Below, one piece after another: positions 1 to 64,000 of a stretch of 64,000 nt of DNA (position 1 is its first letter; every line of letters starts with the position of its first letter). Below the pieces are notes generated by a model. The model was not told where the DNA came from. It was given only the letters and a program-made list of their open reading frames with translations, and did no database searches. Where the stretch lies: NCBI RefSeq assembly GCF_015687155.1, contig NZ_JADPQF010000001.1, forward strand, positions 806,001 to 870,000, given 5' to 3'. The translations under genes were made by a program, and so were the position numbers. Origin of the DNA: Aliikangiella sp. G2MR2-5 (GTDB lineage: Bacteria; Pseudomonadota; Gammaproteobacteria; Enterobacterales; Kangiellaceae).

Positions 1-302
1 AGAATTGTGAGTAGAACTATATCTACAAAAACTTGTACTTCGAGCTGTAAAAAATAAAATCTGGTGATTGACAGGCTGAGAATAAAGCTTGCTAAGGCGA
101 ACGCCACAAAAAATAGCGATCCTGTGTAATACAGTTCTGGATTCTCATTTCCCAGTATCTGAATATCGCTGGCAATTTGATTAATAAAAAGAAAAGAGAG
201 TGAAATAATTACCCTGTAGGCTGAAAAAATTTGGAGGGCGCGCCAGGAAACATTAAAGCCGCTACCCTGATAATAGTTTTCAGCCATCCATGAGTTACTC
301 AT
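1..302 (-). CDS. pilS: PilS-like sensor histidine kinase, N-terminal membrane part (partial)
   Basis: The reading frame opens at an ATG (302-300) and stays open to the window edge, so only about 100 residues are present and the kinase domains lie outside. The visible part has an aromatic/basic start (WRALQIFSAYR) followed by hydrophobic segments near residues 25-37, 51-70 and 77-100. This resembles the N-terminus of PilS, the membrane sensor that with PilR controls type IV pilin expression in Pseudomonas, where an LYHLYR-type motif precedes the first membrane helix. A purine-rich stretch (AAGAGAA) lies just upstream of the ATG. It follows nadE by 23 bases on the same strand, so the two may be co-transcribed. 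No histidine-kinase motif can be seen here, so the PilS call rests on membrane-region similarity only. Confidence 0.55.
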   Translation of the reverse strand, partial: MSNSWMAENYYQGSGFNVSWRALQIFSAYRVIISLSFLFINQIASDIQILGNENPELYYTGSLFFVAFALASFILSLSITRFYFLQLEVQVFVDIVLLTI

Positions 303-325
303 ATTAATATGGTTCTCTTAAGAGT

Positions 326-1156
326 CTAGTCGTAAATCGTTGGTATCGGCTTGCGTTTGTGCTCAGTCTGATTATATATTTGAACTAACTTTTCAGCAGC
401 CTGATGAGCAATGTCTTTTCCCTCAAGAAAATCATCTATTTGGTCATAACTCAAACCTAGCGCCGATTCATCCGTTTTTCCTGGTTCAAGGCATTCCAGA
501 TCCGCAGTAGGGGCTTTGGTTATTAACTTATTCGGGGCCCCGAGATAATCAGCAATTTTTCTGACTTGACGTTTATTTAAACCAAATAGCGGAATAAGAT
601 CACAAGCGCCGTCCCCCCACTTTGTGAAAAAGCCGGTTACATTTTCTGCCGAATGATCGGTACCTAATACCAATCCCCCGATTAAACCTGCAACTTCATA
701 TTGGGCAACCATGCGCATTCGTGCTTTTACGTTTCCCTTATTAAAGTCTATTGCATGGTCTGACTGAGTTAAAAGTCCCGCGCTATTCATGGCCTCACTA
801 ACTGAATCGTGTAGTCCGTCACTTCCCGTTCTAATATTGATACTGATAGAGTGGGTTGGTCGAATGAATTTTATCGCTTCCTGGGCGTCATCTTCATCCG
901 CTTGTTTACCATAGGGAAGGCGTACAGCGACAAATTGATATCCATCTTCATCTTGGTTCAGCTCGTTAATAGCTAGTTGCGCTATTCTACCCAATGTACA
1001 GGAGTCTATACCCCCACTTATCCCGAGTACCAGAGACTTCAACCCACTTTCCTTTAGTGCCTGTTTGATAAACTCTTTTCTTCGCTTTATTTCAAATTCA
1101 GGATCGATTTGAGGTAATACCTTTAAGGTTTTGATTATATCCAATCGATTGATCAT
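326..1156 (-). CDS. nadE: NH3-dependent NAD(+) synthetase
   Basis: The 276-residue protein matches the usual length of the ammonia-dependent NadE (about 275 residues in E. coli) and lacks the glutaminase domain of the larger form. It makes NAD from nicotinate adenine dinucleotide, ATP and ammonia in the cytoplasm. The N-type ATP pyrophosphatase P-loop GISGGIDS is at residues 45-52. Other NadE landmarks are visible: [35 protein letters not shown] (binding of the deamido-NAD and ATP) and the TADLE segment. It is transcribed divergently from glnB across a 341-base control region. The neighbouring genes say little about its regulation. Confidence 0.96.
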
Positions 1157-1235
1157 CTAATTGCTCACCATTTAAAGCTTGGTTTAAAATTTTCGCTATT
1201 CTAGCATAAGAGGTGTATTAGTTAAGCCTTTGTAT

Positions 1236-1274
1236 TGCGCCAAAATGGTGCGGTTAAGGTTCGTAAATGGTGCG
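1236..1274 (+). promoter_or_regulatory. Putative NtrC enhancer sites upstream of glnB
   Basis: The 17-mer TGCGCCAAAATGGTGCG at 1236-1252 has the GC(A/G)CC-N5-GGTGC layout of NtrC sites. By my reading it agrees with the classical glnA NtrC site at 14 of 17 positions. A second TGGTGCG half-site at 1268-1274 has its dyad centre 22 bases (two helical turns) downstream. The sites lie about 155 bases upstream of a sigma54-type promoter, a normal enhancer distance. The pattern is seen directly. NtrC binding is inferred. Confidence 0.6.
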
Positions 1275-1399
1275 CTTGTTGGAAGGTGGTGAGCTAAATC
1301 CAGATTGCAACTCAGTGCGAAATTGTTGAATAATAGCTTCATACGCTAGGAGCTATCAATAAACAGGGTTTAAGATGTGCTTATATAGTTCCGAAGTCT

Positions 1400-1415
1400 T
1401 GGCATCTTTCATGCT
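1400..1415 (+). promoter_or_regulatory. Putative sigma54 (-24/-12) promoter of glnB
   Basis: TGGCAT-CTTTC-ATGCT has GG and GC separated by exactly 10 bases, which is the invariant spacing of sigma54 promoters (consensus TGGCAC-N5-TTGCA/T). It is 82 bases upstream of the glnB start codon. Together with the upstream NtrC-like sites it suggests nitrogen-limitation control of glnB. Confidence 0.6.
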
Positions 1416-1449
1416 AAAAGCTTTATTAATTACGACTCTAAGGGGATAA

Positions 1450-1836
<387 letters not shown>

Positions 1837-1875
1837 GTTAAGCTGTCAGAGATATTTGAAACAAGATACGCATTA

Positions 1876-1900
1876 AAAAAGGGCAATTTATGCCCTTTTT
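1876..1900. terminator. Bidirectional rho-independent terminator between glnB and bamD
   Basis: AAAAAGGGCA (1876-1885), loop ATTTA, then TGCCCTTTTT (1891-1900) forms a perfect 10-bp stem. It is flanked by A-runs on the left and T-runs on the right, so it can terminate both convergent genes. Confidence 0.9.
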
Positions 1901-1940
1901 TATATCATTTAGATACCAATGCTAGCGGTTGATATCCGGG

Positions 1941-2699
1941 CTATCCGTTAATGTCAAAGTCCGGGTAATTCAAAAGTAGCACTCGTCGTGCATTTTCCTT
2001 GAGCTCCGGTAAGTTGAGTAATTCATACGCTGTTACCATAAGGCTAAGTGCATAAGGAATTGACGGTGTTTGAGGGTAATGATCGACAACATATTGTGCT
2101 CTCGCGGCAGCAGCCTGGTAGGCTTCTCTTTTCATATAGTAGTTGGCGACGTGTAATTCATATTCAGCCAGCCTATTTCTCAGATAAATCATCCTCTGGC
2201 GTGCATCTTTAGCATATTTGCTGTTAGGAAACAGACGAATCAATTCTGCAAAATCTTCGAATGACTGTCTCGCAGTACTCGCATCCCTTTGTGAAAGGGG
2301 AGCAGAAAAAACAGCTTTGCCGAAGCCTGTTTCTGAAGAAAAATTGATCAAGCCTTTCATGTAGTGTGCATAATCGAGATCTTTATGTCTGGGATTTTGG
2401 CGAATAAAGCGTTCAGCAGCCGCTATTCCCGAAGCAAAATCGTCAAGCTTGTAATAGGAGTAAATCAAGTTTAACTGAGCCTGATGAGAGTATGCACCAA
2501 ACGGATAAAGACTATCCAGGCGCTCGAGGTATTCTACAGCGGTTCGATAATTGCCAGATAGCATTGAATATTGCGCTTTTTCATAGAGCCTTAGCGCGTT
2601 ATTCATTCTTTTTGCTTCGGTAAGGACCTCTTTTTTACCCGAGCAGCCAATTACCAGTACGCCCAATAATAATAAGGTTGTAAGTTTTAGTATTCTCAT
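1941..2699 (-). CDS. bamD: Outer membrane assembly lipoprotein BamD
   Basis: The 252-residue protein has a lipoprotein signal peptide (MRILKLTTLLLLGVLVIGC) with the lipidated cysteine at residue 19. The mature part is made of TPR-like helical hairpins: LYEKAQYSMLSGNYRTAVEYLE, AHYMKGLINF, and LIRLFPNSKYAKDARQRM with the family motif around residues 160-180. Length and organisation match BamD (YfiO/ComL). BamD is the essential partner of BamA for folding beta-barrel proteins into the outer membrane. It is divergent from rluD, as in other gammaproteobacteria. The window encodes several probable outer-membrane clients (the KpsD-like exporter and the barrel of the 2191-residue protein). Confidence 0.95.
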   Translation of the reverse strand: MRILKLTTLLLLGVLVIGCSGKKEVLTEAKRMNNALRLYEKAQYSMLSGNYRTAVEYLERLDSLYPFGAYSHQAQLNLIYSYYKLDDFASGIAAAERFIRQNPRHKDLDYAHYMKGLINFSSETGFGKAVFSAPLSQRDASTARQSFEDFAELIRLFPNSKYAKDARQRMIYLRNRLAEYELHVANYYMKREAYQAAAARAQYVVDHYPQTPSIPYALSLMVTAYELLNLPELKENARRVLLLNYPDFDING

Positions 2700-2910
2700 C
2701 GATTCCTAAAGCCGTTAAAATATCCAGTAAATCAAAGTGATGGCTCTGGTGTTAACTTTTAAGCCTATCTCTTTGATAAATCAACATAAATATCAACACC
2801 TTTATACAGCCAGATGATATACAATCTGACGTATAAATCCGTATAAACGCGCCATTCTACCCTACGGGGTTTAGTTGCGCTATAGCAAGCACCCTAATAA
2901 GGCCTTTAAC

Positions 2911-3897
2911 GTGACAAAAAGTTCAAATGATTTATCACTAGAGTCTATTGAAGTAGATATACAGCATGCAGGAGAGCGATTAGATAAAGTGCTTTCCGCA
3001 TACTTTCCTGATCTATCGCGATCTCGCCTGCAAGCCTGGATAAAAAATGGGCAGGTTCAGGTAGATGAAGATGTGATAATCAAACCAAAACACAAGATGC
3101 TAGGAGGCGAATCATTGCTGATAGAGACCACTCTTGAAGATCAAGGAGAGTGGGAAGCTAATGATATTGCCTTAAATGTGCACTATGAAGACGAAAGTCT
3201 CATCATTATTAATAAGCCCGCCGGCCTGGTGGTTCATCCTGCACCGGGTCATTACACAGATACTTTGGTTAATGGGCTTTTGTTCCGGTATCCAGAGCTT
3301 CGAAAATTGCCTCGAGCAGGAATTGTTCATCGCCTGGATAGAGACACTACAGGGCTTTTGGTGGTGGCCAGAACCGCGGAAGCACATAATCACCTGGTGG
3401 ATCAGCTACAACGCAGGTCCTTTAATAGAGAATATCTTGCTCTTGCGCATGGGGTTTTGGTCTCAGGTGATACTATCAACTTACCAATAGGCCGCCATTC
3501 TATTCATCGCAAGAAAATGGCCGTCGTTGAAGCGGGTAAAGAAGCCATTACCCATTATCGGGTGGTTGAAAAATTTGCAGATTTCACTTTGGTTAGAGTG
3601 AAGTTGGAAACGGGCAGAACTCATCAAATTCGCGTTCACTTTTCTCATTTAAAACATCCGCTAGTGGGCGACCCCCTGTATTGTATTCGCAATTTACGGC
3701 CTAAAGGTGCTTCTGAAAGTTTTACACAGACTTATGACAGTTTTAGAAGACAAGCTCTTCATGCAAGGTTACTTGGTTTACTACATCCGGAAACTGGTGA
3801 GTATATTGAGTGGAGCTGTGATATTCCTGAAGACTTCCTGCAACTGTTGGGTGCAATTCGAGAGCACGACAATAGTAATAAGAGTAGCCAGGTGTAG
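2911..3897 (+). CDS. rluD: 23S rRNA pseudouridine(1911/1915/1917) synthase
   Basis: An S4 RNA-binding domain (about residues 20-80, RLDKVLSAYFPDLSRSRLQAWI) is followed by a RsuA/RluA catalytic domain. The catalytic aspartate sits in HRLDRDTTGL at residue 143 with this start; E. coli RluD uses Asp139. The GTG at 2911 has TAAGG eight bases upstream and gives a family-like N-terminus. A TTG at 2875 would add 12 residues and cannot be excluded. RluD modifies helix 69 of 23S rRNA and is needed for normal ribosome assembly. It lies 38 bases ahead of pgeF, probably in the same operon. Confidence 0.94.
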   Translation: MTKSSNDLSLESIEVDIQHAGERLDKVLSAYFPDLSRSRLQAWIKNGQVQVDEDVIIKPKHKMLGGESLLIETTLEDQGEWEANDIALNVHYEDESLIIINKPAGLVVHPAPGHYTDTLVNGLLFRYPELRKLPRAGIVHRLDRDTTGLLVVARTAEAHNHLVDQLQRRSFNREYLALAHGVLVSGDTINLPIGRHSIHRKKMAVVEAGKEAITHYRVVEKFADFTLVRVKLETGRTHQIRVHFSHLKHPLVGDPLYCIRNLRPKGASESFTQTYDSFRRQALHARLLGLLHPETGEYIEWSCDIPEDFLQLLGAIREHDNSNKSSQV

Positions 3898-3935
3898 GAT
3901 ATTTAATTGTCAGGTCTAAAGTGGAAGCTTGCTAG

Positions 3936-4667
3936 ATGTTTGAATTAATAAAACCAGACTGGGATATTCCCGAGAGAATTAAAGCATTTTCAACAACGCG
4001 GCAAGGCGGAGTTAGTGAAGCACAGTATTCGAGTTTGAACCTTGCTGATCATGTTGGAGATAGGCGCGAGAACGTATTTGAAAATCGACAATTGTTAATA
4101 AAAAATGCACAACTTCCAAGTGAACCTTTTTGGTTAGAGCAAGTGCATGGCATCGATTGTATCGAGTATGGTTTAGCATCACAAAAAATTATTGCTGATG
4201 CCTGTTTTTCGCGAAAACCAAATCAGGTTTGCGTAGTAATGACCGCAGATTGCCTACCCGTTTTATTAGCTAGCAGAAAAGCAAACTGGGTTGCGGCCTG
4301 TCATGCCGGATGGAGGGGATTACTAGGAGGAATTATTGAGAAAACAGTTGCTCTGTATTCAGGTGAAAAGCAGGATATATGTGCCTGGGTCGGTCCTGCT
4401 ATCACTCAGCCACACTTCGAAGTAGGCCGAGAAGTAAGAGATGCTTTCTATCAACAAAATATTGAAGCAAAAGATTTTTTCATACCTAACCAACGAGGGA
4501 GATTTCAATTCAACTTTATAGGCCTGGCAATGAAAAAACTGAATAGACTTGGTATCAGTGTGTTCGGTGGAGATCATTGCTCGTTTGAACAAAGTTCGCA
4601 ATTTTTCTCATATCGAAGGGATGGGCAAACGGGTAGAATGGCGTCCCTCATCTGGCTTTCTGAATAG
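3936..4667 (+). CDS. pgeF: Peptidoglycan editing factor PgeF (purine nucleoside phosphorylase/laccase-domain family)
   Basis: The 243-residue protein belongs to the YfiH/PgeF family. The metal and catalytic residues are in place: His71 (EQVHG), Cys106 (TADCLPVL) and His123 (ACHAGWRG). The C-terminal segment HCSFEQSSQFFSYRRDG is also typical. In E. coli the protein prevents mis-incorporation of serine into peptidoglycan precursors, and family members show purine nucleoside phosphorylase/adenosine deaminase activity. The rluD-pgeF order, with clpB further downstream, is conserved in gammaproteobacteria and supports the assignment. Confidence 0.93.
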   Translation: MFELIKPDWDIPERIKAFSTTRQGGVSEAQYSSLNLADHVGDRRENVFENRQLLIKNAQLPSEPFWLEQVHGIDCIEYGLASQKIIADACFSRKPNQVCVVMTADCLPVLLASRKANWVAACHAGWRGLLGGIIEKTVALYSGEKQDICAWVGPAITQPHFEVGREVRDAFYQQNIEAKDFFIPNQRGRFQFNFIGLAMKKLNRLGISVFGGDHCSFEQSSQFFSYRRDGQTGRMASLIWLSE

Positions 4668-4707
4668 TCGGATACTAGTGAATATATAAAGTGGAGTGTA
4701 GGCAAGA

Positions 4708-5385
4708 TTGATAGGGCTTAGTATTAGTTTGCTGGTGATTATCGTTTTAGGGATCATTGGATATAAATTTAATGAGGCTGATTGGGGACATTGGGCCACC
4801 AACATACTTGATGGCTGGATTAGAATTTATTGTCGCTACTATCATCGACAATATCAACATAGCGTTCATATTCCTGTGGAGCCTCATGTCATTTTGGCCG
4901 CCAATCATGTTTCGGGTATCGACCCTTTTTTAATGATAACTGCAACAGATCGACCAATACGTTTTATGATTGCGAAAGAAGAGTATGAAAAACCTGTATT
5001 AAACTGGATGTTTCGCGCAGCGGGTTGTATTCCTGTCGATAGAAGCGGAAGGGTGGAAAAAGCTTTTCGGAGTGCATTAAGGGCGATTCAGGCTGGAGAA
5101 CTGGTTGCTTTGTTTCCACAGGGAGGGATTCACAGGCCAGATGAACCGAGAGTAACCACAAAGCCCGGAATTGTCCGTCTGGCACAATTGAGTCAATGTC
5201 CGATATATGCGATCAGAATTAATGGAGTTGGGGCCCCAGGAACCATTTTGAGCTCAGTTTTCAAACGCAGCAATATTACTTTTGATACGCACGAGCTTAT
5301 CTCTGTAGAACAAGCGTCTCGGCCAGAATTTCGACAAAATTTTGCAGATTGGCTATTGGGAGATAGAGAGGAAATTCACGAATAA
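4708..5385 (+). CDS. PlsC-type lysophospholipid acyltransferase
   Basis: The 225-residue protein has one N-terminal membrane helix (residues 2-18). It carries the acyltransferase motifs NHVSGID (the NHx4D catalytic block), a GCIPVDRSG block and FPQGGIHRPD (substrate-binding block, with Gln in place of the usual Glu). It probably transfers an acyl chain to lysophosphatidate or a related lysophospholipid at the inner membrane. The start appears to be a TTG (4708) preceded by TAGGCAAG. It lies 40 bases after pgeF, between pgeF and clpB, a position without a fixed counterpart in E. coli. Whether it is the main PlsC or a specialised paralogue cannot be told from sequence alone. Confidence 0.82.
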   Translation: MIGLSISLLVIIVLGIIGYKFNEADWGHWATNILDGWIRIYCRYYHRQYQHSVHIPVEPHVILAANHVSGIDPFLMITATDRPIRFMIAKEEYEKPVLNWMFRAAGCIPVDRSGRVEKAFRSALRAIQAGELVALFPQGGIHRPDEPRVTTKPGIVRLAQLSQCPIYAIRINGVGAPGTILSSVFKRSNITFDTHELISVEQASRPEFRQNFADWLLGDREEIHE

Positions 5386-5439
5386 TAATGATCAGAGTCA
5401 ACTCGATTGCTTCTGAAATGTTCCGCTTAATAATTCTAT

Positions 5440-5468
5440 CTTGATCTTTCGATTTTGAGTCCCCATCT
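5440..5468 (+). promoter_or_regulatory. Sigma32 (heat-shock) promoter of clpB
   Basis: CTTGATC (5440-5446), a 14-base spacer and CCCCATCT (5461-5468) match the heat-shock consensus CTTGAAA-N11-16-CCCCATNT closely. The predicted start site is about 30 bases ahead of the clpB start codon. Confidence 0.8.
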
Positions 5469-5506
5469 TTAAGTCAATTGAATAACATTCTTAAGAGGGG
5501 ATACCC

Positions 5507-8077
5507 ATGCGGATGGATAAGTTCACCAGTAAGTTTCAACTGGCAATCGCTGACGCGCAATCTCTGGCCGTCGGGCGGGATCACCAGTTCATTGAGCCAG
5601 TTCACTTGATGACCGCGCTACTAAATCAACAAGGTGGTAGTGTCCGCCACCTGTTTACCCAAACCGGAACTAACTTGCATAGCTTGAGAAATAGTCTCGC
5701 CGAAGCAATGGACCGTCTCCCGCAAGTCCAAGGGACGCCGGGAGATGTTCATATTTCTAATGAGCTTGCAAGACTTCTCAACCATTGCGACAAGATCGCG
5801 CAGCAAAGAAAAGATCAATATATTTCCAGCGAGTTATTCGTTTTAGCTGCAATTGAAGACAAAGGAGAGCTTGGCAGAATTTTGAAAGCTTTAAACGTTG
5901 ATAAAGCTTCAATGGAACAAGCTATCGAACAAATTCGTGGCGGACAGTCTGTTAACGATCCAAATGCTGAAGAACAAAGGCAGGCTTTAGATAAGTTTAC
6001 TATTGATCTTACTGAAAGAGCAGAGCAGGGTAAGCTGGACCCAGTTATTGGTCGTGATGATGAAATTCGCAGAACGATTCAAGTTTTGCAGCGACGTTCG
6101 AAGAATAACCCTGTTTTGATTGGAGAACCAGGGGTTGGTAAGACTGCAATTGTAGAAGGATTGGCGCAGAGAATAATTAATGGCGAAGTGCCCGAAGGAT
6201 TAAAGGACAAAAGAGTCTTATCGCTGGATATGGGCGCTTTGATTGCAGGTGCAAAATTTCGTGGAGAATTTGAAGAGCGTTTGAAGGCGGTGCTTAACGA
6301 TCTGGCCAAGCAAGAAGGTCAGATCATTCTGTTTATTGACGAACTTCATACCATGGTAGGTGCCGGTAAATCTGAAGGCTCAATGGATGCTGGCAACATG
6401 CTTAAGCCAGCATTGGCTCGTGGAGAGTTGCACTGCGTGGGCGCGACTACACTGGATGAATATAGAAAGTACGTCGAAAAAGATGCCGCACTAGAAAGAC
6501 GTTTTCAAAAAGTTTTGGTAGACGAACCGACGGTAGAAGATACCATTGCTATTCTACGTGGCTTAAAAGAGCGCTATGAAGTTCATCATGGGGTTGATAT
6601 TACTGATCCCGCAATAGTCGCAGCCGCGACACTGTCACACCGTTATATTTCCGATCGAAAATTACCGGATAAAGCGATCGACCTGGTGGATGAAGCTGCC
6701 AGCCTAATTAGAATGGAAATTGACTCGAAGCCGGAACAGATGGATCGCCTTGAAAGAAAGCTAATTCAGCAAAAAATTCAACGTGAGGCATTGAAGAAGG
6801 AAAGTGACGAAAGCTCTAAAAAGCGTTTAGCTGAGCTTGAAGAAAAGATTGCCGATATGGAGAGAGAGTTTGCTGAGTTAAACGAAGTATGGAAAGCGGA
6901 AAAAGCTGCGTTACATGGCACACAAACAATTAAAACTGAGCTGGAGAGAGCACGTATTGAACTGGATGCAGCTAAAAGGGCTGGCGACTTAGCGAGAATG
7001 TCAGAATTGCAATATGGACGTATTCCAGAGCTGGAACAGCAACTGGATATGGCGTCGCAAGTTGAAATGCAGGATATGACTCTTCTAAGAAACAGGGTTA
7101 CCGATAATGAAATTGCTCATATCGTGTCCAAGTGGACCGGCATTCCAGTGGACAAAATGCTCGAGGGAGAGCGTGAAAAGCTGCTTAAAATAGAATCTCA
7201 TCTACACACTCGCGTTATTGGTCAAGAGGAAGCGGTTACCGCTGTATCAAACGCTGTGAGAAGATCGAGAGCAGGCTTGTCAGATCCCAATAGGCCGAAC
7301 GGTTCATTTCTGTTTTTAGGACCGACCGGAGTAGGTAAGACGGAATTAAGCAAAGCTTTAGCTCATTTTCTTTTTGATAGTGAAGATGCCATGGTGCGGA
7401 TCGATATGTCCGAGTTTATGGAAAAGCATTCTGTTGCCCGCTTGATAGGTGCGCCTCCCGGTTATGTCGGCTATGACGAAGGGGGCTATTTAACCGAGTT
7501 AGTTCGTAGAAAGCCTTATTCGGTTATTTTACTGGACGAAGTGGAGAAAGCTCATCCAGATGTATTCAACATTTTATTGCAAGTACTCGAAGATGGTCGT
7601 TTAACTGATGGACAGGGAAGAACAGTTGATTTTCGCAATACGGTTGTGATTATGACTTCAAATCTGGGATCTGACCTGATCATGGAGTCCGCAGGAAAAG
7701 AGAAGTACGATGAATTGAAACAAAAAATCATGGATGTTATTGGCAATTACTTCAGACCTGAGTTTATTAATCGAGTCGATGAGACGGTTATTTTTCATTC
7801 TCTTGAGAAAGAGCATGTTAAGGAAATTGCGGCAATTCAACTTCAACACCTTGTCGGAAGGCTGAGTGACAACGGCTTTGAATTTCAGTTTTCTTCCGAG
7901 GCTTTGTCAAAAATCGCAGACCTGGGTTTTGATCCGGTATATGGTGCAAGGCCACTGAAACGGGCAATTCAGCATTGGGTTGAAAATCCGCTAGCTGAAA
8001 AAATCCTAAGTGGAAGTGTTGAGCACGGAAAACCGATAGTACTTGATGTATATAACGGAGAGCTTGTATTTAACTAA
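5507..8077 (+). CDS. clpB: ATP-dependent disaggregase ClpB
   Basis: The 856-residue Hsp100 protein has the full family layout. It starts with a Clp N domain (residues 1-145). Next comes AAA+ module 1 with Walker A GEPGVGKT (206-213) and Walker B FIDELHT. The coiled-coil M domain spans about 405-525, and AAA+ module 2 has Walker A GPTGVGKT (605-612) and Walker B LLDEVEKA. There is no ClpP-binding IGF loop of ClpA type, and the M domain makes it a disaggregase. With DnaK/DnaJ/GrpE it threads aggregated proteins through its hexamer. A strong SD (AAGAGGGG) precedes the ATG, and a sigma32 promoter lies just upstream. Confidence 0.98.
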
Positions 8078-8191
8078 GCTCTCACCCAGCAAAGATATCG
8101 CTCGAAACTATATTTTGTTGCTGCTGAAAGATGCTATTTCAAATGCGGCTACCTCGACACTGGGACGTGTCTTTATTCAGATGACTGAAAA

Positions 8192-8220
8192 TTGCTGCTC
8201 TGTTGTGGGTCAGATATAAT
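8192..8220 (+). promoter_or_regulatory. Sigma70 promoter of galE
   Basis: TTGCTG (8192-8197), a 17-base spacer and a perfect TATAAT (8215-8220) lie 56 bases upstream of the galE start codon. Confidence 0.7.
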
Positions 8221-8275
8221 AACGCCTCATACAGGCCATAATTTTGTCTAGTTATAGATAACAAGGAAAGATATT

Positions 8276-9289
8276 TTGAGTACAGTATTAGTCACTGGTG
8301 GCGCGGGCTTTATCGGAAGTCACACTACATTATTATTGTTAGAGGCTGGTTTCGAGGTTGTCGTTGTCGATAATTTATCCAATTCGTCAATTGAGTCTCT
8401 CCATAGAGTCGAAGCTCTTACAGGAAAGTCGATAACGTTTTACCAGACAGATATTAGAGACAAAGCGGGATTAACTGAAATATTTGCCAAGCATAAAGTC
8501 GATTCGGTTATCCATTTTGCTGGCTTGAAGGCTGTTGGAGAGTCCAATGAAATTCCTCTGGAGTATTATGACCAGAATATTTATGGAACAGTCAATCTGC
8601 TGAAAGTTATGGAAAGTGCTGGATGCTATCGAATGGTGTTTAGCTCTTCTGCTACCGTTTATGGGGATCCGGCTAGTGTTCCAATAACCGAAGATTTCCC
8701 GACTTCCGCCACCAATCCTTATGGACGTACCAAGCTTTTTATTGAAGAAATCATGAAGGACCTGTCTGCTTCCAATGATCGCTGGAATATGGTGCTACTC
8801 AGATATTTCAATCCTATTGGTGCTCATAAGAGCGGCCAAATTGGCGAAGATCCACAAGGTATTCCGAACAATTTAATGCCGTTTATTAGCCAAGTGGCAG
8901 TAGGAAAGAGAGAAAAGCTGTCAATTTTTGGCAATGATTATCCGACACCTGATGGTACCGGGGTAAGAGACTATATCCATGTTGTTGACTTGTCTGATGC
9001 GCATGTAAAGGCGGTACAGAAAATAGGAGCTCTAGGAGGAATTTCCACATTCAATTTGGGAACAGGGAATGGATATTCAGTGCTGCAAATGGTCGAAACC
9101 TTCATCAAAGAGACCGGAAAGAGTGTGCCATATGAAATTGTTGAGCGTAGGCCTGGAGATATAGCAGAATGCTGGGCTGATGCTAGTCTGGCTAAAGACA
9201 AACTCGGCTGGACTGCTGTACATGGTCTGAGTGAAATGATAGAAGACACATGGCGGTGGCAAAGCCAAAATCCTGATGGTTTCAAGTAA
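8276..9289 (+). CDS. galE: UDP-glucose 4-epimerase
   Basis: The 337-residue extended short-chain dehydrogenase has the NAD-binding motif GGAGFIGSH near the N-terminus and the catalytic Tyr149-x3-Lys153 (YGRTK). The serine/threonine of the active site is in FSSSATVYGDP, a GalE hallmark. It interconverts UDP-glucose and UDP-galactose and probably also feeds the capsule locus that begins about 1.5 kb downstream. The start is TTG with the SD AAGGAAAG five bases before it. The next ATG would cut into the Rossmann fold. It has its own sigma70 promoter. Confidence 0.95.
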   Translation: MSTVLVTGGAGFIGSHTTLLLLEAGFEVVVVDNLSNSSIESLHRVEALTGKSITFYQTDIRDKAGLTEIFAKHKVDSVIHFAGLKAVGESNEIPLEYYDQNIYGTVNLLKVMESAGCYRMVFSSSATVYGDPASVPITEDFPTSATNPYGRTKLFIEEIMKDLSASNDRWNMVLLRYFNPIGAHKSGQIGEDPQGIPNNLMPFISQVAVGKREKLSIFGNDYPTPDGTGVRDYIHVVDLSDAHVKAVQKIGALGGISTFNLGTGNGYSVLQMVETFIKETGKSVPYEIVERRPGDIAECWADASLAKDKLGWTAVHGLSEMIEDTWRWQSQNPDGFK

Positions 9290-9353
9290 TAGTCTGTTTT
9301 TTAGACGAATTTGCTGAAATAAAAGCGGTTATATAAAAAGTTAGAAAAAATAC

Positions 9354-9381
9354 TTGCCAAGCAAAAATGATTTGATAATAT
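9354..9381 (+). promoter_or_regulatory. Sigma70 promoter of tRNA-Val
   Basis: TTGCCA (9354-9359), a 16-base spacer and TAATAT (9376-9381) are followed by a GC-rich discriminator (AGCCGCC), the usual layout of stable-RNA promoters. The tRNA begins about 48 bases downstream. Confidence 0.65.
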
Positions 9382-9390
9382 AGCCGCCTC

Positions 9391-9409
9391 TTCGAGGGAC
9401 TCCCTCGAA
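9391..9409 (+). other. Hairpin in the tRNA-Val 5' leader
   Basis: TTCGAGGG (9391-9398), loop ACT and CCCTCGAA (9402-9409) form a perfect 8-bp stem. It lies between the promoter and the mature tRNA. It has no U-tract, so it is unlikely to be a terminator. It may guide leader processing. Confidence 0.5.
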
Positions 9410-9429
9410 AGACATGCATTTCATATTTT

Positions 9430-9506
9430 AGTCGCGTAGCTCAGTTGGTTAGAGCACCACCTTGACATGGTGGGGGTCGGTGGTTCGAGTCCACTCGCGA
9501 CTACCA
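9430..9506 (+). tRNA. tRNA-Val (anticodon GAC)
   Basis: The 77-base tRNA has acceptor strands AGTCGCG/CGCGACT and D-arm GCTC..GAGC. The anticodon arm is CCACC-TTGACAT-GGTGG with anticodon GAC, and the T-arm is GGTGG-TTCGAGT-CCACT. The 3' CCA is encoded (9504-9506). The body is nearly identical to E. coli tRNA-Val(GAC), which reads GUC and GUU codons. Confidence 0.97.
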
Positions 9507-9669
9507 AAAAGTTCCTAAACAATATTTCATCACCTTAGCAGTTAGATCTTATCTGACAGAAAAATATGGTGATATAATACATTTAAATGTTGCGACTTAA
9601 GATTTGGACATTTTAATGCTGTAGTCGATGCTATTGAAAATGGATTTATTGAGTAATGGAAAGAGCTAT

Positions 9670-10299
9670 ATGAAATATAAGATTTGTCTCCTATTTTTGC
9701 TTTTTTGTTTTTCTTTAAATGTATGTGGGTCCTCAGCAGAGTGGCTGGAAAATGACATAAAAAGAACGTTAAATCATATCGACATTGAACTTCAGAAGAA
9801 CCACCAGCAATTTAAAAAATCCCCACAACTACTAGCCAGTTTCGTTGACTCTAACTTGATAAAACTATGGAAAGGGGACAAGACGTTGCTAGGCATGCTG
9901 GGTAAAAAACGCTGGCACAGTTTGGGAGCCTGGGAGCGTAAACAACTGGTACAAGAGTTTAATAATACCCTTCAACGATACGTACAAATGGGAATCCATA
10001 AATATGACGGGCAAAAAGTCGAGTTTAACGGTCTGAAAGTTAATCAGAGTGGTTCTCGAGCGTTATTAACGTTGAAGGTGATTCCGAATCTTTTGCCCAG
10101 CTTTGATATTCAGATGAAATTGAATGTGAAGGAGACTGGCTGGCAGATCTATGATGTAATGATTGAAGGCATTAGCTATGTCTCAATGAAACGCAATGAA
10201 TTTAAAAATATTTATGAAAAACAAGGGATTAACGGTATTGTCTCCGAATTGAAACTGAAAAACGAAGGATATCTGCCCTCTAGTATAGTCCCCGAATAA
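9670..10299 (+). CDS. MlaC/Ttg2D-family periplasmic lipid-binding protein
   Basis: The 209-residue protein has a signal peptide (hydrophobic FLLFCFSLNV, likely cleavage near GSSA). It then shows the MlaC fold pattern: FVDSNLIKLWKGDKTLLG, RKQLVQEFNNTLQRYVQMGIHKY and a late WQIYDVMIEGISYVSMKRNEF segment. MlaC proteins ferry phospholipids through the periplasm between the MlaFEDB ABC complex and outer-membrane MlaA. No mlaABDEF genes are adjacent, so this is an orphan or paralogue. The ATG at 9670 is chosen because it follows GGAAAGAG and starts the signal peptide directly. An upstream in-frame start would put charged residues before it. Confidence 0.8.
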   Translation: MKYKICLLFLLFCFSLNVCGSSAEWLENDIKRTLNHIDIELQKNHQQFKKSPQLLASFVDSNLIKLWKGDKTLLGMLGKKRWHSLGAWERKQLVQEFNNTLQRYVQMGIHKYDGQKVEFNGLKVNQSGSRALLTLKVIPNLLPSFDIQMKLNVKETGWQIYDVMIEGISYVSMKRNEFKNIYEKQGINGIVSELKLKNEGYLPSSIVPE

Positions 10300-10400
10300 T
10301 TAAGCTCCTCCCATTTTCCCTACCTTTTATCGCAAAAATAGAACTCTTTTTTGATTTATCCCGTTCTAGCTTACATACTGGGTTATAACTTCAGTTTTAA

Positions 10401-10426
10401 CCGCTGCTCAGCGGGGCTTTCGTTCT
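10401..10426 (+). terminator. Possible terminator after the MlaC-like gene
   Basis: CCGCT-GCTC-AGCGG (10401-10414) forms a short GC-rich stem followed by GGCTTTCGTTCTT, with a T/A stretch before it. The U-tract is interrupted, so the call is tentative. Confidence 0.35.
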
Positions 10427-10457
10427 TAATTGTTAAAAAGTGTGATTTTTTGTTTCT

Positions 10458-10489
10458 TTGCTGCTTTTAATATAACTATCATGTATAAT
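10458..10489 (+). promoter_or_regulatory. Probable capsule-locus promoter
   Basis: A perfect -10 hexamer TATAAT lies at 10484-10489. The -35 region is either TTGCTG (10458-10463, spacing 20) or CTGCTT (10461-10466, spacing 17). It is the best promoter in the 471-base gap and would produce a leader of roughly 275 bases before the first capsule gene. A 7-bp hairpin (TCCTTTA 10512-10518 / TAAAGGA 10530-10536) lies in that leader. Confidence 0.5.
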
Positions 10490-10587
10490 TCCGCGGCAAA
10501 TGAGATAGCTCTCCTTTATGTTAGCTAAGTAAAGGAATTTAAAGGGAAAAAAGTGAGCTCGCTTGTTTAGAAAAACCGAATTATTCA

Positions 10588-10598
10588 GGTGGTAATCG
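10588..10598 (+). promoter_or_regulatory. ops-like element in the capsule leader
   Basis: GGTGGTAATCG resembles the RfaH-recruiting ops core GGCGGTAG with two differences in eight positions. It lies about 95 bases after the predicted transcription start and ahead of an 19-kb run of same-strand genes, where anti-termination by an RfaH-type factor would be expected. The similarity is only partial. Confidence 0.35.
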
Positions 10599-10770
10599 CT
10601 GCATCGTCCGAACTTTAGGTGCTAAAAAGTTGATTTTATAGTCTACTATTTTAAGTACAATTTTGTTGAAGACTATCATTTGGATGTCATTTCAGCACCA
10701 AGCCTGAAGGTAGGGTGAATTTAATTGATAAAGCATATGAGTGAAAACGTCTCAAGGAATTGAAACCATT

Positions 10771-11811
10771 ATGATTTTTGATTTATTCCCTTTGATTTTA
10801 ACAACATTTTGTTGTGCGCTGGTGATGGTCAAAGCTGTGCAGCCAATAGCGGTTGAAATTGGTTTGGTTGATAGGCCCTGCGTAAGAAAAAAACATGATG
10901 GACATGTTCCTCTTATCGGAGGAATTTCGACCTTTGTTGCCGTACTTGTTGCAACTTCAATCTGGCTTCCAGATACTCAAGAGTTGAGGATGTATCTTAT
11001 TGCATCTGCGATGCTGGTTTTTATCGGGATTCTGGATGATAAATACGACTTAAGTGTCAGAGTGAGGCTAGTTGGACAGACTCTTGTTGCGTGCTTAATG
11101 CTTTTTGGCGTGGGAACCTATATTTCGAATTTTGGCAACTTGCTCGGATTTGGAACGCTGGAGATCGGTCCTTTAGGTCTTATCTTTACCTTTTTCGCAA
11201 TTTTGGTCTTGATCAACGCTTTCAATATGATCGATGGTCTCGACGGCCTTCTCGGTGGGCAATCTCTTAACACTCTCATTTCTATCGCAATTCTTTTTAT
11301 TATCGGAAATAACTATCAAGATCTTAACTACCCTTTGATTTTGGTTTTCGCGTTGTTACCTTATTTGGCTTTCAATTTGGATATTTATAAAAGATTTACG
11401 CGTAAAATTTATATGGGAGATGCGGGTAGTATGTTCATAGGATTAAGCGTTATTTGGCTATTGGGTAAAGGAACGCAAGGAGCTAATCCCTCTTTTAATC
11501 CCGTTACAGCGCTTTGGATCACTGCCGTTCCATTGATGGACATGTTGGCCATTGTAATTAGAAGAGTACGAAAAGGACATCCTCCATTCAAAGCTGACAG
11601 GGATCATTTGCATCATATCTGCATTAAGGCCGGACTGTCACAAAAGAAAACCCTAGCTTTAATTACTACTATGTCTTTGTTAATGTCTGCTTTTGGAATT
11701 TTGGGACATCTCCTGGAGTTTCCTGAAGTGTTAATGCTCGTTCTATTTCTCATGATATTCGTTATCTACAGTAGAATTCTCAGTTACATTAGTAGTAAGC
11801 AAATAGCGTAA
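10771..11811 (+). CDS. WecA/TagO-family undecaprenyl-phosphate sugar-1-phosphate transferase
   Basis: The 346-residue polytopic membrane protein (about ten or eleven helices) belongs to the polyprenyl-phosphate N-acetylhexosamine-1-phosphate transferase family. Family marks are VDRPCVRKKHDGHVPLIGG near the N-terminus, the catalytic DDK of GILDDKYDL, NAFNMIDGLDGLLGG, GDAGSMFIG, and the late RDHLHH histidine motif. It should start the polysaccharide repeat by loading a sugar-1-phosphate (GlcNAc in WecA) on undecaprenyl phosphate. The ATG at 10771 gives the usual N-terminus and has AAGGAAT upstream. A GTG 30 bases earlier is possible. It is the first gene of the capsule locus. Confidence 0.9.
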   Translation: MIFDLFPLILTTFCCALVMVKAVQPIAVEIGLVDRPCVRKKHDGHVPLIGGISTFVAVLVATSIWLPDTQELRMYLIASAMLVFIGILDDKYDLSVRVRLVGQTLVACLMLFGVGTYISNFGNLLGFGTLEIGPLGLIFTFFAILVLINAFNMIDGLDGLLGGQSLNTLISIAILFIIGNNYQDLNYPLILVFALLPYLAFNLDIYKRFTRKIYMGDAGSMFIGLSVIWLLGKGTQGANPSFNPVTALWITAVPLMDMLAIVIRRVRKGHPPFKADRDHLHHICIKAGLSQKKTLALITTMSLLMSAFGILGHLLEFPEVLMLVLFLMIFVIYSRILSYISSKQIA

Positions 11812-11825
11812 AAAATGTTAATAAA

Positions 11826-12233
11826 ATGAATAATAAAGAAAAAGTATCAATATCTTTAGTTTTGTCTTTTTTCCTGATTTCTTGTAGCTCTACGCCACCG
11901 TTGATTACTCCCACTAGAAGCCTGGTGGTAAGTAATGAAATGAAGCTAGGAAAAGAGGTTTCACTGGTTTTGGCCAAGAGGCTTGATCGTGCGCCTGTTG
12001 GGGAAGTTGTTCACTTTGAACACTTCGCCCTGCAGCTTGGGGAAAAATATACATCTGCATTAGGATTTATTTGTCGAAATGTTTTTATTGCTAAAGGCGG
12101 AAATGAAAGTAGTGACCGCATCAAGCGAGTAGCTTGTAATGAAAATGCTCTAAAAGCAGAGTGGGTATTGATTCCTTCAATTGAAGATCAGACAATCAAC
12201 AACGATTACCTCATATTAAAAAATATAAGATAA
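11826..12233 (+). CDS. Small lipoprotein of the capsule locus
   Basis: The 135-residue protein starts with a lipoprotein signal peptide ending in LISC (lipidated Cys at residue 20), followed by SSTPPLITPTRSL. The remainder is a compact domain with two further cysteines (FICRNVF and RVACNE) that could form a disulphide, and no family I recognise. It lies 14 bases after the WecA-like gene and directly before (2 bases) the KpsD-like exporter. It may be an outer-membrane accessory factor of the export channel, which is an inference from position and lipidation only. Confidence 0.7.
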   Translation: MNNKEKVSISLVLSFFLISCSSTPPLITPTRSLVVSNEMKLGKEVSLVLAKRLDRAPVGEVVHFEHFALQLGEKYTSALGFICRNVFIAKGGNESSDRIKRVACNENALKAEWVLIPSIEDQTINNDYLILKNIR

Positions 12234-12235
12234 AA

Positions 12236-14074
12236 ATGAATTATTTAATTAAAGCATGTGCGCTTTTAATGATTTTTTCCGTCCAAATCGTCGGAGTTGG
12301 CCAATTAAGTGCCGCTGAGAGTCCAGAAGAGCTTCTCGCTCAATATCAAAATTCTCAATCAAATAACACATCTGAAGCAAAACAGGTTGCAGTGTCTCAG
12401 CAGCAGATTTTTGCACAACAAAGTTCAGAAATTACTAGCGTAAGTCAACAAGCGAAAGGGCTACCTGAAAAGTATCAGCAGAACTTAAGAAATGGCTTGC
12501 TGCTACCAGGCGAGACAGACATTTCTGCGCTTTTGCCTATTCCTGAACATGGGCTTGCGCCACCTTATGGGGCAAATATCTTTGCTGGCGGTTACGAGTC
12601 GGAGCGAGTTGATGGATTAAATGAAGACTATTTGATTGCATCTGGCGATAAAATATCCATTTGGCTGTGGGGAGCAACTAACTATTCAGATGTAACTACC
12701 GTTGATAATCAAGGGAACATTTTCATTCCAAATGTTGGTCCCGTTCATGTGGCCAATGTTAGAGCGAGTCAAGTTAATGATTACGTAACCAGTAAGATTC
12801 GTACCGTTTATAAATCCAGTGTAAAAATATATGTTAATTTGTTAACTGCAACGCCTGTAACCGTATTTATCACCGGGGGGGTGCTCAGACCAGGACAGTA
12901 TGCCGGAATGGCTTCTGACAGTGTTCTCTATTACCTGAAACGAGCAGGTGGAATTGATTCGGAAAGAGGGAGCTACCGCGATATACAAATCATTCGAAAA
13001 GGAGAAGTTGTACAGAAAATCGATTTGTATCGATTTATAAAATACGGACAACTAGATCCTGTTAACTTTAAAGATAGTGACGTTATTTTCGTTTCTGAAC
13101 AAAAGTCAGTAATAAATGTCGGTGGAGGAGTTAAAAATCCTTTTAGGTTTGAATTTGTTAAGGAACAGATAACAGGGCAAGAATTAATTGATTTCGTTAA
13201 ACCGCTATCAAAAACAAGTCATGTGGCAATATCTGGAAATCGAGAGTCGGGGCCTTTTTCTGTCTATCTTGCGATAAATGAGTTTAATAACTATCAAATA
13301 AGAAATGGTGATAAGCTATTTTTTAATGATGATTTACACGCTCAGATATACGATATTCAAATTGCAGGAAGTTATTTGGGACCATCCTATTTTGCAGTGA
13401 GTAAGAAAACAAAGCTATATGATCTACTCAGTTACATTCAAATAGAACCGGCTCTAGCGGACAACTCTTCTATCTATATTTTGCGTCAAAGCGTTGCAAA
13501 AAAACAGAAAGAAATTCTTGACCGATCTTTAGATAGACTAGAACGATCTATCTATGCTTCACCAGCATCATCTACGGGGGAAGCTCAGATAAGGGCTCAA
13601 GAGGCTAAATTAATTTCTGAATTTATCGCCAGGGCAAGAGAAGTCGTTCCTCTTGGAAAGGTTATTGTGTCTGATAACGGGAATGTTGCGAACATTTCTC
13701 TTGAGCAAGGAGATACTATAGTAATTCCCGCAAAAACCGATCTAATTCAGATTGGTGGAGAAGTTTTGATGCCACAAGCAGTTGTGTATAATGAACAAGC
13801 GTCGGTAGAAGATTATATTGCTTGGGCCGGAGGATATACCAATAGAGCTAACTACGAAGATATAGTTCTTGTTCACTCAAATGGTTTGACCGAATTTGTC
13901 AATGTGTCTGCAGATGGAAGTTGGCTGTCATCTGGAAAACAAACGAAGTTGGCACCAGGCGATCAAATAATCGTGTTGCCTAGAGTAGAAGCAAAAACAA
14001 TGCAAACTATTAAGGACATGACGCAGATTATTTATCAAATAGCTGTTGCCGCAAACGTTATTACTCGTGATTAG
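12236..14074 (+). CDS. KpsD/Wza-like polysaccharide export outer-membrane protein
   Basis: The 612-residue protein has a signal peptide (cleavage near residue 25, LSAAES) and a glutamine-rich linker. A polysaccharide-export domain spans about residues 125-205 (YLIASGDKISIWLWG, DNQGNIFIPNVGPVHV). SLBB-type beta-grasp domains follow from 208 (TPVTVFITGGVLRPGQY) and near 490-560 (TDLIQIGGEVLMPQAVVYNE). It has no lipobox, so it resembles KpsD more than Wza. It would be the periplasm-to-surface conduit for the polymer pushed out by KpsM/KpsT/KpsE encoded next. A G7 tract (12875-12881) lies inside the first SLBB coding region. Confidence 0.88.
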   Translation: MNYLIKACALLMIFSVQIVGVGQLSAAESPEELLAQYQNSQSNNTSEAKQVAVSQQQIFAQQSSEITSVSQQAKGLPEKYQQNLRNGLLLPGETDISALLPIPEHGLAPPYGANIFAGGYESERVDGLNEDYLIASGDKISIWLWGATNYSDVTTVDNQGNIFIPNVGPVHVANVRASQVNDYVTSKIRTVYKSSVKIYVNLLTATPVTVFITGGVLRPGQYAGMASDSVLYYLKRAGGIDSERGSYRDIQIIRKGEVVQKIDLYRFIKYGQLDPVNFKDSDVIFVSEQKSVINVGGGVKNPFRFEFVKEQITGQELIDFVKPLSKTSHVAISGNRESGPFSVYLAINEFNNYQIRNGDKLFFNDDLHAQIYDIQIAGSYLGPSYFAVSKKTKLYDLLSYIQIEPALADNSSIYILRQSVAKKQKEILDRSLDRLERSIYASPASSTGEAQIRAQEAKLISEFIARAREVVPLGKVIVSDNGNVANISLEQGDTIVIPAKTDLIQIGGEVLMPQAVVYNEQASVEDYIAWAGGYTNRANYEDIVLVHSNGLTEFVNVSADGSWLSSGKQTKLAPGDQIIVLPRVEAKTMQTIKDMTQIIYQIAVAANVITRD

Positions 14075-14079
14075 ATAGT

Positions 14080-14868
14080 ATGCCAGTAGCACTTAAAAGA
14101 AGTCGGCTGGAGCTCTGGCGAGACGTAATCTTTGCTCTTTTTATTCGACATTTAAGAAGTCGATTTAACGATAAATTTGGTATCAGCTGGTTAATTATTC
14201 AACCAGTAATATTTATTCTAGTACTTTCTTCACTTCGCGGTCGTTTAACAGGGGAAGAGGTCCACGGTATTCCTGTTTTTATATTTATGCTGCTAGGAAT
14301 GGGCGTCGTTGTTCAGTTTCTATCGATTTGGTCAAGTATTTCTACATGCATAAGAAAGGATAAACCGCTGTATGCATTTAGGCAGGTTATACCTTTTGCT
14401 TCATTTATTACTTCAGCGATATTAGAAATAATTTCATATATTATTGTCTTATTGATCTTGTTTATGATCGCTATACTTTTAGGATTTCACGTAACAATTG
14501 ACAACCCATTGTTGTTCATTTTGTATCTACTCGAAGTGCAAATGATCGCTCTTGCTGTCGGTTTGATTTTTTCTGTTGGACAACTTTTTGTTATTGAAGT
14601 TAATAAATTGCAGGCATTGTTACAAAGGCCCATGATTTTTGTTTCCGGGGCTTTTTTTACACTTTCTGATATTCCTCAGGAAGCATGGCCCTATCTTGCA
14701 TGGAATCCGGTACTTCACGCAGTTGAGCTCGCGAGGGGCGCTGCCTACGAATCTTTTGTTCCTGTATCTGCAATAAGCTCTACTTATTTGCATGTTTTCA
14801 CTCTTTCAATCTCATTTTTAGCTCTTTCGATCTATACAGTTTGTTGGAGGAGAATGATAAGCAGATGA
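14080..14868 (+). CDS. kpsM: Capsule ABC transporter permease, KpsM type
   Basis: The 262-residue ABC-2-type permease has six predicted membrane helices. It shows the family N-terminus (RDVIFALFIRHLRSRFNDKFG..WLIIQPV) and a final WNPVLHAVELARGAAYESF segment typical of KpsM/BexB. It would form the inner-membrane pore for the lipid-linked polysaccharide. It overlaps kpsT by four bases (ATGA), which implies translational coupling. Confidence 0.92.
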   Translation: MPVALKRSRLELWRDVIFALFIRHLRSRFNDKFGISWLIIQPVIFILVLSSLRGRLTGEEVHGIPVFIFMLLGMGVVVQFLSIWSSISTCIRKDKPLYAFRQVIPFASFITSAILEIISYIIVLLILFMIAILLGFHVTIDNPLLFILYLLEVQMIALAVGLIFSVGQLFVIEVNKLQALLQRPMIFVSGAFFTLSDIPQEAWPYLAWNPVLHAVELARGAAYESFVPVSAISSTYLHVFTLSISFLALSIYTVCWRRMISR

Positions 14869-15515
14869 TTTCATTAAGAAACCTAACAAAGTTCTATCCT
14901 TCTGATTTAGGTCCGCAATATGTGTTTAAGGATTTAAATTTTGAAATGCCAAGTAACCATAATATAGCTCTTTTAGGTAAGAATGGGGCAGGTAAATCAA
15001 CACTGTTCCGACTGCTTGCTGGAAGTGAGTATCCTGAAAAAGGAAAGATTGTAACCGATAAGTCGCTTTCATGGCCTGTGGCACTGGCAACCGGCATACA
15101 TCCTCAAATGACGGGGTCAGAGAATGTCAGGTTTATTGGAAGAGTGAATGGTGTTTCCGATTTGAACAAATATGAGAATAGAGTAAGAAATTTTGCTGAA
15201 CTTGGGGGAAAGTACCACTTGCCAGTAAAAACTTATTCTAGTGGAATGCGAGCAAAACTGGCTTTTGCGAGCTGTATTTGTATTGATTTTGATATCTACC
15301 TAATAGACGAGGCTACATCTGTCGCTGATCCTAAATTTCGTAAGAAGTCCAGACGAGCACTTATAAAAAAAAGTAGAGAAGCTAACATTATCATGGTTTC
15401 GCACGAAATTGATGTAATTGAAGAGTTTTGTGATAGCGCGGTTATAATTGATCAGGGCAAGTTAGAATTTTATAACGATCTAAACAAAGCAATAGAAAAA
15501 TATAAAGAATTATAG
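14865..15515 (+). CDS. kpsT: Capsule ABC transporter ATP-binding protein, KpsT type
   Basis: The 216-residue nucleotide-binding protein has Walker A GKNGAGKST, signature YSSGMRAKLAFA, Walker B IYLIDEAT and H-loop MVSHEID. The size and the missing C-terminal carbohydrate-binding domain make it KpsT-like rather than O-antigen Wzt-like. The ATG at 14865 overlaps the kpsM stop (ATGA) and has AGGAGA upstream. A TTG at 14841 would add eight residues. It powers export through KpsM. Confidence 0.93.
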   Translation: MISLRNLTKFYPSDLGPQYVFKDLNFEMPSNHNIALLGKNGAGKSTLFRLLAGSEYPEKGKIVTDKSLSWPVALATGIHPQMTGSENVRFIGRVNGVSDLNKYENRVRNFAELGGKYHLPVKTYSSGMRAKLAFASCICIDFDIYLIDEATSVADPKFRKKSRRALIKKSREANIIMVSHEIDVIEEFCDSAVIIDQGKLEFYNDLNKAIEKYKEL

Positions 15516-15524
15516 AGTAAAAAT

Positions 15525-16937
15525 ATGAGCGAACAGTTAGATCAAGTGATTGAAGATGAATATACAATGTTGAGCAATTCTGCTTCTCGACAAGAGTGGA
15601 ACAATCCAAAGTATATTTTGCAACTGGCACAACAGTTTGAAAAAGGCAATCTCCCCCTTGCTTACCGGTTAATGCAACGTGCTCATAATTTGAACCCAAA
15701 AGGCCCTGTAATAAACAAAAAATTAGAAAGTTATCGAGGCCGATTGTCAATTCAGGAAAAGCATAATTTAGAAACAAAAGTCTCTGAATCCAGTGATAAA
15801 GACAACCCTAACTTGAAACAAAAGTTAGTGGAGCATAAGCTCTATAAAGCTGTAAAAGCCTTAAAGCCATTTACTCTGTGTGTAATAATTCCAACTATTA
15901 TTTTCGCATTGTATCAGGCTCTATGGGCGAGCGAGCGATATGAAAGTACTGCTCAAGTATTTGTCAAACAACCTGACAGTTATAGCAGTATGACCCCAGA
16001 AATGGCTCTTTTAAGCGGTATTGGATTATCTTCTGGAGATAACGATTCAAAGCTAGTCGAGACCTATATTTATTCGATGGATATGCTCTCGTATTTGGAA
16101 GAACAAATTAAATTAAGAGAGCACTATTCTAATTCTTCCATTGACTTTTTTAGTCGGCTACATGATTGGGAAAGTAAAGAAGATTTTTTAGAGTATTACC
16201 TAAGACACATAGAAGTATTGCTCGTACAAGATAGCACCATCCTGGAAGTGAGAGTCCAGGCATATTCATCAGAGTTTGCTCATAAACTAAATAAGGCAAT
16301 AATAACTAGAGCCGAGTGGTTCATAAACTCGGTTAGCCACGACTTAGCTAAAGAACAAATCGAATTTATTGGTAATGAACACAAGAAGTGGATCAATAAC
16401 CTGAAAGAGTCGCAGAATCGACTTTTAGAATATCAGCAAAAGTATGGCTTGCTGGACCCATCTGCGGAAGGGATGGCATTACAATCAATTGCCTATAATC
16501 TGGAAGGCCAAATCGCGTCAAAACAGGCTGAGTTAATTGCTGCTGAAAAATTCATGCATCATGAAGCTCAAGAGGTTATTACTATTAAGAATCAGCTCTT
16601 CGCACTTCAGGAACAGTTGAAAAATGAAAGGGAAAGACTAACTATGGAGCGTGGTGATGGTAAAGCCGTTAGTGAAGTGATCGCGAAGTTTAGCGATTTA
16701 AAGGCAGAGTTTGAGCTTTCAATGCAGGCTTATACAGCTTCACTAGCTTCATTAGAAAAGGCTAAAGTAGAAGCCTATCGACAAATTAAATTTTTGGTAA
16801 TTGTTGAGCAACCTACGTTGCCTGAAGCGAGTGCATATCCAACAGTTATTTATAACGTATTTTTGTTTTTACTGGTTTTGAGTTTGAGCTTTGGAATAGT
16901 TAGACTTATCTGGGCAACAGTTCAAGAGTTATCATAA
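15525..16937 (+). CDS. kpsE: KpsE-type capsule export inner-membrane protein with an N-terminal helical module
   Basis: The 470-residue polysaccharide co-polymerase-like protein has a first membrane helix near residues 118-135 and a large periplasmic region with coiled coils (about 275-405). A proline-rich stretch (VEQPTLPEASAYP) precedes the last membrane helix near 444-463. This is the KpsE/BexC/CtrB layout that links the ABC transporter to the outer-membrane channel. Unusually, about 110 residues precede the first membrane helix. Residues 30-71 (FEKGNLPLAYRLMQRA..NPKG) form a TPR-like hairpin that recurs in two enzymes of this locus. The gene follows kpsT by nine bases. Confidence 0.87.
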   Translation: MSEQLDQVIEDEYTMLSNSASRQEWNNPKYILQLAQQFEKGNLPLAYRLMQRAHNLNPKGPVINKKLESYRGRLSIQEKHNLETKVSESSDKDNPNLKQKLVEHKLYKAVKALKPFTLCVIIPTIIFALYQALWASERYESTAQVFVKQPDSYSSMTPEMALLSGIGLSSGDNDSKLVETYIYSMDMLSYLEEQIKLREHYSNSSIDFFSRLHDWESKEDFLEYYLRHIEVLLVQDSTILEVRVQAYSSEFAHKLNKAIITRAEWFINSVSHDLAKEQIEFIGNEHKKWINNLKESQNRLLEYQQKYGLLDPSAEGMALQSIAYNLEGQIASKQAELIAAEKFMHHEAQEVITIKNQLFALQEQLKNERERLTMERGDGKAVSEVIAKFSDLKAEFELSMQAYTASLASLEKAKVEAYRQIKFLVIVEQPTLPEASAYPTVIYNVFLFLLVLSLSFGIVRLIWATVQELS

Positions 16938-16961
16938 TTGACAATGATTAAGAGGTAAGTA

Positions 16962-17837
16962 ATGAAAGGTATTATTTTAGCCGGTGGAAGTGGAACCAGG
17001 CTCTATCCTTTGACCAAAGTAGTTAGCAAGCAGCTTATGCCTGTTTATGATAAACCCATGGTTTATTATCCTATTTCCACGCTGATGATGGCAGGGATAA
17101 AGGACATTTTAATCATTGCGACTCCAGATGAGCTGCCTAGATTTAAAGAATTGTTAGGGACAGGTGAGAGTTGGGGGGTAAAATTTGATTATGTTGCTCA
17201 GCCTAGTCCTGATGGTCTTGCTCAAGCTTTCATTTTAGCTGAGGAGTTTCTATCCGGAGAAAGTGCTGCTCTTGTTCTAGGTGATAACTTGTTCTATGGT
17301 CACGACCTTGCTACCTCTTTGCGTAGAGCTAAAGACAGGGAAGTTGGTGGGACTGTATTTGGTTACCATGTATCAAACCCGAGAGCTTATGGCGTTGTCG
17401 AGTTTGACGACAAAGGTTGTGCAATTTCAATTGAAGAGAAACCGGCTGAGCCTAAATCAAACTATGCTGTTCCTGGATTATATTTCTTTGACTCCCGAGT
17501 AGTAGAGTTTGCAAAAAATGTAAAACCATCGTCTCGAGGAGAGCTTGAGATCACTGATGTTATCGATCAATATTTGAAGTTGGGCGAACTTAACGTTGAA
17601 ATTATGGGCAGGGGGACTGCGTGGCTAGACACTGGCACGCATGAAAGCTTGTTGGAAGCTGCGAACTTTATTGAAGTCATTGAAAAAAGACAGGGGTTAA
17701 AAATATGTTGTCCTGAAGAGATTGCTTTCCGTATGGGCTTCATTAATGGGGAGCAATTGAGAGTATTAGCGGGGCCTTTGGAAAAAAGTGGCTATGGACG
17801 CTATTTGCTAGGCCTGCTTGAAAGTAAGGTTTATTAA
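16962..17837 (+). CDS. rfbA: Glucose-1-phosphate thymidylyltransferase
   Basis: The 291-residue protein has the RmlA signature [11 protein letters not shown] at the N-terminus with [15 protein letters not shown]. Other family blocks are [30 protein letters not shown] and [15 protein letters not shown]. It makes dTDP-glucose from dTTP and glucose-1-phosphate, the first step to dTDP-L-rhamnose. It heads a full rmlA-C-D-B set and follows kpsE by 24 bases with SD AAGAGGTAAG. A G6 tract is present at 17173-17178. Confidence 0.96.
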
Positions 17838-17965
17838 ATTCGGTCTTAATAATTTATTGCTCATTTAATCTTGTTGGGTTGGAGCGGGATCTTGTGAATC
17901 CAATTTAGCTATGTTTATAGCGCTAGTTTTGAGTTAATGCATTTAAAATCTTAGAGTGAGTCGTG

Positions 17966-18511
17966 ATGAAGTTCATTTCTACAAAAATTCCAGAAGTAAA
18001 AATTCTTGAGCCCAAGGTTTTTGGCGATGAGCGTGGATACTTTATGGAGACTTATAAGGCGCCTGAATTTAATGAAGTATGCGGAGATACTGTATTTGTC
18101 CAGGACAATCACAGTAAATCGGGACAAGGAATATTGAGAGGTCTTCATTATCAAGTTGAAAACACTCAGGGCAAATTGGTGCGAGTTGTCTCTGGAGAGG
18201 TTTTTGACGTCGCGGTGGATATGCGGGAGAAGTCCGAAACCTTCGGACATTGGGTAGGAGTACTTCTATCCGAAGCAAATAAGCGTCAACTTTGGGTTCC
18301 TGAAGGCTTCGCTCATGGCTTTTATGTAACTTCTGAATATGCAGAGTTTGTGTACAAATGTACCGATTATTACAATCCAAAAGCAGAAGTGTCGGTTCGG
18401 TGGGATGACCCTTCGATAGGAATACAGTGGCCCCTGGTCAATGGTGTTAAACCAATTCTGTCTGAAAAGGATGAAAATGGTCTGCCATTTTTAGATGCGC
18501 CTAAGTTTTAG
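17966..18511 (+). CDS. rfbC: dTDP-4-dehydrorhamnose 3,5-epimerase
   Basis: The 181-residue cupin enzyme has the RmlC motifs RGLHYQ (catalytic His), VFDVAVDMRE, WVPEGFAHGFYV and the tyrosine in YKCTDYYNP. It converts dTDP-4-keto-6-deoxyglucose to the rhamno configuration. A GTG directly before the ATG could add one residue. GAGTGAG upstream serves as SD. There is a 125-base gap after rfbA without an evident gene. Confidence 0.95.
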   Translation: MKFISTKIPEVKILEPKVFGDERGYFMETYKAPEFNEVCGDTVFVQDNHSKSGQGILRGLHYQVENTQGKLVRVVSGEVFDVAVDMREKSETFGHWVGVLLSEANKRQLWVPEGFAHGFYVTSEYAEFVYKCTDYYNPKAEVSVRWDDPSIGIQWPLVNGVKPILSEKDENGLPFLDAPKF

Positions 18512-18624
18512 CCAGAAATATTCTTTGAGCCAAGGAATTATTTAACTTTCAGAGATAAAAAAACAGTTTACGTGCAATCACGGTAGAGAGGCTGATAGAA
18601 TGGTGTTTTAGTTAATTCTCATTA

Positions 18625-19506
18625 ATGAATGTCATGAAAATAGCTGTTATTGGTAAAAATGGGCAACTAGCCCAAGAGCTGAATAAAAATTATCCAAATC
18701 ATGATATGAAGCTGTTTGGTCGGAGAGAGATTAATCTCTTCGACGAGCAAAGCCTATCTAATAAACTCGATGACTTTGAACCTCAAGCAGTTATTAATGC
18801 ATCTGCTTACACCGCAGTAGATAAAGCGGAAAGCGAAAAAGAACAAGCCTATTTACTTAATGTTACTGCAGTGCAAAATTTAGCCAGTTATTGTGCTCAG
18901 CGTCAAATCCACCTGGTTCATATTTCAACCGACTACGTCTTTAAAGGTGATAAGGGTAGTCCATATTTGACTACCGATTCTTACTCTCCTCAAAGCGTAT
19001 ACGGTGCGTCTAAAGCCGAAGGTGAGTCTATCCTTAAGAAAACAGTTCAAAAAAACTACACCATATTTAGAACTTCCTGGGTTTATTCCTGTTTTGGCAA
19101 TAATTTTGTGAAAACCATGCTACGCTTAATGAGTGAGAAGCCTGAACTAGGGATAATTGATGATCAGATAGGTTCTCCGACATGGGCGAGAGGATTAGCA
19201 TCTGCTTGTATTTATGCTATCGAAAACTCCATTGACGGTGTACACCATTGGAGTGACTTGGGGGTTGCAAGTTGGTATGATTTTGCCATGGCTATACAGG
19301 AAATCGCGATAGAAAAAGGCCTGTTATGTCAGAAAATAAAAATAAATCCTATACCGACTAGCGCTTATCCTACGACGGCTAAAAGACCTAATTATAGTGT
19401 ATTGGACAAAACCAGTTTATTTAACGAGTTTTCTAAACTAGAAAAGGCCCACTGGCGAAACCAATTATCTGATATGCTTGAGCAGTTTAGACGTATTGAG
19501 AATTAG
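18625..19506 (+). CDS. rfbD: dTDP-4-dehydrorhamnose reductase
   Basis: The 293-residue RmlD-type reductase has an NAD(P)-binding GKNGQLAQEL motif, NASAYTAVDKAE, HISTDYVFKGDKG and the catalytic YGASKAEGE. It yields dTDP-L-rhamnose. An internal ATG at 18634 (MKIAVIGKNGQ) would give the more usual N-terminus, and neither start has a clear SD. It sits between rfbC and rfbB. The last step is usually next to the others, as here. Confidence 0.95.
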   Translation: MNVMKIAVIGKNGQLAQELNKNYPNHDMKLFGRREINLFDEQSLSNKLDDFEPQAVINASAYTAVDKAESEKEQAYLLNVTAVQNLASYCAQRQIHLVHISTDYVFKGDKGSPYLTTDSYSPQSVYGASKAEGESILKKTVQKNYTIFRTSWVYSCFGNNFVKTMLRLMSEKPELGIIDDQIGSPTWARGLASACIYAIENSIDGVHHWSDLGVASWYDFAMAIQEIAIEKGLLCQKIKINPIPTSAYPTTAKRPNYSVLDKTSLFNEFSKLEKAHWRNQLSDMLEQFRRIEN

Positions 19507-19520
19507 GAATAGAAATAAAA

Positions 19521-20609
19521 ATGAATAAAACTCTTTTGGTGACCGGTGGCGCCGGGTTTATTGGCGCTAATTTTGTACATTACTGGATGAAAACATATCC
19601 ACAAGACAAAGTTATTGTAATTGATGCGCTTACTTATGCGGGAAACAGGGAGAATTTGGAATTAATAGAGGATAGCTCTCAGTTTGAATTTGTTCACGGT
19701 GATATCTGCAATACTTCACTTGTAGAGAAACTAATAGACAAACATAAGATTGATACCATCGTACATTTTGCTGCGGAGTCCCACGTTGATCGTTCGATTA
19801 CCGGCCCGGATGCTTTCATAGAAACCAATATACTTGGGACTTATAGTTTATTAAAAGCGGCTAAACTGAAGTGGCTCGATGAGCCTAAAGCTAAAGGAAT
19901 TGAAGCCGCTGTTCATCGTTTTCATCATGTTTCTACTGATGAAGTCTATGGTACTTTGGGGCCAAATGACCCTGCATTTAAAGAAGATACAGCTTACGCA
20001 CCAAACTCACCTTATTCTGCAAGTAAAGCAGCAAGTGATCATTTGGTCAGGGCTTATCACCACACTTATGGTCTCGAAGTTACTACGTCAAACTGTTCAA
20101 ATAATTATGGGCCATATCACTTTCCTGAAAAATTAATTCCGCTGGTGATTACCAATATTTTAAACAATAAACCTCTTCCAATTTATGGCGATGGTCAACA
20201 AATAAGGGACTGGCTATATGTTGAAGATCATGCAAGAGGAATTGATTTGGTTATCAATAAAGGACAAGTTGGCGAAAACTACAATATTGGAGGGCACAAT
20301 GAGTGGGCCAATATTGATATTGTAAAAACTATTTGTAACTTGATGAATGATGCTTTTGAGAGTAACCCTGCATTAGCTGAAAAATACCCAAACGCGATTG
20401 CAGTAGCTAGTGGCAAGGCAGAGTCATTAATTACATATGTGGAGGATAGAGCTGGCCACGATAGAAGATACGCTATCGACGCGACGAAAACTAATAATGA
20501 ACTTGGATACAAACCTGCAGAATCCTTTGAAACGGGAATTGAAAAAACGATTTGGTGGTATCTGGACAATAACAGTTGGTGGGAGAAGTTAATTGGAGAA
20601 AAAAAATAA
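19521..20609 (+). CDS. rfbB: dTDP-glucose 4,6-dehydratase
   Basis: The 362-residue extended SDR has GGAGFIGANFVHYW, FAAESHVDRSI, the catalytic STDEVYG and YSASKAASDHLVRAYHHTYGL, and NCSNNYGPYHFPEKLIP, all RmlB hallmarks. It converts dTDP-glucose to the 4-keto-6-deoxy intermediate used by RfbC/RfbD. Its 3' end overlaps the start of the next gene by 17 bases. Confidence 0.97.
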   Translation: MNKTLLVTGGAGFIGANFVHYWMKTYPQDKVIVIDALTYAGNRENLELIEDSSQFEFVHGDICNTSLVEKLIDKHKIDTIVHFAAESHVDRSITGPDAFIETNILGTYSLLKAAKLKWLDEPKAKGIEAAVHRFHHVSTDEVYGTLGPNDPAFKEDTAYAPNSPYSASKAASDHLVRAYHHTYGLEVTTSNCSNNYGPYHFPEKLIPLVITNILNNKPLPIYGDGQQIRDWLYVEDHARGIDLVINKGQVGENYNIGGHNEWANIDIVKTICNLMNDAFESNPALAEKYPNAIAVASGKAESLITYVEDRAGHDRRYAIDATKTNNELGYKPAESFETGIEKTIWWYLDNNSWWEKLIGEKK

Positions 20610-23600
20610 TAATTACTCTAAAGTTATGTTTCTATTTCCGAAGACCAAAACAATTACAATGATTAAACAAATAATTGCATCAAATGAGTTTGATCATAGA
20701 TTTTATAATAATGAGTACGGATATAATTTAAGTGAGAAAAAAGCGGTAGAGCACTATATATTGTTTGGTGCCTCAAGAGGTCTCAATCCCAACAATAACT
20801 TCTCAACAAAGGACTATATTAAAATGTATAAGGACGTCGAAGAGAGTGACATTAACCCTTTTTATCATTTTTTGAAATATGGGAAGTCTGAAGGACGGTT
20901 TGCGACTCAACGCCTAAAACAACTAAAAACTGAAGAACAAATAATTGTAGATACCATATGTCAGTCGGCTTTGTTCGATTTGGAGTTTTACCAAAAGCAG
21001 GTCGGTCAACAGTTTGATGACAAGATTAACGCGGCTCTTCACTATTTGAGAGAGGGGGCAAAAGAGGGGTATGATACGCACCTTCTCTTTTCGACGAGCT
21101 ATTATTATAAAAAAAATTTGGATGTGAGTGCGAAAAAATTAAACGCACTACATCATTTTCTCGTGTTCGGTTCTAGAGAACTGAGGACTTGTTGTGAATT
21201 GTTTAAACCAGAGTATTTTCTAAGTCAGTTGACTGGCGACGAGTTAGACTTGGCTAAAGTTTCTCCGCTGGAGTATTTCCTAAAGAATCCAAAATCTGCC
21301 AAGCCATTTGCATTGTATGATCATAAGTACTATGAAGTGCAAGTAGGTAGAAAGGTTTCCAACGCTTTGGTTAACTATCTGAAAGGAGGGTATAAACAAG
21401 GTTTCTCATTACACCCTCTTTTCGATAACGATTATTATCTCGAAAATAACTCATTAATGGATGAGGTCCCGTTAATAAGCTATCTTAAATCTAATGACAA
21501 GTACATAAGAGTACACCCGTTGTTTGATCCGACTTACTATGTAGCCAGGCATAAAGGTGTAAGAGATTTAAGTTATGATTTGTTATCTCATTATATTGCA
21601 TGTGGTAGTAAATTGAATTTTTGGCCGAATCCTGTTTTCTGGCCACAACATTACACTTCTCAAGTTAAACTTGAAGAGCTGGAATGCTTTGATTCTCACT
21701 TAACACACTATGTCTTAAAAGGAGACAAGGTTGGCGTTGAGCCAAACCCATGGTTCAATCCTGTATTTTACCGCGACATGTATTCGTTTATTTCCAAGTT
21801 GGGCATCACTTCTTTAGAACATTATCTTCAGGACGGATGGAAGGATCATTTCTTACCATCGGATAAATTCTTTCCCAAATATGTGAAAAGTCGTTATCAA
21901 ATCCCCAATGATGTCGAGCCACTTCATTTTTATATGGAAAATATTATGGGGGATGTAACTTGTCCACCATATGCATGGAGAGATGATGGACCAGAATATA
22001 TTCAATGGGAAACGGTAAAAGCACATTTTTCAATAGCGGAAGAAAAGCAGCGAACCCCAAAAGTTAGTATCATAATTCCCGTATATAATAACTTTAGTTA
22101 CACACTGCGCTGTCTCTATTCAATTGCGATATCTGTTGACGCGACTGACTATGAAGTAATAATTGCAGATGATAAATCGACAGATGAAACGTTTTCCAAA
22201 CTTTCACAATTATCTAATGTTAAATATATTCTGAATGAAGAGAATCTAGGTTTTCTCTTATCATGCAATAATGCAGCTAAAGCTGCAAAAGGTGAATTTT
22301 TATTTTTCTTAAATAATGATACTGCTGTAATTGATGGCTGGTTGGACAATTCAGTTAAAGTATTCGAAGAGAATGAGCAGGTGGGCTTAGTAGGATCTAA
22401 ACTTCTATTCCCAAATGGAATTTTGCAAGAGGCAGGTGGGTTGTTGTGGCACGATGGAGCAGCTAATTACGGAAAGTGGGATGATCCAAACAGACCTGAG
22501 TATTCATATCTTAGAAAATCAGATTATATATCGGGAGCGGCGATACTTCTGAAGACAGCTCTTTGGGAGACTGTTGGTGGGTTCGATAATAGATATGCGC
22601 CCGCTTACTGTGAAGATAGTGATCTTTGTTTGACGATTCGAAATATGGGATTGAAAGTTTTGCTTCAACCTGAGTCCAAAGTAGTTCATTTTGAAGGAGT
22701 AAGTTCAGGAACTGACCTATCTACCGGAATCAAGAAATATCAAGTTATTAATAGCCAAAAACTTAATGAAAAGTGGATTAGGCTTCTAAAGAGTAATGGT
22801 AGCTCAAAAGACTTTTCTGTAAATGATGTTGGTAGGAGTAATGCTCCAAAGTTGTTAATAGTTGATGCGATATTTCCAACCCCAGATCAGGATGCAGGTT
22901 CTTTAACAGTCTGGTATTACCTTAAGATTTTTAGAAACTTGGGTATGGATATTACGTTTATTCCAACGAACCTAAATTATTCTCCCGGCTATGTTGAGCA
23001 ATTGCAAGCAATCGGCGTAAGATGTCTGTATCGACCTTATGTTTCAAATTTGGAAGAGTATTTTCTTAATGTTAAAGAAAATTTCGATATAGTTATGCTT
23101 TATCGAGTTTGGGAAGGCGGTAGATTAATTGAGTTAGTCAAGAAGAAATTACCTCGAGCGAAGATTATTTTCGACACAGTTGATCTGCATTTCGTAAGAG
23201 AAGAAAGGGAAGCAATGTTAGAGACTAAAGAGGATGTTTCAAGAGCAAAATTAGTAAAAGCCGCTCAAACAAAAAGTAGGGAATTATACTTGCTTGAGGC
23301 AGCAGATACTTCAATTGTGGTTTCTTACTACGAAGAAAAATTCCTTAAAAAAAGTTTTAATATCAAAAACACAACCGTTCTCCCTATAATTTTAGATGTG
23401 CCGGGATGTAAAAGAGGATTTGATGATAGAAAAGATATAGCTTTTATAGGAGGGTACCAGCATACGCCTAATGTAGACGCAGTTTTATATTTTTTTGAAA
23501 ACATTTGGGCTGAGGTGAAGCGTTCTATACCAGGAATTAAATTTTACGTAATCGGAAGCAAACCAACTAAAGAACTGTTAAGGCTATCGGAAAAAGATGA

Positions 23601-24528
23601 GGATATTATTGTAACTGGTTTTGTAGAAGAGCTCGATCCCTATCTAGATAGATTAAGGTTAACAATTGCACCGCTGAGGTTTGGTGCGGGAATCAAAGGG
23701 AAAGTTGGAAGCTCCCTCAGTTACGGTGTTCCCTGTATAACATCCAAAGTCGCTTCAGAGGGAATGGGGTTAAAGAATGGCAGAGATATTCTTATGTCTT
23801 CCACAGACGAAGAGTTTGTTCAAAACCTTCTGAGTGCCTATAGCGATAAAGTATTGTGGGAGAAACTCTCCACTAATGGAATTCAATTCGTTAAAGAGAA
23901 TTATTCGGTTGAAGTAATGACGACCAAATTGTCTAACCTGCTCTACAAAATTAATGCCAAACCTTTTTCCTCAGTTAACCCTTTCTCTGGTCAAGAGGAA
24001 GTTTTTCGACTTACCGAAGAGGGACCTACTAATAACTGGTTGTGTTCGCTTAATAGCCTGTTAACGGATCGAATGGTCGCAAAAAAATTAATCTCTTTCG
24101 CCAACATTATAACTCATTCAAACAGTGAATCTTTTGATTCTGCGACTAAAAAGCTGGAGTCACATAGCATTCAGTTCGACTTTATTAACTCCAAGACGAA
24201 TATTCTATCAAGAGAACTATTTTTGAATTTTAATTTGAGATTGGGGGGGGGCTCATCGATTATAGATAAGACCATTGCAATTGGTGCGTTTGAGGCTAAA
24301 GATATAGAAGAACTAAAGAAGCTGATCGTAAAAGGGAATAATTACTATCGTATATATCTAGCGATTGACGGAACAAAGATTAGCAAAATGAATTTTGAAA
24401 AGCTGTTTTTATCTTTGCATAAATACTTTGATGGATTAAATCTTGACTATTCGATTGAACAGGATGATTCGCTAGCTTTCTTGGGTAAAATGCATTGTTT
24501 AGTGACCATTCGTAATCAGAAAAAGTAG
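20593..24528 (+). CDS. Giant two-domain glycosyltransferase with eleven N-terminal repeats
   Basis: The 1311-residue cytoplasmic protein has four parts. Residues 33 to about 455 hold eleven units of roughly 36 residues beginning F-D-x-x-[FY]-Y and ending H-Y-L-x-x-G. A GT2 (GT-A fold) domain covers about 489-710 (KVSIIIPVYNN, ADDKSTDE, LNNDTAV, and the ED of YCEDSDLC). A GT4-like (GT-B) domain covers about 751-1110 (DAIFPTPDQDAGS, IAFIGGYQHTPNVDA, LRFGAGIKGKVG). The C-terminal 200 residues are unassigned. It probably adds two sugars of the repeat unit. The TTG at 20593 has SD GGGAGAAG; an ATG at 20626 is the alternative. A G9 tract near the 3' end (24243-24251) is a possible phase-variation site. 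Confidence 0.85.
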   Translation: MEKKNNNYSKVMFLFPKTKTITMIKQIIASNEFDHRFYNNEYGYNLSEKKAVEHYILFGASRGLNPNNNFSTKDYIKMYKDVEESDINPFYHFLKYGKSEGRFATQRLKQLKTEEQIIVDTICQSALFDLEFYQKQVGQQFDDKINAALHYLREGAKEGYDTHLLFSTSYYYKKNLDVSAKKLNALHHFLVFGSRELRTCCELFKPEYFLSQLTGDELDLAKVSPLEYFLKNPKSAKPFALYDHKYYEVQVGRKVSNALVNYLKGGYKQGFSLHPLFDNDYYLENNSLMDEVPLISYLKSNDKYIRVHPLFDPTYYVARHKGVRDLSYDLLSHYIACGSKLNFWPNPVFWPQHYTSQVKLEELECFDSHLTHYVLKGDKVGVEPNPWFNPVFYRDMYSFISKLGITSLEHYLQDGWKDHFLPSDKFFPKYVKSRYQIPNDVEPLHFYMENIMGDVTCPPYAWRDDGPEYIQWETVKAHFSIAEEKQRTPKVSIIIPVYNNFSYTLRCLYSIAISVDATDYEVIIADDKSTDETFSKLSQLSNVKYILNEENLGFLLSCNNAAKAAKGEFLFFLNNDTAVIDGWLDNSVKVFEENEQVGLVGSKLLFPNGILQEAGGLLWHDGAANYGKWDDPNRPEYSYLRKSDYISGAAILLKTALWETVGGFDNRYAPAYCEDSDLCLTIRNMGLKVLLQPESKVVHFEGVSSGTDLSTGIKKYQVINSQKLNEKWIRLLKSNGSSKDFSVNDVGRSNAPKLLIVDAIFPTPDQDAGSLTVWYYLKIFRNLGMDITFIPTNLNYSPGYVEQLQAIGVRCLYRPYVSNLEEYFLNVKENFDIVMLYRVWEGGRLIELVKKKLPRAKIIFDTVDLHFVREEREAMLETKEDVSRAKLVKAAQTKSRELYLLEAADTSIVVSYYEEKFLKKSFNIKNTTVLPIILDVPGCKRGFDDRKDIAFIGGYQHTPNVDAVLYFFENIWAEVKRSIPGIKFYVIGSKPTKELLRLSEKDEDIIVTGFVEELDPYLDRLRLTIAPLRFGAGIKGKVGSSLSYGVPCITSKVASEGMGLKNGRDILMSSTDEEFVQNLLSAYSDKVLWEKLSTNGIQFVKENYSVEVMTTKLSNLLYKINAKPFSSVNPFSGQEEVFRLTEEGPTNNWLCSLNSLLTDRMVAKKLISFANIITHSNSESFDSATKKLESHSIQFDFINSKTNILSRELFLNFNLRLGGGSSIIDKTIAIGAFEAKDIEELKKLIVKGNNYYRIYLAIDGTKISKMNFEKLFLSLHKYFDGLNLDYSIEQDDSLAFLGKMHCLVTIRNQKK
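20689..21955 (+). repeat. Eleven FDxxYY..HYLxxG protein repeats
   Basis: The translated units open with FDHRFY, FSTKDY, FDLEFY, FSTSYY, FKPEYF, YDHKYY, FDNDYY, FDPTYY, FWPQHY, FNPVFY and FFPKYV. Each is followed some 20 residues later by a HY(I/L/F)xxG-like segment. Two units of the same type recur in the gene at 31404. The repeats are divergent, so this is an old internal duplication rather than a recent expansion. Confidence 0.8.
24243..24251 (+). repeat. Poly-G (G9) tract inside a glycosyltransferase gene
   Basis: Nine consecutive G residues encode part of LGGGSS (about residue 1217 of the giant glycosyltransferase) in an AT-rich gene. Gain or loss of one G would shift the frame and remove the last 95 residues or so. 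Confidence 0.85.
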
Positions 24529-24612
24529 TTGTTTAATCTGTTTTTTGTATTGAGACATTAATAAAGTATTGATGTCGGCAATTAATTGTGACTATAAGTT
24601 TAGAGGTATAAT

Positions 24613-25641
24613 ATGAAAATCAGAAGTAAAGCTCCTCTAAGGCTAGGTTTGGCTGGAGGTGGGACAGATGTATCTCCTTATAGTGATGAGTTTGGGGGAT
24701 GTGTTTTAAATGCAACGATTAACTTATTCGCCAATGCTTATATTGATCAAGAAGTTAATGGTAATGAAGTCGTTTTTGAAGCAAAAGATCTCGGAATCAG
24801 AGAAGTAATTGATTTACGAAAACCTTTTTCAATAGAAGGAAAATTACTACTACATCGTGCAGTATACATTAGGGTCATGAGAGACTTTAATCACGGGCAT
24901 TTGTTACCGCTAAGAATAATCACTGAGTCGGATGCACCTCCTGGTAGTGGTTTAGGATCGTCGTCAACAATGGTTGTAGCCATTCTTGAAGGGTTAAAAC
25001 AGTTGCTGTCTCTGCCTTTGGGAGAATATGATGTAGCTCACTTAGCCTATCAAATAGAGCGGAACGATTGTAGTTTAGCTGGAGGCAAGCAAGACCAGTA
25101 CGCTGCAACTTTTGGAGGCTTCAACTTTATTGAGTTCTATAAAAAGGATAGAGTAATCGTAAATCCGTTAAGAATTCGAAAAAATATCATTAATGAACTT
25201 GAAGCAAATCTTATTCTATACTACACAGGCAAGTCTCGTCATTCAGCAAAAATAATTGATGATCAAATGAAGTCGATAAGAGGTGAAAATATTCGAAGAC
25301 TGGAAGCAATGCATAATGTGAAAAAGTCTGCTTTCAGAATTAAAGAGCATTTATTTAAAGCAAATATTGAGGAACTCTCGCAGGAGTTCAAGTTGGCATG
25401 GGAAGCAAAAAAAGCGACTTCTTCATCGATTGCAAACCCACTAATTAATGATATTGAAAATTGCGTACTAAATTGTGGCGCCAAATCACTGAAAATATCT
25501 GGGGCTGGAGGCGGAGGTTTTATGATGGTTTTCGTAGAACCAGAACGTAGAGTTGAGGTAATTCAGCAATTGAAGAAGTTTGGAGGAGTGATACACAAAT
25601 TTCAATTTACGCGCGAAGGAGCTTATTCTTGGACAATTTAG
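24613..25641 (+). CDS. hddA: D-glycero-alpha-D-manno-heptose-7-phosphate kinase (GHMP kinase)
   Basis: The 342-residue GHMP kinase starts with KAPLRLGLAGGGTDVSPYSDEFGG, the HddA-type N-terminus. It has the ATP loop PPGSGLGSSSTMVVA and the C-terminal KISGAGGGGFMM motif. It should phosphorylate the anomeric position of heptose-7-phosphate on the alpha (GDP-heptose) branch. It forms a contiguous module with gmhA and hddC, overlapping gmhA by 13 bases. Heptoses of this branch are found in capsules and S-layer glycans rather than in LPS inner core. Confidence 0.9.
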   Translation: MKIRSKAPLRLGLAGGGTDVSPYSDEFGGCVLNATINLFANAYIDQEVNGNEVVFEAKDLGIREVIDLRKPFSIEGKLLLHRAVYIRVMRDFNHGHLLPLRIITESDAPPGSGLGSSSTMVVAILEGLKQLLSLPLGEYDVAHLAYQIERNDCSLAGGKQDQYAATFGGFNFIEFYKKDRVIVNPLRIRKNIINELEANLILYYTGKSRHSAKIIDDQMKSIRGENIRRLEAMHNVKKSAFRIKEHLFKANIEELSQEFKLAWEAKKATSSSIANPLINDIENCVLNCGAKSLKISGAGGGGFMMVFVEPERRVEVIQQLKKFGGVIHKFQFTREGAYSWTI

Positions 25642-26216
25642 ATTTTATTAATAACTATCTTGATAGTTCAATATCAGTTAAAACCAAAATCTTAGCAAGT
25701 GACTCTATTAAGAGCACAATCTCTTTAGTTGCTGAACGCATCATCTGTTGTTTTAAGAGTGGGGGGAAAGTGGTTTTAGCAGGAAATGGCGGTAGTGCAG
25801 CGGATGCTCAACACATAGCTGCAGAGTTTGTGAGTCGTTTTCTTTTTGACCGTCCAGGGTTACCCTCTATTGCGTTAACTACTGATACATCAATGTTAAC
25901 AGCTATTGGAAACGACTATGGTTTCGAAAGTCTTTTTTCCAGACAAGTTCAAGCACAATGTCAAAATGGCGACGTATTTATCGGCATAAGTACTTCAGGG
26001 GAATCAAAGAATATTATTAATGCGGTAGAAGAAGCCAAAAGAATTGGAGTAACGACGGTGGGGCTATGTGGTTCAAGTGGTGTATTGAACGATAGCTGTG
26101 ATTATACCATAGGAGTACCCTCAGATTGTACGTCATATATACAAGAGTCACATATTTGTATAGGCCACATGATTTGTGCAATTGTAGAAAAAGTTCTTTT
26201 TACAAAGGCTGAATAA
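25629..26216 (+). CDS. gmhA: Sedoheptulose-7-phosphate isomerase
   Basis: The 195-residue SIS-domain protein has GNGGSAADAQHIAAEFVSRF, LTTDTSMLTAIGNDYGFE and GISTSGESKNIINAVE, all GmhA signatures, with zinc/active-site residues in SYIQESHICIGHMICAIVE. It converts sedoheptulose-7-phosphate to D-glycero-D-manno-heptose-7-phosphate. A TTG start with AAGGAG seven bases upstream lies inside the end of hddA. A G6 tract (25761-25766) is present near the start of the SIS domain. Confidence 0.95.
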   Translation: MDNLDFINNYLDSSISVKTKILASDSIKSTISLVAERIICCFKSGGKVVLAGNGGSAADAQHIAAEFVSRFLFDRPGLPSIALTTDTSMLTAIGNDYGFESLFSRQVQAQCQNGDVFIGISTSGESKNIINAVEEAKRIGVTTVGLCGSSGVLNDSCDYTIGVPSDCTSYIQESHICIGHMICAIVEKVLFTKAE

Positions 26217-26909
26217 ATGTTCGAAGCGGTTGTTTTGGCGGGAGGTAAAGGGAAGCGATTAAAATCCATTACTGGAGATACTCCCAAACCGATGGTAAAC
26301 ATTAACGGCACTCCCTTTCTTTATCTTTTGATGAGGAGGCTAGAGTCTTTCGGCTGCAAAAAGATTATATTGTCTCTATGCTATAAAGCTGATTTTATAA
26401 TCGAACGTGTAAATCTAGACTCTCCAGTTAAATGTGAAGTTTCTTTTAGCGTTGAACAAAAGCCGTTAGGGACGGGGGGAGCTATTAAACAGGCATCAAA
26501 AAGCGTAACTTCAAATAACTTCTTAGTGCTTAATGGAGATACCTATTTGGATATCGATTACAGTAGCTTGATTAAGCAGTCAAAACCTCTACAAAATTGT
26601 ATATGCTTGGTTAAAGTTAACGAAACAGGTCGTTACGGTAAAGTTGAGCTTGATTCAGATGAACGTATAATATCTTTTACGGAAAAGTCTCAAAATGGCC
26701 CCGGTTTAGTGAATTCTGGAGCGTATGTTTTGAATACTAAATTGATTCAGAATATTGAAAAAGAAGCTTTTTCTTTTGAAAATGAGGTGTTGAGCAATAC
26801 TTACAAAGATTTTTGTGTAGAAAAAGTAGATGTTTCGTTCATTGATATTGGGATTCCGGAAGATTACTTTAAGTTTTGCAAATTAATGCGAGAGTTGGAA
26901 GAAAAGTAA
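26217..26909 (+). CDS. hddC: D-glycero-alpha-D-manno-heptose-1-phosphate guanylyltransferase
   Basis: The 230-residue nucleotidyltransferase begins MFEAVVLAGGKGKRLKSITGDTPKPM. It has the family blocks EQKPLGTGGAIKQA, LNGDTYLDID and NSGAYVLNTK. It would join GTP and heptose-1-phosphate to make GDP-D-glycero-alpha-D-manno-heptose. The start codon follows the gmhA stop directly. The phosphatase GmhB needed between HddA and HddC is not in this window. Confidence 0.88.
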   Translation: MFEAVVLAGGKGKRLKSITGDTPKPMVNINGTPFLYLLMRRLESFGCKKIILSLCYKADFIIERVNLDSPVKCEVSFSVEQKPLGTGGAIKQASKSVTSNNFLVLNGDTYLDIDYSSLIKQSKPLQNCICLVKVNETGRYGKVELDSDERIISFTEKSQNGPGLVNSGAYVLNTKLIQNIEKEAFSFENEVLSNTYKDFCVEKVDVSFIDIGIPEDYFKFCKLMRELEEK

Positions 26910-26926
26910 ATATAAGAGTATATTTT

Positions 26927-27676
26927 ATGAAAAAGAAACTATTTATAGCCGGATGTGCTCGTTCAGGAACCAGCGCGTTGGCGCATTTGATCGGCGTCAA
27001 CAAAGACGTTGTAATGGGGATGGAAAGGTACGGAGAATTTTATAAAAAGGATGATTTTAGAATTGCGAATAATTTGTTCACAAAAGAACGTTTTTTGGAT
27101 GTTAGAAATGGCGATACCTTTTACGATGATTTCGCAAAATTTCATCGGTGGGACTCGAATATTGAAAATAAACTAATTAACGGTTCTTACAGGTATATAG
27201 GGGACAAGAGACCAGAAATATACGAGGTTTATGACGAAATCTACAGTGTTTTTCCAGACGCTAAATGTATTTTTATCTATCGAGATTTATTTGAAGTAGC
27301 TGCATCCTGGAATAAAAGGGCTGAAGCAAAAGAAAATTGGCCAGCAACAAAAGATTTTAAAAAGGCTGTATTTGCATGGAATAATTCTTTACGACTGACA
27401 TTGAGCGCTTTAGAACGTTATCCAGAAAAAATTGCGTGCGTCAACTATAGAGATGTTTTTATTGATAATAGAAACTTGGGTCCATTATATAATTGGTTAG
27501 AATTAGAGTTCGATCGGGAAACTGTTGAAAAGTATGAAAATATTCTTGCTAATTCATTGAGACTTCAAAAAGAAAGGAGCGAATACTCGTTATCAGCTGA
27601 GCAAAGAGCATTTTGTGAGTCAAATGCAGATTTTAGATTTGAATCTATGTTGGATGAAAAAAATATTCTGTTATAA
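26927..27676 (+). CDS. Sulfotransferase family protein (I)
   Basis: The 249-residue protein has a 5'-phosphosulfate-binding loop AGCARSGTSALAHLIG near residue 7 and a 3'-phosphate-binding segment FIYRDLFEVAASWNKR at about residue 119. These are the PAPS-binding elements of sulfotransferases. It should transfer sulfate from PAPS to a sugar of the polysaccharide or its lipid-linked precursor in the cytoplasm. The ATG at 26927 follows TAAGAG and starts right before the P-loop strand. It is the first of six sulfotransferase genes in this locus. Confidence 0.82.
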   Translation: MKKKLFIAGCARSGTSALAHLIGVNKDVVMGMERYGEFYKKDDFRIANNLFTKERFLDVRNGDTFYDDFAKFHRWDSNIENKLINGSYRYIGDKRPEIYEVYDEIYSVFPDAKCIFIYRDLFEVAASWNKRAEAKENWPATKDFKKAVFAWNNSLRLTLSALERYPEKIACVNYRDVFIDNRNLGPLYNWLELEFDRETVEKYENILANSLRLQKERSEYSLSAEQRAFCESNADFRFESMLDEKNILL

Positions 27677-27682
27677 ACAGGG

Positions 27683-28675
27683 ATGTCAAAGATGAATTAC
27701 GAAGAAAGAATCAAAGCGCAAATTGAACAATATGATAACGTGGAGGATATGCACGGGCAACTTTCTTCTATAATAGACTACTGGAAACGAAAGCACTTTA
27801 AGCCTATTTTTGAAAAAGTTACAGGAGTTAAAAACCATATTGAATTCTATGCAGTGCCGTTCAAGCGAAGCATTGATAAATCAAACACGAAACGTATTAT
27901 TTCTCTCGGAGCGGGTAATGCGGCAGTGGAAATACAAGTAGTAAAGAAACTATTGGAATTAGGATGTGATAACTTTAGTTTTGAAATTCTAGAATTATCG
28001 GAGCATCAAATAAAAAGAGCTCACGAAAACATCGAAAAAGCTGGAATGGTAAAGTATTTTATAGTTAGTCAAGGAGACTTTAATTCCTGGCAACCCAACA
28101 CACAATATGCTGGAGTTATGGCACATCATGCTCTGCATCATGTAATGGAACTTGAGCATTTATTTCAAGCAATAAAACTAGGTCTCGAACCTCAAGGTGT
28201 ATTCGTTACATTTGATATGATCGGTGCAAAAGGTCACGCGAGATGGCCTGAAGCATTAGAGTTTGTTGAAAAAATATGGGCATTTTTACCCGAAAATAAG
28301 AAGTATCATCACCTATTGCGTAAAGAATTCAAAGAATTTTATAATCATGATTGTTCTGACAGAGGATTTGAGGGTATTAGGGCCCATGAAATTTTACCTC
28401 TGTTAGTTGAGTTTTTTAATTTTGACACATTTTTAGGGTATGGAAACTTAACCGATGAGTTTATTAGTAGAGGATATGGTGCAAATTATGATACTTCTAA
28501 TAGCAAAGACTTAGCTTTCATTGACTTTTTAGAGTTTTTAAACTCAGTATTACTTGATTTGGGTTATCTAAAGCCTACCAAGATGGCCGCGATATTAACA
28601 AAGCATGATGTGTCCAAAACCAAATGTTATAAAAATTTAACTCCTGAGTTTTGTATTCGACCACCGTTTGATTGA
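27683..28675 (+). CDS. Class I SAM-dependent methyltransferase
   Basis: The 330-residue protein has a Rossmann motif I (RIISLGAGNAAVEI, about residues 70-83), an acidic strand-2 end (ILELSEHQ) and VMAHHALHHVMELEHLF, typical of the methyltransferase 12 type. It probably O-methylates a sugar of the capsule, judging from its place between two sulfotransferase genes (spacing 6 and 5 bases). The acceptor cannot be deduced. An internal ATG at 27692 is an alternative start. Confidence 0.8.
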   Translation: MSKMNYEERIKAQIEQYDNVEDMHGQLSSIIDYWKRKHFKPIFEKVTGVKNHIEFYAVPFKRSIDKSNTKRIISLGAGNAAVEIQVVKKLLELGCDNFSFEILELSEHQIKRAHENIEKAGMVKYFIVSQGDFNSWQPNTQYAGVMAHHALHHVMELEHLFQAIKLGLEPQGVFVTFDMIGAKGHARWPEALEFVEKIWAFLPENKKYHHLLRKEFKEFYNHDCSDRGFEGIRAHEILPLLVEFFNFDTFLGYGNLTDEFISRGYGANYDTSNSKDLAFIDFLEFLNSVLLDLGYLKPTKMAAILTKHDVSKTKCYKNLTPEFCIRPPFD

Positions 28676-28680
28676 GAGCA

Positions 28681-29640
28681 ATGAACATTCGCGCTAAATT
28701 ATCATTAGTTAAACGGATTACAAGGAAAACTTACGTTACTGTGACAGAAAAAACAAGAAAGTCTAAGGTAGTACTTCTGATAGGAATGCACAGAAGCGGA
28801 ACTAGCATGCTAATGGCTGGCTTGAATAGCTGTGGTCTGGAAGTTGGCGAAAACCTGATGGGAGCGGGCAAGGGCAACCCTAAAGGTCACTGGGAGGATA
28901 TGGATTTTGTCTCTCTCAATAACAAAGTACTCTCTGTCTTAGGTTTAGAGTGGAATTCGCTTGGAACTATCGATGAAGCGCTTTGGGCTAAAGCAGAGTT
29001 TGAGGGGCTCATATTAGAAGGGAGAGAGTTGATCAATTCCCGGCTGGAGGAGTTCGCCAGCGTATTTTCTTTCAAAGATCCCCGAACAATCAGAGTGCTG
29101 CCGTTTTGGCTTAAAGTCGCAGAAACGGCAGAATTTGAGTTAGAATTTATTTTTTCCTTCAGAAATCCCGTCGATGTTTGTCGCTCTTTGGGTAAGAGAA
29201 ATCAGGCGCCTTATATGCTCAGCCAGCTTTTATGGCTGCACCACAACCTGGATTATCTGGAAAAACTGCTGGATGGCAGGAAAAACGTGACCTTTGTTGA
29301 TTTTTTCGATTTTTGCAAAAGCCCGGAACAAGAGCTAACCAGACTATCCAAAGCACTAAACCTCGACGCAAACGCCGAACAAATACTGAAATTTAGCGAG
29401 GAGTTTTATGATCCTGCATTGGTTTCCTATTTAGCAGATCCTTATTCAATTTCTGCGAATGAAAGTATTTTATCCATCTGCTTCGATACCTATCGAATAT
29501 TTCGGCTACTTGCCAGAGACAGAAAACCCGAAAATAACTGGCTAAATGTTGTACAATCATGGAAGGTGGCAGCTCCTTTGTTAGCGCAACAGTTCAAAGT
29601 TTTGAATAGCATTCATCAAAATCAACTGTCCAAAAAATAA
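28681..29640 (+). CDS. Sulfotransferase family protein (II)
   Basis: The protein has about 319 residues. The PAPS 5'-loop is LLIGMHRSGTSMLMAGLN (about residue 32), followed by KGNPKGHWEDMDFVSLNN. The 3'-phosphate segment is FIFSFRNPVDVCRSLGKR (about residue 157). Such proteins are common in polysaccharide loci of marine bacteria. It is the last gene of the first capsule block, before a 688-base non-coding gap. Its G+C content looks a little higher than that of its neighbours, which could mean a separate origin. Confidence 0.82.
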   Translation: MNIRAKLSLVKRITRKTYVTVTEKTRKSKVVLLIGMHRSGTSMLMAGLNSCGLEVGENLMGAGKGNPKGHWEDMDFVSLNNKVLSVLGLEWNSLGTIDEALWAKAEFEGLILEGRELINSRLEEFASVFSFKDPRTIRVLPFWLKVAETAEFELEFIFSFRNPVDVCRSLGKRNQAPYMLSQLLWLHHNLDYLEKLLDGRKNVTFVDFFDFCKSPEQELTRLSKALNLDANAEQILKFSEEFYDPALVSYLADPYSISANESILSICFDTYRIFRLLARDRKPENNWLNVVQSWKVAAPLLAQQFKVLNSIHQNQLSKK

Positions 29641-30328
29641 GCTATCTCACGCGAATTTTACTCTGTCCCGCAACTTTATTTAAACGCTCTATAAAAATCT
29701 TTAAATAACAGTATCTTAGCGTTTACTTTTGTTTTATCGAATCCTGATGAGCATTAACAAACCTGGAACCAAAACGCAGATTTGAGGTTTCGAAAGACTC
29801 TGAGCTGTATCAGGCACACAGGCTTATTAAAATATTTCTCATCCCGTCAAAAAATACCTCAGAAACGATTCAAAATAAGGTAGAATATGCGCGATTTTGA
29901 GATTTGGTTGCCTTTTTATTGAGCATGTAACGGATTTTCCCGTTTGACTGGCTGAAATGAGGTGCTGCGATTAATTGTTTAGAGTTTCTCATGAGAAATT
30001 CGATTGTGTTTTTGACAGCGGCCGATTTCTCAGACATTTCTCGTTAGCTTTGGATTGTTATTGAGATATCAATCAAACAATTGGTTGGATTACACGGCCA
30101 CAAGGCTAGAACTAGCTAGCGCCGTTAGAGCACTACAATATCGCGCAATATAGTCTTTCGGGAATCACCAGGCTGTTATTGCCAGTGTTCGATTAATGAA
30201 CAGTTAACAAGGTTGCGTACCGGTGTCTTCGATAACCGGATAGTTGTAGCCATAGTTATTACTAATAATATTCTGACAAACTCAAATAGTTTGTTTGGCA
30301 TATACAATTTTTGACTGGGTAAGATACG
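29641..30328. other. 688-base non-coding gap between the two capsule blocks
   Basis: No convincing gene is seen on either strand. It contains a perfect 14-base palindrome TTTCTCATGAGAAA (29985-29998) and three further TTTCTC copies (near 29836, 30028 and 30039). A TAGAAT -10-like box lies at 29881-29886. A 7-bp inverted repeat ACAAACT/AGTTTGT (30276-30294) sits just before a CATATACAAT box. The gap may carry a second promoter/operator for the genes from 30329 onward. Nothing recognisable as an insertion-sequence remnant was found. Confidence 0.45.
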
Positions 30329-31369
30329 TTGAAATTAGAAGAATTTGGATATAATTTTCTTGGACCGATATTAAGCGAGTATTTTTTTCGAGTTTTTGAA
30401 AATCTTGAAAAGGAACATGAGATATTCTGCTTGGCAAGAGAAGGCTATTTTTTTAAAAAAATCATCGATCAACTAAAGTCCGAAGAGTTGATAGATGAGA
30501 AAGTAAAGGCAAAATACCTTACAGTATCCAGAGCAGCTCTCTTCCGCTTCTGTGTTGCTGATGCCAATACTTGGGCCTATTCACTTTCGCCCAAATTTAA
30601 AGGCAGCTTTTCCAGTCTATTGCATTTTCGTTATGCAATAAGCGAACAGGATGTTAATGCTATTGTCAGTGCTCAAGATCAGGAAGTCGAAATAGTCTTG
30701 CCCGATGATATGTTCATAGCTGAAGAGTTACTAAGAAAGTACCAAGCTCAATTTCAAGAAGTCGTTAAAAAGTCGTTAAATGCCTATAAAAGTTATCTTG
30801 AAGATATTGGTTTTATGGGCTCGAATAGCCCAGTCGTTTTAGATATCGGTTATTCAGGTACTATCCAAAAGTTACTTTGTCATATGACATCAAAAGACAT
30901 TAGCGGTTTTTATTTTATTGCCAGCAAGCCTGGAGTTCATGCGATTGGTGATTGTAAGGCAACAATGAAAGGCTTGTTTCACGAAGGCATTAAGATAGGT
31001 GATGGACACATTATGTTGGATCGTTCGTTATTTATCGAAAGCCTACTTACCGCGCCAAATGGTCAGTTAATCGATGTTGAATTTAACCACTTACCAGATG
31101 GTGAGAAATACAATTTTTATTATGGTGCTCAAGCAAGCACTCAGAAAAATTTCTTTTTACTTGAATCGGTCATGAAAGGGGCTATTAAAGCAGTCATCGA
31201 AAACTTCAGATTTAATGTGAGATTTAATGCTCAAGAACTCGATCATATTTTTGAGCCTTACGTTACTAAACCATTGGTGATGCCTGGAGGCGTTAAGCAT
31301 TTATTTGAAATCGATGACGCTATTTCCGGGAATGGGAACATCTCATCAAAACAATTATTTAAAATCTAA
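30329..31369 (+). CDS. Polysaccharide-locus protein resembling the C-terminal half of COG5610 HAD-like proteins
   Basis: The 346-residue protein contains IFCLAREGYFFKKIIDQL (residues 33-50), YLTVSRAALFRF (72-83) and VVLDIGYSGTIQKLL (about 170-184). This trio is typical of the second half of large HAD-related proteins found in glycan biosynthesis loci. The HAD phosphatase half is absent here but lies in the next gene (C-terminal part of 31404-33329). The biochemical role is unknown. The conserved DIGYSG looks like a phosphate- or nucleotide-binding loop. Its start is TTG with GGGTAAGA upstream. Confidence 0.6.
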   Translation: MKLEEFGYNFLGPILSEYFFRVFENLEKEHEIFCLAREGYFFKKIIDQLKSEELIDEKVKAKYLTVSRAALFRFCVADANTWAYSLSPKFKGSFSSLLHFRYAISEQDVNAIVSAQDQEVEIVLPDDMFIAEELLRKYQAQFQEVVKKSLNAYKSYLEDIGFMGSNSPVVLDIGYSGTIQKLLCHMTSKDISGFYFIASKPGVHAIGDCKATMKGLFHEGIKIGDGHIMLDRSLFIESLLTAPNGQLIDVEFNHLPDGEKYNFYYGAQASTQKNFFLLESVMKGAIKAVIENFRFNVRFNAQELDHIFEPYVTKPLVMPGGVKHLFEIDDAISGNGNISSKQLFKI

Positions 31370-31403
31370 AACTTAGAGAAATTGGTAAAAAGAGTATTTA
31401 AAC

Positions 31404-33329
31404 TTGAAAACTTTAGTTAGAGCACTTCGAAGAAGGGTGCGTGCATTTAGACAGATCGTAACAAAACCATCAGCGATGAAGCTCTATAAAAAAGCAACAG
31501 TAATGAAGTTGTTTGATAACGAGTATTATCAGGAAAAATATGGTCGGTTTAGTAGTCCTTATGCCGCTTTTTCTGATTACCTTGAAAAATCGAGCTTTGC
31601 AAATATCAACCCTTCGAAGAGTTTTGATACGGAATACTATTTAAGGACCAATCTTGATGTATATCATGCCTGTACAGGAGCCTTACAACATTACCTAAAG
31701 CAAGGAGAGATTGAAGAGAGAAGTATAAACGATGAAATTTCTCGCTGGTCTCCTAAAGGTGAGCTTCATCCAGAAGGAAGTGTTAACGGCTGGCAAGAGC
31801 AAAAAATTGCCATATGCTTGCATATATTTTATGACGACTTTATCGATAAGTTTGCACAGTGTCTCGTAGACTTTCCTGCCAATGTAGACCTATTTGTCGC
31901 TGTGAAAGATGATTTAATGAAAAAACGCGCTATTAAAGTGTTTTCCAAATTGTCTCGCGTCAAAAATGTTAAAGTTGTTGTCGCGCCGAATCGAGGTCGA
32001 AATTTTGGGCCTTTGTTGGTCGAGTTCTCTAAAGAACTGCTCAATTATGATCTTATGTGCCATGTTCATTCAAAGAAAAGTCTATATTCAGGTCGAGAGC
32101 AAAGTCAATGGTCTAACTATCTTAACCAGTATTTGCTTAAAGATGTTCATGTTATTACCACGCTTTTAAAACTCTTTAAACAAAATGATGAACTTGGTAT
32201 TTACTATCCGACATCATTCTGGATGATGCCATCATGGGTTAATCATTGGACATGCAATAGGCCTTTTGTAAATAAGTATTTTCGTGATTGGGATATTACC
32301 CTTAATGGCGATTTTCTTAACTATCCCGTCGGTGGAATGTTTTGGGCAAGACCGGCAGCGGTTCTACAGTGGTTGGCAAAAGATTACCAGTATGAAGATT
32401 TTCCTGAAGAGCCTTTACCAGCTGATGGCTCGTATCTTCATGCTATGGAGAGACTTGTCGGTTTACTTGCGGAGAAAAATAGCTACAAACAGTTTTTTTA
32501 TCACCCTCAGTCTGGAAAATTCACTAAAGACAAATCTTATATTTATATAAATTATGCTAAGAGCGAAAGTAGTCTTAATAATGATTTGAGTGGTGCAGAT
32601 ATCGTTTCTTTTGATGTTTTTGATACTCTATTGAGAAGAAAGTACTTTGTACCTGATTATGCAAAGTTAAAGCTTGGAAAAGTGCTCTCTGAAAAAGGTG
32701 TAGTTTCATCGCCAACAGATTTCATTGAGATGAGAAATCAAGCGGAGCATAGGGTAAGGCTGGAAAAACAATTTCAAAGTGACGTCATTATAGACGAGAT
32801 TTATGAAGAGCTGGGTAAAGTATTTAAATGGTCGGAAGTAGAGCAAGAAGAATATCTGCAATTAGAATTTGAATTCGATCTCGATATGTGCCTCGCAAAA
32901 AATGAAATGGTTAATTTGGCAAACACGCTTTCGCATAATGGAACAGAAATTTGGTTGATTACTGATACATACTACAGACAGAGTCATATTGAAAAAATGC
33001 TTAAGAAAATAGGTCTTGTCTCGCCTTGCAAACTATTCGTTTCATCTGCTATGGGAATGCGAAAAGATAATGGGACCATGTGGAATCATATACGGAGCCT
33101 GACAAAAGATAATGGTAAGAGCTATATTCATGTGGGGGATAATGTCAGAAGCGATTCTCAGTTATGTGGAGACCTTGGGATGATGAATGTGCACATATTG
33201 AATCCATATGACAAGTGGATTGCGGCTGGGTTTGATGATGTGTTGTCAGGACCGATCGATGAGAAAAAAACGATTAAGTGGGGTCGACTAGTATGCAACT
33301 TTGGACGATATCCTTTCTTTGGAGAATAG
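31404..33329 (+). CDS. RgpF-type rhamnan synthesis protein fused to a HAD-like domain, with two FDxxYY repeats
   Basis: The 641-residue protein has three parts. Residues 37 to about 110 carry two of the FDxxYY..HYL repeats seen in the giant glycosyltransferase. Residues about 130-375 match rhamnan synthesis protein F (ICLHIFYDDF, VVVAPNRGRNFGPLLVEF, HVHSKKS, YPVGGMFWARP). Residues about 398-615 form a HAD-type domain with SFDVFDTLLRR, LITDTYY, MRKDNG and HVGDNVRSD, which preserve the usual HAD motifs. It may polymerise or modify the rhamnose-containing backbone, consistent with rmlACDB upstream. The start is TTG at 31404; ATG 31476 is possible. Confidence 0.78.
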   Translation: MKTLVRALRRRVRAFRQIVTKPSAMKLYKKATVMKLFDNEYYQEKYGRFSSPYAAFSDYLEKSSFANINPSKSFDTEYYLRTNLDVYHACTGALQHYLKQGEIEERSINDEISRWSPKGELHPEGSVNGWQEQKIAICLHIFYDDFIDKFAQCLVDFPANVDLFVAVKDDLMKKRAIKVFSKLSRVKNVKVVVAPNRGRNFGPLLVEFSKELLNYDLMCHVHSKKSLYSGREQSQWSNYLNQYLLKDVHVITTLLKLFKQNDELGIYYPTSFWMMPSWVNHWTCNRPFVNKYFRDWDITLNGDFLNYPVGGMFWARPAAVLQWLAKDYQYEDFPEEPLPADGSYLHAMERLVGLLAEKNSYKQFFYHPQSGKFTKDKSYIYINYAKSESSLNNDLSGADIVSFDVFDTLLRRKYFVPDYAKLKLGKVLSEKGVVSSPTDFIEMRNQAEHRVRLEKQFQSDVIIDEIYEELGKVFKWSEVEQEEYLQLEFEFDLDMCLAKNEMVNLANTLSHNGTEIWLITDTYYRQSHIEKMLKKIGLVSPCKLFVSSAMGMRKDNGTMWNHIRSLTKDNGKSYIHVGDNVRSDSQLCGDLGMMNVHILNPYDKWIAAGFDDVLSGPIDEKKTIKWGRLVCNFGRYPFFGE

Positions 33330-33333
33330 AAAG

Positions 33334-34350
33334 ATGCAAATCATCATACATCCTGGACATCCTAAATGCGGGTCTACATCGATACAGAGAGCACTGCTAA
33401 GAAATCGACATAAACTGGCAAAGAAAAATACATATTTTCCGGATAATAATTTTGTTTTTTCGTTTGAAAAAGACTGCAATTTGAGTGCAGATACGCCGCG
33501 TTTGTACTTCAAGAATATTCATTTGTGTCAGAATGAGAGCTCTCTTGAAGAAAGGCTTATAGAATTTGAAAAGCGCTTGATTGAAATAAAAGGATTCGAA
33601 GAGAAATATAACTGTAAAAAAATCATTGTTTCCGCTGAAAATCTGGTCAATAGACTAGGTGGTGCTTATGGTAGAAAGGTTCACGAGTTATTTGCCAAAC
33701 ATTTTAATGATATAAAAATCGTTTATTTTATCCGGTTGCAAGAAGACTTTATTCTTTCTGCCTGGCAACAATGGAGTCATAAAGATGGGACAACAATTGA
33801 AGATTTCGTTAAGCAGTCAATTAGACAGAGTGTACCAAATTATTTAAATGTAAGTCGTTTTTTTGCTAGTTGCTATGGCCAAGATAAAGTTAAGGTTGTG
33901 CCATTACATCCTGACGCTTTAACAAATGGAAATTTGATAGAAGAGTTTATGTTGCAGGCTGGGGTTGATGCAAAGGAGCTGAATACAAAGAATGTTGTTT
34001 TTAACGAAACCTTGAATCCCTATTTGTGTGAAGTGTTGTCTGAAATGAACGGAGTCTACAGCTCTATTCATGACCCATTAGTTAAGAAGACGCTATTGAA
34101 ATTTACTGGAAATGCTAAAGCTCTTTCTGATAAAGCACCACAGTTCTTAAGTTTGTCATTGCGAGAAAAGATACGGAATCACTTTGATAAAAGTAATAAG
34201 ATTCTTCACCGCGAGTTTTTAGAAGAATACAGGTTCGAGTCAATCTTCCAGCCAAAAGATGTCAGTGAAACAGGCCAGAATGACCGTGAGAATCAATATA
34301 AAGAGATTATCAAAGCGCTTATATCGCCGGCACTAATAAATAAAGAGTGA
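33334..34350 (+). CDS. Sulfotransferase family protein (III)
   Basis: The 338-residue protein opens MQIIIHPGHPKCGSTSIQRAL, a PAPS 5'-loop directly at the N-terminus. The 3'-phosphate segment is YFIRLQEDFILSAWQQW (about 130). It has the same layout as the proteins at 35659 and 37890 (N-terminal P-loop, then a loop ending YFP or YPK, then an LR..D/S..LS..Q segment), so these three are paralogues. The ATG at 33334 follows GGAGAATA. It starts five bases after the preceding stop. Confidence 0.78.
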   Translation: MQIIIHPGHPKCGSTSIQRALLRNRHKLAKKNTYFPDNNFVFSFEKDCNLSADTPRLYFKNIHLCQNESSLEERLIEFEKRLIEIKGFEEKYNCKKIIVSAENLVNRLGGAYGRKVHELFAKHFNDIKIVYFIRLQEDFILSAWQQWSHKDGTTIEDFVKQSIRQSVPNYLNVSRFFASCYGQDKVKVVPLHPDALTNGNLIEEFMLQAGVDAKELNTKNVVFNETLNPYLCEVLSEMNGVYSSIHDPLVKKTLLKFTGNAKALSDKAPQFLSLSLREKIRNHFDKSNKILHREFLEEYRFESIFQPKDVSETGQNDRENQYKEIIKALISPALINKE

Positions 34351-34356
34351 TTTAAA

Positions 34357-35628
34357 TTGTTAAGAAAAATTGCGATAAAAAAACCTCAAAACTGTGATGA
34401 GCGACTTACATCTCTTTATGATTTTGCACAAGCTAAATATCAATTTACGGTTGATTTTTTAGTCGATTTGGCGCTTTTTTTTGAAGTTCATGACTTAATG
34501 ATGGCGAAAAAAATAATAGCAGCTGCACGCGAAGTTCGCCCAAACGGTAAAAGAATTCTTCAGCTTGAAAAACGTATTCACGCAAAAGTTGCAAAGCAGC
34601 TGGAACAAGGAGTTGAAGATGAAGGAGAAATTCAAGCTCAATTTCAGTTAAGAGATATTGTTAGAAGGATGAGCGAAAATGGAATGCTTTTGCGTGATAC
34701 ATATCGATTCCTTGATTTAGACAAAGATAACTCAAACAGTCGATATGCAATCGGAGATACTTTATCGGGATTTAATAGCAGTAGTTTGAACGCATTTTTA
34801 ATGCCATATTTAAGAGCTGAAACTCACTATCTTGAAGTTAATCCTGACCAAAATTGTTTACTACGGCCCGAAAATGAAGTTAGAACTAAGCTTCTACACG
34901 CAGTGAATACGGCTAGTCCATTTTCTTTTATTCGTATTGGTGACGGAGAGTCGGCGTTTCTTACGACAAATCTGGGAGACAAAGAAAAAGCAGATCAGAA
35001 TTGCATGTATGAATCTTGGTATGGACATTCAAAGTTTACCGAAAAGGATCGTTTATCCTTTAATAGTTTATTGGTTGAAGCGATTGAAAGCGCTGATATT
35101 CTTGGAATACCAGATTTAGGCCATCAATTATCAGATTTTGAAATTAAAGAGAATCGCTATAGACGAGGGTATACAAGAGCAAATGGTTTGGTGATTGATT
35201 TTCCTCATAAAGTATATTGTTCAGCTTATGTTAATCAGCATTTGCTAAAAAATAGCTTCTTTGATGATCTTTTTGAAAACAAAAATATTAATGTGTCGGT
35301 AATTTCTGGTCATGACGAAAGTAAAGTCAGAGACGCATTTGTAGAAAAGTACAAAGCTAAAATAAGCAATTTTATTAAAGTGCCTACTCAGCATAAATTT
35401 GCCGATAAGTTTAAATACGAGATTAGGGAGGCACATTATCCAACAGCTTTTGAGAGAATTTGTTCTCAGATTAACGTGTCAGACTTGTCTGGTGAATTAT
35501 TTCTTGTCGGTGCAGGGTTACTCGGAAAACATTATTGCCATTTAATTAAACAATCAGGCGGAGTCGCTCTCGATGTAGGGAGCGTTATTGATTACTTGCT
35601 GGGATTTCGTACTCGAAAATATATGTAA
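34357..35628 (+). CDS. GT-D fold glycosyltransferase with N-terminal helical module
   Basis: The 423-residue protein has a C-terminal domain (about 170-423) with the DUF1792/GT-D marks FSFIRIGDGES, ADILGIPD, ISGHDESKV, and LVGAGLLGKHYCHLIKQSGG followed by ALDVGSVID. This fold was described for the streptococcal Fap1 glucosyltransferase. Residues 34-74 (FEVHDLMMAKKIIAAA..RPNG) are a helical hairpin nearly superposable on one in KpsE and in the protein at 36618. The start is TTG with AAGAGTGA upstream. It is interleaved between two sulfotransferase genes, suggesting that transfer and sulfation act in turn. Confidence 0.78.
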   Translation: MLRKIAIKKPQNCDERLTSLYDFAQAKYQFTVDFLVDLALFFEVHDLMMAKKIIAAAREVRPNGKRILQLEKRIHAKVAKQLEQGVEDEGEIQAQFQLRDIVRRMSENGMLLRDTYRFLDLDKDNSNSRYAIGDTLSGFNSSSLNAFLMPYLRAETHYLEVNPDQNCLLRPENEVRTKLLHAVNTASPFSFIRIGDGESAFLTTNLGDKEKADQNCMYESWYGHSKFTEKDRLSFNSLLVEAIESADILGIPDLGHQLSDFEIKENRYRRGYTRANGLVIDFPHKVYCSAYVNQHLLKNSFFDDLFENKNINVSVISGHDESKVRDAFVEKYKAKISNFIKVPTQHKFADKFKYEIREAHYPTAFERICSQINVSDLSGELFLVGAGLLGKHYCHLIKQSGGVALDVGSVIDYLLGFRTRKYM

Positions 35629-35658
35629 AGGACTGAATAGGTAGATAGGACCCATAAT

Positions 35659-36597
35659 ATGACAGACAAAACGCTATATTTACACGTAGGCTGGTCTAAG
35701 ACAGGCACTTCAGCTGTGCAAAATGCGATAAATTCAAATAGTGAACTATTTCTAAAGAAAGACATTTTGTATCCTAAGTCTGTGCAGTGGAATGATCATT
35801 CCCATCATAAGTTTGCATTAGCATTTAATGAGACGTCTGGTTATTCGTCTGAATTCACTTTGAATGATGCTATTTCCGCAGTAGAAAAAGAGTTGTTAGA
35901 GTCAAATTGTCAATCAGTTCTGATATCATCGGAGCTCTCACCTTTCTATTTTGACTTTAAAGAGTTTCGCAATTTTGTAGACCGAAATTTTAATAATGTA
36001 GTGGTGATTTTTTCTTTACGCTTACAGTCAGAGCTGATTTTATCGCTTTTTAATCAACTCGTGAAAGATCCAAATGTACGCTATCCGGGCTCTATTTTTT
36101 CGTTGACAATGGCTAATATAGAGTGGATGGACTATTACAATACAGTAAAAAAATGGGAAGCTGTTGTTGGTAAGGAAAATATAAAAATATTTCTTCACTC
36201 CAAGCATATTGTAGGTGATTTTTTAGACTTTTTTACAATTGAAAAACAGGTTCGAAATACTAAGGATAGTAAAGAGGTCAATGTCTCGGTCCCTAATCAG
36301 CTTTTGCCTGCAATTAAGCAAATTAATGTAAATGTTGTAGATCCTGTACAATATAAGAAAAATCTGGATGAAGTTATCGCTCAGTTTAACTCGATAGCAG
36401 AATTGCGAACTCCAGGGATTTTATACAGTATTCCGGAACAGAGAATGCTAGACAATTATTATAAAGTTTCAAACTCAAAACTTGCTAAAGAGTATTTTGG
36501 TCGAAATGAGCTTTTTGAAGCCAAGCAGTACAAGCCTGTTATGTTTACTCCACTCGCTGTTTTGCGACAATTATCAAAATTAAATAAAGCTGATTAA
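35659..36597 (+). CDS. Sulfotransferase family protein (IV)
   Basis: The 312-residue protein has an N-terminal PAPS loop LYLHVGWSKTGTSAVQNAI, then DILYPKS, and a 3'-phosphate segment IFSLRLQSELILSLFNQL (about 114). It is a paralogue of the proteins at 33334 and 37890; the first 36 residues align with the latter at about half their positions. It should sulfate a capsule sugar using PAPS. Its acceptor is unknown. Confidence 0.78.
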   Translation: MTDKTLYLHVGWSKTGTSAVQNAINSNSELFLKKDILYPKSVQWNDHSHHKFALAFNETSGYSSEFTLNDAISAVEKELLESNCQSVLISSELSPFYFDFKEFRNFVDRNFNNVVVIFSLRLQSELILSLFNQLVKDPNVRYPGSIFSLTMANIEWMDYYNTVKKWEAVVGKENIKIFLHSKHIVGDFLDFFTIEKQVRNTKDSKEVNVSVPNQLLPAIKQINVNVVDPVQYKKNLDEVIAQFNSIAELRTPGILYSIPEQRMLDNYYKVSNSKLAKEYFGRNELFEAKQYKPVMFTPLAVLRQLSKLNKAD

Positions 36598-36617
36598 TTA
36601 AGGGGTTTAATAGTCTC

Positions 36618-37880
36618 GTGAACGACGATATTAAGGTAAAAATTGTCGCAATTGCTAAAGATGAGGGGGCCTACATTGCTGAATGGGTATTCCATCATTT
36701 GTTCATTGGTGTTGATGCAATTGATGTTTACATAAATCGAACGACAGACAATTCATTTGAGGTAATGGATAGAATCAATAAAGAGTATCCGCAGGTTAAT
36801 TGTTATTCGGCTGATTGGACGGATTATTGCCATCCTCAAGTAGGAAAACATTTGCAATATGTTGTTTATGGAAAAGCTTTTGAAGAAAACCGTCTTTCTA
36901 AAGAGTTTGATTATATTCTATTTATTGATGTTGATGAATTTTGGTTTTCTAAGGGGCTAAGAAAGAATATTAAGGAAATTATTCGAGCTGCAAACAAGCC
37001 CATTGCAATGGTCTTTCAGTGGATTAATGAAATGGGGGAGGAACCTCCATTTAGAAAGTTAGGACAAACTGTTAAAGGTTTTTTACATCGAAATGTCAAA
37101 ACGATGCTTCATAGAAATGCTCCAGTTAAGAAACTGATGCTACACTATTCGGAGCTCGATAACGGTAAGGTAGGAGTATTTTGTGACAACCAGCAGTTTG
37201 AATCTGAAGAAAAGCAAAGTCAGTTGTTGAAGAAAGAGCTTAGTAAGTTAAGAGATGTCATGATTATTCACCGCAATAATCGTTCAGAGATAGAATATGT
37301 TTCTTTACTTTCAAGAGGCAGGCCTTCAGATGATATCCCGATAAAGCTAAATAGACATGGGTATAATGTGGGTAAAAAGTTGATTCGACTTGAGTTAGAA
37401 GCAGACGTTTTTCAGCGATATAGAAAAGAACGGGAATTGTTTTTCAAGCGCTTGGATATTGAAACCATAATAAAAGAAGGTCAGCTGTTTGTATTAAAGC
37501 GTGCTGAAAGATGTATTGATTCAATAGATAAAGTTTTACAAAACCATCCACAAGAAACGAGGCGTGTTTTTTGCAATGTTAATTACAAGTCTGTGGTAGA
37601 GAAGTTGGCAATAAAGGCTCATGCAGAAAATTCCAATGTTTCGAAAGATTCCCAAGATGAAGAGCAGTTTATCCCAACTTTTTTTTCATGCTTAAATGCA
37701 TTGTTCAAGAAAGATGCTAACTATCTTAGAGATACTGCCACATATTTCGAAACAAGAAGTCTTTGGTTGGCAAATTTCTTTATTAGAAGGGCTTTTTATG
37801 CGCGGCCCAATGGAGCCTTGATATTGAGAAAAATGCAGCGATATGCACTATTGAGAAGTCGTAAAAGTAGTAGTGAGTAA
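36618..37880 (+). CDS. GT92/GT2_4-like glycosyltransferase with C-terminal helical module
   Basis: The 420-residue protein begins KVKIVAIAKDEGAYIAEWVFHHLFIGVDAIDVYIN and has LFIDVDEFW (metal-binding DxD) near residue 108. It belongs to the Glyco_tranf_2_4/GT92-type GT-A enzymes. After the catalytic domain there is a helical linker, and residues 369-408 (FETRSLWLANFFIRRA..RPNG) repeat the module found in KpsE and the GT-D enzyme. The start is GTG. The module being C-terminal here but N-terminal in the other two proteins shows it is a mobile domain. Confidence 0.75.
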   Translation: MNDDIKVKIVAIAKDEGAYIAEWVFHHLFIGVDAIDVYINRTTDNSFEVMDRINKEYPQVNCYSADWTDYCHPQVGKHLQYVVYGKAFEENRLSKEFDYILFIDVDEFWFSKGLRKNIKEIIRAANKPIAMVFQWINEMGEEPPFRKLGQTVKGFLHRNVKTMLHRNAPVKKLMLHYSELDNGKVGVFCDNQQFESEEKQSQLLKKELSKLRDVMIIHRNNRSEIEYVSLLSRGRPSDDIPIKLNRHGYNVGKKLIRLELEADVFQRYRKERELFFKRLDIETIIKEGQLFVLKRAERCIDSIDKVLQNHPQETRRVFCNVNYKSVVEKLAIKAHAENSNVSKDSQDEEQFIPTFFSCLNALFKKDANYLRDTATYFETRSLWLANFFIRRAFYARPNGALILRKMQRYALLRSRKSSSE

Positions 37881-37889
37881 TCAGAAAAA

Positions 37890-38879
37890 ATGAATAAACC
37901 TACGTTATACCTACATATTGGGATGAATAAGACGGGGTCGTCTGCACTTCAGTATTGGTTCAATCAAAATAGAGAAGCGCTTTTGGATCGAGGGATACTC
38001 TATCCGAAAACAGGGATCTCTGGTGTCGCTCATTATGGTATCAGTGATATTTTAGGATTTACAGGGAAAAACAGGGAAGATGGTTTAGAGATAAACGACA
38101 TTGATTATCTTAAAAGTTCTCTTTGCAAAGAAATTAATTCTTCATCTGCAAATAAATTGCTTATTAGTTCAGAGAACTTTGTTCTAAATAGGAGTCTAGT
38201 AGATGTTGAGTCTGCCTTTTCCGATTTTGAATGTAAGATTTTGGTTTATTTACGAAGACATGACTCATGGTTGGAGTCTGCTTACAATCAATCTCTTAAG
38301 ATGGTGCATCAGCCAAAATATGGTAAAGGTATAGAAAAATTTATCGTAAACACTAATAAGAAGACGAAAAATGCTAATTACCGTTACTTGGTAGATAGGT
38401 GGGCTCGCGTTTTTGGGAAAGAGAACATTATTATCCGTCCATATGAGTCCAAGATAATGAGTTCAGGCATAGTGCCTGACGTTCTTGATATATTGGGTTT
38501 AAGAGCGGAAGAATTTTTCGCTTCAAATCTAAACAAAGTTAACGCTTCTCTTTCTAATAGGGCAAACGCGATTTTGGAAGTGGCACAGCGATCGGGACTT
38601 AGTAAAGAGCAAGTTAGCATTGTTTTAGATTATCTGAAGAAAACAGATGAAGTAAGACAGAAGGTAAGTCTTCTATCTCCTAAAAGAAGAAGACAAATAG
38701 TAAAGAATAATCAGAGTCAATATTCTTATTTATCAAAAAAATTTCTAAATGGTAAGCAATTATTTAGCGAACCTGTACCCATGGATGACGAATCATGGAC
38801 GACGTTCAAGAGACCGAGTGAAGAAGAGATTGTGTCAGAAATATTAAAGGCTCTAAATGTGTCAAAGCATCAGTATTGA
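37890..38879 (+). CDS. Sulfotransferase family protein (V)
   Basis: The 329-residue protein has PAPS loop LYLHIGMNKTGSSALQYWF, GILYPKTG, and the 3'-phosphate segment ILVYLRRHDSWLESAYNQS (about 116). It is the closest relative in this window of the protein at 35659. It follows the preceding stop by nine bases and precedes another sulfotransferase gene by 15 bases. It is presumably cytoplasmic; no signal peptide is seen. Confidence 0.78.
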   Translation: MNKPTLYLHIGMNKTGSSALQYWFNQNREALLDRGILYPKTGISGVAHYGISDILGFTGKNREDGLEINDIDYLKSSLCKEINSSSANKLLISSENFVLNRSLVDVESAFSDFECKILVYLRRHDSWLESAYNQSLKMVHQPKYGKGIEKFIVNTNKKTKNANYRYLVDRWARVFGKENIIIRPYESKIMSSGIVPDVLDILGLRAEEFFASNLNKVNASLSNRANAILEVAQRSGLSKEQVSIVLDYLKKTDEVRQKVSLLSPKRRRQIVKNNQSQYSYLSKKFLNGKQLFSEPVPMDDESWTTFKRPSEEEIVSEILKALNVSKHQY

Positions 38880-38894
38880 AATAGGTGAAAGTTA

Positions 38895-39608
38895 ATGAGT
38901 TTTCTTAGTAGCAAATTGGTTGGTTTTTTTAATTCCAACGTAGGTAAAGAGGAACTATCTGTAGTAAGAGCAAGACAGATGGAGGAAAATAATGTATGGA
39001 AGCGCTGCTGGAAAGAACCTTTTGATCAGACGAAGTCGATTTTTATTCACATTCCTAAGGCTGCTGGGACAAGTATTTCACAATCATTATATGGCGAAAA
39101 TACCTTTCACTTTACTGCCGATACGTATAACTTCTTACCTAGAGAAGATTTTAACGAGTATTTTAAATTTGCTTTCGTCAGAAATCCTTATGAAAGAATT
39201 CTAAGTACTTACAAGTATAGTTTTAAACAGTTTAAAGAACACCCTAAGACTTCAGTAGCTTTTGTTACACGTTTTAAAAGTTTCGAAAATTTCGTTCTAG
39301 AATGGGTTAATAGAAAAAATATCAGTAAACATTACTTTTTTTACACGCAAGAGCGATATATTTCAGATCAAACTGGAAAGTTACTGGTTGATTATATTGG
39401 AAAATTTGAAACTGTTGATGAAGATTTTAAGTTTGTTGCTCGAAAATTAAATATAGATAAGGAGCTAATGCATACAAATAAATCGCCAAAACGAAAAGAA
39501 GAGACTGTTTATACTGAGGATATGGCTAACAAAGTATTTAATGTATATAAAAACGATTTTATGTTGTTTGGCTATGATAAAGAATCGTGGAAAAATGTTG
39601 GACGCTAG
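38895..39608 (+). CDS. Sulfotransferase family 2 protein (VI)
   Basis: The 237-residue protein has SIFIHIPKAAGTSISQSLYG (5'-PAPS loop, about residue 48) and FAFVRNPYERILSTYKY (3'-phosphate site, about 93). These are the marks of the Sulfotransfer_2 family that includes animal heparan/chondroitin/dermatan sulfotransferases. It belongs to a different sulfotransferase family from the other five in this locus, so it probably has a different acceptor. It ends the tight gene run 30329-39608 before a 365-base gap. Confidence 0.85.
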   Translation: MSFLSSKLVGFFNSNVGKEELSVVRARQMEENNVWKRCWKEPFDQTKSIFIHIPKAAGTSISQSLYGENTFHFTADTYNFLPREDFNEYFKFAFVRNPYERILSTYKYSFKQFKEHPKTSVAFVTRFKSFENFVLEWVNRKNISKHYFFYTQERYISDQTGKLLVDYIGKFETVDEDFKFVARKLNIDKELMHTNKSPKRKEETVYTEDMANKVFNVYKNDFMLFGYDKESWKNVGR

Positions 39609-39973
39609 TTGGACCGATGTTAAGCGATTTGTACAAGGGATCGTTGAGGAATTAACAAAGATTAATGTGCTTTTAGTATAGTTAAATGCAATAATTTCTA
39701 CCAAAAATTTTAGGAAATTGTAAAGCGCGCTTACGTATCATTAATTAATGTGGAAAATGTAAATTCCAAGACAATAACAGATGAGTAGATGAATCTGTTA
39801 ATGTAGATATTAAAATTGCTCTAGCTTTCCAAGGACTCTCTTAAGGATGATGGACTTTTAGGGGAGTTCCTAGTAGGTGTAATAAAATACTAAAACTTTC
39901 CTTTACAAGGAAATAAATTGGTTGAAGTTGTAAATAGCAGGATGAAGTCTTGCTCGATAAGTAGAATAATATA
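39609..39973. other. 365-base intergenic region in the capsule locus
   Basis: No gene is visible. A 7-bp hairpin TTTCCTT/AAGGAAA (39897-39913) lies about 60 bases before the next gene. AT-rich promoter-like boxes (TTAACA and TATAGT around 39650-39680, spacing about 19) are present but weak. It may hold an internal promoter for the last glycosyltransferase block. Confidence 0.35.
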
Positions 39974-42478
39974 ATGATGCTTAATAAGTTGAACGCTGTG
40001 CATAAAATCCAAAAGCTTAAACAAATTGCCATTTTAGCCGCCAAAATTGTTTTGGGTAATCGCTATTACTCGTTGAAGGCTTTTTTGTTTCAACGATATT
40101 CAAAATTTTCAATAGAGCGACCCAAAATATCTGAGTCTGGTTTTACAGGGTTTATAAACTTTGCCAATTATTTTAGTAGTACCGGGTGGGTGGTTGATTC
40201 TGAGGGTAAAGCCGTCAAGAACTTTGACTTATACATTGATGGAAATAAAGTTAGCTACTTCAAACAAGAAGTTTTTAGAAAAGATATTATCGACGCATTT
40301 GCACATGATGGTGATTGTGGATTTGAAATTCAGTTTTTAAATAACAATAACAGCTCCTTTAAGCCGAGCTCATATCTTTTGGAGATTAAGTGCTCAAAAA
40401 CTCACAGGCTAATACATAGAACCCAAGTAAACTTCAGGTGCAAAAAAACTCAAAGCAGAAGGAGGAATAAGAGAACATCTGATGTTGTTTCTATGAATCT
40501 TACTAAAGAAGCGTCTGTTGAAGTTGATGTTGTTATTCCTGTCTATGCCGGAAGAGAGGTGACTCTGGACTGTATTAGTTCAGTTCTAGCTTCGAAAACA
40601 AAAATACCTTATCGAATAGTCATTGTTAATGATAAATCTCCAGAGCCTGATTTGGTTTCTGAAGTTAGAAGGATCACCGGAAGTAATAGCCGAGTAGTAT
40701 TGCTCGAAAATGATTCTAATCTTGGATTTGTATGTTCGGTCAATAAAGGAATGAAGTATGACTTGTCAAAGGACGCCATTCTACTAAATTCTGACACATT
40801 GGTCTCGGACTATTGGTTAGACAAGCTAGTGTCAGCTGCTTATGCATTACCTGAAATTGCAACCGTTACTCCTATGTCCAATAATGCAACAATTTTTAGT
40901 CTTCCGATCCCTAATCCTCGAATTGATTATTCTGAACCTGCCTCTATCGATGAAATTAATAAGCTTCTTGAGAAAAATGCTAGCGGGAAGAGGATTGAAG
41001 TTCCTACAGCTCACGGCTTTTGTATGTACATAAAACGTAGCGTATTGGAACAGATTGGATATTTCGATGAAGAGAAATGGGGCAAAGGTTACGCAGAAGA
41101 AAATGACTTTAGTCGACGAGCAATTGATGCTGGTTATATCAATGTTGCTGCTTGTGATGTATACGTTAAACATGTTGGTTCAGTTTCTTTCGGCTCATCT
41201 GCAGCGGATAGAATTACCAAAAATCTACGTAAGCTGAACCGAATGTACCCAGATTATCTGCCTGCTGTTGAAACATTTATCAAGAAAGATCCGTTTAGAG
41301 CTCTTAGAAACAAAATTAATGAGCAATTATTAGATAATGCAAAAATAGAAGGAAGAAGGAAAGTGCTTCATGTTACTCACTCGTTAGGAGGGGGAACAGA
41401 GTACGCGATGCAATCAATAATTGAAGTGTCTTCAAAGTTTGAGGTTCAGAGCTATATTTTAAGAGCTGAACAAGGAGGGCGAGTCTGGATTCTACAAAAT
41501 TGTCCCCAATCATTGTGTATGGAATTTGATTGTCTGACTGACCTGGAACAATTAATTGATGTGCTAAAAAAACTTGAAATCAACTTGATTCATTTTCATC
41601 AGCTGCTGGAATTTGACCGCCGCATATTTGATCTACCTAGATTATTGAACGTATCATACGATATTGCGTTGCATGATTACTATCTAATTTGCCCTAGAGT
41701 TAATATGCTGCGCGATAAAGATGAGTATTGCGGAGGACCATCAGATGCATGTTTAAAGTGCGTAACTTCATACGGTTGTCACCCGGCTTCCAACAAGCAA
41801 ATAGGCTCTGAGAAAGAATACACAGAGTACTGGAGGCTAAGTCAGCAGTTTATGAATGGAGCAAGGAAGTTGATTGCCCCAACAAAAGGGGTTCAAGAGA
41901 AATTCTCAAGGTGCTATGATGGGAATAATATCGAAGTAAAGGCTCATCCGGAAACAAGAATTGAGAGATATTTAAGGTTAGATACAGCTAACCAAACTAT
42001 AAAAGTGGCTATTCTTGGAGCGATTGGTGTTCATAAAGGAGTTTTAAAGCTGATTGAGATACTTAAATACGCTCATAGGGAAAAGCTTCCAATCCAATTT
42101 GTTTTGTTTGGTTATGTCTCGGAACATCTTATATCATCACTACATCCAAACCTGACCATTACAGGAAAGTACAAACAAAGTGAATTAACCCATCTTATCG
42201 ATAAGTATGGCTGCGATAGAGCATTGTTTTTAAGCCCGTGGCCGGAAACATTCAGCTATACACTTTCCGAAGCATATGAACATGGACTTTATCCAATAGC
42301 ATATGATCTAGGCGCTTTCTCTGATCGAATTCCCGAAGTAGGAGTTGGAGAACTATTTGGCGCGGGCACTTCGATGGAAGAGCTTTTTCAACTACTAATG
42401 AATAAGCCTTTGCCAGAGATAAGTTATATTACTGGAAAGCAATATTCGAATTTTGCCACCGATTACTATGAATTTTAG
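39974..42478 (+). CDS. Two-domain glycosyltransferase (GT2 + GT4) with N-terminal accessory domain
   Basis: The 834-residue protein starts with a basic region. An accessory region follows (about residues 55-160; SGFTGFINFANYF, TGWVVDSEGKAVKNFDLYIDG) that looks like a small beta-sandwich. The GT2 domain is about 176-425 (DVVIPVYAGREVTLDC, VNDKSPEP, LNSDTLVS, GYAEENDFSRRA), and the GT-B domain is about 455-834 (VLHVTHSLGGGTEYAM, ILGAIGVHKGV, LSPWPETFSYTLSEA). A cysteine cluster (YCGGPSDACLKCVTSYGC) lies between the halves of the GT-B domain. It probably adds two sugars of the repeat. No strong SD is seen before the paired ATGs. Confidence 0.83.
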   Translation: MMLNKLNAVHKIQKLKQIAILAAKIVLGNRYYSLKAFLFQRYSKFSIERPKISESGFTGFINFANYFSSTGWVVDSEGKAVKNFDLYIDGNKVSYFKQEVFRKDIIDAFAHDGDCGFEIQFLNNNNSSFKPSSYLLEIKCSKTHRLIHRTQVNFRCKKTQSRRRNKRTSDVVSMNLTKEASVEVDVVIPVYAGREVTLDCISSVLASKTKIPYRIVIVNDKSPEPDLVSEVRRITGSNSRVVLLENDSNLGFVCSVNKGMKYDLSKDAILLNSDTLVSDYWLDKLVSAAYALPEIATVTPMSNNATIFSLPIPNPRIDYSEPASIDEINKLLEKNASGKRIEVPTAHGFCMYIKRSVLEQIGYFDEEKWGKGYAEENDFSRRAIDAGYINVAACDVYVKHVGSVSFGSSAADRITKNLRKLNRMYPDYLPAVETFIKKDPFRALRNKINEQLLDNAKIEGRRKVLHVTHSLGGGTEYAMQSIIEVSSKFEVQSYILRAEQGGRVWILQNCPQSLCMEFDCLTDLEQLIDVLKKLEINLIHFHQLLEFDRRIFDLPRLLNVSYDIALHDYYLICPRVNMLRDKDEYCGGPSDACLKCVTSYGCHPASNKQIGSEKEYTEYWRLSQQFMNGARKLIAPTKGVQEKFSRCYDGNNIEVKAHPETRIERYLRLDTANQTIKVAILGAIGVHKGVLKLIEILKYAHREKLPIQFVLFGYVSEHLISSLHPNLTITGKYKQSELTHLIDKYGCDRALFLSPWPETFSYTLSEAYEHGLYPIAYDLGAFSDRIPEVGVGELFGAGTSMEELFQLLMNKPLPEISYITGKQYSNFATDYYEF

Positions 42479-42544
42479 TTTAGTTGTAAAGGTTAAGAAT
42501 GATTTTTATTTGGAAATGATTCCAACAGATTTAGTAAAAATAAT

Positions 42545-43339
42545 ATGAAAAAACGGCTAATAATCTCAGTAGTTTCACATAATCATCAAGATGTAATTAT
42601 CAAGTTGGGTACGTTAAAAGATATTGCCGAGATTGAAGATGTGGTTGTAATTTGCCGAGATAACGTGCCTGTAAAAAAGTTGAAAGACTACTGTGAAAGT
42701 TTAGGAATTATCTATATTGCTAATGAAAAGCCTTTAGGCTTTGCTGAGAATAATAATAGGAACTTTAAGTATTACCTGGATGCGCTTGTACCGCAAGATG
42801 ATGAATTTTTTCTAGTACTAAATCCAGATGTTATGATTTCTAAAAGTGAAGTTAATAAGCTTCAAAAAACGATGGTAAACGTTTCAAGGTCCTGTATTCT
42901 AACTATCGATCTATTTTTGGACAAAAAATTCACTACTCGTGACGATAATATTCGCTACTACCCGCGTTTTATTGATTTTGTTAGAACATTTCTCTTTAAT
43001 AGCAGAGAAACCATGCTCGATCGAACACAAGTGTTGTCAAAAGAAAGGAGAGTATGGTGTAGTGGAGCATTTTTACTAATGAAACAGAGCCTGTACAGGA
43101 CGCTAGGCGGATTTAACGAATGTTTTTTTATGTATTGTGAAGATATAGAACTTTGCTATAGAGCCAATAAGCTCAATGTTGATGTAGAGTACTTATCAAA
43201 TATTAGAGCAGTTCATTTTAGACATCGGGACAGTAAGAAATTTATGAGTAAACACTTCTTTTGGCATGTTAAAAGTGTTTTTCTTTATCAAATGTGTAAG
43301 TTGTTACCACAAATAAAGCGTTCTTGTATTTTGGAATAG
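42545..43339 (+). CDS. GT2 glycosyltransferase, rhamnosyltransferase-like
   Basis: The 264-residue GT-A protein has LIISVVSHNHQDVI, FLVLNPDVMIS (DxD-like), WCSGAFLLMKQSLYRTLGGFNECFFMYCEDIELCYR and a late VHFRHRDS. This resembles WbbL/RfbF-type rhamnosyltransferases, in keeping with dTDP-rhamnose made by the locus. It lacks an additional membrane anchor. It precedes another GT2 gene by three bases. Confidence 0.82.
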   Translation: MKKRLIISVVSHNHQDVIIKLGTLKDIAEIEDVVVICRDNVPVKKLKDYCESLGIIYIANEKPLGFAENNNRNFKYYLDALVPQDDEFFLVLNPDVMISKSEVNKLQKTMVNVSRSCILTIDLFLDKKFTTRDDNIRYYPRFIDFVRTFLFNSRETMLDRTQVLSKERRVWCSGAFLLMKQSLYRTLGGFNECFFMYCEDIELCYRANKLNVDVEYLSNIRAVHFRHRDSKKFMSKHFFWHVKSVFLYQMCKLLPQIKRSCILE

Positions 43340-43342
43340 TAG

Positions 43343-44290
43343 ATGATACCAAATATAGATATTGTACTTGCCTCTTTTAATGGGGAAAGTTTTATAGAGG
43401 AGCAGATAAAATCAATTCAGGATAGTCGGGACTATGAAACCTTAGTTTCACGTTTTATTATTGTTGACGATGGTTCAACGGATCGTACAATGCAAATTCT
43501 TTCTAAGCTAGAGGCTAGTGATAAAAAAATCGAGGTCTTTGTAAATAACTCGAAGGTTCATGGTCCTGTGAGCAACTTTCAGTATGGTATGGCGCTAACG
43601 ACCGCAGAATATATCATGCTTTCCGATCAAGATGATTATTGGTTACCAGACAAAATTTTTAATATGCATAAAGAGATTTGTCAACTATCAAAATTGGAAA
43701 CAGAATCTCCTATTCTTGTGTTTAGCGACTTGAAAATAGTGGATGATAAACTCAATAAAATCTCTTGCTCATATTATAAACACAAAAATATATCAAAGCA
43801 TTGGTATTTGAATTTCGACAATCTTATACAACAAAATGTTGTATCTGGTTGTTCAATGATTTTTAATAGGTTTTTATTAAAGTTAGCAATGCCTATTCCG
43901 ATTGATGCTTACATGCATGACTGGTGGTTAGCATTAGTTGCCAGTAAATTTGGCAAGTTACATTTCATAGATGATACGTTAGTTTACTATCGACAGCACA
44001 ATTCAAATACCATAGGCGCAAAAAGTAAGGGATTAAAGGCATTTACTATTGAGTTGATGGAAAACATTAGAAGCTTTCAAGAAAGCTTCTCGAAGATATG
44101 TAAGCAAGCCCAGGCATTTGAAGATAAATTTAGTCAAGGCGATGCTATAGGACCTATGAACTATTTGACTAACTGGAATGAAATGAATAGGTACTCACGG
44201 TTGAAAGCTGTTTTGGCGAGAAAATTATGGCGGAGTAATCAACTTTCTAATTTGATGCTTATATACATAGCACTAAATAGAGAAGACTAA
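43343..44290 (+). CDS. GT2 glycosyltransferase (alpha-rhamnosyltransferase type)
   Basis: The 315-residue protein begins IPNIDIVLASFNGESFIEEQI and has IIVDDGSTDRT, MLSDQDDYWLPDKI and a DWWLALVASKFG block. These are marks of the GT2 subgroup that includes RfbN-like rhamnosyltransferases. The C-terminal helices probably associate with the membrane or partner enzymes. It comes directly after the gene at 42545 and before a 287-base gap. Confidence 0.82.
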   Translation: MIPNIDIVLASFNGESFIEEQIKSIQDSRDYETLVSRFIIVDDGSTDRTMQILSKLEASDKKIEVFVNNSKVHGPVSNFQYGMALTTAEYIMLSDQDDYWLPDKIFNMHKEICQLSKLETESPILVFSDLKIVDDKLNKISCSYYKHKNISKHWYLNFDNLIQQNVVSGCSMIFNRFLLKLAMPIPIDAYMHDWWLALVASKFGKLHFIDDTLVYYRQHNSNTIGAKSKGLKAFTIELMENIRSFQESFSKICKQAQAFEDKFSQGDAIGPMNYLTNWNEMNRYSRLKAVLARKLWRSNQLSNLMLIYIALNRED

Positions 44291-44577
44291 TAAATAGCAA
44301 GTGTAGCGATTAATGACTTTCTGAATGAAAGCTAGGATAGTTCTCAAAATGTTTATTTCGACTATTAGTTGTAGAGTAATGTGGCAAAGTCGTAGTGAGA
44401 TTTTTTAGGCTGGAAGGTGTTCAGTTGTTTAGAATAGAATATTACTATAATAAGCTGGCTACTGATTCAAATTCGGTTCTCTTGTAAGCGTTACAAAATC
44501 TAATTCTGAATTTTATTGAATTGAAAAGCAAGAGTTTTGATGTCTTTAGTCCAGAACGATTTTTAGAAAAGGATGAT

Positions 44578-45981
44578 ATGATGCACGCATCTTCGTTAGA
44601 AAATATGCAAAAATGCTATGAAAATTTCGTAAAGAAATGGCCCTGGGATTTTACTAGAAAAATTTCTGTTGTTGATATCGGTGGTGTCAATGTTAACGGA
44701 ACATATGCTGACATTTTTTCTGGTTCGGAGTTTTTCTATCAATCTGCTGATATTAATCCTGAAGAGAATGTCGACATTTTATTAGAAGATCCTTACAAGC
44801 TTCCTTTCGAAGATAATAGTGTTGATATCCTTATTTCGGGACAGGCTTTTGAGCACGTCGAGTTTTTCTGGCTGTTGTTTTCTGAGATGGTTAGAGTTAT
44901 TAGTGAATCGGGGTTAATTATATTGATAGCTCCTTCATCAGGTCCAATTCATCGTTATCCAGTAGATTGTTATCGTTTTTATCCAGATGCTTATAAAGCA
45001 TTAGCAAGCTATACAGATTGCAATTTACTACAGCTTTACCATGATGAACGGGGACCTTGGAAAGACCTTGTTGGAGTCTTTAGTAAACAGAGTGGAGAGT
45101 TTACCAAATCGTTGAAGACAAAGTCTGATTCCTTTTCTTGGCAGTTAAATCGTTATGAAGCTGAGACTTTCCCTGCAAGGCTATATGAACAAACAGAAGA
45201 TGAACGGCGACAGGAAAATTTAATAAAAGGGAAAGAAAATTATTTAGTAACATTGTCAAAGCTTCATGAGAGCATCGTTCCAAACTTTTATCTGGAAATT
45301 GGTGTTCGCGAGGGTAGAAGCTTGTGCCTGGCTAATTGTGAAGCACTTGGAATCGATCCTCAATATGACATTAAAGTCGCTCTTAAGAGTAACCATCAAA
45401 TATTTAGTACGACCAGTGATCGTTTTTTCGAATCGGAAGACATTAGTAGACTTGATACCGCTGATATTGATCTTGCATTTATTGACGGGATGCATTTGTT
45501 TGAGTTTGCACTAAGGGATTTCATAAATATTGAAAAGAAATCGTCATCTCATACCATTGTCGTTGTTGATGATATATTCCCTAATCATGTTATTCAGTCG
45601 AGTCGACAAAGAAAATCCCGTGTTTGGACTGGAGATGTATGGAAGTTGGCTGAGTGCCTTTCTAAGTTTCGCCCGGATTTGGAATTGATTTATCTGGACA
45701 CCTTGCCAACCGGTTTGCTCATTATTGTAGGTTTAAATTCTAATAATAAAGTCCTTCTAGAATCATATAATCCTATAGTCAGGGAATACAAGAATATGGA
45801 GCTTGAAGGGGAACTTGAAGCTAAAATCGTTGAGCGAAAGCTCGCTATTAGTCCATCTAAATCTGAACTATGGGAATGTTTAAGTCAATTTTCGAAAGAC
45901 CTTAGGAGAGCAAATCATTCTGCAAAGATTACTTTACTTAATGAGTTCAAACGAAAGATTCGTAAGGTTAAAACATTATGA
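44578..45981 (+). CDS. Fused double methyltransferase
   Basis: The protein carries two class I SAM methyltransferase domains. The first (about residues 30-190) is methyltransferase-11-like: SVVDIGGVNVNGTYADIF, LPFEDNSVDILISGQAFEH. The second (about 220-390) is methyltransferase-24-like: FYLEIGVREGRSLCLA, DLAFIDGMHLFEFALRD, IVVVDDIFPNH. ATG 44578 is preferred because AAAAGG precedes it; a TTG at 44521 would extend the protein to 486 residues. It may methylate two positions or cap the growing chain. It overlaps the next gene by four bases (ATGA). Confidence 0.75.
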   Translation: MMHASSLENMQKCYENFVKKWPWDFTRKISVVDIGGVNVNGTYADIFSGSEFFYQSADINPEENVDILLEDPYKLPFEDNSVDILISGQAFEHVEFFWLLFSEMVRVISESGLIILIAPSSGPIHRYPVDCYRFYPDAYKALASYTDCNLLQLYHDERGPWKDLVGVFSKQSGEFTKSLKTKSDSFSWQLNRYEAETFPARLYEQTEDERRQENLIKGKENYLVTLSKLHESIVPNFYLEIGVREGRSLCLANCEALGIDPQYDIKVALKSNHQIFSTTSDRFFESEDISRLDTADIDLAFIDGMHLFEFALRDFINIEKKSSSHTIVVVDDIFPNHVIQSSRQRKSRVWTGDVWKLAECLSKFRPDLELIYLDTLPTGLLIIVGLNSNNKVLLESYNPIVREYKNMELEGELEAKIVERKLAISPSKSELWECLSQFSKDLRRANHSAKITLLNEFKRKIRKVKTL

Positions 45982-46871
45982 GTGCTCCATTAATTAGCGT
46001 TGTTGTCATCACGTTTAACATGGCAAGAGAGTTACCTAGAACGCTATTAACGTTGAGAGCCTCTTATCAGAAAAACATCAGTAATGAAGACATTGAAATT
46101 ATTGTTGTTGATAACGGTTCAACTCAAGAGGCAATAATTGATAAGTCATGGAATAATATTCGATATTTTAACTATTCAAATCCAACACACTCACCTGTAG
46201 AAGCGGTGAATTTTGGTTTATCGAAGTGTAATGCTAAGTTTATTGGTGTAATGATTGATGGAGCTAGAATGGCTAGTCCTAATCTTCTTAGTCTAGCATT
46301 AATGGCCAATAAGCTTAGTCAAAACAGCTTGATTTCAACTCATGCGTATCATTTGGGCCATGAAGTGCAAATGAAGAGTGTGTTGAATGGTTACAATCAA
46401 CAGGTTGAGGATGAGTTATTACAATCAGTTCCATGGGAAACTAACGGTTATAGCCTGTTTAATATTAGTGTTTTTGCAGGTTCAAGTGCCAAAGGGTGGT
46501 TCAATCCTATTGCAGAAAGTAACGCTTTTTTTACTACGCGTGTAAACTGGGACAAGTTAGGGGGGTTTGATGAACGCTTTAAGACTCCGGGCGGGGGCCT
46601 GGTAAACCTGGATACTTATCTTAGAGCAACTGAACTTGAAGGAATTGAACTTATTTCTCTTTTGGGCGAAGGCACTTTTCATCAAGTGCATGGCGGCGTC
46701 GCAACAAACCAACAGAGACAGGATGCAACTTGGAATGTGTTTCACGAGGAATACAGAGCTATTAGAGGAAAAGATTATTCCCCAACTGACAAAAAGGCAT
46801 TGTTATTTGGAAAAGTGCGTCAAGAGCAAAAAAAGTTTCTAGTCGATTCTGCAAATAATTTTATTGATTAG
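45978..46871 (+). CDS. GT2 glycosyltransferase
   Basis: The 297-residue GT-A protein has ISVVVITFNMARELPRTL, IIVVDNGSTQE, GVMIDGARMAS (in place of the usual DxD) and LGGFDERFKTPGGGLVNLD. The acidic metal motif is altered (IDGAR), as in some divergent GT2 enzymes. It is translationally coupled to the methyltransferase fusion through ATGA. It is the last gene of the capsule locus. A G6 tract at 46560-46565 lies near its 3' end. Confidence 0.8.
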   Translation: MSAPLISVVVITFNMARELPRTLLTLRASYQKNISNEDIEIIVVDNGSTQEAIIDKSWNNIRYFNYSNPTHSPVEAVNFGLSKCNAKFIGVMIDGARMASPNLLSLALMANKLSQNSLISTHAYHLGHEVQMKSVLNGYNQQVEDELLQSVPWETNGYSLFNISVFAGSSAKGWFNPIAESNAFFTTRVNWDKLGGFDERFKTPGGGLVNLDTYLRATELEGIELISLLGEGTFHQVHGGVATNQQRQDATWNVFHEEYRAIRGKDYSPTDKKALLFGKVRQEQKKFLVDSANNFID

Positions 46872-46937
46872 TCGAAGAAGTTTCTTGTTATTCTTCTGAA
46901 GCCGAAAGAGACTAAAACATTTTTTATTAAGATAATT

Positions 46938-46962
46938 GATGCCCTGAAAGTGACAGGGCATC
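46938..46962. terminator. Hairpin terminator between the capsule locus and the surface-protein operon
   Basis: GATGCCCTG (46938-46946), loop AAAGTGA and CAGGGCATC (46954-46962) form a perfect 9-bp stem between two convergent genes. Neither side has a long U-tract, so termination strength is uncertain. Confidence 0.6.
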
Positions 46963-46977
46963 GACAGATATTTCTAA

Positions 46978-48144
46978 CTAATTAGCAATTGCTGATTTTT
47001 CATTCTTCTGATCCAATTCAGTAAGGCGACTTTGCAGTTCATCAATAGTTTTTTGCTGATTAATTGTGTAGAGAGTCAATTCTTCAACCTTCTTCAACAG
47101 TGTAATCTGCATATCAGTCATGTTAATGCCATTCTTAGCAACTTCTTTAGCAGAAGGAACTTCGGGCAGGTGACTATTTTTATTAACAAAGGCTTCCAGA
47201 TCAGATAATGACATCAATTCATAATCGTCTGCAAATACGTAGTCAGGGTGAACTTGACCGCTTGCCGTTGTTGAAATCGAGCCATTAACGGTAAGTCCTG
47301 TTGCGTTAGCTGTTAAAAATAGATTACTTGAATCGGTTTGTCCGGCAAATTTAATCTCTGCATCCCCAAAAAGTATCTGAGACTTGGTAGTATTGCTACT
47401 GTCGACTGCAAGAAATCTACGATTCGTGCTATTCGACTTTAAACGTATTTGGACCGCGTTGTTATCAGTACTTTCGGTATAGTTTAGAATTACTCCAGAA
47501 CCGGCGACATGTACTTTACCTGCAGGAGAGCTAGTACCAATACCAACATCACCATCAGCCGCAATATCTATTGAGCTTTCTGGTGCTCCTGGACGGATAC
47601 GGAAAGAAAGCCTACTTCCGTTGGTTACATCGCGAATAAAGAAGTTGGCTTCATTACCTGCTACATCCCAAGTTTGCGCAGTAAAGCCGTCAGAACCATC
47701 TTGCTCCAAACGTAAAGTCGGTGTGTTGCCTTCTACTACGTGAAGGTCTACAACAGGGTTAGCTGTTTTGATACCTACGTCGCCATCGGCTTCAACATAT
47801 AAGGTATTTGCAGGGGCTCCGGCTTCAACACGAAAAGGGATTCTTCCGGCAGTTGAGTCTTCAATAGCCAAGTAGCTAGCACCACCGTTAGAGCTATCGT
47901 TTGCCACTATGCGCCAGTCATTACTCGGGAAGGAAGCAGAGTTGCTGGTATCGTCGAAGTGGATACGCAAGTTATTTTCTTTCAGACGTAAAGTGTCAAA
48001 CCCAAAATTCTCACCATTCACACAGTCATTACCAACACACTCACTGAATGTGACTATTAAATCATCGTTGATAACCTGGTCTGCGTAAACAAATGCACTG
48101 TATAGAGTAAGAGCCGCAACAGACCCTAAAGCTAACTTTTTCAT
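46978..48144 (-). CDS. Exported tail-fibre-like surface protein
   Basis: The 388-residue protein has a signal peptide (MKKLALGSVAALTLYSAFVYA). Repeated beta-rich units follow: FRVEAGAPANTLYVEADGDVGI and FRIRPGAPESSIDIAADGDVGIG are two copies of one motif. The C-terminal segment (HPDYVFADDYELMSLSDLEAFV, HLPEVPSAKEV, NMTDMQITLLKKVEELTLY) is the common tail of bacterial and phage fibre proteins, here ending in a coiled coil instead of an S74 peptidase. It probably trimerises on the cell surface or in the matrix. It is second in a two-gene operon, 24 bases after the small exported protein. Confidence 0.72.
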   Translation of the reverse strand: MKKLALGSVAALTLYSAFVYADQVINDDLIVTFSECVGNDCVNGENFGFDTLRLKENNLRIHFDDTSNSASFPSNDWRIVANDSSNGGASYLAIEDSTAGRIPFRVEAGAPANTLYVEADGDVGIKTANPVVDLHVVEGNTPTLRLEQDGSDGFTAQTWDVAGNEANFFIRDVTNGSRLSFRIRPGAPESSIDIAADGDVGIGTSSPAGKVHVAGSGVILNYTESTDNNAVQIRLKSNSTNRRFLAVDSSNTTKSQILFGDAEIKFAGQTDSSNLFLTANATGLTVNGSISTTASGQVHPDYVFADDYELMSLSDLEAFVNKNSHLPEVPSAKEVAKNGINMTDMQITLLKKVEELTLYTINQQKTIDELQSRLTELDQKNEKSAIAN

Positions 48145-48168
48145 CTTTGTCTCCTTGTCGGGTCAGGT

Positions 48169-48597
48169 TTATTTGTTGAGCGACGTTTTACTGTTTTCAT
48201 CTTCAGTCAGTTTTGAGTCGATTAAAACTCCATTTTGAACTCTAAATTGACCAGATACTTTATTAGATTTAACAATTTTTCGAGTAGTCAAACCGCGGCC
48301 GTTCATATCGTCGCGAACTTTCTCTTCTCCAAGTTCTTCGATTTCTAGCAGCTCAAATTTGTACAAGCCATCTTTAGTTGCCTTCATATCGGCTGCAGAA
48401 ATTGCATTGTCGCCGCCAACGAAAGTTGAGTTATAAACAAGGCCATTTGGACCGGACACAGTCATTTCTACTTTGCCCCCAGATGAGCTGGATTTCATGT
48501 GTAAAATGTTATCAGCAATTGTCACATTACTAGCCGCAACTGAAGTAGCCACTCCCATGGCTGCAACTGCTGCTATTATGGATTTATGCATTTGCAT
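48169..48597 (-). CDS. Small exported protein, partner of the tail-fibre-like protein
   Basis: The 142-residue protein has a signal peptide (MQMHKSIIAAVAAMGVATSVAA) and a short beta-rich mature region (VTIADNILHMKSSSSGGKVEMTVSGPNG) followed by a charged part. It matches no family I recognise. The ATG at 48597 is chosen for the strong SD GGAGGGAG. Longer upstream in-frame starts would place charged residues before the signal peptide. It leads the operon with the 46978-48144 gene and may be a chaperone or co-secreted matrix component. Confidence 0.65.
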   Translation of the reverse strand: MQMHKSIIAAVAAMGVATSVAASNVTIADNILHMKSSSSGGKVEMTVSGPNGLVYNSTFVGGDNAISAADMKATKDGLYKFELLEIEELGEEKVRDDMNGRGLTTRKIVKSNKVSGQFRVQNGVLIDSKLTEDENSKTSLNK

Positions 48598-49025
48598 TTT
48601 CTCCCTCCAAGTTATTGTTATTTCGAGCAAAGTAGCCCTGTTGCAAATAAGCAGTCTAGCACTTCGAATCGCTTTGAGCAATGTACTTTAAGTTGCTCTA
48701 TCTCGGTGTGATATATATTGAAGAATCAATTTAAGAAGTTATTTTTATAGCTGAATAGCTTCTAAAAGCAAACATGCCAATAAAACTAAAGTTTATTGTT
48801 GAATAAAAATGTTACGGGTACAGAAAAATAAGCGTGGCGGACATCTATTAGAGGCTTTGGTAGAGAGAGGTTGGGTCAAAACCAGCCTGTTCTTTCCGTC
48901 GCTGATTAGGTCAATGGAAAACTCTAAGGATTGAGATATAAACGACATGAATCAATATTCATTGGAGTTTGCAGGGTCTCTAAACTAGACTTTGCGTTAA
49001 TAAAAAGAATATCTGGATAAAAGTT
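48598..49025. other. Divergent promoter region of the surface-protein genes
   Basis: The 428 bases separate the leftward exported-protein operon from the rightward 2191-residue protein. No gene is seen. On the minus strand TTGCTC and TAGACT with a 17-base spacer (roughly 48650-48690) form a weak promoter for the operon. No clear promoter was found for the rightward gene. Confidence 0.35.
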
Positions 49026-52000
49026 ATGTCTAATTTGCTTTCACGTTGTTTTTCGTTTGTTCGGATTATTACGGTAACGACACTTTTACTTTGCGGTTAT
49101 GTCGGCCCTGTCTTGTCAGCTCCTCCGAGCTTTTCGATATCTTTCTCGCCAAATACAATTGGTCCGGGAAGTCAGTCTGAGTTAGTTTACACTATTACAA
49201 ATGGAGATGTGACGCCGGTAACTTCTATTGCATTTTCCAATACTCTTCCTGCAGGTGTGACTTTAGCTACCCCTGTCGCCGCGACAAGCACCTGTACCGA
49301 TGCTGTTTTGACCGCATCTGATGGTGGCTCGACGGTGACACTTTCTGATGCATCAATACCGGCAAGTAGCAGCTGTACAGTGACTGTCACTGTTACCTCG
49401 AGTACTGCAGGAACTCATAGTAACGTTACTGGTGATTTGACTTCCAGTGAAGGAAACAGTGGATCGACCAGTGCTGATTTAACGGTTGATTCAGGAAGAC
49501 CCGGCTATGCATTGTCTTTTAGTCCATCGACAAATAACCGGGGGGAGACAAGCGTTCTTACTCTTACCTTTGATAACACTTTAAATGGTTCGTTGGAGTA
49601 CAATTTTCAGACAACGGTTTCGCTTGAAGAAGGAATTGAAGTTGCTGCTTATGCGGATGCTCAAACAACGTGTAGTAATTCCGTTGTAACAGCAACACCG
49701 GGTAGCAACAGCATTACCTTTGGGCCGAGCGGAACTATGACTTTGGCTGCTGGTTCAAGTTGTACCGCGACCGTCAATGTCGTTTCCTCAGGTGTTGGCG
49801 ACTTTTTGGCAACAGGCTCACTCACATATCTTGACTCAGGTACTTTCACTTCCACTGCGGCAGGATCTGGAAGTGCGTTGTTAAGTGTGAGTCCGGCAAC
49901 TGCAGTATTATTATTTGAAGATAACCCTATTGCACCCGGTTCTTCCACTAACTTGCAGGTGAACCTCACAAACTTTGATCGGACTTATGATGCGACAAAT
50001 GTATCATTTACTGTCGATCTTGATGCTTTACTGTCAGGACTGGTTGCAACAGGAACACCTTTGAATGACGTTTGTGGTTCTGGCTCGTCCATTTCAGGTT
50101 CTTCTTTGCTCACTTTTGGTAGTGGTACTATTTCGGCAGGTTCAAGTTGTACTTTTAATATACCTGTATCCATTCCAGCAGGAGCAGCAACGGGTACCTA
50201 CTCAGGCTCAACCAGCAATATCTCTATGGATATTAATGGAAGTACAGAGTCCAAAAATGCCGCAAATTACAGTTTGAGCATAACGGAAGCACCGACTCTT
50301 GGTGTCAGCTTTGTCGACAGTGTAGTCGCTGCGGGTAGCGCTGCAGATGTCAATTTCACAATTACCAATATCGATACAGTCAATAGTGCTACCGCGATAA
50401 CATTCAGGGCAAATTTAAGCCAAATGCTTTCTGGAGCAACACCTTCTAGTCTTCCGGCTGGTGGATTTTGTGGTGCAGGTTCGATTGCAACTCAATCAAC
50501 GATCAGTGGAGAACTTTATTTAGTGATTTCCAGTGCGCAATTAGCGTCCGGTGCTAATTGTAATTTTACTGTAGGACTTAATATTCCCGCAGGTTCTTCG
50601 CCTGGGGTGATCCAGCTTACAACCGATAGTTTAAGTGCAACTATTAGTGGAACTACCGTATTAGGAGCTGATGCATCTGATTCAATTGAAGTGGTTGATG
50701 GTCCTTCGCTCGTCATGGAGTTTGATAACTCCAGTGTAAATCCTGGTGATACTGTTGTAGCTACTTTTACACTTGAGCATAGTTTGAATGCTTCATCGGA
50801 TGCAACAGCCATCAGTTTTACTGTCGATCTTGATGGTGTGTTAAGCGGGTTGGCAGCAACAGGATTACCTGTCAACGATATTTGCGGAGCTGGTTCTCAA
50901 ATATCTGGCACATCAACAATAACGTTTACAGGTGGAACACTCTCTGCGGGTAGTAATTGTTCATTCGATGTTTCACTAAACATACCTGCCGCAGCGCCTT
51001 CCAATATATACACGCTGACTTCTAGTACGATAAGTGCAACCGTAGGTGGTGAGGTGACAACAGGATCGGCCGTAAGCACTGACCTACAAGTGTCCAATTT
51101 AATAGGAACAATTGAGTTTACAAATGATCCTGTTGCTCCCGGCGATACAGCAACTTTATCAGTTACATTCGATAATGTTAGCGCAACTGAGTCATTAACC
51201 AGTTTGCTCTTTACAATGAGTGTAAGTGGTATTATTAGTGGGGCTACTACAACAGGGCTACCTCAAAATGATATCTGTGGCAGTGGGTCATCAATATCTG
51301 GGACAACGACTTTGATTTTTTCCGGAGGAAATCTTGCTGCGGGAGGAAGTTGCACATTCGATATCTCGATTGCAGTGCCCGTCGGTGCGTCTGCAGGAAC
51401 TTACGGAGCGGTTACCAGTAATGTTGGTTTTACTGAAAACTCTATTAGTATAAGTATCAATCCTCTCTCTGCCAGCCTGGATGTTGAAATTGACGAAGCT
51501 CCGGATGTAACTATTTCTTCCAGTTCATCTCCATCGACAAGCGTTTCGCCAATAGCGGTTACTATTACGTTTACCGAAGATGTTGTCGGTTTTGATATTT
51601 CTGACATTACCGGTTCAGTTACAAATGGCTCTTTGAGTAATTTTGTATCTGTTTCGGCGAGCGAATATACCGTTGATATTACACCTTCTGCTGATGGAAC
51701 TGTGACGCTACAGGTTCCAGCATCTAGCGCTTTAGACTCGGGATCAAATGGAAATAATCAGTCTAATCTGTTTTCTATAGAATATGATGCGGTAGCATAT
51801 GTGTTGCCAACAGTTTCGATCGGAACTCCGGACCAGTCACTTACTAATACTGGGCCGGTGAATTTTGGTGTGACCTATTCTGATGCAGATCAAATCAATT
51901 TGGATGTAGTGGATATCAGTCTGATTACAACAGGAACTGCGACTGCTACGGTTGGTGTTACCAATGGAACGACAGCAAGCCCGACGATTACACTGTCTTC

Positions 52001-55000
52001 AATTTCCGGTGACGGAACTTTAGCCATAAATATTGGTGCTGATACAGCTCGAAATAGCTATGGCTCTGCTTTAGAAAGCGGAAATAGTACGGCTTTCAAT
52101 GTAGACAATACTCAGCCTGGTGTTTCAATCTCAAGTAGCTCAGCCGATCCAACTAATACTTCTTTTTCTATAACTATCACTTTTACTGAAGCGGTTAGTG
52201 ATTTTGTTGTAGGAGATATTTCAGCAACCAACGCTTCTTTAAGTAACTTTGCCGGTGGTCCAAGCATTTATACTGCTACCGTTAATCCGCTAAGTACCGG
52301 TACTGTTACCGTGGATATTAATGCTGGTACAGCTACTGATACTGCTGGAAATACTAATACTGCCGCCGCCCAGTTCAGTCTGGAATTTGATAATACTCCG
52401 CCATCGGGGTATGACATATCGATTGACCAAACATTTATTAATTCCTCAAATGATACTGCAATGAGCTTCACTTACACGGGAGCAGAAGTCGGAGTCGATT
52501 ACAGTTATGTTGTCACTGATGGTTCGTTAAGCGTGAATGGTACAGGGACAATTTCTTCAGCTAACGGGAGCTTTATCGGAATTGACGTCAGTGGGTTAGC
52601 GGAAGGAATTTTAACGCTTAACTTCACACTTACTGATGCTGCAGGAAACGTTGGAACGACCGTTACTGATACTGTTGTAAAACAGTATAATGATGCGCCC
52701 GTCATAACAGAGGGAACTTCAACAAGCGTTACTATGAGCGAAGACGGAGCTCCTACGGCATTTAACCTAACCTTAAATGCAACAGATCCAGAGAATGAAA
52801 CGCTATCCTGGAGTGTCTCTTCGACAGCGTCTAACGGGGTAGCTTCAGCTTCTGGCTCCGGAAATTCAATCGAGGTTAGTTATACGCCAACGACAAACTT
52901 CAATGGTTCAGATAGTTTTATTGTCGAAGTAACGGACAATAATTCTCTGGAGCCTTTGACTGACTCAATCATTGTTAACGTTACAATTGAGCCAGTGAAT
53001 GATCTTCCTACAGGACAGCCTGTCATTTTGGGAACTCTCATTCGAACCGAGACGTTAACCGTTGATACAAGTGCTATTGAAGATGTGGATGGCCTCGGTG
53101 CTTTTGCCTATCAATGGCGCAGGGGTGGGTTGGATATTGAGGGCGCAAATACTTCTTCATATCTAATTGCAGAGATTGATATAGGCCAAACGCTAAGTGT
53201 TTATGTGACTTATACCGATCAACAGGGGACCGATGAGTTAGTACTTAGTGATGAATCATTGACTGTTTCGGATCTTGATTCTGATGGCGATGGTATTCCT
53301 GACTTAGAAGAAGGGACTGGTGATACGGACGGAGATGGCATCCCTGATTATTTAGATGAAGACAGCGACAATGACGGCATTTTAGATAGCATTGAAGGCA
53401 ATGGGGATTCTGATGGAGATGGTATTCCTGACTATCGAGACACTAGCCTTGATGAAGATGGAGACGGAATCCCTGATAGTCTGGAAGGAAATATCGATTC
53501 AGATGAAGATGGAGTCGATGATGCGTTTGACGATGATAGCGATAATGATGGCGTGACCGATTTTGAAGAGTCCGGGGCTCTGGGTGTTGATTCGGACGGG
53601 GACGGCATCGATGATGCTTTCGATGTTGATGCGACCGGAGGTGTTGATTCTAACTCAGATGGAATTGATGATTCTGTAGATGTGTTGGATTCAGATGAAG
53701 ACGGGGTGCCTGATTATCGTGATCGAGATAGTGATAACGATACTATCCCGGATGCTTTGGAAAATGGATTAGCTTTTAATATTCGAAATAGCACACAAAA
53801 ATCAGTTAAGTTGAGTGTCAATGATACTGATGGCGACGGTGTTTATGACCATATTGATAATGATAGTGATAATGATGGAATCAGTGATTTAGCGGAAGCG
53901 AGAACGAATCCTGTGGATTCCGATCTGGATCAAATTATCGATGAATTTGATGTTGATTTTACCGGTGGCGTTGACGCAAATATGGATGGTGTTGATGATG
54001 CAGCAATAATTTTGAACAGTGATAATGACCTAACGCCAGACATGTTTGATCTCGATTCAGATAACGACGGTATTAATGATGTTGACGAGGCCCGGCTGAC
54101 CGATGCCAATTTCGATGCAATGGTTGACTCAAGTCTCGAAGTAACCGATACACCTGCAGACTCTGATGGTGATTTGCTTCCTGACTACCTGGATTTGGAT
54201 AGCAATGATGATGGAATTTTTGATATCGAGTCTTCTGCCGCATCAGCCTTGGATATTGACGGTGATGGACAAATTGATGATGCTAGCAACGACTCGGATG
54301 GAGATGGAATCGTTGATGAAATGGATGATGAACCGTTTCAGTTTGGTACCAGGCCTGATAGAGATTTAGATGGCGTACCGGGAAGAATCGATTTAGATGA
54401 TGATGGCGATGGTATTGCTGATATTGTTGAAGGAGTTGAGGACTCTGACGGTGATGGTCTGATTGACGCATTAGATTCCGATAGCGACAACGACGGACTT
54501 TCTGACTCCTTTGAAGCCGACAGGCCTGACGCTTTGGGTGTTGATGTCGATAAAGACGGAATTGATGATGCGTATGATGTTGACTATACCGGTGGTGTAG
54601 ATATCAATGCCGATGGAATTGATGATTCGCTGACTATTGCTGATACCGATGGGGATGGTGTCGCTGACTATTTAGACACTGATTCTGACAATGACTCAAT
54701 TTCTGATTCCGATGAACAGTTGACTGTCATCCTCACCGGGAATGATAGTGACGGTGATGGGTTGGATGACGCGGTCGATGTTGACTTTACTGGCGGTCAA
54801 GATTTAAACGGTGATGGTCAGGATGATGCCACAATTTCGCTAGTGGATCTGGATGGAGATGGAAAGCTGGCTTTCCGTGATACTGATACTGATGGTGACG
54901 GAATACCGGATATTAATGAGAATGGAGATTTCAACAATGATGGGGTAAATGACAGGCTTCAAGCTGTACCGGAAGTAACTGCAACCTCAGGAGGAGGTAG

Positions 55001-55601
55001 CATGGGAAGTGGATTATTGGTGTTGCTTGCACTAGTGCTTCTGACTAGAAAATCCTTCAATAAGCTTGCGATTCCTTCGTTAATGGCGTTGATGATTTTC
55101 AATACCAACGCGTCGGAAAATTGTATATCCGAAAACTGCTGGTACACCGGCCTAGGGATTGGCTATGCTAAGAAATCGCCAGAAACCAGCCTGACCCCCT
55201 GGAGTACCAGCGATGATACCGATAGTTCTATTAGCTTTAGTGTTGGAAAAAATCTTTCACAAAGCTGGTTTGTAGAATTTAATTATAACCGCTTGGGAAA
55301 AGCACAATTAAGTAGTCTCAATAGTGCATTTTCTGATGGGTATATTAATTACAATCTGTCAAAACTCGAGGTAGGTTATCAGATACCCTTTAATAATGAT
55401 TCATTTGTCTCCTGGTTTAAACTAGGTACGGCAAGACTAGAGACTAATTCAGATTTTATTGCTTCCGATACAGAGTCACTCACCAGCTTTGGTATTGGAG
55501 TTGACTGGTTACGATGGAAAAATGTTTCAATAGGGTTAGGGATCGAGAAAACAGGAGAGGATATCAAAGACATCTCGATCAATATGAAAAAATACTTTTA
55601 G
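49026..55601 (+). CDS. Giant surface protein: repeats, Ig-like and TSP3 domains, sorting-signal-like segment and C-terminal beta-barrel
   Basis: The 2191-residue protein has a signal peptide (about residues 1-31). Six repeats of roughly 130 residues follow (about 32-815), each with a CG(S/A)GS-type or C..A/V cysteine and a second cysteine in AGSSC(T/S)(F/V). Then come two Ig-like domains ([15 protein letters not shown] and [14 protein letters not shown]), a cadherin-like region ([14 protein letters not shown]) and a TSP3 aspartate-rich tract (about 1416-1976). At 1989-2010 there is GGGSMG, a hydrophobic helix and RK, like a GlyGly-CTERM/JDVT-CTERM sorting signal. In the same frame a second hydrophobic stretch is followed (about 2032-2191) by an OmpA-like barrel ending in KKYF. 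It is probably a calcium-binding adhesin anchored by its own barrel. Confidence 0.8.
53275..54955 (+). repeat. Thrombospondin type 3 (DSDGDGIPD) repeat tract
   Basis: About 560 residues of repeated DxDxDGxxD units ([27 protein letters not shown] and variants) bind calcium in known TSP3 proteins. The units alternate between short DSDNDG and longer DVD(F/Y)TGGVD(I/A)N forms. The repetition is in protein and codon usage and is not an exact DNA repeat. Confidence 0.85.
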
Positions 55602-55787
55602 AAAACTACTTTCTATTCACCTTCTATTATCCATTCTTAGCGCTAATTTAGTACAGCAATTGTTATTTTCGCTAAGGATGGGAACCTCCTTTCTGGATTT
55701 AATCTTTATTTTAGCGATCCAAATGATAGATTCTTATTCTAAGAGTCTGCGATAATACTTAAAACAAATTAAAAACTAGTGAATGAT

Positions 55788-56783
55788 ATGAACTTGTATT
55801 ACGCAGCAGCCTGTCAGGTCGACCAGAACAATCCTGTCTGTCGAGCAGAAATGCATATTAATACCGAGCGTGTACTTGAGATGATGGAACAGTGTGTACT
55901 GGGCTACAAGCCTTTCCATGATATCAAGTTAATAGTCTTTCCTGAATTTGCTCATGCAGTACCAATTTATGATAATGTGGAAGAAATATTAGAAAAACTG
56001 GCTGTTCCTGTTCCTAACGAACACACTGACCGTATTGCCGAAAAAGCCAAAGAATTGGGGGTATATGTACAAACGGGCAGTTTTCTGGAAGTTGATGAAC
56101 GCTGGCCTGATAGGGTATTCAACACCACCTGCTTGATAAGCCCCCAAGGCGAAATTCTATCCAAATACCGAAAAGTTAACCCCTGGATTCCATTTGAAGT
56201 CCATTCCAGCCCGCATGACATTGAAAATTATCCGGATGACCCATTACCGGTGGTAAAAACTGAAATTGGGAATTTAGCGGTGGCGACTTGCTATGACTGG
56301 ATGTTTCCTGAAGTAACACGAGAACTAGCGCTTAAAGGGGCTGAAGTTTTAATTCGTATTTCCGCATATATGGATCCCTGGGGGGCAACACAACCTATGG
56401 ACTGGTGGACGGTTGTGAATCGCTGTAGAGCCATGGAAAACATGTGCTATGTAGTTGCCGCTAATCAGGGGGCACATAATTATCCCCCATTTACCTGGCC
56501 AGGTGGCAGTATGATTGTTGACTATGATGGGCGCATTTTATCAGAAGCGTCACCAGGACCTGGTGAGCGAATTGTGATAGCTCCGATCAATATTTCAGCA
56601 CTTAGAAGCGAACGTAAAAGACGTACCGGTCATATGATGCCGGCACACTTACGTACAGAGCTTTATCAAGAACAAAGAAAACCTGTGTTTTCAACAAACT
56701 CCGATGCCAAGTCGCTTAATTTTGAAAGTTTAGAAAAACTTATCACCGAAAGTAAATCCAAAACGGGATTTGTTGAGCAATAA
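55788..56783 (+). CDS. Nitrilase-superfamily carbon-nitrogen hydrolase
   Basis: The protein has about 331 residues. The catalytic triad is visible: Glu in VFPEFA, Lys in KYRKVNPW and Cys in ATCYDWMFPEV. It also has the dimer-type segments SAYMDPWG and NRCRAMENMCYVVAANQG. The family hydrolyses nitriles or amides; the substrate here is unknown. ATG 55788 is used, with a GTG nine bases upstream as alternative. Neither has a clear SD. It is 63 bases ahead of the multiheme cytochrome gene on the same strand, which is an unusual partner for a nitrilase. Confidence 0.88.
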   Translation: MNLYYAAACQVDQNNPVCRAEMHINTERVLEMMEQCVLGYKPFHDIKLIVFPEFAHAVPIYDNVEEILEKLAVPVPNEHTDRIAEKAKELGVYVQTGSFLEVDERWPDRVFNTTCLISPQGEILSKYRKVNPWIPFEVHSSPHDIENYPDDPLPVVKTEIGNLAVATCYDWMFPEVTRELALKGAEVLIRISAYMDPWGATQPMDWWTVVNRCRAMENMCYVVAANQGAHNYPPFTWPGGSMIVDYDGRILSEASPGPGERIVIAPINISALRSERKRRTGHMMPAHLRTELYQEQRKPVFSTNSDAKSLNFESLEKLITESKSKTGFVEQ

Positions 56784-56846
56784 TAAGGCGGCTTGTGTAT
56801 CACTGTTTAAGTGAATCTAAGAACAATAAAATAAAAAGAAATTGAA

Positions 56847-59639
56847 ATGACCAAACGACAAGAAAAGCGACGACCAACGCAGGTCGTCGGCCCACGATTG
56901 AAAATACTTTTTACTGGATTGCTCATTGTTTTTTCACTTCTAGCAATCAATGCATTTTATCTGGGCTCTATAACGTTTTTTGAATGGAAATACCTGCAAA
57001 CCTACCAGGACTACTTTTATCAAATAATGTTTTTACTTCATTTAGTGTTGGGATTGATATTTGTAATTCCATTCATTCTATTTGGAGTGATTCATTTTAA
57101 AAATGCATGGCGACGAAAAAATAGGCGCGCCGTTTACGTAGGAATAGCATTATTGTTGACTATGCTATTATTACTTATTTCCGGTTTGCTACTAGTCAGG
57201 TTTGACTTTTTTGAAGTACGTGACCCTATCATTCGAAATTTAGGATATTGGACACATGTAATTACACCTCTGGTCTGTGTCTGGTTGTTTGTGCTGCACA
57301 GACTGGCGGGGCCAAGAATTCACTGGAAAGCCGGAGGCGTTATTGCCTCGGTGGCGGGAGTGTTTGCTTTACTAGGAGTATATATGCAAACTCAAGACCC
57401 ACGCCAATGGAATAGTGTTGGACCCGATTCAGGTGAAAAGTATTTTTTTCCTTCGTTAGCTCGCACGGCCAGTGGGAACTTTATCCCGGCAAAAGCCTTA
57501 ATGCAGGATCAATATTGTCGGGACTGTCATCAGAATATTCATAAGCAGTGGACTGGAAGTGCTCACAAAATGAGTTCTTTCAATAATCCTGCGTATCTGT
57601 TTTCCGTACGAAACACTCGAAAAGTCGCTCTTGAGCGAGATGGTGATGTTCAGGCTGCTCGTTTCTGTGCTGGTTGTCATGACCCCGTTCCATTTTTCAG
57701 TGGTGCTTTTGATGATCCTGATTTTGATGATGTAAATCACCCAACATCGCAAGCTGGAATTACATGCACTAGCTGCCATGCAATTACTCATGTGAACAGT
57801 CGTAAAGGCAATTCTGACTTTACAATCGAAGAGCCCGCACACTATCCATTTGTATATTCCGACAATGAAATACTGCAATGGATAAATCGACAGCTAGTTA
57901 AAGCTAAACCAGAAATGCATAAGAAGACATTTTTAAAGCCTTTGCATCAGTCGCCTGAATTTTGTTCTACTTGTCACAAAGTGCATTTACCGAAGGAGTT
58001 AAACCACTACAAATGGTTACGTGGACAAAACCATTATGACAGCTACCATCTAAGTGGCGTGTCCGGACACGGAGTGAGCAGCTTTTATTATCCCCCTAAG
58101 CCGCAGCACAATTGCAATACTTGCCACATGCCGTTATTGGCATCGGATGACTTTGGGGCCGACTATCGAGATGATTCGGGAGTGTTAAAGGTACATGATC
58201 ATATGTTTCCTTCAGCTAATACTGCTTTGCCTCATCTAAAAGGATTGCCGGATTGGGTTAATGAAAATCATCGTCAATTTATGGACGGTGTAATGTTGTT
58301 GGATATATTTGGATTACGAGAAAACGGAGAGATCGATGGCAAGTTAATTGCGCCATTGGAATCTAAGCAAGTGTCGCTGCTACCAGGAAAGACTTATTTA
58401 ATTGAAGTTGTCGTCAGAACCATGAAGATGGGACATATCTTTACCCAGGGTACTGCCGATTCCAATGAAATTTGGCTGGAAATAATTGCGTCGACAGGGG
58501 AGCGAATAATAGGTCGATCTGGAGGTATTAAAAGCAATGATAAATCGGTTGATCCCTGGTCGCATTTTGTAAATGCTTATCTACTTGATAGAGATGGAAA
58601 TCGAATAGACCGCCGCAATGCGGAAGATATCTTTGTTCCCTTATACAATCATCAAATACCGCCGGGGGCAGCAGATGTTATTCACTACCGATTGACCGTA
58701 CCAGAAGATGTTGAAGGAACGGTAAAGATTTCTGCAAAGTTAAATTATCGTAAGTTTGACACTACTTACATGCGCCATTTTTCAGGCGATAGTTTTATCC
58801 GGAATGATTTACCTGTTCTGGAATTGGCAAGTGACTCGATTGAGTTACCCACTATGACTGGTGGAAAACTTAAGAAAAAAATAGGTGATATTAGACCGCT
58901 TTGGATGCGATGGAATGATTATGGCATTGGGTTGATTCGAAAACCTCAAAAATCTCAATTGAGACAAGCCGAGGAAGCATTTCAAAGAGTGGATGAGTTA
59001 GGGAGTGCATTTGGTTCTTTAAATAAAGCGCGCGTCTATTACCTGGAAGGTCGTCTTAATGAAGCTGTAATGGAGCTACAACGTTCTTCAACATTCGAAA
59101 CATCGGCCTGGCCGTGGACCATTGCCTGGTATACTGGTTTGGTGAATAAGCAAAATGGTTTTCTCGACGAAGCTATTGATAACTTCGAGCGGATCCTGGC
59201 CAACGATTATGAGTTGGCAAGAGAACGCGATTTTGATTTCAGTCAGGACTATCGTGTATGGAACGAATTGGGACAGACTCTGATTGAGCGTGCAAAACGA
59301 GAACGCGGAGGAAAGCGTCGTAAAGCTCGAGATGAATTCTTAAAGAAAGGGGAGCAAGCTTTCTTAACAACGCTAACTTTTGATGAAGAAAATGCCACGG
59401 CGCATTTTAACCTGGCACAGATCTATCAAATGCTGGAAATGAATGAAAAGTCGAAAAAACATCATCAGCTACATGAAAAATATCGTGTAGATGATAATGC
59501 TCGAGACTTTGCAATCAATCAGCATCGACGTAATAATCCTGCTGCAGACCATGCTGCTGACGCAGTAGTAATTTATGACTTGAACAAAACAACTGAATAT
59601 CAAGAACGAATCAATACATTACAACCGGTAAATAAATAA
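56847..59639 (+). CDS. Membrane-anchored five-heme cytochrome c with C-terminal TPR repeats
   Basis: The 930-residue protein starts with about five membrane helices (residues 18-190; histidines in FLLHLVLGLI, YWTHVITP and VLHRLAG recall a cytochrome-b-like domain). The periplasmic part carries five CxxCH heme sites: CRDCH, CAGCH, CTSCH, CSTCH and CNTCH (about residues 224-430). A beta-rich domain (about 490-670) and TPR-like repeats (about 695-890: LNKARVYYLEGRLNEAV, DEAIDNFERIL, ATAHFNLAQIYQML) follow. It likely relays electrons from the quinol pool or a periplasmic donor. It precedes the CRTAC1-type gene by nine bases. Confidence 0.85.
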   Translation: MTKRQEKRRPTQVVGPRLKILFTGLLIVFSLLAINAFYLGSITFFEWKYLQTYQDYFYQIMFLLHLVLGLIFVIPFILFGVIHFKNAWRRKNRRAVYVGIALLLTMLLLLISGLLLVRFDFFEVRDPIIRNLGYWTHVITPLVCVWLFVLHRLAGPRIHWKAGGVIASVAGVFALLGVYMQTQDPRQWNSVGPDSGEKYFFPSLARTASGNFIPAKALMQDQYCRDCHQNIHKQWTGSAHKMSSFNNPAYLFSVRNTRKVALERDGDVQAARFCAGCHDPVPFFSGAFDDPDFDDVNHPTSQAGITCTSCHAITHVNSRKGNSDFTIEEPAHYPFVYSDNEILQWINRQLVKAKPEMHKKTFLKPLHQSPEFCSTCHKVHLPKELNHYKWLRGQNHYDSYHLSGVSGHGVSSFYYPPKPQHNCNTCHMPLLASDDFGADYRDDSGVLKVHDHMFPSANTALPHLKGLPDWVNENHRQFMDGVMLLDIFGLRENGEIDGKLIAPLESKQVSLLPGKTYLIEVVVRTMKMGHIFTQGTADSNEIWLEIIASTGERIIGRSGGIKSNDKSVDPWSHFVNAYLLDRDGNRIDRRNAEDIFVPLYNHQIPPGAADVIHYRLTVPEDVEGTVKISAKLNYRKFDTTYMRHFSGDSFIRNDLPVLELASDSIELPTMTGGKLKKKIGDIRPLWMRWNDYGIGLIRKPQKSQLRQAEEAFQRVDELGSAFGSLNKARVYYLEGRLNEAVMELQRSSTFETSAWPWTIAWYTGLVNKQNGFLDEAIDNFERILANDYELARERDFDFSQDYRVWNELGQTLIERAKRERGGKRRKARDEFLKKGEQAFLTTLTFDEENATAHFNLAQIYQMLEMNEKSKKHHQLHEKYRVDDNARDFAINQHRRNNPAADHAADAVVIYDLNKTTEYQERINTLQPVNK

Positions 59640-59648
59640 AGGTTAGCA

Positions 59649-61571
59649 ATGAGAAATAAAAAGAAACAACTAGGTAACAATAAAATATCTGAAACTAGTG
59701 GGCTGGAACCGGTACAAGATGAGTTGCAAGATGACGTTCAGAATGATGAAATCATTGGCAAGGCATTTCGTTGGTCGTTGACTCTCTTTTCAGTCCTTGC
59801 CGTAAGCGGAGCCTTAATCTGGTCGATGAATAAAGAAGAAGCGGAAGAATTGCTGGCTGTAAGTGATAAAGGGTTAGATGTTCCGTTAAAGATTGAAAGT
59901 ATTGCTTCGGTGAGTCCTCCACAAGTTTCTTTCGTTGATGTTGCGACAGCTGCGGGAATTGACTTTAGGCATTTCAGTGGTGCTTATGGTGAAAAACTTT
60001 TGCCAGAAACTATGGGCGGCGGTGTTGCATTTCTTGATTATGACAACGACGGTGACGCTGACTTGCTCTTGGTTAACGGAACCAGCTGGCCGGAAGAATC
60101 ATTGGATAATACGCCTGTCTCATCGCTGACACTTTATGACAATGACGGTCTGGGAAATTTCACTGATGTGACAGATAAGACCGGACTAATTGTTAAACTT
60201 TATGGAATGGGGGTTGCTGTCGGTGATTATGATGGTGATAAAGACGTCGATATTTTTGTCACTGCAGTTGGAGAAAACCGGCTATTGCAAAACGATAATG
60301 GACATTTTGTCGATGTAACAGAAAGTTCCGGAACAAAAGGGGGCGTAGACGAATGGAGTACCAGCGCAGCATTTTTTGACGCTGACAATGATGGTGATCT
60401 GGACCTTTTTGTTGCCAATTATGTACAGTGGAGTCGTGATATCGATCTGGAGGTGGACTATCGACTGACTGGAATTGGTCGTGCTTATGGACCTCCTACC
60501 AATTTTGAAGGACAGTATTCGCGGTTTTATCTAAATAATGGAGATGGTACTTTCTCCGAACACTCTGCTGAGAGCGGTATTCAGGTGAACAATTCAGCAA
60601 CCGGAAAGCCTGTTGGAAAGTCTTTGGCGGTAATTCCAGTGGATATCGACAATGATCACTTGATGGATTTAGTGGTAGCGAATGATACGGTGCAAAATTT
60701 TGTTTTTCATAACAAGGGAAACGGAAAATTTGAAGAGGTTGGGGCATTGTGGGGGATGGCCTTTGATCGAAATGGGCATGCAACCGGAGCTATGGGAATC
60801 GATGCAGCATGGTATCGAAATGATTTATCTCTGGGGTTTGTTATTGGTAACTTTGCTAATGAAATGAGTTCATTTTATGTTGCCAACGACGCATCAACCT
60901 ATTTTAGTGATCAGTCTATTGTTGATGGCATCGGCCCAGCCAGTCGCTCTAGACTATCCTTTGGCTTGTTTTTTTTCGACTATGATCTTGATGGACGTCT
61001 TGATTTATTTCAGGCAAATGGTCATGTGGAAAATGAAATCAATAAAGTTCAGAAAAGTCAAAGCTATAAACAGCCTTCTCAATTATTCTGGAACTGTGGA
61101 GAGCAGTGCGATGTAACCTTTGTTGAACATAAACCGAATGCCAATAATGGTTTGAGCAAAAACATAGTTGGGCGCGGAGCTGCTTATGCAGATATAGACG
61201 GCGACGGAGATCTAGATATTTTGGTAACCCAAATAGAGGGAGTTCCTCTATTGCTACGGAATGATCAGAAGCTAAGCAATCATTGGCTGCATGTGAAGCT
61301 TTCTCAAACGGGAGGGAATTCAAATGCGATCGGCGCGCTTGTCAAAGTGAAATTACATAACGGTGAAGAAATGCAGCAGCTAGTTATGCCGACACGAAGT
61401 TACTTATCACAGGTACTACCACAAGCATATTTTGGGTTAGGAAAAAATACAGAGGTTGAACAGATCATAGTTACCTGGCCTGATGGTTTGGTTCAGGCGG
61501 TAACGAATATCGGCAAAGTTGATCGAGTTATATCTATACAAAGAAACAATAATCAAATAGTGAAAAAATAG
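59649..61571 (+). CDS. CRTAC1-family FG-GAP/ASPIC-UnbV protein
   Basis: The 640-residue protein has an N-terminal membrane anchor (about residues 39-59). It then has six FG-GAP/VCBS calcium-binding blades (DYDNDGDADLLLVNG, DYDGDKDVDIFV, DADNDGDLDLFVANY, DIDNDHLMDLVVAND, DYDLDGRLDLFQANG and DIDGDGDLDILVTQ). An ASPIC/UnbV domain lies about 550-630 (NHWLHVKLSQTGGNSNAIGALVKV, ..PTRSYLSQVLPQAYFGLG, ..VTWPDG). It faces the periplasm or surface. UnbV domains accompany redox or adhesion proteins but their role is unproved. It probably acts with the cytochrome encoded nine bases upstream. Confidence 0.85.
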   Translation: MRNKKKQLGNNKISETSGLEPVQDELQDDVQNDEIIGKAFRWSLTLFSVLAVSGALIWSMNKEEAEELLAVSDKGLDVPLKIESIASVSPPQVSFVDVATAAGIDFRHFSGAYGEKLLPETMGGGVAFLDYDNDGDADLLLVNGTSWPEESLDNTPVSSLTLYDNDGLGNFTDVTDKTGLIVKLYGMGVAVGDYDGDKDVDIFVTAVGENRLLQNDNGHFVDVTESSGTKGGVDEWSTSAAFFDADNDGDLDLFVANYVQWSRDIDLEVDYRLTGIGRAYGPPTNFEGQYSRFYLNNGDGTFSEHSAESGIQVNNSATGKPVGKSLAVIPVDIDNDHLMDLVVANDTVQNFVFHNKGNGKFEEVGALWGMAFDRNGHATGAMGIDAAWYRNDLSLGFVIGNFANEMSSFYVANDASTYFSDQSIVDGIGPASRSRLSFGLFFFDYDLDGRLDLFQANGHVENEINKVQKSQSYKQPSQLFWNCGEQCDVTFVEHKPNANNGLSKNIVGRGAAYADIDGDGDLDILVTQIEGVPLLLRNDQKLSNHWLHVKLSQTGGNSNAIGALVKVKLHNGEEMQQLVMPTRSYLSQVLPQAYFGLGKNTEVEQIIVTWPDGLVQAVTNIGKVDRVISIQRNNNQIVKK

Positions 61572-61587
61572 ATCAAAGTTTATATCA

Positions 61588-62673
61588 ATGGATAATTTAA
61601 CCTTAGCTGAATGGAATATTAAAAATTCAGAGTTCAGACAATCTAACACTGAAGAAAGTAAGGAGCTAGGCGAGTTTTTTGTCGGAAAAGTTGTGCTTAT
61701 TACCGGTGCTGGCGGTAGTGTAGGCTCTGAAATTTCAAGAAAAATTGTAGAGCTTAGACCTCGCACGCTTATTTTACTAGAAAACAGTGAGTATGCGCTT
61801 TATAAGATAGAGCAAGAGTTGTCCTACATGAATTTAAAGGAGCAAAAACTTGAAGTGGTTCCTGTTCTGGGCTCGATTTGTGACAACGAGCTCCTCAACT
61901 TTATACGACAGAAATATGAAATTGATATTATTTATCATACTGCAAGCTTTAAACATGTACCTTTACTCGAAGTAAATCCAATTGCCGCTTTTCAGAATAA
62001 TGTCCTTGGAACAAAAAATATCGCAAGCTTAGCAAAGCTGTCTAAGGCAGAGCAAGCTATTCTGATTTCGACAGATAAAGCAGTGAACGCTGTTTCTGTT
62101 ATGGGAAAAACAAAGCGTATTGCCGAGCATCTTTTTCAATCTGCGGCACAAGAGGTTGCTGGTGATACTGAATTTAAGATCATCAGATTTGGGAATCTTA
62201 TCGGTTCTTCCGGTTCCGTGATTCCGCTTTTTAAAGAGCAGATAAGACAAGGCAAGAACCTAACTATAACTGAGCCCGAAATGACTCGCTATTTTATATG
62301 TATCAGCGAAGCTGTTAATTTGACGCTCTTATCGACAAAAATGAGTATAGATAATAAAGTCATTATTTTTGATATGGGTGAGCCCGTCAGAATCCTGGAT
62401 ATTGCTAAAAAATTAATAGAGGAATCAGGGTATTCTGTACGGGATACGAAAAAACCTGAAGGAGAAATTGGTATTGAATTTATTGGTATGAGGCGAGGGG
62501 AGAAACTTCACGAGGAGTTATCGTTCAATTCTGAATTAAAAAACAGTGAATATCCAAAAATCAAACTTGCTGATGAACCTGTAATGAGTAGAAAAGAAGT
62601 TAATGCATTGCTCGAAAAGATCGAAAAAGCTTGTCAATGCCGAGATATTAAAACCCTGAACAAACTAATTTGA
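61588..62673 (+). CDS. CapD-type sugar-nucleotide 4,6-dehydratase/epimerase (soluble form)
   Basis: The 361-residue extended SDR has VVLITGAGGSVGSEISRKI (NAD site), YHTASFKHVPLLEVNP, AILISTDKAVNAVSVMGKTKRIAE (the STDK and MxxxK catalytic pattern of CapD/FlaA1, with Met replacing Tyr) and GEKLHEEL. Full-length CapD/WbpM proteins have about 250 residues of membrane domain first; this one lacks them, like PseB/FlaA1. It probably makes a 4-keto-6-deoxy- or epimerised UDP-N-acetylhexosamine for a surface glycan. It lies 16 bases after the CRTAC1 gene and some 15 kb from the capsule locus. Confidence 0.85.
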   Translation: MDNLTLAEWNIKNSEFRQSNTEESKELGEFFVGKVVLITGAGGSVGSEISRKIVELRPRTLILLENSEYALYKIEQELSYMNLKEQKLEVVPVLGSICDNELLNFIRQKYEIDIIYHTASFKHVPLLEVNPIAAFQNNVLGTKNIASLAKLSKAEQAILISTDKAVNAVSVMGKTKRIAEHLFQSAAQEVAGDTEFKIIRFGNLIGSSGSVIPLFKEQIRQGKNLTITEPEMTRYFICISEAVNLTLLSTKMSIDNKVIIFDMGEPVRILDIAKKLIEESGYSVRDTKKPEGEIGIEFIGMRRGEKLHEELSFNSELKNSEYPKIKLADEPVMSRKEVNALLEKIEKACQCRDIKTLNKLI

Positions 62674-62694
62674 ATTGGAAGAAATCCATTTCAA
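62670..62694. terminator. Possible terminator between the CapD-type gene and the leftward gene
   Basis: TTGAATTGGA, loop AGAAA and TCCATTTCAA form a 10-bp stem with one mismatch, overlapping the stop codon of the CapD-type gene. It lacks a U-tract, so the call is weak. Confidence 0.3.
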
Positions 62695-62732
62695 GGATTC
62701 TCCCGTAAAAAATAGAATGTTTCATTTAGTAA

Positions 62733-64000
62733 CTAGTGATAGCGTGTATTATATTTAGCATGCATCAGATCTCTCTGGATACTTGCTTTTCCCGGTAATG
62801 GACCGACTGTTTCACCATCTTGCGTATATAGATCCATATCTTTGACCCATCCCTTTGCTTCTAATACAAAATAGCGTTTCCAGCCATCATTTAATGTTTG
62901 TTTCAATTGTGGGAACTTGAGTTTAAGGCCTTCGCCGGGGCCTATGACGGCTACAGCGCTATCATCGTTTGCTACAAGCTCGGTGACGTCGCCAAATTCT
63001 GAGTAGTAACCGGAGGGATGTCGAGTATCCCATAGTGGGGCGCTTTTGTTAAAATCATAATGCGGCAAGCGTTGAGCTCCAGTTGTCCTTAATGCAAATC
63101 CGGTCTGCAGTGCTTCCGCTTTATCAATGTGAAGTCGCTGAATCCGACTTCTCTCTGGAATTTCTTTAAGATCTTTCCGGTAAACCAGTTGAATACGATC
63201 CCAGTAAATTTCCATATTTGAGCTCAGGCGTAATTCGGTGATATTTTCCGGCAAATTATTTAATGGAAGTGTCATTTGCCTGGGCATACCAGCAGGGTAA
63301 CCAAATTCGGAATAAAGTGTTTTCCATTCCCCGTTGGCTTGACGAAATTCGAGATCGGCTGCTTGATATGAACGATTGGCCTGCCATGAGGCAAAGCTAG
63401 TTTGAGAATAGGGATACTCCACCCAGCCATCAATGATAAGGGTAGGGTTTTTATCGTATTCAATCGGGTTTTCAAAAATAAAAGAGACCTGATGGTGAGT
63501 CTGGGTCATACCGATGAACCTGTGATCCAGTTTCCCTACTGGCGGCGCTTTATGATCAAGTAGACTGATGCTGTTCAATACATCTTCTCCACGATCATTG
63601 TATGCATGTATTGGCTTAACTATATCACTGTAAACGAAAGCTTTTCCTGTTGGTAGCGGATTACCCACGCCCATTCTTTCATCAACTGCTAAATGTAAAT
63701 CCGCAGGTAAGTCATACACCACAAGCTCGGCATGATCGAAATACATTACTTCTTCCATAGGTTCTGAGATAATCATTTGATAGAAGCCGTCTTTTGCCTG
63801 TAGTAAGTTCTCCGGAATTAAAAAGTTCTCCCAAGGTCTTGGGGTTGCGTATTCCCCCGGGCCAATAGCAAATCCTAATCCGCCGACGCCAATGATATCG
63901 CTGACAAATTCAAACCTTTCGCCATTCCAAACAAATAGCACCGGACAACTGGCCAACTGACGCTGTGTTTCTGTAATCTTATTCAAGCCTGCTTTTAAGT
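62733..64000 (-). CDS. C-terminal part of a probable ASPIC/UnbV-associated protein (partial)
   Basis: The frame is open from the stop near 62733 to the window edge. A TTG at 63986 has no SD and its upstream codons remain in frame, so the real N-terminus is probably outside. The visible 420 or so residues open with QLASCPVLFVWNGERFEFVSDIIGVGGLGF, a segment that from memory follows ASPIC/UnbV domains in FG-GAP and TPR proteins. Beta-rich sequence follows with ELVVYDLPADLHLAVDERM and LRLSSNMEIYWDRIQLVYR, the latter suggesting carbohydrate- or lectin-like sheets. It converges with the CapD-type gene. Confidence 0.65.
   Translation of the reverse strand, partial: LKAGLNKITETQRQLASCPVLFVWNGERFEFVSDIIGVGGLGFAIGPGEYATPRPWENFLIPENLLQAKDGFYQMIISEPMEEVMYFDHAELVVYDLPADLHLAVDERMGVGNPLPTGKAFVYSDIVKPIHAYNDRGEDVLNSISLLDHKAPPVGKLDHRFIGMTQTHHQVSFIFENPIEYDKNPTLIIDGWVEYPYSQTSFASWQANRSYQAADLEFRQANGEWKTLYSEFGYPAGMPRQMTLPLNNLPENITELRLSSNMEIYWDRIQLVYRKDLKEIPERSRIQRLHIDKAEALQTGFALRTTGAQRLPHYDFNKSAPLWDTRHPSGYYSEFGDVTELVANDDSAVAVIGPGEGLKLKFPQLKQTLNDGWKRYFVLEAKGWVKDMDLYTQDGETVGPLPGKASIQRDLMHAKYNTRYH

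Follow-up and report, generated by a model that had tools for sequence, protein, structure and literature searches.

The window analysed here is a stretch of 64,000 nucleotides from Aliikangiella sp. G2MR2-5, in which sulfotransferase genes lie together with sugar, glycosyltransferase and export genes in one locus (Table 1). The six sulfotransferase reading frames (ST1 to ST6) and the glycosyltransferases form two tight same-strand gene runs with gaps of 4-34 bp, and export is represented by an OPX protein, an ABC transporter and a PCP-like protein. Rhamnose, heptose and methylation genes had been called in the initial annotation and all were found, namely RmlA, C, D and B, HddA, GmhA and HddC, and methyltransferases.

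Table 1. Genes of the locus and the PAPS genes (window coordinates unless a contig is named)
Feature	Position	Strand	Evidence
WecA-type polyprenyl-phosphate sugar-1-P transferase, predicted initiating enzyme	10741..11811	+	PF00953 E 2.6e-32
PF02563 + SLBB domain protein	12236..14074	+	PF02563, SLBB
ABC-2 polysaccharide transporter, membrane subunit + ATPase (Wzm/Wzt, KpsM/KpsT-like)	14080..15515	+	PF01061, PF00005
Wzz/KpsE-like polysaccharide co-polymerase	15525..16937	+	PF02706 E 1.3e-4, below cut-off
dTDP-L-rhamnose genes rmlA, rmlC, rmlD + rmlB-type dehydratase	16962..20609	+	
GDP-D-glycero-D-manno-heptose genes: hddA-like kinase, gmhA isomerase, hddC-like guanylyltransferase	24613..26909	+	NF049969 381 bits, gmhA models 180-187 bits, NF049965 180 bits; each top-scoring yet under its own curated cut-off
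ST1, sulfotransferase	26927..27676	+	PF13469 E 5.8e-14; 5'-PB GCARSGTS, 3'-PB IFIYRDLFEVAAS
SAM-dependent methyltransferase	27683..28675	+	PF08241 above cut-off
ST2, sulfotransferase	28681..29640	+	PF13469 E 2.5e-5, slightly below curated cut-off; GMHRSGTS, IFSFRNPVDVCRS
Gene 30329, predicted PRPP-type ribofuranosyl-5-phosphate transferase	30329..31369	+	AlphaFold pLDDT 89.7; 7shg Z 25.4
Gene 31404, RgpF-type glycosyltransferase fused to C-terminal HAD phosphatase	31404..33329	+	PF05045 E 1.1e-48, weak HAD matches, TIGR02253; DVFDT at residue 404, GDNVRSD at 578
ST3, sulfotransferase, no-Pfam group	33334..34350	+	AlphaFold pLDDT 89; fold matches 3rnl, NDST1, 3-OST; family profile to 3rnl E 8e-8
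GT-D fold-like glycosyltransferase	34357..35628	+	PF22882 E 1.2e-16
ST4, sulfotransferase	35659..36597	+	No Pfam match; clade with RgpF-adjacent enzymes; 41% identical to N-80 enzyme
GT2/GT92-type glycosyltransferase	36618..37880	+	PF13704, PF01697 above cut-off
ST5, sulfotransferase, group of ST3/ST4	37890..38879	+	PF00685 0.006 (weak, below cut-off); GMNKTGSS, LVYLRRHDSWLES
ST6, PF03567 sulfotransferase	38895..39608	+	PF03567 E 1.9e-14, 54.9 bits against cut-off of 22
Further glycosyltransferases + protein with two methyltransferase-domain matches (44521-45981)	39974..46871	+	
cysD, cysN, cysC	about C1:889561-892542		Roughly 20 kb past the end of the window

As first proposed, all six sulfotransferase-type genes encode both PAPS-binding segments. 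A 5'-PB loop lies near the N-terminus and an R-x7-S 3'-PB (Arg and Ser eight residues apart) follows a hydrophobic strand in each, and the reading frames and motifs are intact throughout. Five of the six fit a combined pattern that joins a 5'-PB of the form [GP]..[KR]xG[TS][ST] to the hydrophobic strand and the R-x7-S 3'-PB; no other six-frame ORF of at least 100 codons has this pattern, and it occurred in at most 2 of 5000 shuffled copies. ST6, read directly, carries the loop in its PF03567 form (HIPKAAGTS ... VRNPYERILS), again with R-x7-S. At least three subgroups had been suggested, and we identified three groups of PAPS-type sulfotransferases: a PF13469-like pair (ST1 and ST2), three proteins with little or no Pfam match (ST3 and ST4 gave none, ST5 a weak one) and ST6, the sole PF03567 match in the genome. 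Pairwise identities are only 16-31%, so the six are not recent duplicates; these identities, together with separate clades, rule out recent tandem duplication.

ST3, ST4 and ST5 belong to one family, and in a quick tree each falls in its own clade with relatives elsewhere. Single sequences of ST3, ST5 and ST6 retrieved nothing useful from the PDB by phmmer; the family profile of ST3, ST4 and ST5 retrieved sulfotransferases. ST3, the most divergent and the one protein of the six that was modelled, has the sulfotransferase fold. Its best structural matches are 3rnl (Z 14.6), NDST1 (14.1) and 3-OST-3/5 (14.1), with heparan 3-O- and N-sulfotransferases among the top matches (3-OST and NDST in the range 13-14). 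Weak or absent Pfam matches and a general fold common to P-loop kinases could also mean that the six include P-loop kinases or transferases with another donor, the main candidates being ST2 and the members of the no-Pfam group. We consider this highly improbable, since adenylate kinases match the ST3 model at Z about 9, some 5 units behind the sulfotransferases, the R-x7-S motif is present in all six proteins and the profile matches in the PDB are all sulfotransferases.

Among 370 genomes of the class, taken as Gammaproteobacteria, the family of ST3, ST4 and ST5 occurs in 51, PF03567 in 90 and PF13469 in at least 226, the last a count unfit for cluster counts. One enzyme had been likened to animal heparan/chondroitin-type enzymes, which holds for ST6 at the level of the Pfam family, but a family this common in the class says little about a glycosaminoglycan. 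In 80 loci of relatives, cut at 20 kb and searched with home-made profiles at E up to 1e-3, we counted one sulfotransferase-type gene in 44 loci, two in 19, three in six, four in ten and five in one. Some loci of neighbouring lineages hold three to five per 20 kb, and in the class survey the unrelated locus L106 has seven candidates, some of them weak, and L103+L104 five. Six sulfotransferases are thus at the top of the range without being unique. The view that such capsules are rarely described and that so many genes are remarkable was overstated in light of these loci and of published precedents (PMC11641403, PMC11766843), and the locus looks like a richly equipped new addition to the already known sulfated marine bacterial capsule clusters.

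Gene 30329 has no sequence family match. Its model has the gPRT/CriT fold, matching 7shg from Thermobacillus composti over 310 residues and the CriT region of Hib Bcs3 (8a0m) at Z 22.6, with the next unrelated fold at Z 5.6. A profile search of the PDB found no sequence similarity to known ribosyltransferases, so that the fold alone shows the likeness, which takes in Hib Bcs3 CriT/CrpP (PMC10299916) and Klebsiella O4/O7 (PMC11231755). A36-R37-E38 (an AREG-type loop), S67-R68 and D172 are invariant in 17 of 17. Judged by strand-loop-helix position, and allowing for conservative swaps, these residues may correspond to the S-R-D loop 1, S-R loop 2 and acidic loop 3 of the PRPP site in PRPP-dependent ribofuranosyltransferases. 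The modelled protein probably adds a ribose-type sugar as an enzyme of this kind. Unlike Hib Bcs3 CriT/CrpP and its counterparts, the system is split here: the transferase stands alone and its HAD phosphatase partner, which like CrpP has just the first Asp of DxD, is the C-terminus of the adjacent gene 31404, fused to RgpF. A further difference from known PRPP-dependent ribofuranosyltransferases is that the cassette neighbours a sulfotransferase.

The RgpF-HAD gene adjoins the 30329 homologue in related loci, and the pair is kept in 17 of them. ST4 belongs to this conserved 30329/RgpF/ST cassette, and in the quick tree all 14 RgpF-adjacent enzymes group with it in a single clade. Among them is the enzyme of Cobetia amphilecti N-80, whose neighbourhood has been read as making rhamnose 2-sulfate. 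In N-80 (locus L084) a 30329 homologue, RgpF-HAD and an ST4 orthologue stand in identical order. The strain has been named as having the cluster type of Cobetia marina KMM 1449, which has a sulfotransferase adjoining RgpF and rmlBDAC and makes Rha2S (PMC11766843). ST4 probably sulfates the RgpF-linked rhamnose within the cassette and, by analogy with Cobetia, is a candidate rhamnose 2-O-sulfotransferase. KMM 1449 and N-80 also share rml genes, PAPS genes and a sulfate permease with our locus. KMM 1449 differs in its KpsS/KpsC group III capsule with mannose and glycerol phosphate and a reported repeat without ribose (PMC11766843), and N-80 in having three sulfotransferase-type genes in the 20 kb of L084. 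The predicted function of 30329, drawn from its model, and its cassette with an RgpF-fused HAD phosphatase are new in this analysis.

A similar gene set is known from Vibrio sp. KMM 8419, whose Rha3S capsule cluster shares WecA, RgpF, rml genes, KpsD/M/E/T-type ABC export, several sulfotransferases and cysNDC with the locus (PMC11641403). There, Rha 3-sulfate in the product is proven; the Vibrio cluster has three sulfotransferases rather than six, glucose and no heptose in the repeat, and kpsS (PMC11641403). PAPS genes plus sulfotransferases within the cluster have been described as a hallmark (PMC11641403), and KMM 8419 has second cysNDC copies inside its cluster. In our genome a search recovered cysD, cysN and cysC outside the window, with a single cysC, which rules out a dedicated second PAPS gene set. 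Because there is one cysC and one PAPS-reductase-family gene besides cysD, cysDNC also serve ordinary sulfur assimilation and therefore are by themselves no proof of glycan sulfation. The synechan (xss) cluster of Synechocystis PCC 6803 likewise combines surface polysaccharide genes with sulfotransferases of different subfamilies and has a product proven to be sulfated, but it differs in Wzx/Wzy export, two sulfotransferases and cyanobacterial regulation (PMC8205485).

We found no match to KpsC/KpsS (PF05159) in the genome, rated 100% complete, with a control search positive in E. coli. This genome-wide absence means that the product does not belong to the Kdo-anchored group 2/3 capsules; the capsule of the initial annotation is otherwise plausible, though unproven. 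The WecA-type start, the Wzm/Wzt-type ABC transporter and the lack of KpsC/KpsS would equally fit ABC-dependent O-antigens, but the OPX and PCP-like proteins present here are dispensable for O-antigen export, and a similar set occurs in the capsule cluster of Vibrio KMM 8419 (PMC11641403). A sulfated O-antigen (LPS) or a released exopolysaccharide is, in our judgement, somewhat unlikely, and we infer a capsule rather than slime or O-antigen.

Overall, the locus very likely yields a surface polysaccharide, with sulfation taking place in the cytoplasm and export through the ABC transporter. The sulfated-glycan reading is well supported, and the predicted product is a polysaccharide of rhamnose and heptose, possibly also ribofuranose, that is initiated by WecA, exported by an ABC system and sulfated at multiple places. 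The WecA-type enzyme would start the chain on undecaprenyl phosphate, glycosyltransferases would add rhamnose, manno-heptose and other sugars in a putative order, and the six PAPS-dependent sulfotransferases, if all are active, would modify different hydroxyls or residues as presumed acceptors, using PAPS from CysDNC. Methyltransferases may cap or decorate the chain, and Wzm/Wzt would export it together with the PCP and the OPX protein. Sulfate may enter the cell by a DASS-type permease encoded nearby. A sulfated surface polysaccharide, as originally suggested, agrees with the six sulfotransferases and with the export, rhamnose, heptose and cysND/cysC genes; that it is 'heavily' sulfated we only infer, because the number of enzymes bounds distinct sites and not the degree of substitution. 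There is nearly an even chance that only some of the six act on the glycan, the others being relics or having another substrate, and that the polymer is modestly sulfated like those of relatives, with one sulfate per repeat. In Vibrio KMM 8419, three sulfotransferases go with a single sulfate per repeat (PMC11641403), and the synechan sulfotransferase mutant xssE had little effect (PMC8205485). Against this, all six reading frames and their motifs are intact, and the separate clades of ST3, ST4 and ST5 with relatives elsewhere argue for distinct maintained roles.

A more speculative proposal, in which we place little confidence, is that 30329, 31404 and ST4 constitute an undescribed marine gammaproteobacterial module (a split PRPP-dependent ribofuranosyltransferase, RgpF with the matching phosphatase as its fusion partner, and a dedicated sulfotransferase) that would build a sulfated rhamnose/ribofuranose unit amid six non-redundant sulfotransferases writing a dense sulfation pattern. 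The cassette offers a testable tie between a no-Pfam sulfotransferase and Rha 2-sulfate, a linkage whose chemistry is known from Cobetia, and it suggests a likely function for an unannotated family that occurs in many marine bacteria. Polysaccharide sulfotransferases are sought for producing heparin-like and algal-type glycans, and should the glycan carry as much sulfate as its genes imply, the strain would be a compact source of six such enzymes with different predicted targets.

All six sulfotransferase genes proposed in the initial annotation were intact open frames, named here by start position. Pfam searches gave clear matches for 26927 (PF13469, 6e-14) and 38895 (PF03567, 2e-14), a weak match for 37890, a score slightly below cut-off for 28681 and no match for 33334 or 35659. 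When the 68 ORFs of the window were screened for the 5'-PB loop together with 3'-PB R-x7-S, five of the six sulfotransferases passed and no other ORF did (shuffled copies: at most 2 in 5000); 38895 carries both PAPS motifs in the PF03567 version. The six are mutually divergent (16-31% identity); 33334, 35659 and 37890 form one family, whose 37-member profile matches PDB sulfotransferases (3rnl, 8e-8). The AlphaFold model of 33334 (pLDDT 89) aligned best with 3rnl (Z 14.6, 221 residues, 4.5 A), with Z 14.1 for NDST1, 13.2-14.1 for heparan 3-O-sulfotransferases and 9.2 for adenylate kinases.

The sulfotransferase genes are interleaved with glycosyltransferases and one methyltransferase in two runs. 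Upstream lie a WecA-type initiator, OPX, an ABC transporter, a PCP-like gene, rmlA/C/D/B-type genes, a two-domain glycosyltransferase and a GDP-heptose set; additional glycosyltransferases and methyltransferases follow downstream. Past the window come sugar-nucleotide genes (galU, pgi, ugd-type and manB/manC-type, read from sequence) and then the sulfate-donor genes that the initial annotation had wanted searched for, cysD, cysN and cysC, with a DHHA1-domain protein and a DASS/TrkA_C permease. The DHHA1-domain protein could be a pAp phosphatase removing the sulfotransferase by-product. The genome holds one copy of cysC and, elsewhere, one further PAPS-reductase-family gene, probably cysH. No KpsC/KpsS family member was found genome-wide. 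Two Sulfotransfer_3 domains outside the locus share a 5409-codon frame, a predicted NRPS with internal sulfotransferase domains; the order around the second is AMP-binding, PP-binding, sulfotransferase, condensation.

Positions of the locus and of other features
Feature	Position	Remark
Window	C1:806001-870000	host genome 5.0 Mb
Sulfotransferases ST1-ST6	26927, 28681, 33334, 35659, 37890, 38895	starts; + strand
Run 1	26217-29640	internal gaps 4-34 bp
Between runs	29641-30328	geneless 688 bp; possible promoter or joining point
Run 2	30329-39608	internal gaps 4-34 bp
2191-aa protein	49026-55601	six DUF7933 domains, bacterial Ig-like repeats; immediately after polysaccharide genes
FG-GAP/UnbV_ASPIC repeat protein	59649-61571	cytochrome c554/TPR neighbour
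Second FG-GAP-type protein	L002:3778-5553	just past window; TPR neighbour, from sequence
DHHA1-domain protein	L003:2558-3529	between cysC and permease
Sulfotransfer_3, 5409-codon frame	C1:598682-599326 (L009), C1:602912-603550 (L008)	
Other Sulfotransfer_3	C1:366046, C1:369871, C23:130775, C23:182718, C32:76402	outside the locus; longer frames, 548-670 codons
Cobetia amphilecti N-80 cassette	L084:7005-10930	

Gene 30329 had no match in Pfam or NCBIfam. Its model (pLDDT 89.7) matched the ribofuranosyltransferase 7shg at Z 25.4 over 310 residues and Bcs3, a capsule enzyme of Hib, in its CriT region (8a0m) at Z 22.6; no other fold scored above Z 5.6. In Bcs3, CriT binds PRPP via S678-R679-D680, S707-R708 and E818, while of the two Asp in the DxD motif the partner phosphatase CrpP retains just the first (PMC10299916). 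In 30329, A36-R37-E38-G39, S67-R68 and D172 are invariant in 17/17 aligned proteins and lie after matching strands 1, 2 and 3, respectively. The adjacent RgpF-type glycosyltransferase, 31404, has a C-terminal HAD domain with motifs DVFDT and GDNVRSD. Judging by fold and residues, 30329 and this HAD domain appear to make up a split PRPP ribofuranosyltransferase.

Among 80 related loci from a genome-collection scan, 30329, RgpF-HAD and a sulfotransferase co-occur in Halomonadaceae, Alteromonas, Pseudoalteromonas, Thalassotalea, Oceanimonas, Reinekea and Pokkaliibacter; the scan was seeded with sulfotransferases, so it gives no frequency for the 30329/RgpF pair without one. A further locus, L108, from a genome of the same order, has the cassette together with rml genes. 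A quick tree placed the 14 enzymes encoded directly after RgpF, without exception, in a single clade with ST4 (support 94, or 95 with one extra row); ST3 clustered with Halomonas and Alteromonas enzymes, and ST5 with Thalassotalea, Thioalkalivibrio and Keguizhuia. C. amphilecti N-80 has the order rmlB-D-A-C, 30329 homologue, RgpF, sulfotransferase. The sulfotransferase gene adjoining RgpF and rmlBDAC has been read as Rha 2-sulfation in Cobetia strains including N-80, a positional assignment, the structure being solved only for KMM 1449 (PMC11766843). N-80 carries the cassette, yet the repeat of the related KMM 1449 is without ribose (PMC11766843), which counts against the ribosyl reading of 30329; the ribose could thus be part of a linker instead, or a different donor may be used.

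With six sulfotransferases in 12.7 kb the locus stands at the upper end of the counts found, but not alone: 17 of the 80 related loci have 3-5, and seven candidates were counted in the 20 kb of an unrelated locus. Published clusters carry three such genes (Vibrio KMM 8419, PMC11641403) and two (synechan, PMC8205485). Sulfated capsules are known in marine bacteria, and PAPS genes together with sulfotransferases have already been called a hallmark of them (PMC11641403). The initial annotation observed correctly, and its central proposal, a sulfated surface glycan, is well supported; its terms 'rare', 'heavily sulfated' and 'capsule' exceed the evidence. The locus is a richly equipped newcomer among already known sulfated-glycan clusters, and what is worth following is its conserved ribosyltransferase-like/RgpF-HAD/sulfotransferase cassette, of which the literature searched held no report.
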